Translations under genes and position numbers: made by a program
The notes under the pieces: model-generated
What the model was told of the DNA's origin: nothing
What the model saw: only the letters and a program-made list of their open reading frames with translations
Databases searched by the model: none
Source: Pristionchus mayeri
Taxonomy: Eukaryota; Nematoda; Chromadorea; Rhabditida; Neodiplogasteridae
Direction of reading: 5' to 3'
Length of the DNA: 64,000 nucleotides
Assembly (NCBI GenBank): GCA_036245805.1
Contig: BTRK01000004.1
Coordinates: 30,923,541 to 30,987,540 of the forward strand
In this document: in pieces, positions 1 through 64,000 of the stretch
Layout: every line of letters starts with the position of its first letter
Position numbering within the stretch: position 1 is the first letter of the stretch

Positions 1-1560
1 ACCTCCTTCCAGTGCTCAAAAGAAGACATTCGTAAGGAGAAAAAATAAACTTCACTTCATCCAGTTCCTACGGTTCCTCATGGCCCAACTTGGAGATGTC
101 GATCACTCGACTGAGTGTGGGGACAGCAGAATCGAGGAGAGGATCGCAGTTAGTGAAGACGTACGCGACATGGGAGGACTGCTCCTGGAATCACACTGTA
201 GTCGTCTTATTGAAAATAAGTATAGATACTTTTCTATAAAAATATCAATGGAGTAATAATGTTCTCGGTCGCTTTAGGAGTAGGAAAAGCTCGAAACGTT
301 GTATTTGCGACCTCACCGCGACAGTAGGGTAATCGGGACCGAAGTGGTCGCTGAGAGCTAGAGCAGCTGCTCGTCGTGGAAGACCGAATTGCACTCGGAG
401 GAAGAACTCGCCGATGAGATTGGAGAGACGAGAGAGGAAGGAGAAGGGAGAGAAGGAGGAGAGGAAGAGGGCTGGAAACCAGAGAGATCCTCAATTGTAT
501 TGTATCTGACTTTTCGGTACTATACTGCGACTTCGTAGTCCCCTGTATGCAGATTTCGAAATACATGGGAGGAGATGTCAGTGTAAGCAGACTCACTCGG
601 CACTAAGTCGGATGAGAACCGTCAGGCCTCCTTTTATATATCAAAGGCGGTTCGACGTCATAGTTCTCATCCGGCCCATTGTCACTCACTCGATCGGTAA
701 GAGAGTGCCTGCTCCACTCCGTACTCTTCGAACTGCGGCCCGTAGAGGCATGTCGAAGCTGCGCCGAGCACAGCTTTCGGCTTGATAGCAGCAGAAATTC
801 CTGCAAACGAGTATCTTAAATTGATAAGTGTTGTTAAATTTCGTAAATCGAAGACCTCTCATTGAACACTCACCGATGCCACAGACGACAGCATTCTCAG
901 TGATGAACACATCGTATTTCTCCTCTCGAAGTCTCTCTTATTAGTCCTTCCTCTTCCAACAGTTTCCTGCACGTTCTCCCGATGATATCACTGAACATCC
1001 CCGCCACCTGTGCAAATTATCGCTTTTTCAAAGATATATCTGATTTTTAGAATAATATGTGTACTACTGCTATAGAGCTAACTTTGAGGGGTGTGAGGGG
1101 ATTGAAGAGATTTCGCTCGATTGGATTCATGCTAGAGTGGCTTTTGTACCTTTAATTATTTTTTGAAAAATTACTCAAATAATAATTTTAATTATGCTAC
1201 ACTCACACGAGTTTCACTTCTGGATCAGCTTGTACGAAAATTTTGTGGGACTTATGTGTCCCATCGTCGATTGATGGGTTCATGATGGGAATGAGGGAAG
1301 TCTGAATTGCAAATTGCAAAGACATAATGTTTTCTCACAAGAACTGTGCACACTTAGGAGGTGGAACACTTATTGGGAAATTAAAGAATCTGCATACTCA
1401 CCACATTGTGCCCTGCATCGGCTAGAGTATCCGCTATCCGACCCAAGAAAGTGCTGTGCGAATGACCAAATCGGGGGTTGAAGATGAGGATTTTGTAGGG
1501 AGAACCGATTTGGAGGAGATCAAAGATAAGGAAAGAAAGGAACATCCAGAGAGTAGACAT
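1..1560 (-). pseudogene. UDP-glucuronosyltransferase (UGT), damaged copy, 3' end beyond the window
   Basis: UGTs are ER-membrane enzymes that conjugate UDP-sugars to small lipophilic molecules. Exons read on the minus strand: 1402-1560, 1207-1301, 1083-1131, 874-1007, 690-800, 317-471 and 56-184. The protein starts with a hydrophobic signal peptide (MSTLWMFLSFLIFDLL) and then the UGT N-terminal pattern PYKILIFNPRFGHSH...GRIADTLADAGHNV. Later exons carry YDVFITENAV, ASTCLYGPQFEEYGV and YVFTNCDPLLD...PTLSRVIDI, all typical of nematode UGT N-terminal halves. Split-codon phases agree between the exons except for exon 4, which is one base too long: its first part reads FSDIIGRTCRKLLEEEGLI and its second REEKYDVFI in another frame, so there is an extra base near 931. 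A TAG codon at 68-70 interrupts the HEEP/ELDE stretch where family members usually have Lys. The UDP-binding C-terminal half would lie left of position 1. Two lesions suggest a pseudogene; assembly error is the alternative. Confidence 0.75.
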
Positions 1561-2082
1561 CTAATAAAGTGGCCGCTGATAATTTCACGCTTTCGTCAAT
1601 TGAATCGTGTTGGAAAAGGAAGCAGAAAACTAACACGAAGAGATAAGAGGTATCGCGAAATTGGAGATAACTTCGAGAGTAGCACCACTATAAGAGCGAT
1701 AATGGAGAGATTATTGGTGAAGAGAGCAGGAGAAATCTGATCTATTGCATCAGAATAGCACAATTATGATTTGAAAATCGAATTTCTTTGAAAGAAAATG
1801 AGTGGTCAGAGACAACAAATTCTCCAAGCAAATTCAGTTCTTCATTAAGCGATGTATTAGTGTTCATGATGATATGATGATAATTTCAGTGATCGCATGA
1901 TCCAAGCACGAGTGTGAGAAATTAATTATTTTATTCGAGCAATACTGAAAATTTTGCGGTGAAAACATATTAATGATCATACACAGGATAACAAGGAATT
2001 CAGAACAAAATAGTTGGTACTAGAAAAAACACCCTACGGCTGGGGGATGAGGAAACCTAGGTTCACACAAGAGCCTCAGATA
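1561..2082. other. Intergenic stretch between the UGT gene and the first cassette
   Basis: No gene was recognised. The short plus-strand open frame over 1456-1740 is the complement of UGT exon 1 and its upstream DNA and looks non-coding. The right part (about 2030-2080) resembles the 3' flank of the F-box-like cassette (ACCTAGGTTCACACAA), also found near 21865 and 27860. Confidence 0.5.
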
Positions 2083-2977
2083 TTAGGTTGGTAAGAAAGT
2101 TCTGTCGCGTAGTATTTTTCCATTTTTTCTTGACTGAATAAATTGTCTGGAAATTCAATTTAACATAAGATGAAGTGATGTAAGTAGTATACGTCAACAG
2201 GTTTAAGTTGATTCTATTTCGCATATGAAGATAGTAAATAAATAAAATATCAAAAATTCTGAAAATGAGGATTTTATGTTGTAATTTTTTGAACTTAGCC
2301 GTTTGAATAAGAGCTACCAATTGCTTCTACTGCTTTGAAGGGTGATAACACTAGAGTTGTACATCCATATTATCGCATAACATCCGGCATTCGATATGTG
2401 TGGGAAGCTGCAGATTGCAAAAAAGGCTGATTTCAAAGAACAAGTTTCGGATTCATCATTTGAATAAATGTAGCTTACGAACAGTTAGGTGCACCACTTT
2501 CCCATTTAGGGTAAACACTAATCATGCCGAGTACTTCATCACTCACCACAACTGAGCTTACTGGATCAATCGCTAAATCTTCAGGGATGAGATATGCTTA
2601 ACAACAAAATTCAATTCAGTGAAATTTTCACAATTAGGGCTGATCCCAAGTTGGCAATGGGTCTTTCTTATTGTTATGCAATATAAAACATGCCCAGGTG
2701 TTGCACTCTACAACAGCATGCTAGTTATGCCCATATCACATTTCTTCTTTCAACTATGAGCAAATAAAAAATAGGGTTGGTCATCAATTTCGCTGAATTT
2801 GGCAATCGACTATGCCAGAATTAGTAATTGGAGAATACTGCGATAACGTTTTCTCGAAAGAGTAACCATGCACTATTAGACTACTGAAGATCGTATGAAG
2901 ATTGATCAACGTTGAAAGGTAGGATAAACCAAAATGTAAAATACGAGAAACGCGACAGAACTTTCTTACCAACCTAA
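2083..2977. mobile_element. Non-autonomous mariner-type element, 895 bp
   Basis: The ends are inverted repeats of about 26 bp starting TTAGGTTGGTAAGAAAGTTC and closing with its complement ...TTACCAACCTAA. Both ends abut a TA dinucleotide (2081-2082 and 2978-2979), the target duplication of Tc1/mariner elements. No transposase frame was recognised inside, so it is probably a deletion derivative or a decayed copy. It sits at the 3' end of F-box-like unit 1 and cuts its last exon from the usual downstream sequence. The termini resemble those of the mariner at 8359-9606 (AGGTTGGCATGAAAGTCTTT), so both belong to one broad family. Confidence 0.8.
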
Positions 2978-4118
2978 TACAATGAAGTTTTTGGGCGATA
3001 TGGATACTTGAGTTCGTTCCATTTGTATCATTGATGAAGTGAGCGGAGAATTGATTCGACAATTTCATCACCACTTGCTCCACCATGATTTGCATTTCGA
3101 TCATATTGGGATCAGAGGAAATCGATGGCGCCGTCACCTTCACTTCTGATACGACGAGAACAGCGTGAGAGAAGAAATCCATGTACTCGCTTTCTAAATG
3201 AGTGTTTTTGATAAACGAAGAATGACGTATACTGGATATTTAAATATCAATGTGTAGTGAAAGTATGAATCAAAATGAGAAACTCTAACCAATAGCTTCA
3301 ATGGCGAAGATCCATGCATTGTTAGATTGCAACGCGAGGCTTTTGATGTTTGGCAGCATGATAATATGAAGCACTTCTTGCCTGGAAAAATAGATTTTAT
3401 ATTTTGGTAAAAAAACAAAACAAAAAAAATATAATTTAAAGTAAAAATAAGTTGCTCACAAGTGGTTCACATGAAAGCGTTCCATGTTGTTGAAGCAGAG
3501 ATTGTCAATCGTTACTTCGGCCAACATTTCTCGAATCCACTTGACAGCCATCCCCATCTCATTGACAGGGAAAAGCTCGATCTCCAGCCTCGTGATGGAC
3601 GAACATCTACTGAGGAGGCGGAAGAGAGTCTTCGTAATCTTCTTCATTAATTCGTCAGAAATATATCCCGAGGCGAGCACGATCTGAAATAATAATTTTA
3701 AAGAAAATTATTACTCGAAAATGAGATTCGAGGGAGAAAACACTCACATATCCATCCTCTTCAGTTGTTCATCTCACTCCAAAGTACTTTTTGAGTTTCT
3801 CGGGAATGCAAACTTTCATCTGCATTTCTCCATTCTCTCCGAAGAACCAATAGAAGGTGGAGATGGCGGGAAGCTGTTTTCGATTATCCAGGTGCTCCAT
3901 GGCCAGAGTGTTCCATCGACGAGAGATCTTTAAAAGATAAATGAGAAGATGCATATCGTAGTAAGAATCTCAAAAGCGCATTACTATGAAAGAAATAGTT
4001 GACTCGCCAGTCTCATCTCATCGATGGATTCCACTCCCAATCTCAAGATGTTCCGAATGACGTTTGAAGGCAAAGTGTTCATGGTAATTTCGTCTTGAGA
4101 AGACATTTGAAAATCCAT
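2978..4118 (-). pseudogene. F-box-like cassette gene, unit 1 (broken)
   Basis: Five exons on the minus strand as in the intact units: exon 1 4008-4118 (MDFQMSSQDE, then LPSNVIRNILR...DEMRL), exon 2 ending at 3927 on the left of its acceptor (ISRRWNTLAMEHL), exon 3 about 3456-3680 (IVLASGYISDEL...), exon 4 about 3290-3386 (MLPNIKSLALQSNN) and exon 5 up to 3193 (SEYMDFFSHAVLVVSEVKV). Exons 1 and 2 together form an F-box-like motif. Exon 2 contains a TGA (3769-3771) where other units read Gly in FGVRGTTEEDGY. Intron 1 begins with GC instead of GT. The mariner-type element at 2083-2977 replaces the normal 3' end. The nonsense codon plus the insertion make this a pseudogene. Confidence 0.75.
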
Positions 4119-4714
4119 GCTGGAAATACTCAATCATAAAATAAGGCAAGGAACAGTCAGGTGAACGCGGATAGAATGATACATGATATACAGTTGAGAA
4201 CATGCAATAATAAAAAGAAACCAATAGAGAAGAGAAGGACCGGACCCACCTTCTCGAGGAGAGTGATTGAGATATATGAATGATAGTGACTAAAGAGATG
4301 ATTCAGGTTGTGGTGATTAGATCGGAAGCATCCTATGAAAGATTGAATGGAGTAGAGACTCCGTCTACATCAGGATGGAAGTTGCCCATAAACCACATTT
4401 CCAGAACCCAATAAAATCCCCTGGCAGAGTAAATGGATAGGAATGGATAAAGGCCAGAGGGAATGAGGCAACCTGGCCGATTCAAAAGTTGAAGAACATC
4501 AAGGTTTCAACCACCTCGAAAAAGATTATGATTTTTTTAAATGGTGCTCGAATAGAGTGTCAAAATATCCCTGCAAATTGACGATGAAGTCTTCAGAGGA
4601 GCCGATTGACAACATCGAGCACATGGTCATTACAAAAAGCGTGATTTATACCAGTTTCTCAGACATAAAAATGGAGAAAGAGTTCTCCTGGTTTTTGAAA
4701 ATTATTTCGCTTTC
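4119..4714. other. Spacer upstream of unit 1
   Basis: The stretch matches the 5' flanks of the other cassette units (AGAGAAGGACCG, TCTCGAGGAGAGTGATTGAG, AATAAAATCCCCTGGC, then a segment reading ATTACAAAAAGCGTGATTTAT). No conserved reading frame was found, so it is treated as shared non-coding array DNA. Confidence 0.5.
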
Positions 4715-5190
4715 TCAGAGGGCCAATCTTGCAGCCCATTACGAGAGTTTCGTCGATCTGGGAGACTATCAAGACAGCCGAGATAAATTTCGCAAAAACT
4801 ATGACATGTACAGAATTTGGTTTGGATTGAAGCAAAAAATGTATGCCCACATGGCAAATTAAAAACTTGTCTGACATGCACCTGCTGCAACGGTCGCAAA
4901 AGTGAGAAATGAACAAAGTATCCCAAAATCATTCATTTGGTCATGGAAAAGCTTCTGTGAACAAAAAACCAGCAACTTTAAAGGTGGAAACCCCCAAACT
5001 CAATGGCCTTCATCTAACTTTTGCAGCAGCCTGCTGCAGCTGCAGCGCATGGCAAAAATCTAAAACTTCAGATTTAGTCTAGTTTAATCAAGTAGTGAAT
5101 GGAAAAATAATAAAAAAAATTTCGAAAATTCGAATGTCAACTGAAAATGCCGGTTTGTCCCGATTCTCTCGTGAGAGGCGTGATATTTCA
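4715..5190. mobile_element. Partial foldback element (right arm only)
   Basis: Similar over its whole length to the right half of the complete palindromic element at 56113-57259. Shared landmarks in order are CTTGCAGCCC, GAGATAAA, TGCTGCAA-GGTCGCAAAAGTGAGAAATGAAC, GCAGCAGCCTGCTGCAGCTGCAGCGC (written with gaps in the older copy), and the terminal TTTGTCCCGATTCTCTCGTG followed by ATAT. The left arm is missing here; a matching left arm lies at 6885-7496 with its terminus pointing toward this one. A plus-strand open frame spanning 4557-4862 crosses the cassette/foldback boundary and is not a gene. Confidence 0.7.
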
Positions 5191-5900
5191 AAACTGAATT
5201 GCAGAGGACACATTGGAATTCACGATCAACGTGTAACACACTACACCCTTTCTTCCGTCGCCTGTAAGACTTCAGACTTCCAAACGAGCCAATATTTTTT
5301 GTTTCTACAGAGAGTAATATGAAACAATTAATCTAGTTCCTAAATTTTAAAATATCAATCAATATTGATTAATTTATTTGAGAACCAGATGAGTCTTCTC
5401 AGCACGACAAGCACATTTTGGACGGAGGTCAGCTTATTTGGTCATTTTCTGAATTCGAAAAAAATTCCATCAATAAGCGATGATTTTCAGACAGCCCATT
5501 GAAGCTACCCAACAGTGCATGAGGCATCACGGAAAATGAAATGAAGCTCCCGCCCTTATTCCGCACCTGATACCTTTCCTGTGCATTCTTACTCCTCACT
5601 GAAATTCCCGATTTTGTCTTTAAATGAGGTATCATGATCGTTTTTTTCCAATCATCTCATCTCATTACTTGGTCTGTTCCTTATACTCCATCAGTATCCG
5701 CCCCCTCTAGGGTACGGAAGGAAAGTGTTGTGCCTATGTTGTGATATTTTATGGGCGTGGCATGAAATCGAGGTCCGATATTACAGAACCAGATGAGTCT
5801 TCTCAGCACGACAAGCACGATTTGGACGAAGGTCAGCTAATTTGGTCTTTTTATGAATTCGAAAAAAATGCCTACCGATGATCGGATGATTTTCTCTTGG
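5191..5900. other. Cassette spacer in inverted orientation, with an internal repeat
   Basis: The segment from about 5290 to 5640 is the reverse complement of the spacer that follows units 3, 4 and 5 (for example 20280-20620). It contains CTCAGCACGACAAGCAC and TCAATAAGCGATGATTTTCA in the opposite sense to the others. The landmark ACCAGATGAGTCTTCTCAGC occurs twice (about 5388 and 5789), so part of the spacer is also duplicated. No coding sequence was recognised. Confidence 0.6.
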
Positions 5901-6884
5901 ATATAAGAGATACATAAAAGGAATGAGTTTCAGTCAGTTGGGTAGTGGTGAATCTAAATTGACGGAAGCCAGCTTGGTGAGGGTCAAGCTTAGAATTATT
6001 TTCAAGAAACTCTACCATTTCTCTGATTAGGATTTTCTCGAAAATTTTTGAAACACTGCAAGTGAGAGAAACAGGACGGAAATTAGAGATGAGATTGTTA
6101 GTCGCTTTTGGTATGGGCTAAGATTATTTTTTCCAAATCTCGGGGACTTTTTGAGTGATTAAACTTTTATTAAAAATGATGTTCAGGGGTGAGAAGATAG
6201 AAACCCTACATTTTGAATAGACTCAATTTGGTATTCCATCCGGAGAGAAATTAATTTTAGGAGTAATATCACGAAGTATAGACAATATGTCAGCTGGTGT
6301 GATACTGTTAATCTCACAAAAGGAGGCTTTGTGTGTGATTGGGGGAGATGAGAGATTTGCGGAATGGTGGATACAGACGCGAAATATTCATTAAACGCTT
6401 GGGCTCTTTGTGAATCCTCCACTATCGTGTTTCCGTTAAGATCGAAAGCCGTAAAGGGTATAAGGCTTTTATCTTACCGTTAGCAATGTATACCAGCCCC
6501 ATTTGGAATCCTACGGCTATTGGTCTCAATAATACGATTGAGTCATTGCAAAGAAGCTTTCTCGTAGATTGTTTAGAAGATGCGAACTCGGTGACACCAC
6601 TAAATACTATGATAGAAATAAATATCTCGGGATAGCAACATTAGAGCGCAAAAGGATCATATCAGACCTACTATTTCTCCATAACTGTGTTCATGGGCAT
6701 TATAAACTAGATCATTCATTCTTATTCCGAGTTTCACCGATCTCTCATAACCTTCGCTCAGCACACCCTTTACGGCTTTCGATTCCCTATCTAATTAAAA
6801 GTTCTCATTCCACTGTTGTAAGTAGAACTATTAATGTTTGGAATAGTTTATCTTATGATATAGTATCTTCCCCCGTACATATCA
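5901..6884 (+). mobile_element. Non-LTR retrotransposon with 5' inversion (twin-primed copy)
   Basis: The left part (about 5901-6450) read on the minus strand carries the N-terminal reverse transcriptase region with frame breaks: FNEYFASVS, NFSPDGIPN, NFRPVSLTCSVSKIFEKIL, HQAGFR. The right part (about 6490-6884) read on the plus strand carries the C-terminal region: IWNP...NTIESLQRSF, then SRRLFRRCE...ERKRIISDLLFLHNCVHG...INVWNSL. The two parts of one ORF2 thus face in opposite directions with the RT catalytic core missing between them. The arrangement (inverted 5' part, then 3' part in sense) is that of a 5'-inverted LINE insertion. The 3' end is replaced at 6885 by a foldback arm. Confidence 0.65.
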
Positions 6885-7496
6885 GGCCTCTCACGAGAGA
6901 AAAGGGACAAAATGGCATTTTCAGTTGACATTCAAATTTTCGAAAATCTTGTTTCTTACGGTTCCATTCATTACTTGCCTAGAGTAGACTAAAACCGAAG
7001 TATCAGATTTTTATCATGCGCTGCAGATGCTGCAGGCTGCTGCAAAGTTGAGAATCACATCACCGGTTATTGAGGTTTTCACAAATAAAAATGTTGATTT
7101 TTCTTCTCAAAAGTGTTTCTATGATCAAATTAAATATTTTGGCACGATTTATTCATTATTCACTTTTACGACCCTTGCAGCAGGTCATCGTCCTTTAGGT
7201 TTTTGAGGCGCCATTCTAACAGGGATTTTTTCCCAAGAGTAAATTTTACTCAGGTTTGTAGAGCTTGAAATTCTGGTCATACTATGATTTTTGGTGATTT
7301 TATCTCTGTGGTCTGTGGTTGATTTTTCTTACTTTCCTACTTTCCTTTCTTTTTTTTACTTTCCCAGACTGTTGAAACATTCGTAACGGGCTGCACGGTT
7401 CACCATCAGTAAACCTAGACTCCCGGAGGCGTAGGTTCGAACCCCAGCAGCGGAAAAGACTTGTTTTGCCATGTTATTACATCGAACAGTCGAACA
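6885..7496. mobile_element. Partial foldback element (left arm) with tRNA-like T-arm
   Basis: Starts after ATAT with CAGGCCTCTCACGAGAGA, the terminus of the complete element at 56113-57259, and follows its left half (GCTGCAGGCTGCTGCAAAGTTG, then ACTTTTACGACCC, then TTTATCTCTGTGGTC). Near 7425-7450 it contains GGAGGCGTAGGTTCGAACCC followed by CAGCAGC, which is a good match to a tRNA T-arm/Pol III B box. The element is inserted into the LINE at its left and is followed on the right, at about 7497, by F-box-like unit 2. Confidence 0.65.
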
Positions 7497-7745
7497 TGAA
7501 CGTCTAGTCGAAAATAAGATTCGAAAGAGAAAACACTGACATATTCATCCTCTTCAGTTGTTCCTCTCACTCCAAAGTACTTTTTTAGATTCTCGGGAAT
7601 GCGAACTTTCATCTGCATTTCTCCATTCTCGCCGAAGAACCAATAGAAGGAGGAGATGGTGGGAAGCAGTTTTCGATTAGCCAGGTGCTCCATGGCCAGA
7701 GTGTTCCATCGACGAGAGATCTTTAAAAGATAAATGAGAAGATGC

Positions 7746-10700
7746 TTATAATAATAATAATAATTCTTTATCATGCGATATGATATGTTGATTAGGAGTA
7801 AATGTTACAGGCAACTTATAAGCATGATAATACGATGTCATATCTAGATGACAAAGGGGATACGATCAATTACAAATGAGAGTGAATTAGAGATACGAGG
7901 AGTAATCAATATTATGAATAGTTTTAACTCTGAGCGAGAACAAATCACTATTTCTAGAGATAACAATATTATTAGGCATACGATTCCACAGTGTTACAAC
8001 TCTATTGGTGAGGAATGAGTGGTAGAGAGTGGATGTGAAGTGGTGTTTACGTAATTGGAAGAGATTGAGGCGTCTAGGTCTAGGAGGTGCAAGGTAAATA
8101 AAGGAGGGACAGCCTATGTCAACATCTGAATGAATCACTTTGTATATGAATGCTAAGTCAATAATGGAGCGACGGTATCCTAACGGTTCTAATTGAAAGT
8201 AACGCAAACGGTTAGGATAAGACCTGTCAGCGATGCCACATTTTAGGAGTACGAATTTGGTGAATTTACGCTGAACGCGTTCGATGCTATTAGATAGATC
8301 TCTACTCTGGGGGGACCAAAGTTCAGAGCAATATTCGAGAATAGGGCGAACGTATGTATCAGGTTGGCATGAAAGTCTTTGTCACTTTTTCAAAACGTTA
8401 TTTCTTGGGGAAATGAAAAGCATGAGTTCAATTATACGTGTCCTCATTATTGGCAATATGTGCCCGACGTACCTGCACTGCATGGATCCCGTCCCTTTAG
8501 AACCTGCCTGGGCATGATGCAAAGCATTGCTTGAGTTCAACCTCGAGACTTCCACGGGAATTGAAGGCCCTACTTCGAACGGCATGGGCCAGGTCTGCGA
8601 AAAGCCCGTAATCTTACGGGGCCATGCCAGGAGAATACGGGTGGTGAGGGAGAACCATCCATCACTATCTAGCCAGTTCCTGCTTGATTTGATTGGTGAC
8701 CTGATGACGGGGTCATTTTGTTGATTATACACTTTATTGTCATTCACCCTTGAACGATCGAGTTCCAACTTCCAATTATGTAGATGTGTGACGTACTTTA
8801 CCCCAGTGATTGACATGCCCTTAGGGAGTAGCTCCGATTAGATCACGCCATCCACTCCCCACCACATTGACAGCTTGTTTTTCTTGGGGTGCAGGTCAAG
8901 TTTGGAGACACCTTGTGAAGTCTCTCCTTCTCCAACCCGCTTAGCTCTCATGTGGGTGTTATCGTAGAGGACCCGCTTCTCATTCCTCGTTATGAGCCGT
9001 TCTAGCCATCGATCCCCGCCGCGGAGAATTCTGAGAGTAATGTAATCATCGACTCGACGGTCACGGCTGGCTTGGCTCAGATCATGGGATATGAATCGAC
9101 CGAGAAATGTCATCATTCCAAGAGATATAAAGCCTAATTTGACAGTGCTATGGTGGACTCTAAGTGCAATAGTCATTTCATAGGCACTTTGAAATGGGTC
9201 TGTTTCCACAACTTTCTTCAACGTTTCCAAATCTAACTCACCAGGTTTTCCAGACCGATCCTGATCATTGAGGGAAAAGTCATCTTACTCGAAGCGATGG
9301 AACCAATTCCTTATGGTGTTGTAGAGGGAACACGTGTGTCATAAACATTCTTCAGTAGGGTATCTGAATCCTTCATCGTGGAGTCAGATATAGAGATGCA
9401 AATCAGAACATGAAGGAAGTGGGCGGCACTTGGGACATACATCGTTCCTCTACTTGACCATTCCTAATGGGAAGGGAATGGGAAGTTCTTTACATTAAAG
9501 GCCCCTCACTGCTTGTTATTCACTAGGCACGTGAAAACGTCAAAGTCCGTCTGCAACGAGCAGTGGGAAAACAAAACCAGTGACAAAGACTTTCATGCCA
9601 ACCTAATAATAAATAGACGAGAATAGAGCTGGGGATTTTTGGAGACAAAAGTTCTTAGGATGTAAGAGCAACGAGAGCGGGCCTTTGAAATCTTACTAGA
9701 TATGTGTGCACTAAACTCTAGTTTATTGGAATAGGTGACTCCTAGATCAGTAAACTGGGATACGGTTGGAAGAGAGGTGCCATTAAGAGAAAATGTGGAG
9801 GGAGGATGTGATCTTCCTATTAGCATAGTTTCGGTCTTAGTGAGGGATACGGTAAGGCCCCAGTCGGTGGACCACTTAAACAGGATATCAAGAGAGGATT
9901 GGAGAGAAGCAGGGTCAGAGTAAGCCCAAAGTTTAACATCATCAGCATAGAGAATACAGTGAACGTTAGGAGGGAGTAAGGAGGGTAAGTCACTGATGTA
10001 CAGGGAAAAGAGAAGAGGCCCTAAGACAGAGCCTTGGGGCACTCCTGAGGGGGCAGGGAATGAGGGGGAGGAAGAGGTATTGATTGAGACAGATTGTGAT
10101 CTACCGAGTAAGAACGAACGAATCCATGATAAGAGGGATCCACAAATGCCTAGAAGTGACCATTTGTGGATGAGTAAGTCGATCGGGATAGAGTCAAAGC
10201 CACGTGAGAAATCGATAAATGCAACAGAAATGTAGTGGCCATCGTTAAGTGCAGAGTGCCATTGAGAGAAAGAGTTAAGAAGTGCGGAGGTGCACGATCT
10301 ACGCGGGCGGAAACCGTGTTGGTGGGGGGAAATGAGATTGTTATCGGAAAGGTAGTTCCAAAGAGTCTCGCCTACGATTCTTTCCATATCTTTGGACGAT
10401 GAGCAAGTGAGTGAGATGGGTCGATAAGAGGTGGCAGAATTTTTGGGTCCTTTGCGCTTATAGATTGCCTTGACTTTGGCAATGGAGGGAGAAGTGCCAT
10501 GGAGTAAAAATCTATTGAACAAGATGGAGAGAGGGATGCAAATATGTGGGGCAGTACGTTTAAGGAAGATGTAGGAGATGTGATCGGGAGAAGTGGATGA
10601 GCGGGCTGGGAGACGAGAGAGAAACTTCGCTACGAGGAGAGGGGAAATGTCGACGTAATCAATAGATGTGGGGGACGAAAGAGTGCAAGAGGAAGGGACA

Positions 10701-11475
10701 GGCAGAGAGGAGCTATTATACGAAGCAGTGAAATGTCGAGCTAGTTCACACGCCTTAGATATGTCTGAAACACAGAGAGAACCGTCGGGAGAGACTAGTG
10801 TAGGGATAGTATCGGATTGATCTTTAATACGTGTACTTGCATAAGAGAAGAAAGCTTTGAGGTTGTTTGATTTCACTAGACGGTTTTCTCTACTCCTAGC
10901 GGTGTGCTTAATCGATTGTTTAAGTGAGCGACAGGTCGAGAAATAGTCCGTGAAGGATCGTCTCCTGTACGACTTCCTACATTTACGTAAAAGGCGAATA
11001 GAGTGAGAGGAGAATCGGATACGTTTTCGATTGAAAGATCAAAGTGGCACCAAGCTGTCTATGATAGAAAGAACAATCTCGAGGAAACTAGAGTAGAGAG
11101 AATCGGGATCGGACGAGGAGAATAGTAGAGAGGTCCACTCGACAGAGTCAATCTGAGAGCAGATCGCACTCCAATCGACTCGACTGTAATCTCTACGGGG
11201 TGGATGCATGGGGGAAGGAAGAGAGATGGGAAGAGAGAAGTGGATAATGGAATGATCTAGAGATGGGAGTGGGGGTAAAACAACACAATCAGTAACTAGA
11301 TGAGCATGTGAGGTAAAGACAAGATCTAGAGTACTCAGATTACGAGTGGGTGATGAGACAAGTTGGCAGAGAGGAAGGGACTGGGAGAAAGAGAGGAGAG
11401 CATGGGAATGAGGACTGGTCGGTGAGAGGGAGAGAGAAGACCAATCGACTTCCTTACAGTTAAAGTCACCAACAT
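7746..11475 (-). mobile_element. CR1/jockey-like non-LTR retrotransposon, 5'-truncated, interrupted by a mariner
   Basis: Read on the minus strand. 11041-11475 carries the end of an AP-endonuclease-like domain (GDFNCKEVDWSS, later CVVLPPLPSLDHSIIHF). 9609-11038 carries the reverse transcriptase: SYRPISLTCSSSKDMERIV, QHGFRPRRSC, AFIDFSRGFDSIP, SGVPQGSVLGPLLFSLY, CILYADDVKLW. 7887-8357 carries the C-terminal end: TYVRPILEYCSELWSP...IERVQRKFTKFV, then FIYKVIHSDVD. One in-frame TGA (11039-11041, perhaps from CGA) and the mariner at 8359-9606 are the only breaks noticed. The 3' end runs into a (TTA)n-rich tail at 7746-7770. The 5' end is truncated at about 11475 in the endonuclease domain. It is inserted in intron 1 of F-box-like unit 2. 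Confidence 0.85.
8359..9606 (-). mobile_element. Mariner transposon, full-length but with a dead transposase
   Basis: The 1248-bp element has inverted ends T(C/T)AGGTTGGCATGAAAGTC flanked by TA at 8357-8358 and 9607-9608. The minus strand at 8838-9230 encodes a mariner transposase segment: HHSTVKLGFISLG, then SHDLSQASRDRRVDDY, then TRNEKRVLYDN, then LHPKKNKLSMWW. In mariners the first catalytic Asp lies in the DEKW motif; here it reads NEKR, so that Asp is replaced by Asn. The remainder (8360-8837) is broken by stops and frame shifts. Removing the element and one TA restores an open reading frame across the LINE C-terminal domain (...YSRLF/TYVRPILEY...), so the mariner entered an intact LINE ORF. 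Confidence 0.92.
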
Positions 11476-11639
11476 ATCGTAGTAAGAATCTCAAAAGCGC
11501 ATTACTATGAAAGAAATAGTTCACTCACCAGTCTCATCTCATCGATGGATTCCACTCCCAATCTCAAGATGTTCCGAATGACGTCAGAAGGCAAAGTGTT
11601 GATGGTAATCTCGTCTTGAGAAGACATTTGAAAATCCAT

Positions 11640-12581
11640 GCTGGAAAGACTGAATCATAAAATAAGGCAAGGAACAGTCAGGTGAACGCGGATAGAATGA
11701 TACATGATATATAGTTGAGAACATGCAATAGTAAACAAGAAACCAATAGAGAAGGGCCGGACCGACCTTCTCGAGGAGAGTGATTGAGATAAGTGAATGA
11801 TAATGAATAAGGATTCAGATTATGGTGATTAGATCGGAATCATCCAGAGAACGGAAGGGAGTGCAGGTCTTAATTGCAAGCCGCCCTGTGCACTGTAATG
11901 CCATAAAACATATCGGCAGCACGCAATAAAATCCCCTGGCTTTGTAAATTGAGAGGAATGGCCAGCGGGAATGAGGCAATCTCGCAAATTTAAAAGTTCA
12001 GGACAAGCATGACTCCAACCATAACAGCTTGAATAGTGTCAAAACATTCCTAATTGCCAGCGGGAATGAGACAATCTCGCATATTCAAAAGTTCAGGACA
12101 AGCATGACTCCAACCATCACAGCTTGAATAGTGTCAAAACATTCCTACAAATATAGGAATTCAGAGGATTCGATGTACAACTTCCAGCTCATGCTTATTA
12201 CAAAAAACGTGATATATTTGAGTCTCTCGGACATTAAAATGGAGAAAGAGTTATCCTGGTTATTGGAAATTGGAAAAAAACGACCATGACACATCATGTG
12301 AAATGGAAAATAGAGATCTCAGTGAGGAGTAAGAAGGTATTGGAGAGGTATCATGGAATAAGAACGGGACGCTTCTTTTAATTTTCCTTGATTCCTCAAG
12401 CACTGTTGGGCAGCTTCAAGGGAGCTGTCTGAAAATCATCGCTTATTGATGGAAATATTTTCCGAATGCATAAAAAGACCAAATTAGCCTACCTCCGTCC
12501 AAATTGTGCTTGTCGTGCTGAGAAGAGGTTCTGAAATATATTCCTCAATATTTTCATGATATTTCCAAGTTTTTAGAATTA
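11640..12581. repeat. Cassette 5' spacer with a 95-bp tandem duplication
   Basis: Matches the flanks upstream of exon 1 in the other units (AATAAAATCCCCTGGC, GGAATGAGGCAATCTCGC). The segment beginning GCCAGCGGGAATGAG occurs at 11961 and again at 12056, giving a direct 95-bp duplication that other units lack. Further right are the usual spacer landmarks (TCCAAATTGTGCTTGTCGTG). No gene was recognised. Confidence 0.6.
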
Positions 12582-13049
12582 TACAGGGTGAAATTATTGA
12601 GACTCTGATTTTCCAACCCTTCATACAAAATAAAGATTGAAGCTCTTATTTTTATACAGCATGTATACCAACAATAAAGCATTGAAATATAAAACTGAAT
12701 TTGACTTGCATTGCCTGCGCTTTGATATAGCTATTTAAACAGGACTGATTCGAATGTAGGACCGCCGCAGCTTTTTCAAAGTTTTGTTGACTTCAGCTTC
12801 TAAACTATGAGACATTCGGCCAAAACGTCGTGGTGACGCGCCGGGCGACGACGGGGAGAATCTGGGCAGATATTAGAGAAGGCCCTAATCCACGGGGGTT
12901 TCTATCTACGGTGAGGAACCTATCTGGGCGAGAGACTGAGAGGAATTGCTGTGGAGATGTATTCTAGACGTTCTATCCTATTCCCCCCGTGGGGTCTATT
13001 CCCCGTCATGTTCGCCGGCTCCTGCGACGGGCAGTTCGTCATCTCAATG

Positions 13050-15465
13050 AAATCATCTCAATCTAAGACTGCCCAACTTCAATGTGCTCTTGATGCTATT
13101 TACTCTTGGACTATTATTAACCAGCTCTCTCTCTCTCTGAATCTAAGTGTACCCATCTTCACATAGGATCGACCCCTCCTTGTTATACCATAAACAATGT
13201 AATTCTCAAAAGCAATTCCCCACAACGTGATCTTGGTATTCAAGTTGTTCCTTCCCTTCTCAAAAACGCCTCCATTGTTGAACGTGCTAATAGGGCTATG
13301 ACTGCACTCCATATTATGCTGCGTGCTGTCTCAGTTAACTCCCCTGATATTCTTATTAAATGTTATCGCACGTATGTCCTTCCTCACCTTGATTTTGCTT
13401 GCCCTTTCTGGAATCCTTATACTAAAAAGGATAGTCAGACAATAGAGAAGGTCCAGGAACAATTCACTCGAATTCTATTCTATCGATGCTTTCCTTCTTC
13501 ATCCTATCCTCTCTCTCTTCCTTCCTACCCTAAACGTCTGTCTACTCTTGGTCTTCAAGCGCTTTCAGAGAGGAGAGTCATTTTTGACCTAGTTTTCGCC
13601 CGTAGGATTATGAATGGCGACACAGTTCTAGATCGCAATAGATTCTTTACTTTCAAACCCCTTAGAGATAGAGCAAACACATTTGGAATTCATATTGAGG
13701 CAACTAAATCAACACCTCGTTTCCATTGTTTTTCCAGAAGAGTTGCTAGTATGTTTAGTGAACTACCTTCAGATGTTCATAGTTCCCCAAGTATTACTGT
13801 CTTTAAGAATAGATTACTCAAGTCAATATATCTAGAGGAGGAAGGATATTTTCGCGTCGACACTTTCTGGCGAAATTAATTGGATTACCCTTTCTTTGTT
13901 CGGAGAGAGGGAGGGGGGGGTGCAATCTAATTGATTTTTAGAGAGTGTGGGGATTGGAGAGAGCGATCATTTCGTGGTGATTCGAGGAGGGCGAGCGGTC
14001 TGAGGGGGAGGAAGAAAGGGGAGGGTAGAGGGAAAAGGTTGGTGGAGGGGAAAGGGGAAGAGGGAGATGAGCGGATAAGGAAAGGCGGAGGTGAATGAGG
14101 ATACGGCGAAGGTGAAGGAGAAGTGATGATCCAAGAGATAGGAGGAGGAATAAGGTCCTAGAAATAGGAGGGGGGATAAGGTCCGAGAAATTTGAGAGGG
14201 GGAGAAGGTCCTAGAAATAGGGGAGGGGGAGGAGAGGGTCCTAGAGATAGGAGAGGGGAGGAGAGGGTCCTGGGGAGGAGAGGGTCCTAGAGATAGGAGA
14301 AGGGTTGAGAGTGTCCTAGAGATAGGATAGGGGGAGGGTCCTAGAGATAGGAGAGGGGAGGAGGGGGTCTTAGAGATAGGAGAGGGGAGGAGAGGGTCCT
14401 GGGGAGGAGAGGGTCCTAGAGATAGGAGAGGGGAGGAGAGGGTCCTGGGGAGGAGAGGGTCCTAGAGATAGGAGAAGGGTTGAGAGTGTCCTAGAGATAG
14501 GATAGGGGGAGGGTCCTAGAGATAGGAGAGGGGAGGAGGGGGTCTTAGAGATAGGAGAGGGGAGGAGAGGGTCCTGGGGAGGAGAGGGTCCTAGAGATAG
14601 GAGAGGGGGATAAGGTCCTAGAGGTAGGAGAGGGGTTCAGAGTTTCCTAGAGATAGGAGAGGGGAGGAGAGGGACCTAGATATAGGAGAGGGGGAGGAGA
14701 GGTTCCCAGAGATAGGAGAGGGGGGAGAGGGCCCTAGAGATAGGAGAGGGGGAGGAGAGGGTCCTAGAGATAGGAGAGGGGAGGAGAGGGTCCTAGAGAT
14801 AGGAGAGGGGTTGGGAGTGTCCTAGAGATAGGAGAGGGTCCTAGAGATAGGAGAGGGGGAGGAGAGGGTCCTAGAGATAGGAGAGGGTCCTAGAGATAGG
14901 AGAGGGGAGGGGAGGGGATCCTAGAGATAGGAGATGGGGATGAGAGGGTCCTAGAGATAGGAGAGGGGAAGGCGGTACTAGAGATACGGGAAATAGGTTC
15001 TACAATAGAGATGGGAAATGAGCATTATTTCAAGCATTCCCGTGACATAAAAACACATGCCACCTACTAGCCGCCTTTAGGCGGCTAGTTAGACTTATCT
15101 AAATTCGCAATTTATCGTTAGTTATCCATTTTCCACTCCTTCTCGCATCCCCACTCCCATATTCATTTCTACCCCCCCCCCTCCCCCCACCCCTTAGAGA
15201 TCTACGGATGCTGTTTCTCGGAGCATAGTCTACCTGGTCTACCCGAGTGCCTCCTCCTCGGTTCCCTCCTCATATGCAGACCAGAAGAAGACAGATGAGA
15301 ACAGTTGACTAGATCTATGTATTTTCAGTATTGTACCCTCCTACCCGTCACGTAGTTCTATTACTTATATCCTCAGTATGAGGAGAGTCAATTATCTGTA
15401 CGGTTATTCTATCAATTATACGAATCCCGTTGCGCTTTCGGGCGTAGATAAAATATAATATATAT
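13050..15465 (+). mobile_element. CR1/jockey-like LINE copy A, 5'-truncated, with expanded 3' UTR
   Basis: From about 13050 the plus strand encodes the C-terminal part of ORF2: AQLQCALDAIYSWT, then after a frame break at about 13165-13300, IMLRAVSVNSPDILIKCYRTYV...FACPFWNPYTKKDSQTIEKV...FTRILFYRCFPSS, ending near 13879. It is the same family as LINE copy B at 46896-48623 (QYALDAIYSWT, FACPFWNPHIKKQSQKLEKI). The shared 3' UTR (about 15170-15465: poly-C run, CTGGTCTACCCGAG, GGCGTAGATAAAATATA) ends both copies. Copy A has about 1.3 kb between stop codon and this UTR, mostly the GA-rich minisatellite; copy B has almost nothing there. Confidence 0.75.
14140..14990. repeat. GA-rich minisatellite
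   Basis: Tandem, variable units built around GGTCCTAGAGATAGGAGAGG with G-rich linkers; unit length is roughly 22 to 55 bp because linkers vary. A higher-order block of about 180 bp (AGAGATAGGAGAAGGGTTGAG through GGAGGAGGGGGTCTTAG) is repeated at about 14285 and 14465. It lies in the 3' untranslated part of LINE copy A. One strand is almost free of pyrimidines apart from the TCCTA core. Confidence 0.9.
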
Positions 15466-15959
15466 ATACCTCACAGTAATACGTGATTGAAAAAGCTAAG
15501 GGATTCAGCTCGAAATGGACTAGTTATGCATAAAAAGGTAAATTTTTAGCTTGAAAAGTAATGTTAAGAATCAATCGGATATTGACCTAAACACGTTTTT
15601 AGCAACTTTGGAACACCTCGAGTAAAAAGCTTTTTGACTTTTGAGTCAATTTCGCATCCTAAAGAAAACATGATTTTTTGTCAATTTCCCCTATATTGAT
15701 ATTTTTTCCTTGCCCAATGGACGTAACATATAATAATAAACAAATTTCATAATAAGTGCCCAATGCAATCCTTCCCATCACAGCAAGGGTCGCCTGTTCC
15801 CGTTGCTAGTTCAAACGTGTCCGCGGGGTGACCGAAATGGTCCAATCTTACAGAGCGGGTTTCTTAAATACAGGAGAAAGTTGAGGCGGGGCTTTAGCCC
15901 CCTAGAGTCTCAATAATTTTGGGACACCCTGTATATCATTTTCGGGTTCATTCCCTACG

Positions 15960-16620
15960 TTTTGTAGAAATAAAGAGTTAGATGGGATCTGATGCTGTTG
16001 GGAGAAGAGGACCATCGGTGGATGCACTCGAGAAATAGATCACAACTTTCTCATATAGACCTGAAGAGGGGCTAACGTTCGATAATGGGATGGAGAAACA
16101 AAGAGAGATCTTCGAGCACGATATGAGTGAATTGAATGATGGTGATCGACAACAAGGTCGACAACCAATTCAGAAATCACATCCGTCCAAAGAGTCCAGG
16201 AGAGTTGTCAATCAAAGAGATCGTGGAGACCATGCAAGATCTATTTGGTGACAATAAATCACAGTTCGAGAAGAGATTAGACCTATTCAATCTGAAAATG
16301 TCGAAGTTGAGATGCGAAGATCTGAAAGAATTTGCGAGTATTGTGAATAGAGTGTACGAGGATTCGAGGATCAGTGAGATGAAACCCGAGCAGTTCAAAG
16401 AGATGATTCTGCTGATGGGAATCGATCTGCCTCGGTACACGTTTACAATGTTCCATGTGATGAACCAGATTGGAGAAGAGACTCCCACAATGGATGATGT
16501 GCTGAAGATGGTTGACACTTTCAGAAAAGTGTATGGAGATGCTCATACAGCTGTGAATCAGAGTGGAATGAATTCTCCGATGGTGAGTGCCGTGCACAAA
16601 GACCACTCAATCGTCGAGTG
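15960..16620 (+). pseudogene. Gypsy-type Gag-like fragment, copy 1
   Basis: From about 15985 the plus strand reads SDAVGRRGPSVDALEK, then a stop (TAG), then FDNGMEKQREIFEHDMSELND after frame adjustments, then RNHIRPKSPGELSIKEIVE, MQDLFGDNKSQFEKRLDLFN, CEDLKEFASIVNRVYEDS and EQFKEMILLMGIDLPRYT. This is the pattern of the N-terminal Gag domain of nematode Gypsy-like elements (DUF7083-like), with a length-measuring helix set and no zinc knuckle. Protease, RT and integrase are not nearby. A near-identical copy at 20940-21620 shows that it is carried as part of the cassette. Stops and frame shifts make it a relic. Confidence 0.6.
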
Positions 16621-16639
16621 TCTCCATCTTCCTCGTCAC

Positions 16640-16890
16640 AATCTCTCATATTCCTCCTCATCGACCATTCCCCACTCTATTCTCTTATCCCCATTCGTCG
16701 CATTCAGCCATAAAATGTTCACTTTTATTCGTAAAAATACAGAAGAAAATGATAATAAACAGACACTGGGAAAAGTTGAATACAGAACAACATAGAAAGA
16801 CCGATAATTAAATAAACACCCTACCGCTGGATGATGAGGGTACCTAGGAGAGGATGAGGGAGGATGAGGGCACACAAAGAGTCATCTAGA
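16640..16890. other. Cassette 3' flank of unit 3
   Basis: The segment CTCATATTCCTCCTCATCGAC...CCCACTCTATTCTCTTA followed by CCATAAAATGTTCA occurs also at 21660-21760 and, diverged, at 27655-27760. It links the Gag-like relic to the 3' end of the F-box-like gene in several units. No coding sequence is evident. Confidence 0.5.
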
Positions 16891-18026
16891 TTACACACCA
16901 TGAATATCGCATCGACGCGTGATATGGATATTCGATTTCGTTCCATTTGGATCACTGGTGAATCGAGTGGAGAATTGGCTCGACAATTTGATTACCACTT
17001 GCTCCAACATCATTTGCATATCAATCTCTTCACAGGCAGAGGAAATCGATGGCGCTGTCACCTTCACTTCTGATACGACGAGAACAGCTTGAGCGAAGAA
17101 ATCCATGTATTCGCTTTCTAAATAAGTGCTTTTGGTAAATGGAGCATGACTTATACTGGATATTTAAATATGATGAATGTGTAATGAAAACAAAAATGAG
17201 AAAGACTCACCAATAGCTTCAATGGCGAAGACCCATGCATTGTTCGACTGCAAAGTGAGGCTTTTGATGTTTGGGAGCATGAGAAGATGGAGCGCTCCTT
17301 GCCTGAGAATTTAGATTTTATATTTTAGTAAAAAACATTATCATAATATGCAATTAAGAGTAAAAAAAAGATGCTCACAGGTGGTTCACATGGAATCGTT
17401 CCATGTTGCTGAGGCACAGCTCTTCAATCTTTACTTCGGCCAACATTTCTCTAATCCACTTGGCAGCCATCCCAATCTCATTGACAGGGAATAGCTCAAT
17501 TTCCAGCCTCGAGATGCACGAACATCTACTGAGGAGGCGAATGAGAGTCTTAGTAATGTTCTTTGTCATTTCGTCAGAAATATATCCCGAAGCCAGCACG
17601 ATCTGAATTATAATATTCAACATGAACTTATTGTCGAAAATAAGATTCGAAGGAGAAAACACTGACATATCCATGCTCCCCTCACTCCAAAGTATTTTTT
17701 GAGGTTCTCGGGAATGCGAACTTTCATCTGCATTTCCCCGTTCTCGCCGAAGAACCAATAGAAGGTGGAGATGGCGGGAAGCAATTTTCGATTTGCCAGA
17801 TGCTCCATCGCCAGAGTGTTCCATCGACGAGAGATCTTTAAAAGATAAATGAGAAGATGCATGTCGTAGTAAGAATCTCAAAAGCGCATTACTATGAAAG
17901 AAATAGTTGACTCACCAGTCTCATCTCATCGATGGATTCCACTCCCAATCTCAAGATGTTCCGAATGACGTCAGAAGGCAAAGTGTTGATGGTAATCTCA
18001 TCTTGAGAAGACATTTGGAAATCCAT
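16891..18026 (-). pseudogene. F-box-like cassette gene, unit 3 (frameshifted)
   Basis: All five exons are present: exon 1 17916-18026 (MDFQMSSQDEITINTLPSDV...), exon 2 about 17668-17835, exon 3 about 17382-17605 (SDEMTKNITKTLIRLLSRC), exon 4 about 17213-17304 (MLPNIKSLTLQSNNAWVF) and exon 5 16891-17121 (SEYMDFFAQAVLVVSEVKV, ending DIHGV). The end of exon 2 reads FGVRGAWI instead of FGVRGATEEDGY: compared with unit 4 it lacks 11 bp, which throws exon 3 out of frame. Splice sites otherwise look normal. A functional product would need a shifted donor, so this is called a pseudogene. Confidence 0.7.
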
Positions 18027-18504
18027 GCTGGAAATACTCAATCATAAATAATAAAAAAACAAAAAGAGTCGCCACATGCAACATAACAAGGAAACAAGTA
18101 ATAGGAAGTAGCAAATGGTTGACTATTCAGCATTCTTGAAGAACCTATTGAGAAGAGAAGGTCAGACCATCTCGAGGAGAACGATTGAGAAGAGTGAATT
18201 TAAATGTAAATTAGTAAATGATAATAAATAAGGATTCATATTGTGGTGATTAGATCGGAATCATTCAGAGAACGGAAGGGAGTGGAGGTCCTAATTGGAT
18301 GCCGCCCTGTACCCTGTCAAGCCATAAAAACTATTGGCATCACGCAATAAAATCCTCTGGCTGTGTAAATTGAGAGGAATGGCCAGCGGGAATGAGGCAA
18401 TTTCGCAAATTCAAAAGTTCAGGACAAGGAAGACTCCAATCATCACAATTTGGATAGTGTCAGAAACATTCTTACAAATATAGGTCTTCAGAGGATTCGA
18501 TGAT
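18027..18504. other. Spacer upstream of unit 3
   Basis: Shared array DNA with the landmarks AGAGAACGGAAGGGAGTGGAGG, AATAAAATCCTCTGGC and GGTCTTCAGAGGATTCGATG (each broken here to stay short). The same order is found upstream of units 4 and 5. No gene was recognised. Confidence 0.5.
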
Positions 18505-19604
18505 TCGATTTGACCAACTGTATTTCAACGACTCCTGATATTTGATTTCCTGCTCATCTTAGAATTTTACTAGGCCCGCGAGCAAGTGATAGTTGGAATG
18601 AACAATGGTCAAGGAACATGCCAAGAGCAGTAGAAGGTATTAGTCGGAGCAGGCCATCCCAGGTGGTGAAGATTTTGTGGGGAAGGCACAGGCCATGTTG
18701 AGTAGGAGGATGAAAATATCACGTCATGGATGGGTCATTTCGATTTGAAGCTTGAAATTGTGGTAGTAGTGAACACATACAATATCCATGATATCCATAC
18801 ATTAAGTTGGGGAATAGTATGAAGCAGCGCGTTTTCGACATATCTGGTCGAAGAGTGGTATTTTTGAACATCGAAAATGGTGTTTGGAATGATATACTGC
18901 CTCCCAAGCAGCAAGATCAAGCGATCAATTGTGCTCATTTTTTTCACAATACACTTAGTAATCATCTCATGTAGTAGCATTGTCTAGGCAAATTGAAGAG
19001 TCATGGGGAAGGGACAAAGTCAGAGACGCGTTCAACGTTGTGTTTTTGTCAGAATCTTGGTTTCAGCCATGAAAGCATTTTTTCGAATTTTCTCACGTTT
19101 CCGAATATCTTAAGTCCATGCTTTAGGGTGGGATGGTTGTCCCCAATAGTTATGGATAGATCGCGCATAATATGGTTGATGCCACTGTTTGAAGCTAATC
19201 GAAGACGATGAAGGTCTATTGAGGTAGATCCACCTGCTCGAACCTAATCTAATTGGTCTACCGCCATATTATCGACATCGTTCAACCAACTTCGCGCAAT
19301 GGTAGAGAGGAGATATGTATCTGATACACATACGCTATAGGGAGTTATCTTGCCGTTGGTTTGACAGCGGAGAAAAATAAGAATATAATTATGTCGTGAA
19401 AACAAGAGCACTCCTTGGAGAACTTGTGCAATTATGTGATTTAAACTGATTGGGATTACCAAATCTAAAACATATCTAAAACATCCCTGTGTACCCCTCC
19501 TTAACTTGAAAAATGGGGCGGCTCATATCGACAGAGAAATGAGAACGGACGGATTGAAGTGAGGCCACAAAATGCGACAGAACTTTCTAGTCAACCTAAT
19601 ACAA
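18505..19604. mobile_element. Decayed mariner-type element
   Basis: The spacer shared by units 4 and 5 reads ...GAGGATCCGATGTAC(A/T)ACTTCC; in unit 3 about 1.1 kb intrudes after GAGGATTCGATGA. Its right end is a mariner-like terminus (GCGACAGAACTTTCTAGTCA ending ACCTAA, followed by TA), matching the right end of the 2083-2977 element. The left end is degenerate (TTCGATTTGACCAACTG). No transposase frame is readable. Confidence 0.5.
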
Positions 19605-20930
19605 CTTCCCGCTCATGGTTATTACAAAAAGCGTGATTTATCTCAGTCTTTCATACATAACATTGGAGAAGGAGTTTTCCTGGTCGTAGACGATTGGAAA
19701 AACAACGACGATGACACCTCATTTAAAGGAAAGATCGAGAATGTCAGGGAAGAGTAATAATGAACAAGAAACGAATAGAGAAGAGAAGGACCAACTTTCT
19801 CGAGGAGAGTGATTGAGATAAGTGAATGATAATGAGTAAAGAGATTATTCAGATGGTGGTGATTAGATCGGAAGCATCCGCCAGTGAACGGGAAGGAGTG
19901 GATACTTCGACCACATCAGGCCAGAATCCGCCCATAAACCACATTTGCAGCACGCAATAAAATCCCCTGGCACAGTAAACAGAGAAGAATGGCCAGAAGG
20001 ATTGAGGGGCCGATTCAAAAGATGAAGAACCTCAAGGATTCAACTACATCGGAAAAAAGAATGAGCTTAAAAAACATTTTTCATTGCTCGAATAGAGTGT
20101 CAAAACATCCCTGAAAATTGATGATGAAGTCTTCAGAGGAGCCGATTGAAAAATTGGATCTCTTGATTATTACAAAAAAAACGTGATTTATTTCAGTCTC
20201 TCAGGTGTAAAATTTGAGAATGAGTTTCCTGGTTATTCACGAAGGAAAGAAAAGACGATGAAACCTCATTTTTAAAAAGGCAACATCCAGAATAAAAGTG
20301 AGGAGTAAGAATGCATAGGAGAGATATCAGGTGCGGAATAAGTACGGGAGCTTCTTTTATTTTCCGTGATTCCTCATGCACTGTTGGGTAGCTTCAATGG
20401 GCTGTCTGAAAATCATCGCTTATTGATGGAATTTTTTTCGAATTCAAAAAAAGACCGAATAAGCTGACCTCCGTCCAAATTGTGCTTGTCGTGCTGAGAA
20501 GACTCATCTGGTTCTCAAATAAATTCATCAATATTGGTTGATATTTTAAAATGTAGGAACTAGATTAATTGTTTCATATTACTCTCTGTAGAAACAAAGA
20601 ATATTGGCTCGTTTGGAAGTCTGAAGTCTTACAGAAAGCAGAAAGGGCGTAGTGTGTTACACGTTGATCGTGAATTCCAATGTGTCCTCTGCAATTCAGT
20701 TTTGAAATATGATCTAGTGAAACTGAGGATGGCAGAGTTATATGGGTTCGTCCATTGTTCTATGGCTTCTGTTGTATCGTCGAGTTGCCCTTGCTCACAA
20801 GACTGTGTAGTCGCCCTCGAGTGTTTGCTCACTCGAGGTATCTATTATTTATCGCCTCACGCGCGCTCTTCCTCTGGCGAGTCAGAAGTTGTTGATAGAA
20901 AGACAGAGTGACATGCTAAAGACACAGAAT
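19605..20930. other. Cassette spacer between units 3 and 4
   Basis: Contains two successive versions of the spacer module: ATTACAAAAAGCGTGATTTAT at about 19620 and its relative at about 20170, each followed by a GAGAATG...GGAAGAG segment. After that come the AGGTATCAGGTGCGGAATA and GTCCAAATTGTGCTTGTCGT landmarks (20320-20500). Short open frames here are not conserved between units, so no gene is called. Confidence 0.5.
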
Positions 20931-21620
20931 GAGGCCATTCAGGTGCTGGTCAGCGAATGAAATGAGAGGAGTTCGATGGGATCTGATGCTGTTGGGAGAC
21001 GAGGACCATCGGTGGATGCACTCGAGAAACAGATCATATCTTTCTCATATAGACCTGAAGAGGGACTAACGTTCGATAATGGGATGGAGAGACAATAAGA
21101 GATCTTCGAGCATGAATTGAGTGAATTGAATGATGGTGACAAGGGTAGAGCACTGCTGAGAAAGGTCGACGACAAGGTCGATAAGCAGTTCAGAAATCAC
21201 ATCCGCCCTAAGAGATCAGGAGAATTGTCAATCAAAGAGAACGTGGAGACCATGCAGGACCTATTCGGTGACAAGAAATCAGAGTTCGAGAAGAGATTAG
21301 ACCTATTCAATTTGAAATGTCGAAGTTGAGATGCGAAGATCTGAAAGAATTTGCGAGTATTGTGAATAGAGTGTACGAGGATTCGAGGATCAGTGAGATG
21401 AAACCCGAGCAGTTCAAAGAGATGATTCTGCTGATGGGAATCGATCTGCCTCGGTACACGTCTACAATGTTCCATGTGATAAACCAGATTGGAGAAGAGA
21501 CTCCCACAATGGATGATGTGCTGAAGATGGTTGACACTTTCAGAAAAGTGTATGGAGATGCTCATACAGCTGTGAATCAGAGTGGAATGAATTCTCCGAT
21601 GGTGAATGCCGTGCACAAAG
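20931..21620 (+). pseudogene. Gypsy-type Gag-like fragment, copy 2
   Basis: Same Gag-like domain as at 15960-16620 but with different damage. After SDAVGRRGPSVDALEKQII and RPEEGLTFDNGMERQ there is a TAA, then EIFEHELSELNDGDKGRALL, KVDDKVDKQFRNHIRPKRSG, and after a one-base loss near 21318 the frame continues with CEDLKEFASIVNRVYEDS and ILLMGIDLPRYTSTMFHV. The two copies share distal sequence almost exactly, which points to recent duplication of the cassette rather than independent insertion. No CCHC knuckle, protease or polymerase follows. Confidence 0.6.
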
Positions 21621-21890
21621 ACCACTCAATCGTCGAGTGTCTCCATCTTCCTCGTCACAATCTCTCATATTCCTCCTCATCGACCATTCCCCACTCTATT
21701 CTCTTATCCCCATTCGTCGCATTCAGCCATAAAATGTTCATTTTTATTCGTATAAATACAGAAGAAAATGATAATAAACAGACAGACACAGGAAAAGTTG
21801 AATATAGAAAGATAGAAATACCGATAATTAAATCAACACCTTTCCGCAGGGTGATAAGAGTACCTAGATTCACACAATGAGTCATCTAGA

Positions 21891-23019
21891 TTACACACGC
21901 GTGATATGGATATTCGATTTCGTTCCATTTGGATCATTGGTGAACCGAGTGGAGAATTGATTCGACAATTTGATTACCACTTGCTCCAACATCATTTGCA
22001 TATCAATCTCTTCACAGGCAGAAGTAATCGATGGCGCCGTCACCTTCACTTCTGATACGACGAGAACAGCTTGAGAGAAGAACTCCATGTATTCACTTTC
22101 TTAATGAGTGCATTTAATAAAAATGATTAATGGATATTGAAATATCGTTAATATCCAATATGAAAGTATTAATAAAGTTGAAAAACTCTCACCAATAGCC
22201 TCAATGGCGAAGATCCATGAATTGTTCGACTGCAACGCGACGCTTTTGATGTTTGGGAGCATGAGAAGATGAAGAACTTCTTGCCTGGAAATATAGATTT
22301 TATATTCTAGAAAAGAACATAAACATAATATTTAACAAAAAATAAAAACAAGATGCTCACAGGTGGTTCACATGGAAGCGTTCCATGTTGCTGAGGCACA
22401 GCTCGTCAATCTTTACTTCGGCCAACATATCTCTAATCCACTTGACAGCCATCCCAATCTCCTTGACAGGGAATAGCTCAATTTCAAGCCTCTTGATGCA
22501 CGAACATTTACTGAGGAGGCGAATGAGAGTCTTCGTAATATTCTTTATTAATTCATCAGAAAGGTATCCCGAGGCGAGCACGATCTGAATTATATTTTTA
22601 AAGATGAACTTATTAACGAAAATAAGATCCGAAGGAGAAAACACTGACATATCCATCCTCTTCAGTTGCTCCCCTCACTCCAAAGTATTTTTTGAGGTTC
22701 TCGGGAATGCGAACTTTCATCTGCATTTCTCCATTCTCGCCGAAGAACAAATAGAAGGAGGAGATGGCGGGAAGCAGTTTTCGATTTGCCAGGTGCTCCA
22801 TGGCCAGAGTGTTCCATCGGCGAGAGATCTTTAAAAGATAAATTCGAAGATGCATATCGTAGTAAGAATCTCAAAAGCGCATTACTATGAAAGAAATAGT
22901 TGACTCACCAGTCTCATCTCATCGATGGATTCCACTCCCAATCTCAAGATGTTCCGAATGACGTCAGAAGGCAAAGTGTTGATGGTAATCTCGTCTTGAG
23001 AAGACATTTGGAAATCCAT
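21891..23019 (-). CDS. F-box-like protein, unit 4 (intact, 271 aa)
   Basis: Five exons on the minus strand: 22909-23019, 22649-22828, 22361-22584, 22193-22284 and 21891-22099. Donor and acceptor phases agree at all four introns and give 271 codons. The N-terminal region forms an F-box-like motif split by intron 1: LPSDVIRNILRLGVES.DEMRL followed by ISRRWNTLAMEHL. F-box proteins recruit targets to SCF ubiquitin ligases through Skp1. Exon 2 continues with FYLFFGENGEMQMKVRIPEN; exon 3 is leucine-rich with a basic cluster (LIRLLSKCSCIKRLEIELFP); exon 4 reads MLPNIKSVALQSNNSWIFAI, resembling a leucine-rich-repeat step; exon 5 ends ...NIHITRV. The substrate-binding part is not recognised. It is one of five units in this window and, with unit 5, the only one without a lesion. 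Confidence 0.75.
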
Positions 23020-24060
23020 GCTGGAAAGAATCAAGAATCATAAATGGAAAAACATAAGGAACCGCCATATGCAACAGAACAAGGAAACAAGTAATAGGAA
23101 GTAGCACACGGGTGAATATTCAGCATTATTGAAGAACCAATTGGTAAGAGAAGGACCGACCTTCTCGAGGAGAATGATTGAGAGGAGTGAACGATAATAA
23201 ATAAGGATACAGATTGTGGTGATTAGATGTTAAGCATCCAGAGAACGGAAGGGCGTGAAGGTCCTAATTGGAAGCCGCCTTGTGTCCTGTCAAGCCATAA
23301 AACTTATTGGCAGCACGCAATAAAATCTCCTGGCTGTGTAAATTGAGAAGAAAGGCCTGCGGGAATGAGGCAATCTCGCAAATTCAAAAGTTCAGGACAA
23401 GCAAGACTCCAATAATCAAATCACAGCTTGAATAGTATCAAAACATTCCTGCAAATATAGGTCTTCAGAGGATCCGATGTACTACTTCCAACTCATGGTT
23501 ATTACAAAAGGGGTGATTTATTTCAGTCTTTCAGACATAAAATTGGAGAAGGAGTTTTCCAGGTCGTAGAGGATTCGAAAAACAACGACGATGAAACCTC
23601 ATTTAAAGGGAAGATCGAGAATGTCAGGGAAGAGTAATAATGTACAGGAGAGGTATCAGGTGCGGAATAGGGACGGGCGCTTCTTTTCAATTTCCTCGAT
23701 TCCTCATGCGCTGTTGGGCAGCTTCAAAGCGGCTGTCTGAGATAAATCATCGGTTTTTTGATAGATTTTTTCAAATTCAGAAAATGACCGAATTAGCTCA
23801 CCTCCGTCCAAATTGTGCTCGTTGTGCTGAGAAGGCTCAACTGGTTCTGAAAGATATTCATCAATATTTCCATGATATTTTCAAGTTTTATAACTATATA
23901 TCATTTTCGGGTTTATTCCCTACGCTTTGTAGAAATATAGAGACCAATCGCTCGCTGGGAAGTTCAAAGTCTTTCAGGCGATGGCAGGCAGGGCGTAGTG
24001 TGTTCCGTAGTTTTCCAGACGCGAAAGAAAGTGGTTTTTACAAGAGATCTATCATTTAGC
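23020..24060. other. Spacer upstream of unit 4
   Basis: Carries the full ordered set of spacer modules seen in the array without insertions: AGAGAACGGAAGGGCGTGAAG, CAATAAAATCTCCTGGC, GAGGATCCGATGTACTACTT, GAAAGATCGAGAATGTC-like text, the GTCCAAATTGTGCTCG module and TATATCATTTTCGGGTTTA. It is the best reference for what the array spacer looks like when uninterrupted. No gene was recognised. Confidence 0.5.
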
Positions 24061-24780
24061 AAAGCGTACTGCACCCACGGGTCTAGAAACTTCCCAAAAA
24101 ACAAAACGCAATCGGAACAAAAAGAATGCCACCCCGACGCCGGGACTAGAACCCAGATGAAAAGTCACGCATGACTTTGAAAATTAACCAAGCAAACGAT
24201 TGAAAATGAGAAAAAACTACCCTCAAACGCCAAATGCCTCGCAACAAAGCTGTTGAGCAAAGGAAAACGCTCAACACTTCTCAAATTACGTTGTCGTCTA
24301 TGATATTGTGCAAATGCGAAAGTTAGGTGTGTTTTGAACAACTTTGAGCACCTTTTTATCCTTCAATCCTTGCACAAGGATCCCGTCCCTTGCGCAAGGG
24401 CGACCGCCCTTTCTCCCCCTTGCGCAAGGAATGGGGCGATTTGCATCCTGTGGAGAATCGAGAACAAGGCCTTGCGCTCGCCCGTGGATTGTCAACTCTA
24501 GTGCTTAACCGATTGAGCTAACTGGGTAGATGTGAGAAGCCTGTAACGGAAACTCTCTTCTACCTCATGCGTTAGTCATGTGTTGGACATAATAGAAAAA
24601 TAGAAGAAAAATAAAAGAATTTCCATGCAGTTAGGTGTATTGACAGGACAGTAGATTTGCTAAAGTAGGATCGCCCGGTAAAGTAGGATCGCCGATAGAG
24701 TTTTCGAGATTGGCTACGCCTTGGTGCAGCTCGACCGACTCGAAAAAGCCTGACTGAATGGAATGGATAAACTCGAGAAC
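24061..24780 (-). repeat. tRNA-derived-looking repeat region
   Basis: On the minus strand at about 24505-24525 the text TAGCTCAATCGGTTAAGC closely matches a tRNA A box, and at about 24130-24150 GGGTTCTAGTCCCGGCG resembles a B box. They are about 370 bp apart, too far for a tRNA, but this fits a tRNA-derived repeat with later expansion. Between them CTTGCGCAAGG-type palindromes recur (24365-24435). At 24655-24710 the short unit AAAGTAGGATCGCC is repeated. No protein-coding frame was found. Confidence 0.35.
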
Positions 24781-24829
24781 TCTATTCACAGGAAGTTACA
24801 ATTAGAGTTGGTGATCTCGAGTCTAGCCG

Positions 24830-26090
24830 TTCTAACAAGGCGCGAAAGTGATCGTGTGTCTCGACTGCGAGATAAAAGGAAGGAGTCTTCCCCCGAGTCT
24901 CGAGCAGCTCGTCAGATTTGACCAAGATGGGAAGATGGAGTGGATGGGAGGAAGCGTCTTTATCCTTCTTATCACTTAGTGTTGTAAGACTGCAAGCTTC
25001 TCGCTTGGTGCATCTGAGACTTATAATGTCACATTGCATCTCTCTCACTCTTCCCTTCTGTCGAACTGCTCGAAACTAAGGGATATCCGACCATTCACTC
25101 TTAAGTTTAGAATGACGATCGACTTCGAGTTAAAGAAGGAGGGTCAGCAAAATATAATATTTCCGCATTGGACGACGTTCGCAACTATCCCAAGATCGAC
25201 AAAACAATCCCAAAATACCGTTTCGGGTAGTCCCAGCGGTTCACATTTCGTCTTTAAAAATTCTTTGAGTTATAAAGACTTTCCCGAATGGCGATATACT
25301 CAAAAAGGTGGTTTCGACGTGACGACGTCTGGAGCCAACGAAGGCTCTGGGGGCAAAATGAATGCGCCCATCGTTTTCAGCACATTCGATTACCCCAAGA
25401 CCCAGAATTTAGAGAATCGACATTTTTTGGCTGTGCCGAGTCTTGCTCGATTCTTAGGCAAATGGGCTCATATACACAATCTTTAAATCGTATGTATGCC
25501 AAATTCTTTCGCAATAGTCGTACTTCTATTGTAAAATATATTAATTTTTTTTTTGAAATTTTTAGAGATTATCTCAACTAGGGTTAGTGAACTCGAGAAT
25601 GCGCGATTTTCGACTAATATAATCTGTTTATTCGACTCGGTTTAAAGTTCGCAACTCATAGAATTTTTAAAGACGAAATGTGAACCGCTGGGACTACCCG
25701 AAACGGTATTTTGGGATTGTTTTGTCGATATTGGGATAGTTGCGAACGTCGTCCAATGCGGAAATATTATATTTTGCTGACCCTCCTTCTTTAACTCGAA
25801 GTCGATCGTGATTCTAAACTTAAGAGTGAATGGTCGGATATCCCTTAGTTTCGAGCAGTTCGACAGAAGGGAAGAGTGAGAGAGATGCAATGTGACATTC
25901 AAAGTATCAGACACACCAAGCGAGAACCTCGCAGTCTTACAACACTAAGTGATGAGAAAGATAAAGACGCTTCCTCCCATCTATTTCCCCATCTTGGTCA
26001 ACTCTGAAGAGCTGCTCAAGGCTCGGGGGCAGACTCCATCCTTTACTCTCGCAGTAGAGACACACGATCACTTTGGCGCCTTGTCAGAGT
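24830..26090. repeat. Long inverted repeat (arms about 430 bp)
   Basis: The left arm (about 24830-25275) and right arm (about 25655-26090) are complementary, with a roughly 380-bp centre. Paired landmarks are AAGTGATCGTGTGTCTCGAC / AGACACACGATCACTTTG and GGGATATCCGACCATTCACT / AGTGAATGGTCGGATATCCC. On the minus strand the left arm is open through CTKREACSLTTLSDKKDKD, HLPILVKSDELLETRGKTP and FYLAVETHDHF. The right arm holds the same coding text on the plus strand with a frame shift (FPILVNSEELLKARGQTPS, LAVETHDHFGAL). The arms therefore copy part of a real exon. The right arm sits directly before the exon series at 26166-27060 on the same strand, so the inversion probably arose from that gene. 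Confidence 0.75.
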
Positions 26091-26165
26091 CGATTTCACA
26101 AACTTTTCATTCGTAATTTACCGATGAATTATTTAAGGAATGTTTTCAGTGGTTTCTTCTTTCAG

Positions 26166-27060
26166 TGGTTCGGAGAGAAGGCGCTCTCTGAAGTCGGCTA
26201 CATGATGGCGAAATGGCAGAAGTTCTCGAAGAAGTCACCAGGTAGGAAATTAAAAGTAATGTATATCACATATGAATTCATTCTCCTGAGCAAATCTTAA
26301 AAGGAGCTATCATATTCAAATTTATGTTTGCACGACTACAACCTATTGACAGTGAAAGATTCACTTCAATACCGCTAAAACCAGTCCCCCTTTCTGTCTT
26401 GTAAAAGCGTGTTTCAATAATTTTCTCCAGGAGGACAGAATCAGATTTTCTGCCTAACTTCAAAGAACTGCCGAACAATCAGGCAAGAGCTGATGAAGAA
26501 AGGCGTCGAGGGATTGAAGGAGCTGCATGGAAGGGGTATCCAAGAAGGAGTGATTCGGGTCAGTTTCTCTTCCAATAACAATAAGATTAGTATGTGCAAA
26601 TATAGTTTAGAAACCACTTTAGTACAGAAAATTCTCGAGTATAGCTCCTTCTCTAATGGGTGTTTCACGGTTAGGCTTTTTTTCAGGCACTGGTAGGAAT
26701 GGAGAAGGAGCTGCTCACGTCGCTGGCAGTCCATCCCGCGACACTCGAAGAAAGAGAGATGTGAGTTGAAGATTGACGTCGACGAAAAACAACTTGAAAT
26801 ATGTGAATGAAAGTGATAAGTGAAGTGCTCATTGAAGAAATTGAGATGATCCCTTTTTTTTCTCTCTCAGTCCCTCTCATTCCCTTCGATAATGCAATAA
26901 TCAAGTGCCTCACCTTTGCTTTGACCTTCCGAAACGTATTTTCAGTGTGCATAGATGTCGACTCGAGGATGTGGCGACTGCATTCGACAATCCGAAAGAG
27001 AGAACGGACGGGGGTCGCATCGGAATCAAAGCAGTCGCCGTCGACTCTGACGTCAACGAG
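26166..27060 (+). pseudogene. Unrecognised gene, exon series with uncertain ends
   Basis: Four exons with matching phases lie on the plus strand. About 26166-26240 reads WFGEKALSEVGYMMAKWQKF. About 26430-26558 reads GGQNQIFCLTSKNCRTIRQE and VEGLKELHGRGIQEGVIR. About 26688-26759 reads ALVGMEKELLTSLAVHPATL. About 26948-27063 reads RCRLEDVATAFDNPKERTDG, then IGIKAVAVDSDVNEN. Acceptors are good (TTTCTTTCAG, TTTTTTTCAG, ATTTTCAG) and donors are GTAGG, GTCAG, GTGAG and GTTAG. The upstream exon may be the coding text in the right arm of the inverted repeat (LAVETHDHFGAL), where the frame is broken. Downstream, after about 27355, a piece (RGLKEVPPRNS) runs into a LINE fragment. I do not recognise the family. 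It is probably the surviving middle of a host gene disrupted at both ends. Confidence 0.5.
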
Positions 27061-27399
27061 AACGTTAGTTTTTATGCTGTGAATTTTTTTTGCCATAAAA
27101 AGAGGGTCGAAAATGGAATTGTGGGAGCATAAGGACTGGGTTAAGTTAGCCCTTCATATTCATCACAATTTATGATTCAATTAAGTTTGCCCATCATGAT
27201 TCCTCCTTTCCTCTTCCTTCTCCCGCCACGAAGAACAAGAGGAGACAGTCTAAGATGCCAATCGGGGAGTGGAAAGTTCTCACAAGATCCCGTAAGTTGA
27301 TTCCATCGTGAATCTTGCTGATATTCGACCACTGTGGCTGATCGAGCATCCCTTGCAGAGAGGGCTGAAGGAGGTGCCGCCAAGAAATAGCCTCCCATT

Positions 27400-27640
27400 C
27401 TCCTTCCGCTCCTCCACTGACTCACAAAATCAAGCCGATACTCAGACTAAAGATCTCTTTGCTCAGCATTTCCCCAAAAGCTTTAACCATAACATCGATA
27501 AACAGTGCCCCGATTCAGCAGCACCGTATCACTGTCTACATCTACTGTCTACACCTGCATTATCTTAACTAATCGTTATTTGAATCCCCACCACGAACGA
27601 TAAAAATAATATTATTATTTATTATTAGGATCCCTCGAGT
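27400..27640 (+). mobile_element. LINE fragment: pre-RT linker joined to 3' tail
   Basis: The plus strand reads STDSQNQADTQTKDLFAQHF and NHNIDKQCPDSAAPYHCLHL, the kind of linker found between endonuclease and RT in CR1/jockey-like elements. It then jumps at about 27570 to a 3' end (ATTTGAATCCCCACCACGAA followed by CGATAAAAATAATATTATTA). The same 3' terminus occurs at 46155-46190 and 57275-57315. RT is entirely deleted. Confidence 0.5.
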
Positions 27641-27885
27641 GTTTCGATCTTCCTCCTCACTATCTCTCATATTCCTCCTCATCCGACCATTCCCCACTCG
27701 ATTCTCTTACCCCCACGCGTAGGATTCATTCAAAAATTGTTGATTTTTTATTCGTAAAGTACTGCAGAAAATGATAATAAACAGACACAGTTAAAAGTTT
27801 AATACAAAACAAAATATAGAGACCATTAATAAAATAAAATCAACGATAATGAGGGTACCTAGATTCACACAATGAGTAATCTAGA
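27641..27885. other. Cassette 3' flank of unit 5
   Basis: Diverged copy of the flank at 16640-16890 and 21660-21880 (CTCATATTCCTCCTCATCCG, then GTACCTAGATTCACACAATG). The Gag-like relic that precedes this flank in units 3 and 4 is absent and replaced by the LINE fragment. No gene. Confidence 0.5.
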
Positions 27886-29053
27886 TTACATACTATGAAT
27901 GTCGCCTCGACGCGTGATATGGATACTTGAGGTGCTTCCACTTGGATCATTGGTGAACCGAGTGGAGAATTGATTGGACAATTTGATTACCACTTGCTCC
28001 AACATGCTTTGCATATCAATCTCTTCGCAGGCCGAGATAATCGATGGCGCCGTCACTTTCACTTCGGATACGACGAGAACAGCTTGAGCGAAGAAATCCA
28101 TGTATTCGCTTTCTAAATGAGTGTTTTGATAAATGGAGAATGACGTATACTGGATATTTAAATATCATCAATGTGAAGTGAATGACTAATTCAAGTTGAG
28201 AAACTCTCACCAATAGCCTCAATGGCGAAGATCCATGCGTTATTCGACTGCAAAGTGAGGCTTTTGATGTTTGGGAGCATGAGAAGATGAAGAACTTCTT
28301 GCCTGGAAATGTAGGTTTTATATTTTGGTAATACACACATAATATTTAATAAAAAGTTTAAAAAAACAGTTGCTCACAGGTGGTTCACGTGGAACGATTC
28401 CATTCTGATGAGGCAAAGCTCGTCAATCGTAACTGTTGCCAATATATCTCTAATCCTCTTGGCAGCCATCCCAATCTCCCTGACAGGGAATAGCTCAATT
28501 TCCAGCCTCGCGATGCACGAACATCTACTGAGGAGGCGAATGAGAGTCTTCGTAATGTTCTTCAGTAATTCGTCAGAAAGATATCCCGAAGCGAGCACGA
28601 TCTGAAATGTAATTTTCATTTTGAATATGGACTTGAAGAAGTAGGAATACTGTCAGAAAACACTCACATATCCATCCTCTTCAGTTGTTCCTCTCACTCC
28701 AATGTACTTTTTGAGGTTCTCGGGAATGCGCACTTTCATCTGCATTTCTCCATTCTCTCCGAAGAACCAATAGAGGGTGGAGATGGCGGGAAGCAGTTTT
28801 CGATTAGCCAGGTGCTCCATGGCCAGAGCGTTCCATCGGCGAGAGATCTGTAAAAGATAAATGAGAAGATGCATATCGTAGTAAGAATCTCAAAAGCGCA
28901 TTACTGTGATAGAAATAGTTCGCTCACCAGTCTCATCTCATCGATGGGTTCTACTCCCACTCTCAGGATGTTCCGAATGACGTCTGAAGGTAAAGTCGTG
29001 ATGTTTTGATCAGTATCTTCTTGAGAAGACTGCCAGGACATTTGACACGCCAT
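27886..29053 (-). CDS. F-box-like protein, unit 5 (intact, 282 aa)
   Basis: Exons on the minus strand are 28928-29053, 28668-28847, 28378-28601, 28211-28302 and 27886-28112, with consistent phases and 282 codons. Exon 1 is longer than in other units and starts MACQMSWQSSQEDTDQNIT, then LPSDVIRNILRVGVEPIDEM. After intron 1 comes ISRRWNALAMEHLANRKLLP, completing an F-box-like motif. Exon 3 reads SDELLKNITKTLIRLLSRCS and exon 4 MLPNIKSLTLQSNNAWIF; exon 5 ends SSIHITRRGDIHSM. The intron 1 acceptor (TTTTACAG) is better than TTTAAAG in the other units. It is the most diverged unit in exon 1 and reads without lesions. The role is inferred from the F-box-like part only; the target is unknown. Confidence 0.75.
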
Positions 29054-30096
29054 GCTGGAAAGACTTAATGATAATATACGAAAAAAAGGCACCGCACGCA
29101 CGCAACAGAACAAGGAAACACGTAGGAGGAAGTAGCAAATGGTTGAATATTCAGCATTATTGAAGAATTGGGAAGAGAAGGACCGACCTTCTCGAGGAGA
29201 ATGATTGAGATAAGTGAATGATAATAAATAAGGATACAGATTGTGGTGATTAGATCGGAAGCATCCAGAGAACGGAAGGGCGTGAAGGTTCTAATTGGAA
29301 CCCGCCCTGTGCCCTGTCAAGCCATAAAACTTATTGGCAGCACGCAATAAAATCCTCTGGCTGTGTAAATGGAGAAGAAAGGCCAGCGGGAATGAGGCAA
29401 TCTCGCAAATTCAAAAGTTCAGGACAAGGAAGACTCCAATCATCACAACTTGAATAGTGTCAAAACATTCCTACAAATATAGGTCCTCAGAGGATCCGAT
29501 GTACAACTTCCAGCTCATGGATATTACGCGTGATTTATTTCAGTCTTTCAGACATAAAATTGGAGAAGGAGTTTTCCTAGCCGTAAACGATTCGAAAAAC
29601 AACGACGATGAAACCTCATTTAAAAGGAAGATCGAGAATGTCAGGGAAGAGAAATAATGTACAGGAGAGGTCAAGTGCGGAATAAGGACGGACGCTTTTT
29701 TCAATTTCCTTGATTCCTCATGCACTGTTGGGTAGTTTCAAGGCAGCTGTCTGAAAATCATCGATTGGAATTATTTCGAATTCATAAAACGACCAAATCA
29801 GCTCACCTCTGTCCAAATCGTGCTCGTCGTGCTGAGAAGGCTCATCTGGTTCTCAAATAGATTCATCAATGTTGTATGATATTTTTAAATTTTAGAACTA
29901 GACTCTCAGTTGCATTCTCCTAGTTTCTGTACAAATGAAGAAAAATATCGCTCGTTAGGAATCTTAAAGTCTTACAGGAGATGGCAGACAGGGCGTAGTG
30001 TGTTGCACGTTGATCGTGAATTCCAATGTGTCCTCTACAAATTGCTCTTGTAAACATTTTAAAAGCAAACAATATTTGCGAATATTTTTCCTAATC
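29054..30096. other. Spacer upstream of unit 5, right end of the cassette array
   Basis: Same order of modules as 23020-24060. The last recognisable array landmark is GATGGCAGACAGGGCGTAGT at about 29980 with TTGATCGTGAATTCCAATGT up to about 30035. Beyond this the sequence is single-copy within the window, so the array ends here. Confidence 0.5.
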
Positions 30097-30631
30097 TTAA
30101 AAATTTATTTCTTTTTTTTTTTCAATTTTTTCCAGCTTACTTTGTAGTTTTGAAACGACGTTTGTAAGAGCTTCACCATTTGAAAGATCCTAAAGTACAA
30201 TAGTTTAATCGGGAAGAATATTAATAAAAACCTTTTTCGCATCAATCAGACACGAAGATAAACTCATTATCTCCTCCCTGAGAAGAGTTTTCTGAAGAAA
30301 AAGTAGATTGGGTACATGAAATGTGATTGGGAATTCAATACCTGTTCAGACAAACATGAATTGGAATCCTTCAATCCCACGAGAACCCTCATGAGTCCTT
30401 CTGAGAAGTTCACCATTTAGAATTTTCCGAATTACATTTTAAAATGGAGCCATACCATAAGAAGAATTGATAGCAGATATGAGGCGGATTGATGCGAGAG
30501 ACAAGCTTCGTTTCTGAACATGTTATTGAAATTACAAAAGCGCGCACAAAATCTGTCTAATCTCTTACACTTTCGACTGCGAAAGGAGACAGAAGAAGGA
30601 AAAGGAGGAAACGAGTTGATGAAATGGCCAT
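30097..30631 (-). CDS. Small secreted helical protein, five exons, 110 aa (unrecognised family)
   Basis: Exons on the minus strand: 30569-30631, 30456-30513, 30342-30400, 30232-30291 and 30097-30189. Each intron is about 40-60 bp with GT donors (GTAAGA, GTATGG, GTATTG, GTTTTT) and AG acceptors (ATGTTCAG, ACTTCTCAG, TTCTTCAG, TACTTTAG). Phases agree through all four introns, giving 110 residues. Exon 1 alone is a clean signal peptide (MAISSTRFLLFLLLSPFAVE). The mature part is helical and polar (RLISAINSSYEGLMRVL, QKTLLREEIMSLSSCL), ending in a lysine/glutamate-rich helix (KLQSKLEKIEKKKEINF) that could form a coiled coil. Two cysteines lie in the middle. An AATAAA overlaps the 3' end. I do not recognise a family. 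No exon is long enough to stand out on its own; the support is the joint phase and signal-peptide fit. Confidence 0.55.
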
Positions 30632-31042
30632 GAAAGGGAAGCAGTGAAAACTGAACCAAGGGTGATGAAACATTCCATGATACTGGCTTTATAGGGAAAG
30701 GACCCACAAAAAGAGTAATCGAATCGTTCAGTAAAACAACTGAGAACTTTCACAAGACAAGAAACAACAAAGCAATCGCTCAACCGAGACCGCTACAAAA
30801 AGAGACGCGGTGCAACGTTTCCATTTGTTATTAGCTGTAACCTTGGCATGGATGCATGTGTTGGAAAGTGAAGCTAAAGTCTCCGGAAAAGAATAATATT
30901 TTCAAACGCAGATTTGTTTGATGATTACTTGATATTTTCTCTTGTTGGCCTTTTTTTCTGCTTTATAGTACAAAAAAGTGTGTAGAATGCCATAACAAAA
31001 AATTACAATTTTATTCTTAAAAAATGTTCATCCTCTTCATCT
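30632..31042. other. Intergenic region between two minus-strand genes
   Basis: Holds the 3' flank of the acyl-CoA ligase gene on the right and the likely promoter of the small secreted protein on the left. No feature could be defined beyond an A/T-rich segment at about 30960-31030. Confidence 0.4.
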
Positions 31043-34000
31043 TCACATTTTCGATTTCATTTCCTTCGCCACCTCATCTCTTAAGAATCTTCGCAGAATT
31101 TTGCCTGATGGAGATCTGCAAAGAAAATCAACTAAGTTAGGGAATCGGACAATATTCCTCACTTCGGGATTTCATTCACGAAATTGACTCCGCCCGTAAT
31201 GTGCTTGTGCTTCGAGACTTTCTCTGAAATCATCAATAAGACAAATTTAGTATATTTGTTTAAATCAATCTCGTAATCGATCGATTCAACTGACGAGCAA
31301 CGAAGTCAATGACATCCTTCTCGGTTAGACTCTCATTCGCACGGACGACGTAGGCCCGAACCAATTCTCCCATCTAAGATGAATAATTTGATCAATCAAT
31401 GGTCAACAATGGGCATACTCATCTAATCAGGATCTATGATATTATTGCTATGCAGTCGATCGTCTAACTGACCCTCTGATCGGGTATGCCGATGACTGCA
31501 GCGTCTTTGACCAGTGGATGAGAGAGCAGAAGATCTTCCAATTCGGCAGGAGGAACCTGAGGGATCTCCGTCTCGAATGGAAAGGAAAAGTACCGTACCT
31601 GTAACCCCTTCACTTTGATGAGTTCCTTCAATCGATCGACGATGTACATCCTTCCCTCCGAATCCATGTAGCCAATGTCTCCTGATAAATCGATTCTGAT
31701 TACAGTACTCTCAAAGTACAGTACCGGTGTGCAGCCAGCCCTCTTTATCGATTGTTTCGGCCGTCGCTTCGGGCTTATTCAGATATCCTTTCATGATTGT
31801 CGGAGATCGGACCCAGATCTTCAATCGATAATTGATTGTTTCCAAGGTGAATTACATACCTCTCCCGCTTCCCCGATTCCGAGCTCTCTCCCGGTGCTCA
31901 CGTCCATGATCTGATAGGAGTTCATACAAACATTACTTTTCAAAATTTCTGTTTACCTTTTGTTCGAGATTCGAGACCGCTTTACCCACTCCCAAGTGCG
32001 GATCTCTGACATTGAGGACTGGAAGGTGGGATCCGATCGTGATTTCCGTCATTCCATAAGCTAAAAATATCACTTTCTGAACTGATTCGTCAAGTACAAC
32101 TGCAACTTTTCTACTCTCACCTTGGCAGAGATACTTGACATTTGTGTGCTGAGAGAGGAACTCCGCGCATAGATCCTTGCCGGCTGGAGCAGCCCCGACG
32201 AGAACCAGCTAAGAAAGGAAACTGATATTGGTGGTTGCACATCTGAAGATGCATTCTCGTTTCTTTCGCATTCATACCTCGAGGGAAGAGCAGTCGAACT
32301 GCTTTACCATCGGATGTTTGGCGAGAAAGAGAAGAATGGGAGGGACTGTCGTGAGGATACGGGGCTGAGAAATAATCAAATAATAAATTTAATGAAGTAT
32401 TGAAGAATGTAGCCACTTTCATAATCAGCACTAAGGCAACGATTTAGGCTCGTGCTCCATTTTGAAGTATTTGAAACGTCGAACTTACTCGATGTTTTGC
32501 AATGGCAGTGAGGTACAACTGAGGCTCGAATTTATCCATCACAACAGTCTTCGCTCCCGCTAACATATTGATGTTGAGGACCCCGAAGCCGAACATGTGG
32601 TAGAAGGGAAGATTGACGATGAACGATTCCTGGACTTTTGAATTAGCATACAGGAGTTATTCTAATCAAAACATGATGAACTGACATCGTACCACTTCCT
32701 GCGATCGGCTGGCCCAATCACTCCGTAGAGTTCGCGATTGAAATGACTGAAATAATTAACATTCAAGCGTTTCGAATTAGAAATACTTGTAGAATTATTT
32801 TGTGAATCAACTAGAGCTTACTCGATAAACAGCTCGATCATAGTTCCTACACTTCGATGAGACAGCATCACCCCTTTCGGAGAGCCTGTCGTCCCGGATG
32901 AGTATGGAAGAGCAACGATGTTGTCAGGATCCACTCAAACAATGTTGTGTTATTGTTTTTACTTTTGTGGAAATTTAAAATACACTTTTCCAAAATAAAT
33001 AAAATGGAAGCAGCGATACCATTGGGAACGTCGTAATCTGTTTTGCACGCGACAACGTCTGCCCATTCGAAGACGTCCGAAGGAAGAGGAGAATTGATTG
33101 AAGAACGTCGAAGACAGATAATGGTCTGAACTACTTTTAAACCATAAGTTAGTGAATGTAGGGTTAGCTTCAAATGCAATATTTCTTCATCTCTTGTGAT
33201 TGTTTTTTTCAATAGATTTTTAGCCGACTGAATAGACTAAGACCTAAGACTCACCTTGACATTCGGGCAGTTTGTGATAGCTTTCTGAACTTTCTTTAGA
33301 TGTTCGTCATCAGTGAAGACAACGGTACAGCGAGAATCCATGAACTGCCGCTCCAATTCATTTGCAATTGGAATTCATACACCGTTTTCATTGAGTTGAT
33401 TTGACGATTTCAATATTTACTTTCCAAAGCAAGCAGATTACCCACAATCAGTGAAGAGAGCACTTGCTCCAGAGACAGCCCCGCCCGCTGCCATTGTTCC
33501 CAATGAGAAAACTACCCATCTGAAGGGAAAATGGCTTTTCAAGTCTTCTTTTGTAAGGTAATACGCAAACTTTCTTGAACTGACTCGATGCAATTGGCGA
33601 GAACGAGACAGGCGACCTCTCCCTCTTTGAATGCACGCTGGAGGAGAAATGAACGGACTGAGTGAGCCTCAAAGAGGAAACCATTTATCGAAAACTGTTC
33701 TCATACTTTTTTCCTAAAAATATTAGGTTGATGCATAAGTTTTGTCGCATTTCGGAGGTCCGCAATATTTCCATAAAGGATACGTCTCAAATATTTCAGT
33801 TGCCTGATTTCTTAGTATATGTTAGGGGTATGCATGCTCATTCAAACCATAGGGTATAGCTGAGCTGTCGACGCCGGCTATGCGAAACATACTGATGTGA
33901 AGTGATTTGAATTTCTAGCAAAGTGTATTAATTTGTTTGACCGGGTGCTAGTTCGCAGAGATGAATAATCAACCCAGCTCATGTAGCATGGTGATATGCC

Positions 34001-35405
34001 CCGTGGATGCTCTTTCTAAATATATGTCAGATATGGTGCTATATTGAGCGGAACCAAAGGTATAGTTCACTGAATCTAAGGTTAGGCGCTGATTCACAGT
34101 CAAATTGGCCAGCTCTCTTGAATCCAGAATTATAACAACTGGGTGCGTTCCAATTACCACTCATGGGGGTCTAATTAAACATTTAACACGTGAGATAGAT
34201 AACACTCTTCTTGCGGGAAATTTGAATTTTGCATAAATTTAATTCCGGCACAATTGTGCCAAAAATGCAAGTTTAGGTGTTTCGAATTCAAAATTGTCAT
34301 TCAAAAGCTATTGTTTTGTAAAATTATCCCAAACAAATATTGGTAAGGGAAGGGTTGATGGTTCGAATGGTCACAATAAATCAGATATTGAACATGTGTG
34401 TGAGGTAGGAATTTGAACAAAGTGGAAATTTCAGCAGGTTGACTTACATTCCATCGTTCTGTATGAAGCCATTTATATCAACAGAACCCAATCGACTCCA
34501 AACTTTAACTATACACTGAACACTTTTGGTGAATTATATTTCACAACTATTTGGATCTCGATATCAATTGAGAAGAAAATTCGGATTACAAAACTTTTTC
34601 CGATCTTCCCTATCACAAACATTATTCAAACTCGTCTAAATTTCTAGAATGCATTTCGTTTGCCATTATCCATGAGGTGTTCAAAATTATGCCCATACAT
34701 AGTATTTTACGCATATCACACTAAATAGACACAATTCCTCTTTTTCGAGAAGCACTGGTGCATTAAATTGAGATGTAATCCTGATCTCACTACAACTTTG
34801 TCTGTCTACTGTGCCTTCCAAACTATCTTGACAGGAATGAAGCAAGGTGAATAAGAAAAGGTATGAAGGCCCTCAATGAATAAGAATAACGAAATTTAGT
34901 TGGAACTAATTCAAAGAATTTCGGAGGTTAGAATGCATAAGAAATAGAACGCGACAAAACTTATGCATCAACCTGATACTATTACCTGTTTGTGCAACTC
35001 ATGAAAGGTGATGTATTTATTGGGGTCGTCTGCATGCACCTGAACATTTATTTGTTGCCCATTTTTCACTCATGGAGTAATGATGCGAATGAATTCTTCT
35101 GATTGAGAATAATTCCGTCGCACACAAACACTGATTTACGAACATAATGTTGCATAAAATGTATAGTTGTTCGCTTTTCTATGATTTTGTCTATGATTTG
35201 CAATGGTAAGTTTCCGTGTTTATTCATAATTCACATCATATATTATTAAATAGATGTACTATCAATGATAGATGGTAATGAAGATACTCACAAGTGCATG
35301 CTTAGTGGGATGGACTGTTCCATGATGCCAGATTGCATTCAGTAACTTGACTGGCAGACTCTCGTTTGAGACGGGAAGAGGAGGAAATTCCGATATGTGG
35401 ACCAT
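31043..35405 (-). CDS. Acyl-CoA synthetase / 4-coumarate-CoA-ligase-like, peroxisomal
   Basis: AMP-forming ligases of this family activate carboxylates as acyl-adenylates and transfer them to CoA. About 19 short exons on the minus strand run from [16 protein letters not shown] (ATG at 35403-35405) to a stop at 31043-31045. Motifs in order are [24 protein letters not shown], the phosphate-binding loop [18 protein letters not shown] (about 32850-32930), [55 protein letters not shown], the hinge [20 protein letters not shown] then [26 protein letters not shown], and the catalytic-lysine motif [13 protein letters not shown]. The protein ends SKM, a good variant of the type 1 peroxisomal signal, so it probably acts in peroxisomes on fatty acids or related substrates. 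The second intron holds the mariner at 33723-34976 without touching exons. No lesion was noticed, though exact exon edges were not all verified. Confidence 0.85.
33723..34976. mobile_element. Mariner-type element in an intron of the acyl-CoA ligase gene
   Basis: The termini TTAGGTTGATGCATAAGTTT and ...CTTATGCATCAACCTGA are inverted repeats, with TA at 33721-33722 and 34977-34978. The length, 1254 bp, is that of a complete mariner. No transposase frame was readable on either strand, so it is decayed. It lies between the exons ending ITFHELHKQ and beginning [10 protein letters not shown], only about 9 bp from the first of these on its right (donor GTAATAG at 34980-34986), and so forms almost the whole intron. 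Confidence 0.85.
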
Positions 35406-36697
35406 TCTGGAAAGAGTTTGTAGCAAAAATTTGGATCAAATGAAGAGCAACTCACAAATCGAGAATCGACAGAGTGGGGAGTGATAGGGTGATGATCGAA
35501 AAAAGAAAGAATGATCTCCCTCCTTGCAAGTAATTCGTTCTTCGCGAGATTGATACGATGCAAACTACAAGTGGACTCGTTCCGCGCAAGGGATGTTTTT
35601 TGTTGTTCCACTCTTATCTATTTGAGACACTCTTTGGGTTATCACTCCCCGTTGGCGACGAATTGGGCACATGCACTGACTGAAAGTGTAATGTCTGTGC
35701 ATTACTAGGGGTTAGAGTCCACTCCTTGTGTATGTGTTCCTATGGAGTAAGCAGCATGATGGGAATACCCATTTTAGTGGAGACAAACGGGTGTAATTCG
35801 AGTGCAGATTACTAAACGCGTGATTGATTTCACCCGGCCAATGCACAGAGCTAGATTTACAGAAAAACGTATGGAATTTTACATGATAAAAACTGAAGGA
35901 GAGAAATTTTCCAAATGCTTGCGAGGAACAAGTAGTGTTATTTTTTTAATGCTTTATATTTTATTTTATTTATTTTTGAATTCGATCAGGCTGCGATGAT
36001 CTCTGACCCAGATTTTCTTCCAATCCGGGCTCTGTGTATGTTCGGACAATGTGATTTTCATAGTTTCGGATTCTGTTCTGCGCACTTTTCAAGGATACTG
36101 CACAGCTAATGACCATTTGCAAAGCCCTAATCTATGTCGTTGTGCTTTGCGAACCGCTTAATAATCAGTTCGAAACAATCATTGAGAAGATTCAGAATAA
36201 TATGTACCCGTTCATTGAAAGCATATAAATTGTATCCTACAAAGCAATAATGAACTGTGATTGTCACTATCCTCTTAAAATATCCCTCAACAGCCGTTTT
36301 AAGCACGCCTAAAACGTCCATTTTACATTCGAAATTCATGCTGCTAAAATTAAACTTTTTCTTCACATATCTTCACATCGTATTTTTGTTGATCGCGGCA
36401 ACTTTTCACTTCCCGGTGCATTCACTCGATCATCGATCTATTGCAGTTCGCCGTGTTCTTCTCTCCTGACTCCATTTGAATAATCAATGGGAGCGTGACT
36501 CTTCCATCCACACGGAACGCAGCCTCTCCCCATCCTTCTCTCTTCTTTCCTCATCTCCATAAACCAGAGGTGTGATCGACTGAAAGGGAGGAACCGCCTG
36601 CCGAATCCAATAACGGACGAAATAAAGGAGAAACCATTGTTGTCGGCACGTCCGAGAGCAGTTGATATTCGCTGAAAGTGGAGCAGTCAGTGGAGAT
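35406..36697. other. Divergent intergenic region
   Basis: Separates the start of the acyl-CoA ligase gene (-) from the thaumatin-like gene (+), so it should contain both promoters. No TATA box or factor site was clear. Short open frames on both strands (for example 36127-36366) show no family resemblance. Confidence 0.4.
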
Positions 36698-37558
36698 ATG
36701 CGTTACCTTGTCCTTCTTCTCGTCTTCTCATCGACTCTCGAAGCATTGGGACCGCGCCTTGTCGACTTCGTGAACAACTGTGGAGAAAGAATACAGGTGA
36801 GTAGATGGAATCATTGACTGAAAATAGATTGATTGTTTCCCCTTTCCCACTTCGATCAGTGTATCCAATTCTCTACCATTCCAGGTGGTGAAGCAAGCCT
36901 CGATAATCTCGAGTGAGAGTGAGGCTGCTCTTTTGGAACCAGGCCAGAACTTCACTGGTAATTTCTCAATCGGAGTAGTTGCAACATCCTTCACGAAAGG
37001 AGCAGCTGGACTCACTCAGGTCACTTATACTCGCCATACTCGCCTCATGCTCATACTACTCATACTCTTATACTCGGCTAATAACTGTTCGATAATAATT
37101 AGCCATCTAGCTACTTCGGCCTGAATGAATTCATCTCAGGTCAGTTTCCGTAGTTTCCTCGTAGATCGAATCGAGTTGGATGTCCGCAAGGGATTCGACA
37201 CTGCAGTCAAAGTCGAAGCCAGCGGGTGAGTCATCCCACTTTACGATTATAGCGGAGGACATATTCGCATTACGAATAGTTTAATTTTGAATTGATTTTG
37301 AGTTGTTTTGAAAAAAATAAAATATACTATCAGAGTCGACACCGTTCTGACGTGTTCGGATGCAAACTGTTGTGGAGATTCGAATCTCTTGGTTCGTTTC
37401 ATTTCTTGTCCCTTTTTCTCTCTTGTCGGAATAATTTCATTTAATCCGCTCACTATTGGAAATTTTGTGTCTCAAAATAAAAAGTTGATATCCTGCAGGA
37501 AGCCATCGTCCCTGCCATTCCGTACAACGGCGATTACAAGATCACCTTCTGTCCCTAG
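36698..37558 (+). CDS. Short thaumatin-like secreted protein, 145 aa
   Basis: Five exons: 36698-36796, 36885-37019, 37140-37225, 37334-37391 and 37499-37558, with phases 0, 0, 2 and 0 agreeing throughout. The protein begins with a signal peptide (MRYLVLLLVFSSTLEALG) followed by RLVDFVNNCGERIQV, as in thaumatin-like proteins (FxNNC). Later parts also fit that family: LLEPGQNFTGNF, a FxDR(I/V)ELDVRKGFDTAVKV stretch matching the YDVSLVDGFNxPV strand, cysteine cluster LTCSDANCCGDSN, and the terminal YKITFCP. Usual thaumatin-like proteins have over 200 residues and 16 cysteines; this one has 145 and few, so a central region is missing, as in the short class known from plants. Such proteins are secreted and often antifungal, but activity here is unproven. 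A distant ML-domain relation was considered less likely. Confidence 0.65.
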
Positions 37559-37940
37559 AAAGACAGCTGTCCCATTGAAGCATCACCAAATATGCACCAA
37601 ATATAACATGAAAATTTGAATATCCATAATTAACTAAACAAATAAATATACTTGCCGTATGCACCGCATGATAAAGGTAGCAAAACCATTATTTTATCGA
37701 CTGACTTTATTCACACGTGATTGTTCACGATTGAATTGAAAAATAAATTAATCATATATAGATAGCACATACATACGACTGAATTATTCAAATGAAGGTT
37801 CTTCTTCCAAAGAAGGATATTCTTGGGGAGAATATTACTCGATTTTTGAAGAATTTGAGTATAAAAGAATTGAGTTAGCGATATACGACGAAGGTAAATG
37901 AAATATCGAATGGAGAATACTTCTACACTGTTGGTGACTC
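37559..37940. other. Intergenic stretch left of the RTE insertion
   Basis: Contains the likely polyadenylation region of the thaumatin-like gene (AAATAAATATACTTG near 37640) and the left 12-bp target duplication of the RTE element (37929-37940). No gene was recognised. Confidence 0.5.
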
Positions 37941-40052
37941 CTGTTGGTGTGTGTTGGTGTCATTCTGGTCCTCAACGCTAGTCGCGAGCTGTGGGGTGCG
38001 CACTCCGTCCCCCCGTCTCCCTCTCCCTCGGCCAGTCTCCCTCTCCCAGCAGCTTTGGCAAGCGGGAGTTGTAAGCCACCTCGATGGGTCGTCCATTCTA
38101 CGTCGGCACGCTGAACACCCGGACACTCGCGCCACGAGACAAGCTTCAAGAGATCGAGCTTGCCCTCTCCAAGATCAAGTGGGACGTTGTTGCTGTGCAG
38201 GAAGCGAGGATTGTGGGTTGTGCCTCCTTCAATCTTACGTCTTCAGGCATAGTCCTATTCCACTCGGGAGGTTCCACCGCCCACCATGGTGTGGCATTCC
38301 TCAACCGTGCCCACCTCGCAAGAGAAGCTGTGTTCCAAGGCCTCTCCGATCGACTCGCCACTCTGCTCCTTCCCAACCATCATCTCTTCCTCGTCTGCGC
38401 GTATGCGCCAACATCAGCCTACGATGCTACGGACTACGATGACTTCATGGACAAGGTCGAGACAGCTCTGCAGAGTGCGCCAAGAGGATACATGCCAGTC
38501 CTGGTCGGGGATATGAACTGTCGAGTTGCACGCGAGCCAGGCAATGAAAGATTTGTCGGCAAGTACGCATCTCCGACCCCGAACTCACGTGGGCGGACCT
38601 TCACAGAAGTTTGCGTGAGAAACCGGCTGCGCATCCAAAACACCTTTCCCGAGAGAAGACACGGCAGGATATGGACCTGGCGGTCACCAACCGGCTCAAA
38701 TTTTCACCAGATGGACTTCGTTGTAACGCCTGTATCGGCGAGAGTTGTCAACTGTGGTATTGTTGGTCGCTTTGAGTTTGACTCCGATCATCGCCTTGTC
38801 CGACTGTGCCTCTCCCTCCCCAACAAGATGCGGAAGCAACTATGCAAGAAGCGGTTGGAATTCGATAAAACCGCCTTCACTGCAAATGCAAATCTCCTTG
38901 CTTCCCTGCCCCTTGCCCGTCCAACCTCAGCCATCGACGCCTATCACAAGATTCAAGCTTTTACGAAGACTGCGGCAAGCAACTGTTGGCGAGATCGGCA
39001 CTCCCCTCCATGGATATCTCGCGAAACCCGAAATCTTCTGGCCCAGCGACACCTTCTCCGATCCAATCCGCAATCCAACGTAGCCCACTCCGTCACATGC
39101 CGAGCTGCCCGAATGAGTCTCTCGAACGACATCAGAAGGAGAAAAGAATCACAAGCGAGGCCAGCTGCAATAATGGGTAGAAGCATTGCCAAGTCAATGC
39201 TCAACTTGCAATCATCCCGAAAGAGACTACTAGTCCCTGACGCAGTTACTGGTGCTCTCTCACAAGATGCAACAAAGCTCGCCATCCGTACTTTCTTCGA
39301 GGAACTCTACAATGCTACAGTTGACATGCCACTGACGATCCCTCCTCATCCGCCTTTCCCTCTTCCACCCTTCCAAATCGATGAGACAGTCGAAGCTGTC
39401 GTGTCTCTTATCCACAAGAAAGGTGACCCTACAAACATCAGCAACTTCAGACCTATCCGCTGCTTACCGTAACCCTGAAGGCTGCAACCCGTGTGATCTT
39501 GAGAAGAATGGAGAAATCGCTTGAAGAGACTGAGTCCTCCACCCCCCTCGCTTGGTCCAAGCTCTCTACTCTGCTCTCTTCTCGCCTGCTCCCTGTGAAG
39601 ACTAAGAGGAGACTCTTCGAAAGTTGTATCTCTTCAACAGTGCTTTACGGGTCAGAAGTCTGGGCGCTGCGAGCCAGTGAAAAGGAACGGCTTAGTGTGA
39701 CTCAAAGAAAAATGGAGCGAAACATGTTGGGCATAACACTGATGGATCGATGGAGAAACGAGAACGTGCGCAATGCGACGAAAGTGCGGGATTGGAACAA
39801 AGAAGCGCTGAAAAGGAAAGCTCAGTGGGCGTTGAAGATTAGGAGAATGGAGCTAGATGAGTGGACCAGAGCGACTACGGTATGGATCCCCTACAACAGG
39901 AGCCGTCCCCAGGGTCAGCCGAGAACACGTTGGCGAGATGACCTCAGAAGAACAATTGGCTCCCACTGGTGGTCTGCAACGACCGACGAATTCCGACCTA
40001 TCCTCACCTAGCGTTAACGCTTGAAGTGATAAATATTGATTGATTGATTGAT
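37941..40052 (+). mobile_element. RTE-type non-LTR retrotransposon with RT core deleted
   Basis: The element is flanked by a perfect 12-bp target duplication, TGTTGGTGACTC (37929-37940 and 40053-40064), and ends in (TGAT)n repeats (40037-40052), typical of the RTE clade. The ORF from 38084 has an apurinic-endonuclease-like domain with GTLNTRTLAPRD, VVAVQEARIV, YAPTS, VLVGDMNCRVA and FDSDHRLVRL. At about 39420 it enters the RT start (HKKGDPTNISNFRPI) and stops at 39472. The following frame (39493-40011) begins in the C-terminal region (LLPVKTKRRLFESCISSTVL, YGSEVWALR...RNMLGITLMDRWRNE, RPQGQPRTRW). The palm domain with the catalytic aspartates is therefore absent. The insertion lies about 260 bp upstream of the heat shock element of HSP70 copy 1. 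Confidence 0.88.
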
Positions 40053-40311
40053 TGTTGGTGACTCATCTCTATTTTCGGAAACAGTCTTACTACGTCCAGA
40101 ATTCTCCAGACGATTCTCGATGAAAGTTCGGCTGACTAACAGGGCCCGTGACAATTCCATCCAGATGACGAGAGAAGAGGAGAGAGTGTGGGCGAGTGAG
40201 AGAGGAGAGACGACGAGAGTGACGAGAGATCAGAGGGAGAAGAGAGAGGGAAAACGACGAGAGGGAAGAGAGAGTGCAGTCGCGTGAGAGGGAGCGAGAC
40301 AGGCAGAGCAT

Positions 40312-40358
40312 CGAAGATTCGCGAATGTTCACGCTCTTTCCTCGTATTCTGCTTATAA
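40312..40358 (+). promoter_or_regulatory. Heat shock element and TATA box of HSP70 copy 1
   Basis: 40312-40331 reads cGAAgaTTCgcGAAtgTTCa, four perfect alternating nGAAn units, the binding site for trimeric HSF-1. TATAA lies at 40354-40358, 22 bp downstream, and the ATG about 100 bp further. A second, weaker pair (tGAAagTTCg) occurs at about 40120-40129. Confidence 0.9.
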
Positions 40359-40459
40359 CTCAGAGGAGGAAAGAATGAGCACCCAAGTGGCAAAGTAAAC
40401 ACTCACGTGTTCATCAACAGTCTTCACTTCAGTTTTCACTTCAATCTACAGTATCCATC

Positions 40460-42703
40460 ATGTCATCGTGCAAAGCGATCGGAATCGATCTGGGGACGAC
40501 GTACTCGTGTGTGGGAGTGTACAAGAATGGACGAGTGGAGATCATCGCTAACGACCAAGGAAACAAGACGACGCCCTCGTATGTGGCCTTCACTGATGAG
40601 GAACGACTCGTGGGAGATTCGGCCAAGGATCAAGCAGCCCGGAATCCCCAGAACACCATCTTCGATGCAAAGAGACTCATCGGAAGGAAGTTCGGAGATG
40701 AAACAGTGAGTCATTCAGAAGATTATTCGTAGATAGAGCAGTCAGAAGATCATTCTAGAGTATTCTTGTTCTTCTATTCATCATTCCCCTCCCTGACCCT
40801 ATCCCTTGCAGGTTCAATCAGACATGAAGCACTGGCCCTTCACAGTCATCAATCGAGGGGGAAAACCAGTGATCGAGGCAGAATTCAAAGCAGAGAAGAA
40901 GCAGTTCATGCCTGAGGAAATCTCCGCCTCCGTTCTCACGAAGATGAAGGAAACCGCGGAGGCTTACCTCGGACACCCCGTCAAGGTACGGTGATTTGAT
41001 ATTCTTGACATTGACTCATTTTCGAAAACTCCTAGAAATGTCGAAAGCCCTCGAGTACTATTAGTGTTCCGGACATTTTCGAAATCATTCGCTGAAATCA
41101 CGTGAAATTTCGTATCACTTTCAATCGAATTCGAACTTATTCTTAGCCACTTCCAATTTTCGAAATATATTCCTCATCTCAAATCAATCAATATTCCCCT
41201 TTCCAGGAGGCGGTCATTACCGTACCCGCGTACTTCAACGACTCTCAACGACAAGCGACGAAGGATGCAGCTACCATCTCGGGTCTCAAATGTCTCCGAA
41301 TCATCAACGAACCCACGGCTGCTGCCCTTGCCTACGGACTGGACAAGAATCTGTCTGGAGAGAGGAACGTGATGATCTTTGATCTCGGAGGAGGAACCTT
41401 CGACGTCTCCATCCTAACAATCTCGGAGGGATCTCTCTTCGAGGTCCGTTCTACGGCAGGAGACACCCATCTGGGAGGAGAGGACTTCGACCAGAGGATT
41501 CTGGAGCATTGCGAGGCTGACTTCAAACGGAAGACTGGGAAGGAGATCAAGAAGAATGCACGAGCCCTTCGAAGACTGCGAACAGCGTGCGAGAGGGCGA
41601 AGAGGACGTTGTCTTCGAGTGCAGAAGCCGTGATCGAAGTGGATTCATTGCACGAAGGGATGGACTACCATGCGAAGATCACTCGAGCAAGATTCGAGGA
41701 GTTGTGTGCAGATCTGTTCAGGAAGACTCTCGAACCAGTGGAGAAGGCATTGCGAGATGCGAAGATGGACAAGAGATCCATCCAGGATGTCGTCCTTGTC
41801 GGAGGATCCACTCGCATCCCTCGAGTACAGAAACTACTCACGGAGTTCTTCGGAGGCAAGGAATTGTGTGCGGGGATCAATCCTGACGAGGCCGTCGCTT
41901 ACGGAGCAGCAGTGCAAGCTGCAGTACTCTCAGGAGTGGAGGATGCAGCTGTTCGTGATGTCCTTCTAGTGGATGTAGCCCCCCTGTCATTGGGCATCGA
42001 GACTGCCGGAGGAGTGATGACTCGTCTAGTGGAGAGGAACACTCGCATCCCCACTCGAGCCACTCAGACATTCTCCACTTATGCTGACAATCAACCAGGA
42101 GTATCCATCCAAGTATACGAAGGAGAACGAGCACTCACCAAGGACAACCATCTACTCGGAAGCTTCGAACTATCGGGCATCCCTCCCGCACCGAGGGGGG
42201 TTCCTCAGATTGACGTCGTCTTCGAGATTGACGCCAATGGGATTCTGGCAGTGAGTGCGACGGATAAGTCGACTGGGAAGAAGAATGCTATCACGATCAA
42301 GAATGAGAAGGGAAGATTGAGTAAGGAGGAGATCGAGAGGATGGTCGAAGAGGCAGCCAAGTATGAAGAGGAGGATCGAAAGACGAGAGATCGAGTGGCA
42401 GCCAGGAATGGATTGGAGGCATATGCATTGGCAGTGAGAGGAGCATTGGAGGAGCATGGAGAGAAGTTGGAGAGGAAAGATCGAGAAGATGGGAAGAGAG
42501 CAGTTGATGAGACCATCGAATGGATTGAGAGGAATCAATGTGCTGAGAAGGAGGAGATCGAATTCAAGGAGAAGGAATTGAAGGGAATCTCTCAGAAGAT
42601 CATGGCCAAACTGCATGGAGCCAATGGAGGATCACAGAATTGTGGACAGCAAGCTAGAGAGGGAGGATTCAACAATGGACCCACTGTCGAGGAGGTCGAC
42701 TGA
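40460..42703 (+). CDS. Inducible cytosolic HSP70, copy 1 (intact, 638 aa)
   Basis: ATP-dependent chaperone that binds exposed hydrophobic peptides; cytosol and nucleus. Exons are 40460-40705, 40812-40985 and 41207-42703. Introns are in phase 0 after [11 protein letters not shown] and PVK/EAVITVP. All three HSP70 signatures are present: [28 protein letters not shown] and [15 protein letters not shown]. The substrate-binding domain follows ([39 protein letters not shown]), and the C-terminus is GPTVEEVD, the TPR-cochaperone anchor of cytosolic HSP70. Few GGFP-type repeats precede it. The start is fixed by [14 protein letters not shown] and by a TATA box and HSE upstream. Strong heat induction is expected. 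It is the only complete intact copy in the window. Confidence 0.97.
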
Positions 42704-43591
42704 GTTATTCATACTTACTCATGAAATTGTTATTTGTGCAATAGATTAGCATTCCCATTGTTGTACATACATAGCTCTTAGAACACACGCTATTACCTGG
42801 TATTGTTTACCCCCTTGATCTCACAATATGTATTGTAACATTCCGATAAAAGTATACTCGAAAACGAAATTGTAAGAGAAATGCATGGGTTTGAATGATG
42901 GGAGCTTGGAAGCAACTTTAGATTCTTTGATGTATGAAATGTCGAAGTGGACATCTTCTTCTCCTTATGAGCCATCTTTCTCTTGTGGTCCTTCATTTAG
43001 CTCTTCTATCGAAAACGGCCCGGAAACGTTATCATGGAACGGAGTATCCGTCATCTCTGCCTCGCATGTCTAGAGATCGTCTCCTTTTTTACAATCCTCC
43101 TGTTCAATCTCGATCAGCTTGGGTTGCGCGTATTTTAGGGGAGGAGCCCATTCGGTCCCCTCTCAGTTTCCGAACTGTACTGCACTTCATGCACGGGTCC
43201 TGTTAGTCACGGTCAACACCCCTGGGCATGTGAGTAAAAGCAGGAAACTACTTTTGGTCATTAGGAAACTGCGCGCGAAACAGATCATTGGGAAGAACGA
43301 ACCCCGTTCTCTCGGACCATTTCGGATTGTGATTATCTCGAGAACTCCCAAACCCCAAGGTGAGGGAATACTCGTGTGCGGTTCAAACGAGAGGATTATG
43401 ATGCATCTTTATCTGATTTTTTTCTATTTCTGTCACGATTCACAGAGGTTCGTACACATTGTAAACGATGACGTTGCCTCTGAAATGTCGCATTTGCAAT
43501 GGAATATTCTATAATACTCACCGAAAATTTCACGTTTGACAGATAAATAAAGGAATATGCCGTAAAACGTGTCTCGATCTCGGAAGCGTTC
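42704..43591. other. 3' flank of HSP70 copy 1 and unassigned DNA
   Basis: The first part (to about 42880) is paralogous to the flank of copy 2 (ACATTCC-GATAAAA-TATA-TCGAAAA). The rest, to 43590, has no counterpart in the second spacer and came or was lost together with the CAP gene. Open frames at 42885-43514 show no recognisable family. Confidence 0.45.
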
Positions 43592-44612
43592 TTACTGGTT
43601 TCTGTACTGGCAGGCTACGATGGCTTTGGTATTGTCCTGGCACAATTTGATTCCACATCCAATCTGGGTGGAGTCAGCCCAAGCCATCTGAATTGCAATA
43701 TTAACGGAGGTATTCTGATGAAATGTACACTTTGGAACCACTACAGGCAGTATTTGGATGTGAATCGGGGATAATCAGTAGTTTGAGAATTCAAGAGTGT
43801 TAACTTTCGAGATAACTATTTTCTATCACACTGCATAAAAAAAGAACCTGAGTAGCATGTCCAACTTCCGACTTGAATACTTCCTCAGTAAGTTTGATAT
43901 CACTCCACCCAAACTTCTGGAATTCGCTCTCCCACTTCTCAGATGCAGCCACGCCCAATCCATCAATAGACACCTTCAATAGTATCCCATTCCTTTCCAA
44001 ATTGAGAGAATGGGGACGACCTATTTCACAAACTCAGGTTTCGTAAAGATTTCGTGAAATTAACATTATACGAGTCGTTTATTTGAATTCTGAATAGTAT
44101 TGTTCTGAATACCGTACCCCTCCAGTGGACCATGAAGAGTAGAGATTCTCTCCAAGATTCTCTCTGCTTTCCGAGTGAGCGAACAGGCAAGTATCCGCCA
44201 CAGCCTGTGCACTCCCCTCGATCGAGCAATCCCATGTCTGAACCATGATATCAGTACCAGACTACCACGCTACCAGTCTGCTAGAATTCCAGAGGTCCAG
44301 AGGCAATACCAGATTAGCGATGGGAGTCTTAGCAGCGGGCATTTGCTTTCCCTTAGCGACGTAATTTCCGGTTGAAATGGCAGTTCGCAGTTTGTTGTGA
44401 ACTTCCAGGAATCCATTGACTTCAGAGGAGGGAATTCCACCGGGGCATTCAGAGGAGACGACTGCAAAGGGGAGAATAAGACCAGGGGCGAAGGATGGCT
44501 AAGGAAGAGATTCCAACTGCTCTATCGCGAAAATGAAGCATTTCTCTTCATGAAATATGTCAGGAAACTAACTGGTAAAGAGAAGAGCGAGAAGAGTACA
44601 GTAGAGAAGCAT
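43592..44612 (-). CDS. CAP/SCP-domain secreted protein (venom-allergen-like), 177 aa
   Basis: Five exons on the minus strand: 44573-44612, 44310-44461, 44118-44237, 43848-43973 and 43592-43687, phases consistent. The N-terminus is a signal peptide (MLLYCTLLALLFTIVSSECP). The CAP fold follows: FLEVHNKLRTAISTGNYV, NLTWDCSIEGSAQAVADTC with FAHSESRENLGENLYSS, SEKWESEFQKFGW, and the signature GHATQMAWADSTQIGCGIKL with CQDNTKAIVACQYRNQ. CAP proteins are secreted and abundant in nematodes; their molecular role is often unclear, with proposed sterol binding or immune and host-interaction functions. The reading frame stops soon after the VxCxY strand and lacks the usual GN...YxxG tail, so either the last exon is unrecognised (AGAAACCA/GTAAGA is a possible donor) or the protein is slightly short. 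No equivalent exists after HSP70 copy 2. Confidence 0.82.
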
Positions 44613-46895
44613 CGTTGGATGATTCGAGCTACACTCGAAAGATGATGCCAAGGATGAATCCTGGGTCTCTTTTATACCAAACGACTAATTGATATCCTCG
44701 TTGAAAATATCGACAAGATCGTTTTTAGACAAAAGTAATGGGATTGGACTATTCATTCGCAAGCTGTACATAATTGACACTCTTCGGAGGGTAGGAAAAT
44801 GCAAACAACCAAACACTCACATTTCGTTGAAGAATTCCTCCCGAGAGCTTCTTTTAAATAACAATGATTTTGAAGGTGCTGTGAGGAGAAAAATGATTAT
44901 GTTAGCTACCTACATATGTCATATTAATCAATTACAATTTTCCTCAAATTTAGTTTTTGCTAATACCGCTTCAAGAATGTTTTCATAAATTGATACCTGT
45001 TATTTACGTATCCTTTAGCTAGTGGCTTCTCAATCGCACGTTAATTGTATGAAACTCAATTATTAAACTGCGGCTGCTTTTACAATTCCTTTTTTAACAT
45101 TTGTTTCTGCTAACGAACTCCATTGATGGCGCACTTGGTGCCCTGCGATGGCCGTATGTCCGATCGTGCGCTTGGGGTATCCTGAGCAAAATGGACGGGT
45201 TATGGTAGTTGTAACGATCTCTCACCTCCAATTTACTCCGCTACCACCACAGTATCCTAAACTTTTTACCTCCGCTCCGCTTTCTTCTTTCAGAACTCTG
45301 GCACACTCGAAGCTGAAGAGAGTTCTTGCAGCGAGTACTAAATTATCGGATCACTCCATTCCTCACTCTCTCCTTCTGACTTACGAGATAGCGTGTCTGG
45401 AGGGAGTCGGTAGTCTTCTCCTCTTTAATTTTTCACCTTGCAGGACCTCTGCATCGGCCTAGACGCTTTATCTCTCTCATTAAGACACCCTTCCCTCATT
45501 CGTACTCCTCAGTGCCTACCACGATTCCTACAATCGGGCATTAATTCGCATGGGAAGAGGCAGACGGGGAGATAGAGAGACAATGGGGGAGATGACACCT
45601 GCCCTGCATTTCTCAGTCCATAGCAGACACACCCCCCTTGTCTTTCCATTCCATGCCCTCTGGTACCCTCTGGAGTTCTATAATGTGCATAGGCTCAGTC
45701 CATCTATTCATCTTCGCATGTATATTCATAGTTGAATCCGTCACTGTGTATTAGCGAAATTTGTCTACTTTATCCACAAATGTCGCCTCGCTTTCGATAC
45801 ACCTTTCAGGCGCCTAAATTGCCTCAACCTGCATGTATGTCCATGCTTCAACTAAGTTTTCAAGGAAAAATGTACTCTTTCCTTATGAAATTAAAGCTGA
45901 AATGTGATCCATATTCAGTAATAATGTGAGATTAACAAATGTTTTTATTCAGGCACGATTCTTGTTCCCGCTAACCTTGAGGCAGAGGGCGCTTGCAGTG
46001 TATATTTTTTATTATATAATTTCCTTTAAAAGTTAGAGTAGCCATACGTCGCACGAAAAATCTCATGATGGCGTGATCTCACTTGCCCTTCCTTCGACAC
46101 CGTAATATCGTGTTGTGATGACTACTCTTTTCTGTATAATATTCACTATTTGTCATTCGAATCCCCGCCACGAGCGATAAATATATTATTATTATTATCA
46201 CTTGCCGCGAGGGACCGTTGAGAGAGAATTCTAAATGAGGAGATGCAATTGTAACTCTCTAATTTTTATAGTAGCATAATGTTCAGGGTCTTTCATTGTA
46301 TTACTGTATCATCCAGAGTTCAACATGGTGGGTTAACCTCTCGACTTTCTCTAGACAACCTCTTTCCTCTCCTCTTTCTCGCATTTCTTAGTCGGCGAGA
46401 GAGTGTGTGGAAGGGATAAAACACCCTGAGGTACTTAGTATGATCCATTCATGTTCATCCCATCCCTTGCACGATAAACTAATGGCCACTTCTTGCAGTC
46501 AATGAAGTTCATGTCCTTCTTCGTGAGCACTTTCCTATCAATCTTCCCACAGTCCATCGATCTCGGCATCCACATCCTATTAGTATCTTTATTGTAAATT
46601 TTGTATGAATATTCTCGCTTGGTTTTAACCTTGTCCTATGTAATGAAATTCGCCTGTAGGCAGAGATCAGAGTTTCTTGTTGCTACATGGGAACAATAAT
46701 AGAAGAAAGTCCAGGGAAAAGGAAAACGTATGGTATCGATGCTTCTTATTCAAATTCATCTTGAATTATGGCGTCCTCACATTTCTTCTTCATTTCTTCT
46801 CCCACAGCATCGCAGAATCCGCATAGACCAACTCATCATACGAAATGCAGTGTCATGGGACAATACTAAGAGACATTGATGACTCATGCCTATTT
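44613..46895. repeat. Spacer 1 of the HSP70 array (paralogous to spacer 2)
   Basis: The stretch is similar, in order, to parts of 51530-62015: GAATCCTGGGTNTCTTTTA, the CATGGGAAGAGGCAGAC segment, TTTCTATAATGTGCATAGG, GCCTCAACCTGCAT, AGGCACGATTCTTGTTCCCG and CGAGCGATAAATATATTATT (an old LINE 3' tail). The last 620 bp (46272-46891) are nearly identical to 61397-62016. It has none of the long palindromes of spacer 2. About 45165-45480 is present only here. No gene was recognised. Confidence 0.7.
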
Positions 46896-48623
46896 ATATA
46901 TTTTATCTACGCTCTACGGCGCAACGAGAGACGAATAATTAATTATGTGATATGGTACAGTATGACTCTCCTCGCACTGAGGAGGAAGGGCAATATTTGT
47001 GGGGGGGGGGGGGGGGGGGGTGCAATAAAAAAGTGAAGATCTAATCGACTGGTCTCATCTGTCTTCGTCTGGTCTGATGGGAGGGATACCGAGGAGGAGG
47101 CCCTCGGGCAGACCAGGTAGACTCTGCTCCGAGAACCAGTGTCAGAAGATCTCTATGGAGAGGGGCGAGGATGAGGGTAGGTGAAGAGATACGCTAATGG
47201 GAAATAGTGGTGCGAGGAAGAGGATATTATTGGAAAATATATTTACTGAAATCAAATTCTAGGGCTCTTAATCTCTTTTTATAAACATGAATACTAGGTG
47301 ATGACAATACATGAGAGGGAAGGGCATTCAAAATTCTAGCAACTCTACGAGAGAAACAGTGGTATCGAGGTGTAGATTTAGTTTTCTCGATGTGGATTCC
47401 AAAATTATTGGTCCTTTCTCTGAGGGGAGCAAACAGAAAAAAACTACTTCTGTCGAGTATGGTGTCACCGTGCATAATTCTACGGGCCAGGACCAGATCA
47501 TAAGTGACTCTCCTCTCAAAAAGCGCTTGAAGACCAAGGAAAGACAGACGTTGAGAATAGGAAGGGAGACCAAGAGGATATGATGGAGATGGAAAGCATC
47601 GATAGTATAGAATGCGAGTGAATTTCTCTTGGATTTTCTCAAGCTTCTGACTCTGTTTCTTAATGTGAGGGTTCCAGAAAGGGCAAGCGAATTCAATGTG
47701 AGGGAGGACATATGTGATGAAGCATTTGATAAGGATAGTGGGATTATTGACGGTTATAGCACGAAGCATAATATGCATGACAGTGGTGGCTTTCTGAACA
47801 CGATCATCAATACTGGCAGAGTTATTAAGAGTGGGCAGAACTTGGACGCCGAGATCACGTTGTTGGGGGACTTGCTCGAGGATAACATTATTAATGAGAT
47901 ATTGAGGAGCAGGAGAAGAACCTATGTGGAGATGGGTGCATTTAGATTCCGAGAGAGATAATTGATTGGATACAGTCCATGAATATATGGCATCTAAGGC
48001 ATACTGTAATTGGGTAGTGCAAAAGGCTTTATTTTTATTGGAGTAGGAAATATAAATCTTAATATCATCAGCGTACGCTTTTATCAGCTTACGGAGCAAG
48101 GACATATGTTATATCAGAAATGTAGAGAGAGAATAGAATGGGCCCTAGCACAGAACCTTGAGGAACACCGGACAGAACAGGGAAGGACTTGGATACTGTA
48201 TTTCCTAGTCGTACGGAGAAATGCCTATCCGTGACGAAATCAGAAATCCAATTAAGAAGGTTACCATCACTACCGTAATGCAAGCATTTAGAGAGAAGTT
48301 TAGGAAAGTCTTCACAATTTATAAGGTTGGTGAGAACAGAGGCACCGGATCGAAAGCCATGTTGGTACTTAGGAATAATATTGAAACGATACAGGTAAGG
48401 TGCAAGTTTATGCTTGACAAGGCGCTCCATTGTTTTGGACGCAGGAGACAATATAGAGATTGGGCGATACGGATCAGGTGACTGGGGATTCTTATTAGGT
48501 TTCAGAATTGGGGTAATAAGTGAAAATTTCCAAAGGGATGGAACGATACCAAATTGCATACTGAAGTTGAAAATATCACAGAGAGGAAGGGCGAGAGCGT
48601 GAGCATCTCGCCCTTCCTCTCTG
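46896..48623 (-). mobile_element. CR1/jockey-like LINE copy B, 5'-truncated, with foldback 5' junction
   Basis: Flanked by TATTT at 46891-46895 and 48624-48628; copy 3 of the array has a single TATTT there (62016-62020). On the minus strand it encodes RT from FGIVPSLWKFSLITPI, NKNPQSPDPYRPISI and VPQGSVLGPILFSLYISDI, then after a frame shift near 48090-48105 AYADDIKIYISY, QYALDAIYSWTVSN, ILIKCFITYVLPHIEFACPF and WNPHIKKQSQKLEKIQEKF, ending at 47227. The short 3' UTR (46896-47226) matches that of copy A and contains a run of 20 G (47001-47020). At the 5' end, 48578-48596 is repeated in inverse at 48606-48624 with a 9-nt loop. Confidence 0.88.
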
Positions 48624-48871
48624 TATTTTCGGAATCAGTCGAAAGCCTTCGAAATCCAGCATTTTCCGGACGATTCTCGATGAAAGTTCGGCTGACTAAC
48701 AGGGCCCGTGACAATTCCATCCAGATGACGAGAGAAGAGGAGAGAGTGTGGGCGAGTGAGAGAGGAGAGACGACGAGAGTGACAAGAGATCAGAGGGAGA
48801 AGAGAGAGGGAAAACGACGAGAGGGAAGAGAGAGTGAAGTCGCGTGAGAGGGAGCGAGACAGGCAGAGCAT

Positions 48872-48918
48872 CGAAGATTCGCGAATTTTCACGCTCTTTC
48901 CTCGTATTCTGCATATAA
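48872..48918 (+). promoter_or_regulatory. Heat shock element and TATA box of HSP70 copy 2
   Basis: 48872-48891 reads cGAAgaTTCgcGAAttTTCa, four perfect units with one base different from copy 1 in a spacer position. TATAA lies at 48914-48918. The promoter is intact although the gene behind it is broken, so a heat-induced non-coding transcript is possible. Confidence 0.88.
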
Positions 48919-49015
48919 CTCCGAGGAGGGAAGAATGAGCACCCAAGTGGCAAAGTAAACACTCAAGTGTTCATCAATAGTCTCCACTACAGTCTTCACC
49001 ACCATCTACAGTATC

Positions 49016-51249
<2,234 letters not shown>

Positions 51250-52490
51250 GTTATTCATACGATAACTTATCCATGACATTGTTATTTTTTCTATAGATTA
51301 GGTCTCGACTTGTTGTACATACTCTTAAAGCAATCATATCTAGCAATCATTCTCTTAGAGCAATCATAACCACGGTATTCACATCTCGATCTCACTGTAT
51401 TTATTGTGACATTCCCGATAAAATTATAATCGAAAAACGAAAGTGCAGAGATTCTCCTGGTGTTTGAATGATTATAGTTGTATGGGATCTAAATGGGATT
51501 CAATTGGGAATCTTTGGCGGTAACAATGCAGTATGAATCCTGGGTATCTTTTAAACCCGATTTTTCCAATGAGAATATCAAAATATTGATATTCTCATTG
51601 GAAATATCGGCAAGATAATTTTCAGGCAAAAATAATGATATTCGACTATTCATTCGCAAGCTGTACATAATTGACACTCCAGGAGGGCAGGGAAAATTTA
51701 AACAACCAAACAATCTCAATTCGTTGAAGAATTCCTCCAGAGAGCTTCTTTTCAATAACACTAATGTTGAAGGCACTGTATGGAGAAAAAATGATTATGC
51801 TCGCCTATGCCAGATAAATACATTAGACTTTTCATCAAGTTTAGTTTTTGCTATGACTTCATCAATAATCATTTAATAAATTGATACCGGCTATTTCCGT
51901 TTCTTTTAGCTAGTGGCTTCTGAATTTCACGTTAATTGAATGAAGTTCTCAATTATAAAACTGCAACAGCTTTCACAATTGTTTCGTTCACAATTATTTC
52001 TTCTAACGACACTCCATTGATGCTGCACTCGATGTCCAGTGATGGCCGTATGCCCGCTCTTCAATCGTTGTCATTGTATTGTCATTGTATCAAACGATGT
52101 ATGCAACCAAATGTGACATTTCGGCAGAGTTAATCCACTCGTACACTCGCAGAGAATGTGCAGTGTTATATTTTATTCAATACAAAACAGAGTAAACCAC
52201 GAGAAATTCCAATCTTATCTTTATCATTGGAGTAAATAATGATTGCCTTTCCCCTCTATCTCTTTGCAGTCGTTCATATTTTTATCAAGACACCCTTCCA
52301 TCATTCGTACTCCTCGGTACCTACCTCGATTCCCACGACAGGGCATTAATTCGCATGGGAAGAGGCAGACAGGGAGATAGAGAGACAATGAGAGGAGGAG
52401 ATAACACCTGCCCCGCATTTCTCAGTCCATAACATTGTCATTCCCATTCCATGCCCTCTGGTACCCCCTGGGGTTCTATAATGTGCATAG
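51250..52490. repeat. Left part of spacer 2 (paralogous to spacer 1)
   Basis: Matches 42710-42880 and then jumps to sequence matching 44650-45690, so the CAP gene and about 1.7 kb around it are missing. The order of landmarks (GAAGAATTCCTCCNGAGAGC, CTAGTGGCTTCT, GGCATTAATTCGCATGGGAA) is as in spacer 1. An exact 20-bp inverted pair TTTTTCCAATGAGAATATCA / TGATATTCTCATTGGAAATA lies at about 51560-51606. No gene. Confidence 0.6.
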
Positions 52491-54345
52491 GAGTGACTAT
52501 CTGAGAGAACTGACTAGAGGCCGTACAGCGAATAGTAAAGTGGCGATTTTATTTTCTCCCTAGGAGTAACTTTTCACGTAGAGTCCGAAAATCGACCTTA
52601 GAAAGCCGTATCTCTAATCCCTCGTTTTCTGTAGCACGCCTCAACGTCGAGGTCGGTTTTTCTAACTTTTGAACGGATCATCCAAACCCCATACACGTAT
52701 AGTAATTCTGAAAGAACTCGACGAGATAAGCATTTTTACTGTTGTAAGTTAAAGGTAAGCTCTTCTGTGAAAAAAAGTTGGAGTCGTTTGAATATTCAAA
52801 ATGTATGTCGTGAAAACATTTTCAATCCGTCGTACTTTTAACCAAGTTCATCAAATTTCCCGTAAAAAGTTACCCCAGGATGCAAATTTGGAGTCCATTT
52901 GGCGTGTCTCAATGGGATCATCTGATTCGAGAAAGAGGCAAGTGTATCGTTTTCTCATGAAGAATGCATATTTATTTGCCGTTCCAAAGCGATTAGGACA
53001 CACTCCGACGATTTTAAGATTAATATTGGATGGGCAAAAATAAAGGAGTTCAAAAATGCGGATTTCGGCTTATTTATAAAAAATCGATTTTCATCACCTC
53101 ATATGGTCCCATATTTCTATCAAAATAACTGTCCACTCCGAATTCCAATCCGAAAGTTCTAGTGCACAATTTCAAATATGCTTCCACTTCAAACAAAATG
53201 TTACAGCAGCTGGTCATAACCAATGCATAAGATAAGAATAAGTGGTCTTGAAAACGCTACAAATAACATGACACATTTATATTTTGTTGAGAAAAGAATT
53301 ACTTTGAAGTCAACTCTATGGTATTTGACCAGAATAATTCTTGCGTGAGTTATGTGCACCGATTTGTGCTGATTAAAGCTGTATCTACATTGTTTTGAAA
53401 ATTTCGATATTCTAGTGAGTCGAAAATTCGAATTTTGGTGACTCACGATTTTGGCAGATTCGCAAGTATGTCATGGTCTCTCTATGAATGATAAGTTTAA
53501 TAGTACAAAAATATCACAGATTTTCATTCAAAATTATACTTTTTTTCAATAAAATATAAATTTGTCATGTTATTTGTAGCGATTTCAAGGCCACTTATTC
53601 TTATCTTATGCATTGGTTATGACCACCTGCTGTAATATTTTGTATGACGTGGAAGCATATTTGAAATTGTGCACTAGAACTTTCGGATTGGAATTCGGAG
53701 TGGACAGTTATTTTGATATGAATATGGGACCACACGAGGTGATGAAAATCGATTTTTTACAAATAAGCCGAATTCCGGATTTTTGAACTCCTTTATTTTT
53801 GCCTACTAATCTTAAATTCGTCGGAGTGTGTCTGAATCGCTTTGGAACGGCAAATAAATGTGCATTCTTCATGAGAAAACGATACACTTGCCTCTTTCTC
53901 GAATCAGATGATCCCATTGAGACACGCCAAATGTACTCCAAATTTGCAATCTGGAAAACTTTTTACGGGGAATTTGATGAACGTGGTTAAAAGTACGACG
54001 GGTGGAAAATCTGTTCACGACATACATTTTGAATATTCAAACGACTCCAACTTTTTTCACAGAAGAGCTTACCTTTAACTTACAACAGTAAAATGCTTAT
54101 CTCGTCGAGTTCTTTCAGAATTACTATACGTGTATGGGGTTTGGATGATCCGTTCAAAAGTTAGAAAAACCGGCCTCGACGTTGAGGCGTGCTACAGAAA
54201 ACGAGGGATTAGAGATACGGCTTTCTAAGGTCGATTTTCGGACTCTACGTGAAAAGTTACCCCTAGGAATATCTTAAAATCAACACTTTATTTTTCGCTG
54301 TAAGGCATATAGGTTGAATTGGTCAATTCTCTCAGATAGTCACTC
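52491..54345. mobile_element. Foldback element A, 1855 bp, arms about 790 bp
   Basis: Both ends carry GAGTGACTATCTGAGAGAA as inverted repeats and are flanked by a 4-bp duplication ATAG (52487-52490 and 54346-54349); spacer 1 has a single ATAG at the matching place (45689-45692). The arms pair almost throughout, for example CTCGACGAGATAAGCATTTT / AAAATGCTTATCTCGTCGAG and TAACCAATGCATAAGATAAG / its complement at about 53600. The unpaired centre is about 53285-53560. Open frames in the arms (52801-53043, 53708-53990) occur on both strands because of the symmetry and look non-coding. No transposase was recognised. Confidence 0.88.
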
Positions 54346-54604
54346 ATAGGCTCAGTCCAACATCCATATATTCATCTTCGCATGTATCTTCATAGTTGAA
54401 TCCATAACTGTGTATTCGCGAAATTTGTCGACTTTATGCACAAATGTCGCCTCGCTTTCGATGCACCTATCAGGCGCCTAAATTGCCTCAACCTGCATCA
54501 ATGTTCATGCTTCAACTAAGATGTTCAAGGAAAAATGTAATCTTTCCATATGAAAACTAAAGCTGAAATGTGATCCAAATTCAGTAATAATGTGAGATTA
54601 ATAA

Positions 54605-55904
54605 GAGAGACGTTTTGAGTCAGTGAACATATGCTTGGCAAAGTGCGAAAAATCGAAATCGCCCTAAATGTGCCCACGTGTAGTACTCGACGAGCATAGC
54701 TCGGGGCCACATACGGAGCGTTCTAGATCACTCTCTGCGAAATGGGGCACCCTTATTTCAGAAATTTCAAATTTCGATTTTTTTCATTTCGAAACCGATT
54801 TGAATGACTGATGTCTCAAAAAATCACTAATATTCCATAGATTGTATGTGACAAATTCTAGAATGATTGGGCATCAACTTGTGAAGAAACAGCGAAAATA
54901 ATTTTTCGACAATTTTTAATTAATTCAGAAGGGTGGGTAGATACGTTTTTGATTTCACTATAAGATAGAGCGGTATGCGTGCTGTTCATATAAAAGTTCC
55001 TTGGGTCAAACATTTTTCTAAAAATTTCAAACATTTTTCTAAAAATTCCAAATCGATCATAAAATGATTCTACGGTAATGAAAGATACGTTATGATACTT
55101 TAAAATATTTGTTTGCTCAATTTTGGATTTTTAGAAAAATGTTTGACCCAAGGAACTGGAAATGACCCATGGAACTGGGTTACGGTAGTTACCTGGGTAC
55201 TGTATAATCGATTGGGCATGGTACCAGGACTTTTTAAAAATAAAGTTAGTTCGCGATAATCGTGGGTTACGGTAGTGGTATACGGTATCTGGTGGTACTG
55301 TATGATCGATTGGGGACGGTAACTAGTCTTGACCTACCATTGACCTACCGACCGATTTTTGGACCATTCATGGTTCAAAACTAGGACAATAAATATAATT
55401 CCGGCTGCCTAGAGTACGGTAGTATCGGCATGATTGAGAATTGACTTTTTGCATATTTTTGATGATTTCTCACAAACTGTATTTTTAATTTCTTTTTATT
55501 TTTTTTATATGAACAGCACGCATACCGCTCTATCTTATAATGAAATCAAAAACGTATCTACCCACCCTTCTGAATTAATTAAAAATTTTCGAAAAATTAT
55601 TTTCGATGTTTCTTCACGAGTTGATGCCCAATCATTCTAGAATTTGTCACATACAATCTATGTAATATTAGTGATTTTTTGAGATATCAGTCATTCAAAT
55701 CGGTTTCGAAATGAAAAAAATCGAAATTTGAAATTTCTGAAATAAGTGTGCCCCATTTCGCAGAGAGTGATCTAGAACGCTCCGTATGTGGCACCCGAGC
55801 TATGCTCGTCGAGTACTACACGTGGGCACATTTAGGGCGATTTCAATTTTTCGCACTTTGCCAAGTGTATCTACAAATATGTTCACTCACTCAAAAAGTC
55901 TCTC
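54605..55904. mobile_element. Foldback element B, 1300 bp, with a nested smaller palindrome
   Basis: The ends are GAGAGAC(G/T)TTTTGAGT inverted repeats, flanked by ATAA (54601-54604 and 55905-55908); spacer 1 has ACAA at this place without the element. The arms are about 390 bp (54605-54995 and 55510-55904), for example CACGTGTAGTACTCGACGAG / CTCGTCGAGTACTACACGTG. In the centre, 54996-55155 is a second palindrome with ends GTTCCTTGGGTCAAACATTT, and 55158-55500 contains GGTTACGGTAGT/GATTGG motifs similar to those at 59080-59395. No coding capacity was recognised. Confidence 0.85.
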
Positions 55905-56112
55905 ATAAATGTTTATATTCAGGCACGATTCTTGTTCCCGCTAATATTGATGCAGAGGGCGCTTGCAGTGTATATTTTTTATTATGAAATTTCCTTTAAA
56001 AGTTAGAGTAGCTATACGTCGCACGAAAAATCTCATGATGGCGTGATCTCACTTGCCTTTCTTTCGACATCGTAATATCGTGTTGTGATGACAACTCTTT
56101 CCTGTATAATAT

Positions 56113-57259
56113 CAGGCATCTCACGAGAGAATCGGGACAACGTGTTGACATGGAAAATACAAATTTTTCAATTTTACATTTTTTTAGTAAGGGGTTGGGG
56201 CACAGATGCTTTCTCTTGTCTGTTTTGACCTCATTGCATCTTGCAGCTGCAGCAGGCTGCTGCAAAGTTGCGACGTATGCATCGTTTAGTGAAGTTTTCA
56301 CCTATAAAGGAGGTGATGTTTGACCGCCAAAGTGTTTCTATGATCAAATGAACGATTTTGGCATATGTTGTTCATTTCTCACTTTTGCGACCTTTGCGGC
56401 AGACGCATGGTGGACATGTTTTTAATTTCCCACTCAAACACTGATTTTTTGCGGATCTCGAAACTTTCCCAGTTTGTAGAGCTTTGAATTCCGCACATAC
56501 CACATTTTTTGGTGATTTTATCTCTGTGGTCTTGGCACATTCCCAAACCGGCGAAGACTTCACAACGGGCTGCAAGGTTCACCTGCAGTGGATCTGACTT
56601 TGCTAAGTCGCTAGTTCGAACCCCAGCCATAGCAGACAAGTTTTTTGCCATGTGCTAACATCGAGAACGCAAGTCTCAAAGTATTACGGATCAAATGGAT
56701 GAGAAAAAAGGATGGCAAAAACTTGCCTGCTACGGCTGGGGTTCGAACTAGCGACTTAGCGAACTCAGTTCCCCTGCAGGTGAACCTTGCAGCCCGTTGT
56801 TAAGTCTTCGCCGGTTTGGGAATGTGCCAAGACCACAGAGATAAAATCACCAAAAAATGTGGTATGTGCGGAATTCAAAGCTCTACAAACTGGGAAAGTT
56901 TCGAGATCCGCAAAAAATCAGTGTTTGAGTGGGAAATTAAAAACATGTCCACCATGCGTCTGCTGCAAAGGTCGCAAAAGTGAGAAATGAACAACATATG
57001 CCAAAATCGTTCATTTGATCATAGACACACTTTGGCGGACACATATCACCACTTTTATAGGTGAAAACTTCACTAACGATGCCATACGTCTCAACTTTGC
57101 AGCAGCCTACTGCAGCTGCAGCGCACGTAAAAAATCCGAAACTTCAGATTTAGGCTAGCCCAGTGAAGTACTGAATGGAAACATAATAAATAAGATTTCC
57201 GAAAATTTGAATGTCAACTGAAAATGCTGATTTGTCCCGATTCTCTCGTGAGAGGCCTG
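56113..57259. mobile_element. Foldback element C, complete, 1147 bp, with tRNA-like T-arms
   Basis: The ends are CAGGC(A/C)TCTCACGAGAGAATC, with ATAT on both sides (56109-56112 and 57260-57263). Spacer 1 has a single ATAT (46139-46142). The two halves pair almost completely around about 56670. Each half has TAGTTCGAACCCCAGC preceded by a short stem (56600-56635 and its inverse at 56735-56760), a match to a tRNA T-arm/B box. Partial copies of the same family lie at 4715-5190 and 6885-7496. The short open frames in each arm are mirror images and carry no recognisable domain. Confidence 0.88.
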
Positions 57260-57394
57260 ATATCCACTATTTGTCATTCGAATTCCCGCCACGAGCGATA
57301 AATATATTATTATTACTATCACTTGCCGCGAGGGACCATTGAGAAAGAATTCTAAATGAGGAGATGCAATTGTTAACCCTCTTATTTTTTATAA

Positions 57395-57434
57395 CCAGCC
57401 GATCGCGCGCGCCACGGCGCGCGCAATCGACTGG
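57395..57434. repeat. GC-rich hairpin
   Basis: CCAGCCGAT-C-GCGCGCGCC pairs with GGCGCGCGC-A-ATCGACTGG across a very short loop. In this A/T-rich setting it is exceptional. It forms the left end of the 4-kb block and may be its rolling-circle terminator. Confidence 0.85.
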
Positions 57435-57494
57435 CGTGTTCCGGGATTTGTTCTAAGGCCTCGTCCTATTTCTTTCGGATGCAAAATCTAATAC

Positions 57495-58168
57495 TGCCTT
57501 ACTTTACATATCTCCCTCCCTCTCCCTACCTCTCCTTCGCGCTTTCTCCCTATTTCTCTCATTCTCTCCCTCTCCCTCTCCCTCTCCTCTACCTTTACCT
57601 CTCCCTCTCCCTCTCTCTCCCTTTCTCTCCCTCTCTCCCTCTCTCTCCCTCTCTTTCCCTCTCTCTTCCTCTCTCTCCCTCTCTCTTCCTCTCTCTCCCT
57701 CTCTCTCCCTCTCTCTCCCTCTCTCCCTCTCTCCCCCTCTCTCCCTCTCTCCCCCTCTCTCCCTCTCTCCCCCTCTCTCCCTCTCTTTCCTTCTCTCCAT
57801 CTCTCTCCCTCTCTTTCCCTCTCGTTTCCCTCTCTCCCTCTCTCTCCTTATCTTTCCTCTCTCTCTCTCCTTCTCTTCCCTCTCTGTCCCTCTCCCTCTC
57901 TCTCCTTCCCTCTCTCTCTCTCCCTCTCCCCATCTCTCTCCTCTCCCTCTCTCTTCATTTCTCTCCCTCTTTTTCCCTCTATCTCTCCCTCTCTCTTCCT
58001 CTCTCACTTTCTCTCCCTCTCTCCCTCTCTCTCCCCCCCTCTCCCTCTCTCCCTCCCTTTCCTTCTCTCCATCTCTCTCCCCCTCTTCCCTCTCTCCCTC
58101 TCTCCCCGTATCTTTCCCTCTCTCTCTCCTTCTCTTTCCCTCTCTGTCCCTCTCCCCCTCTCTCCTCC

Positions 58169-58208
<40 letters not shown>

Positions 58209-58815
58209 TCCCCATATCTCTCCCTCTCCCTCTCTCTTCCTCTCTCTCCCTCCCTCTCCCTCTCTTTCCCTCTCTCCCTCTCTCCCTCTCTCTCCCTCTC
58301 TCCCTCTCTCTCCCTCTCTCCCCCTCTCTCCCTCTCTCTCCCTCTCTTTCCTTCTCTCCATCTCTCTCCCTCTCTTTCCCTCTCTCCCTCTCTCTCCTTA
58401 TCTTTCCCTCTCTCTCTCCTTCTCTTTCCCTCTCTGTCCCTCTCCCTCTCTCTCCCTCTCCCTCTCTCTTCATCTCTCTCCCTCTTTTTCCCTCTATCTC
58501 TCCCTCTCTTCCTCTCTCTTCCTCTCTCCCTTTCTCTCCCTCTCTCCCTCTCTCTCCTTCTCTTCCCCTCTCTCTCCTTATCTTTCCCTCTCTCTCCTTC
58601 TCTTTCCCTCTCTCTCTCATTATCTTTCCCTCGTTCTCCCTTCTTCTCTTTCCCTCCCTCTCTCTCCCTCTCTATCCCTTTCTATCCCTCTCTGCCTCTC
58701 TCTCCCTCTCTATCCTTCTCTTTCCATCTCTCTCCCTCTTCTCCTCACTCTCTCCCACTCTCCATCTCTCCCTGTCTCCTTCCCCGCCCTCTTTCCTACT
58801 CTCCCTCTCGTTTTC
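57495..58815. repeat. Polypyrimidine microsatellite, about 1.3 kb
   Basis: Imperfect (CTCTCTCCCT)n with interspersed CTTTCC and CTTCCT variants, almost free of purines on the plus strand. Longer internal blocks repeat, such as the segment around CTCTCCTTATCTTTCCCTCT. It produces long spurious open frames of Ser/Pro/Leu on one strand and Arg/Glu/Gly on the other. Confidence 0.95.
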
Positions 58816-58825
58816 GAATTTTCTT

Positions 58826-59075
58826 TAACATTCTAGAAGCTTTGGAACATTTGCGAACTTTCTGGAACATTCTAGAAGCTTTGGAACATTTTCGAACTTT
58901 CTGGAACATTCTAGAAGCTTTAGAACATTTTCGAACTTTCTGGAACATTCTAGAAGCTTTGGAACATTTTCAAACTTTCGGGAACATTCTAGAAGCTTTG
59001 GAACATTTTCGAACTTTCTGGAACATTCTAGAAGCTTTGGAACATTTTCGAACTTTCTGGAACATTCTAGATGCT
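58826..59075. repeat. 39-bp minisatellite made of heat shock elements
   Basis: About 6.4 copies of a 39-bp unit (GAACATTCTAGAAGCTTTGG followed by AACATTTTCGAACTTTCTG). Across unit junctions it reads TTCtgGAAcaTTCtaGAA, a perfect four-site HSE with correct 5-bp spacing. Five junctions are perfect or nearly so (one has TTCgg); the last has GAt for GAA and the first is truncated. The adjoining gcTTTggAAC weakly extends each site. Units differ by only a few bases. Confidence 0.93.
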
Positions 59076-59077
59076 TT

Positions 59078-59395
59078 GACCCGTGGCTAATTATCGATTG
59101 GTATACGGTAGTTGACCCAATGCTAATTATTGATTGGTATACGGTAATTCAAAGATCAAAGGTCAATATCATAAATCTGACCCAAGGGAATAAGAGGTGA
59201 CCCATGGCTAATTATCGATTGGTATACGGTAGTTGACCCAATGCTAATTATTGATTGGTATACGGTAATTCAAAGATCAAAGGTCAAAATCATAAATCTG
59301 ACCCACGGAATAAGAGGTGACCCATGGCTAATTATCAATTGGTATACGGTAGTTGACCCAATGCTAATTATTGATTGGCATACGGTAATGGATCG
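59078..59395. repeat. 120-bp tandem repeat, about 2.6 copies
   Basis: The unit begins GACCCATGGCTAATTATCGA and includes TTGGTATACGGTAGTTGACC; starts are at about 59078, 59199 and 59319. Each unit also contains an internal near-duplication (GCTAATTATTGATTGGTATA). Related GGTATACGGTA motifs occur in the centre of foldback element B. Confidence 0.88.
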
Positions 59396-59473
59396 ATGCC
59401 TTTGTAACTTCATCTGTCCCTCCCCTCCCTATTTCGCAATCCGGACAGACGGACAGACGGACACAGCGCTTTA

Positions 59474-61388
59474 TATATCACAGGTATCACGAGTCGATGG
59501 AGGAAGCCATGAACGATTTTTTTCAAAGATTTTCAAAATTAGTCATATATTGATGGTATAAGGTACCAAGGACAAGAAATCGAAGGAACCAGGTTATTTG
59601 TCCCAGAGCCGGCTTTTAGGCATTTTCCGGTTTTACTACCGGCTATACTGTATATCAGTCCGCAGAAGAGCTACAGATATGCCGGAGGTCTTAAAAAATC
59701 GGGAAAAATATGACAAATAACTTTACTGTTGACAACTTTCTGATTGGACCAAAACTCATAATTCTGAGATCGAAAAACCACATTTTGAATTTAAAAATAA
59801 ATATTTTCCCCATCACGCAGTAGAAACGAAGAGGTTTTTATTGCGGAATATGAAAGACCAATCTCTCAAGTGTCTTAGAAAAAAATATGAAGGAAAAATT
59901 TTATACAGTATTTTTTGATAATCGCGGTTAAAGGTGAGGTCCCGAGGTGACGAATTGGAAATAATCGAAATCTTCTACATTGTACGTTGAACTTCGGCCA
60001 GCATTATGCTGTTTTATTTTGTACAACACCGTATACATCGAAAAATGTTCAAAGGAGATCGGATTTAGTGGTTCGCAAAAAATCGATTTTCAACACTCGG
60101 ATTGTGGCGTGTTTAGGGGCATGTAAAGTATCATTATCAAAGTGAACTTCCATTGGTCATATGCTGATGTTCAAGTACAGTAGGCAGTCTATCAACATTC
60201 ACAGAACTCGGCCCTTGCAATTACTCAAAACATCTAGATATTCGCAATCGAATTTACGAAAATGAAAGAGTCGAAAAACAAAATAAATCGGTTCTACCCA
60301 GATTTTGCGAAAATCGATCAGATTTGAACATCTAAATTCAGTGTATGATCATAAAAGTATGAATTCCCTGTGAATACAATTATACTGCTTGTTTCTGGAA
60401 AAAAATTATTTCCACCTCTTCGAAACAAAAAAAAATATCAAATGGTGCGCGTTGTACCAATCAGTGTGCTTGATGACTTATATGGTATGAAAATGAATTT
60501 TGATGTTCAAATCCGATCGATTTTCGCAAAATCTGGGTAGAACCGATTTGTTTTGTTTTTCGAATCTTTCATTTTCGTAAATTCGATTGCGAATATCTAG
60601 ATGTTTTGAGTAATTGCAAGGGCCGAGTTCTGTGAATGTTGATAGACTGCCTACTGTACTTGAACATCAGCATATGACCAATGGACGTTCACTTTGATAA
60701 TGATACTTTACATGCCCCTAAACGTGCCACAATCCGAGTGTTGAAAATCAATTTTTTGCGAACCACTAAATCCGATCTCCTTTGAACATTTTTCGATGTA
60801 TACTGTGTTGTACAAAATAAAACAGCATAATGCTGGCCGAAGTTCAACGTACAATGTAGAAGATTTCGATTATTTCCAATTCGTCTCCTCGGGACCTCAC
60901 CTTTAACCGTGATTATCAAAAAATACGCGATTATCAACAAAAAAAATATAAAATTTTTCCGTCATATTTTTTTTCTAAGACACTTGACAGATTGATGTTT
61001 CATATTCCGCAATAAAAACCTCTGCGTTTCTACTGCGTGATAGGGAAAATATTTAGTTTTAAATTCAAAATGTGGTTTTTCGATCCCAGAATTATGAGTT
61101 TTGGTCCAATCCGAAAGTTGTCAAAGTGAAGTTATTTGTCATATTTTTCCCGATTTTTTAAGACCTATGGCATATATGTAGCTCTTCTGCGGACTGATAT
61201 ACAGTATAGCCGGTAGTAAAACCGGAAAATGTCTAAAAGCCGGATCTGGGACAAATAACATGGTTCCCTCGATTTCTTGTCCTTAGTACCTTCTACCATC
61301 AATATATGGCTAATTTTAAAAATCTTTGAAAAAAATCGTTCACGAAGGGGCTAGTTTTGCTTCACTGACTCGTGATACATGTGATATA
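59474..61388. repeat. Long palindrome D, 1915 bp, arms about 900 bp
   Basis: The ends are TATATCACA(G/T)GTATCACGAGTC in inverse. The arms pair for most of their length, for example TCAAGTACAGTAGGCAGTCT / AGACTGCCTACTGTACTTGA, with the centre at about 60330-60480. The right end lies 8 bp from the outer boundary of the 4-kb block. Unlike foldback A-C there is no 4-bp duplication around it, so it is probably part of the Helitron-like block and not an independent insertion. No coding sequence was recognised. Confidence 0.85.
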
Positions 61389-61396
61389 GGTATTGA

Positions 61397-62030
61397 TAGC
61401 ATAATTTTCAGGGTCTTTCACTGTATCACTGTATCATCCAGAGTTCAACATGGTGGGTTAACCTCTCGACTTTCTCTAGACAACCTCTTTCCTCTCCTCT
61501 TTCTCGCATTGCTTAGTCGGCGAGAGAGTGTGTGGAAGGGATAAAACACCCTGAGGTACTTAGTATGATCCATTCATGTTCATCCCATCCCTTGCACGAT
61601 AAACTAATGGCCACTTCTTGCAGTCAATGAAGTTCATGTCCTTCTTCGTGAGCACTTTCCTATCAATCTTCCCACAGTCCATCGATCTCGGCATCCACAT
61701 CCTATTAGTATCTTTATTGTAAATTTTGTATGAATATTCTCGCTTGGTTTTAACCTTGTCCTATGTAATGAAATTCGCCTGTAGGCAGAGATCAGAGTTT
61801 CTTGTTGCTACATGGGAACAATAATAGAAGAAAGTCCAGGGAAAAGGAAAACGTATGGTATCGATGCTTCTTATTCAAATTCATCTTGAATTATGGCGTC
61901 CTCACATTTCTTCTTCATTTCTTCTCCCACAGCATCGCAGAATCCGCATAGACCAACTCATCATACGAAATGCAGTGTCATGGGACAATACTAAGAGACA
62001 TTGATGACTCATGCCTATTTTCGGAATCAG
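61397..62030. repeat. Upstream segment of HSP70 copy 3, duplicate of 46272-46895
   Basis: Nearly identical to the segment upstream of LINE copy B, including TTCAACATGGTGGGTTAACC, CGGCGAGAGAGTGTGTGGAA and CAGTGTCATGGGACAATACT. It continues without interruption into the HSP70 promoter, so it shows the state before LINE B inserted. Plus-strand GT/AG-like motifs exist but no coding frame was recognised. Confidence 0.85.
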
Positions 62031-62263
62031 TCGAAAGCCTTCGAAATCCAGCATTTTCCGGACGATTCTCGATGAAAGTTCGGCCGACTAACAGGGCCCG
62101 TGACAATTCCATCCAGATGACGAGAGAAGAGGAGAGAGTGTGGGCGAGTGAGAGAGGAGAGACGACGAGAGTGACGAGAGATCAGAGGGAGAAGAGAGAG
62201 GGAAAACGACGAGAGGGAAGAGAGAGTGAAGTCGCGTGAGAGGGAGCGAGACAGGCAGAGCAT

Positions 62264-62310
62264 CGAAGATTCGCGAATGTTCACGCTCTTTCCTCGTATT
62301 CTGCATATAA
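62264..62310 (+). promoter_or_regulatory. Heat shock element and TATA box of HSP70 copy 3
   Basis: 62264-62283 reads cGAAgaTTCgcGAAtgTTCa, identical to copy 1, and TATAA is at 62306-62310. The leader to the ATG is close to that of copy 2, not copy 1. No transposon lies between this promoter and the 61397-62030 flank. Confidence 0.9.
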
Positions 62311-62407
62311 CTCCGAGGAGGGAAGAATGAGCACCCAAGTGGCAAAGTAAACACTCAAGTGTTCATCAATAGTCTTCACTACAGTCTTCACCACCATCTA
62401 CAGTATC

Positions 62408-64000
62408 ATGTCATCGTGCAAAGCGATCGGAATCGATCTGGGGACTACGTACTCCTGTGTGGGAGTGTACCAGAATGGACGAGTGGAGATCATCGCTAAC
62501 GACCAAGGAAACAAGACGACGCCCTCGTATGTGGCATTCACTGATGAGGAACGACTCGTGGGAGATTCGGCCAAGGATCAAGCAGCCAGGAATCCCCAGA
62601 ACACAATCTTCGATGGAAAGAGACTCATCGGAAGGAAGTTCGGAGATGAAACGGTGAGTCATTCAGAAGATTATTCGTAGATAGAGCAGTCAGAAGATCA
62701 TTCTAGAGTATTCTTGTTCTTCTATTCATCATTCCCCTCCCTGACCCTATCCCTTGCAGGTTCAATCAGACATGAAGCACTGGCCCTTCATAGTCATCAA
62801 TCGAGGGGGAAAACCAGTGATCGAGGCAGAATTCAAAGCAGAGAAGAAGCAGTTCATGCCTGAGGAAATCTCCGCCTCCGTTCTCACGAAGATGAAGGAA
62901 ACCGCGGAGGCTTACCTCGGACATCCTGTCAAGGTACGATGGTTTGAGATTCTTTTGTTAGTGAGCACTGGGCATCGAAATACGAGCTAAGTCTCTTCTA
63001 AAATTGATTCATTTCGATTTCGGAAATAGTCGAAATAATTTCGAAAGCAAACACGTGTAGGAAGATTCTAGAGGATTCATTTTCGAAAGTGTCACTTCTC
63101 ATTTCCGAATTATCGCATGAATCATAGATTAGTTTGGAAAAAAATTAAGCAGCTTTATCATGCAGTGTGATTCTCAATTCAACTCGATCAATAATCCCCA
63201 TTCCAGGAGGCGGTCATTACCGTACCCGCGTACTTCAACGACTCTCAACGACAAGCGACGAAGGATGCAGCTACCATCTCGGGTCTCAAATGTCTCCGCA
63301 TCATCAACGAACCCACGGCTGCTGCCCTTGCCTACGGACTGGACAAGAATCTGTCTGGAGAGAGGAACGTGCTGATCTTTGATCTCGGAGGAGGAACCTT
63401 CGACGTCTCCATCCTCACAATTTCGGAGGGATCTCTCTTCGAGGTCCGTTCTACGGCAGGAGATACCCATCTGGGAGGAGAGGACTTCGACCAGAGGATT
63501 CTAGAGCATTGCGAGGCTGACTTCAAGCGGAAGACTGGGAAGGAGATCAAGAAGAATGCACGAGCCCTTCGAAGACTGCGAACAGCGTGCGAGAGGGCGA
63601 AGAGGACGTTGTCTTCGAGTGCAGAAGCCGTGATCGAAGTGGACTCATTGCACGAAGGGATGGACTACCATGCGAAGATCACTCGAGCCAGATTCGAGGA
63701 GTTGTGTGCAGATCTGTTCAGGAAGACTCTCGAACCAGTGGAGAAGGCATTGCGAGATGCGAAGATGGACAAGAGATCCATCCAGGATGTCGTCCTTGTC
63801 GGAGGATCCACTCGCATCCCTCGAGTACAGAAACTACTCACGGAGTTCTTCGGAGGCAAGGAATTGTGTGCGGGGATCAATCCTGACGAGGCCGTCGCTT
63901 ACGGAGCAGCTGTGCAAGCTGCAGTACTGTCAGGAGTGGAGGATGCAGCTGTTCGTGATGTCCTTCTAGTGGATGTAGCCCCCCTGTCATTGGGCATCGA
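62408..64000 (+). CDS. Inducible cytosolic HSP70, copy 3 (partial, runs off the window)
   Basis: Exons are 62408-62653, 62760-62933 and 63207 to the window edge. The visible part (about 405 codons) is open and covers the ATPase domain: [63 protein letters not shown] and [15 protein letters not shown]. It ends in the [11 protein letters not shown] stretch. Compared with copy 1 it has Gln for Lys in VYQNGRV, Gly for Ala in FDGKRLIG and Ile for Thr in WPFIVINRG; the latter two are at usually conserved places. Intron 1 is identical to that of copy 1, whereas exons 1 and 3 agree with copy 2. Intron 2 is unlike both. Confidence 0.95.

Follow-up and report, generated by a model that had tools for sequence, protein, structure and literature searches.

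A Helitron copy with an array of heat shock elements in an HSP70 gene cluster, and its coding relatives in the same nematode genome

Two HSP70 genes in the window, a stretch of 64,000 bp (C4:30923541-30987540), are separated by a spacer that contains a 4002-bp block with an array of heat shock elements (HSEs), the predicted binding sites of HSF-1. This raises the question of what kind of element the block is and what the array does in it. The genome that was searched comprises 290.8 Mb in 73 contigs, with six contigs of 39.7-57.3 Mb making up about 287 Mb. The most probable reading (about 0.82) is that the block is a non-autonomous Helitron of a RepHel family, in which the array makes RepHel heat-inducible via HSF-1 and whose copies spread the array as passengers. 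The block and its surroundings are composed of the following features:

57395..61396, minus strand: Helitron copy, 4002 bp with a nested insertion; empty paralogous site; ends common to 183 + 980 genomic matches
57395..57445, minus strand: Helitron 3' end, an 18-pair hairpin flush into the terminal CTGG; 51 bp at 94% in coding copies L065 and L066
57511..58809, no strand: CT/GA-rich simple repeat between the 3' end and the HSE array
58811..59078, no strand: 39-bp minisatellite, 6.9 copies, 94% matches, with six runs of 4-5 perfect HSE units
59077..59389, no strand: 121-bp minisatellite, 2.6 copies; also adjoins the 5' end of coding copies
59390..59478, minus strand: Helitron 5' subterminal region up to the nested insertion; the last 4 bases are one ATAT target copy
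59479..61383, no strand: nested palindromic TIR transposon, 1905 bp, ends CACAGGTATCACGAGTC...GACTCGTGATACATGTG; ATAT at 59475-59478 and 61384-61387
61388..61396, minus strand: Helitron 5' terminal 9 bp (TCAATACCT on the minus strand), severed from the rest by the nested insertion
62265..62283, plus strand: four-unit HSE in the promoter of HSP70 copy 3; similar runs at 40313 and 48873
62408..64000, plus strand: HSP70 copy 3, which runs past the window end; no stop reported in the 137-638 match

Ends, insertion site and nesting of the 4002-bp block

Several features identify the block as a Helitron: its termini and hairpin, its insertion at A^T, the number of genomic copies and the existence of coding partners. 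On the minus strand it starts with TC at the 5' end and finishes with a hairpin and CTGG at the 3' end. Its left flank (57260-57393) aligns to 46139-46270 of the window at 93.3%, and its right flank (61397-62020) aligns to 46272-46895 at 99.4%. The junction reads ...TTTTTATAA, element, TAGCATAA, and the paralogous empty site in spacer 1 reads ...TTTTTATAG TAGCATAA without a target duplication. The flank alignments and the empty site agree with the 4002-bp insertion without target duplication that an earlier note on this DNA had described. That note had also called the insertion precise; the junction is clean against spacer 1, but the term is valid only to within one base because the base preceding the insertion is A here and G in spacer 1. 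A third empty site was sought in the spacer of an inverted HSP70 pair, where alignment starts only 607 bp into the right flank. Since the Helitron is absent in spacer 1, it would have inserted at its A^T site between the two HSP70 genes after the spacer had been duplicated.

The 3' hairpin, likewise proposed earlier, has a folding energy of -22.7 kcal/mol (z -4.2), and none of 200 shuffles was as good. Canonical Helitrons share with this family the TC 5' end, the CTRR 3' end, the 3' hairpin and the insertion at A^T without duplication, as well as a HUH-type Rep and a PIF1-type helicase. The usual Helitron hairpin ends some bases before the 3' terminus, whereas the hairpin of the present copy reaches the last base.

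The block had been taken as one Helitron throughout. This holds for its outer ends, hairpin, A^T target and genomic copies, but not for the 1905 bp that belong to a separate, nested transposon. The arms of this palindrome span about 850 bp at 93-94% identity, and its 17-bp ends differ at one base. Its insertion point lies 9 bp inside the Helitron 5' end. The palindrome is younger than the Helitron because it sits inside it and would have been inserted later. Subtracting the nested insert together with one of its two ATAT copies leaves a Helitron of 2093 bp. A search with the last 120 bp of the nested transposon gave 417 first-look candidates genome-wide, 40 of which were scored; three of 20 right-end loci carry both ends and are flanked by duplications of TTAT (L028) or ATAA (L030, L033). 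The 4-bp duplication found at the locus thus belongs to the nested transposon and not to the Helitron.

The long palindrome with inverted ends makes up about half of the block, which could suggest that all 4002 bp are a single TIR or palindromic element instead of a Helitron. However, ATAT is duplicated around the palindrome itself, three of its other copies likewise lie between 4-bp duplications, and the outer ends come from a family that has RepHel and makes no target duplication. Copies with the same outer ends and without the palindrome were additionally found among the 5'-end loci. The block as one palindromic element is rejected by the nested 4-bp duplication, and its probability is close to nil.

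The Helitron family and its coding copies

The ends of the block are the ends of a large family. A 44-bp pattern of the 3' end (up to 3 mismatches) has 183 genomic matches (100 + 83; control 0), and a 23-bp pattern of the 5' end (up to 2 mismatches) has 980 (526 + 454; control 1). The two ends were paired among the matches listed, 100 of the 183 and 100 of the 980. Here, for 27 of the 100 three-prime ends a five-prime end from the list lies within 12 kb in the right order and orientation, and for none does one lie on the wrong side. Twenty 3' loci, the window copy included, were fetched from 40 scored matches; all of them show plus-strand CCAG preceded by A, i.e. CTGG^T. The minus-strand TC and CTGG ends before T, as read in the earlier note, are therefore the family's own. 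The 5' ends are less uniform, since four of 12 loci (L050, L053, L054, L060) deviate at the terminus, whereas the window copy and seven others (L051, L052, L055, L056, L057, L058, L059) end with GGTATTGA followed by T. GGTATTGAT is found about 0.64 kb further on in L054, and L053 continues into palindrome sequence; the deviations look like decay or later insertion. The earlier note had named variable ends or target duplications as evidence against a single rolling-circle element: the 3' ends proved constant in the 20 loci, no Helitron duplication was seen, and variation was found at four of the 12 5' loci.

Rep domains (PF14214) match at 81 genomic places, some of them fragments. The best 35 were kept; the other 46 were either fragments or belonged to a second group, whose frames are long. 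Among the best 35, at least 14 have the family's 3' end 2.8-3.4 kb downstream, at least 12 have the 5' end and at least seven have both in the right order; these counts are lower bounds because the end lists are incomplete. Two complete coding copies, L066 (7129 bp) and L068 (6379 bp), run from A^TCAATACC to CTGG^T, with A^T insertion visible at both flanks. In both, HVH and KYVYKG motifs share one frame, and a helicase P-loop lies in a different one. Pfam assigns Helitron_like_N (PF14214), REP_ORF2-G2P (PF23343), PIF1 and Pif1_2B to the L066 frames, and Helitron_like_N and REP_ORF2-G2P to the Rep frame of L068, the sole L068 frame scanned. A RepHel relative with the same ends, for which a search had been suggested, is thus present in two complete copies with Rep and PIF1-type frames. 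The RepHel frames are interrupted by apparent introns.

The window copy appears to be a non-autonomous relative of this coding family, as it is without a transposase gene. When the nested insert is left out, it has the first ~680 bp (91-94% in the main pieces) and the last 51 bp in common with L066. The ~680 bp comprise the 5' terminus, the 121-bp repeats and the HSE minisatellite. Deletion of a coding copy does not by itself account for the 1.3-kb simple repeat, which argues against an origin by deletion only. Four coding loci were fetched in total. L065 has the 3' end and the coding region in common with L066, lacks the TCAATACC end and contains one three-unit HSE run, while L067, which has the 121-bp repeats and the 3' end in common with the family, is devoid of HSE runs; two of the four loci hence show few or zero HSE runs.

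The heat shock element array and its possible role

The 39-bp unit contains CGAACTTTCTGGAACATTCTAGAAG, which corresponds to five perfect alternating HSE units. Within the array, runs of perfect alternating nGAAn/nTTCn units start at 58855, 58894, 58933, 58977, 59011 and 59050. The window contains 22 matches to GAANNTTCNNGAA against 2.04 expected, and none of 100 shuffles reached as many. Nine runs of three or more perfect units occur in the window, all of 4-5 units, with six in the element and three in HSP70 promoters; runs of four or more units were absent from 40 first-order Markov resamplings of the window. Chance is rejected as the source of these matches, and the minisatellite of perfect HSEs described earlier is borne out.

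A five-unit perfect HSE pattern has 13,068 matches in the genome (6212 + 6856; reversed-pattern control 0 + 0), which are not separate sites because runs of six or more units match repeatedly. One 25-bp version of this pattern alone has 3933 + 4202 exact copies. The first 100 of the 13,068 matches listed form 18 clusters on C1 up to 13.57 Mb, which were assigned by hand; the cluster at C1:5940684 is a different palindrome and was dropped. Fifteen of the remaining 17 lie in Helitron-derived sequence: eight coincide with a Helitron end or Rep gene from the lists, and seven more adjoin the 121-bp repeat or the 5' region. Conversely, HSE runs are found inside 12 of 20 Helitron copies compared to one of 20 in equal 1500-bp flanks, and in 16 of 20 once more of the interior is counted. 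No HSE run was found in four of the 20 non-autonomous copies, L006 with both ends and L005, L009 and L013 over 1626 bp.

In L066 and L068, the HSEs are located upstream of Rep, between the 5' terminus and the Rep frames. L066 has seven runs of 3-5 units, and L068 has one of six units and one of three. Because of this position in two complete copies, the likely role of the array is the heat induction of RepHel, whose transcription would respond to heat via HSF-1. Heat-induced RepHel with upstream HSEs is described for C. elegans and C. briggsae in parts of PMC6927752 (Garrigues 2019). The HSEs upstream of Rep, together with this published induction, make heat-inducible transposition the best explanation. 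Transposition would be favoured after stress, and non-autonomous copies such as that of the window could spread the array as a passenger.

Alternatively, the array could be a self-expanding satellite that hitch-hikes in Helitrons and has no role in their transcription. Its length ranges from a few runs to an array on C5 of 9.87 kb, the largest that was read, with 253.6 copies and 265 runs of at least three units, and 121-bp repeats come after it. The 5' end next to this array is degenerate, and no Helitron 3' end was found in the 7.66 kb to its left with exact patterns and BLAST. Two of the 17 clusters (L075; L073/L082) also have no recognised Helitron sequence beside them. Against a mere satellite, both complete coding copies carry HSEs at the same place upstream of Rep, and the position is kept even in L068, where the 39-bp array is reduced to one six-unit run. 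An array without a transcriptional role is considered rather unlikely.

Satellite III, which is linked to nuclear stress bodies, is the HSF1-bound satellite of humans. By analogy, the Helitron-borne satellites, strongly amplified as they are in this lineage, could account for much of the capacity of the genome to bind HSF-1 and act as a sink or as seeds of nuclear stress bodies besides making the transposase heat-inducible, which is considered improbable. Human satellite DNA bound by HSF1 (Vourc'h 2022, as described in part in PMC11431837) likewise consists of tandem DNA able to bind heat shock factor. It differs in that binding is reported and that it is not described there as transposon-borne, whereas the present array is carried by a Helitron and its HSF-1 binding is predicted.

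The HSP70 neighbourhood and the relation to Caenorhabditis

The last HSE run of the array starts at 59050, and the promoter HSE and ATG of HSP70 copy 3 follow at 62265 and 62408, in line with the distance of about 3 kb given in the earlier note. Such a location fits chance, with 0.068-0.070 HSE clusters expected within 5 kb of two HSP70 loci (based on 18 clusters in 13.57 Mb). Alternatively, open heat-shock promoters may be preferred by transposons as targets; transposon targeting of such promoters in Drosophila is cited in part of a Nematostella preprint (PMC13104882), which mentions Helitrons there only by citing Garrigues.

The Helitron copy may also serve HSP70 copy 3 as a co-opted distal heat enhancer. 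The array, with its six runs of 4-5 perfect units, lies about 3.2 kb before the promoter HSE, which would suit this function; copy 3 looks intact, and Helitron HSEs of C. elegans are linked to up-regulation of nearby genes in the portion of PMC6927752 consulted. However, a proximity with a chance expectation of about 0.07 needs no function, although it does not exclude an enhancer. Copy 3 already has a four-unit HSE in its promoter, as do all five HSP70 promoters examined (three in the window and both of the inverted pair at C4:29.40 Mb), and a further transposon has been inserted between array and promoter. Co-option is thus rated improbable, and the effect of the array on copy 3 is, we think, weak or absent.

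The nearest named protein to the HSP70 of the window is from Pristionchus pacificus (87%), and other named nematodes reach about 67-72% (best 120 of 7998 scored). Judged by this one gene, the host is therefore probably a diplogastrid nematode and thus of a lineage other than Caenorhabditis, as had been supposed. In the sections of PMC6927752 at hand, the HSE-Helitrons of Caenorhabditis (Helitron1_CE, HelitronY1_CE, HelitronY4_CE, Helitron7_CB) resemble this family in their clustered tandem HSEs, the position of the HSEs upstream of RepHel, the many non-autonomous copies and the very dense clusters. They differ from it in that the present family has a 39-bp satellite unit with five perfect HSE units, one array of nearly 10 kb and a copy in an HSP70 cluster, in a host closest to Pristionchus by HSP70 and with HSF-1 sites that are predicted. 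Helitron-borne satellites of AGAANNTTCT decamers, as here, are also known from Caenorhabditis as Cele_Fam_7_40 and relatives (Subirana 2015, excerpts of PMC4595182). Common descent argued from the 39/40-bp period was rejected: since the decamer is part of the HSE itself, sharing a period of around 40 bp does not prove it.

Titles and abstract openings in the literature yielded no report of HSE-bearing Helitrons in animals outside Caenorhabditis. "Pristionchus" and "pacificus" are not mentioned in the main text of PMC6927752, and in the text seen of PMC9297572, on Pristionchus repeats, Helitrons are mentioned four times and heat shock 0 times. Mentions of heat shock and HSEs were not found in PMC9918286. 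According to extracts of PMC12062965, both heat resistance and fertility of C. elegans are affected when the Helitrons upstream of an F-box gene are deleted. It seems that the Helitron-borne HSE trick is not confined to Caenorhabditis but occurs in a further family of worms. Since the genome of this probable diplogastrid contains complete coding copies, a large HSE satellite and an HSP70 cluster with a copy in it, two questions can be put to the test: did heat-inducible Helitrons arise once long ago or repeatedly, and do the thousands of additional putative HSF-1 sites alter the heat shock response?

Judged from sequence comparison, the HSE-Helitrons of the two lineages may have an independent or a common origin or go back to horizontal transfer. 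No C. elegans or C. briggsae protein appears by name among the best 120 of 504 RepHel relatives. The absence of Caenorhabditis proteins from a first RepHel listing could be read as evolutionary distance, which was rejected because the first search was limited to 260-826 aa and Caenorhabditis proteins appear in a later one. A RepHel tree was built from 29 rows, 26 hand-picked from the best 120 of the 504 proteins and three copies from this genome. The three copies fall into a nine-row group (100/100) with proteins from C. japonica (two), C. nigoni, Trichuris muris and Ancylostoma caninum and one further protein. A second Caenorhabditis clade, with C. angaria, C. remanei and two C. nigoni proteins, lies outside this group.

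HSP70 genes and HSE arrays

HSP70 copies 1 and 3 look intact. The reading frame of copy 2 (window 48801-51246) shifts at about residues 139-182 and a stop is reported within its match, so that this copy looks disrupted. Outside the window, heat shock elements (HSEs) were seen at two further loci:

C4:29403113-29410394 (locus L072), inverted HSP70 pair, second locus
C5:31235662-31245533 (loci L069, L070), HSE 39-mer array, 253.6 copies, 9.87 kb

Both promoters of the inverted pair carry the four-unit HSE, and the matches listed include Helitron 5′ ends at C4:29436780 and C4:29439811, ~26-30 kb away. The C5 array is followed by the 121-bp Helitron repeats; no Helitron 3′ end was found within the 7.66 kb inspected to its left.

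Nested transposon and other repeats

59479-61383, palindromic TIR transposon with CACAGGTATCACGAGTC ends, multi-copy
52514-54312, 54634-55865, 56242-57120 and 24831-26088, long inverted repeats, arms about 91-98% identical
15967-18502, 20959-23479 and 27635-30004, three segmental copies, 83-88% identical
14130-14986, GA-rich minisatellite, TCCTAGAGATAGGA units

The transposon, also present at genomic loci L028, L030 and L033, is flanked by 4-bp A/T target duplications. Three of the four additional long inverted repeats are housed in the same HSP70 spacer. Pieces of the segmental copies recur near window 2997-5894 and 11473-12583.

RepHel of Trichuris muris

Trichuris is a distant nematode. In the 29-row tree, built from 26 hand-picked rows and three copies of this genome, the T. 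muris RepHel (P0242) groups with RepHel of this genome and Caenorhabditis proteins, a position that possibly reflects horizontal transfer or contamination.
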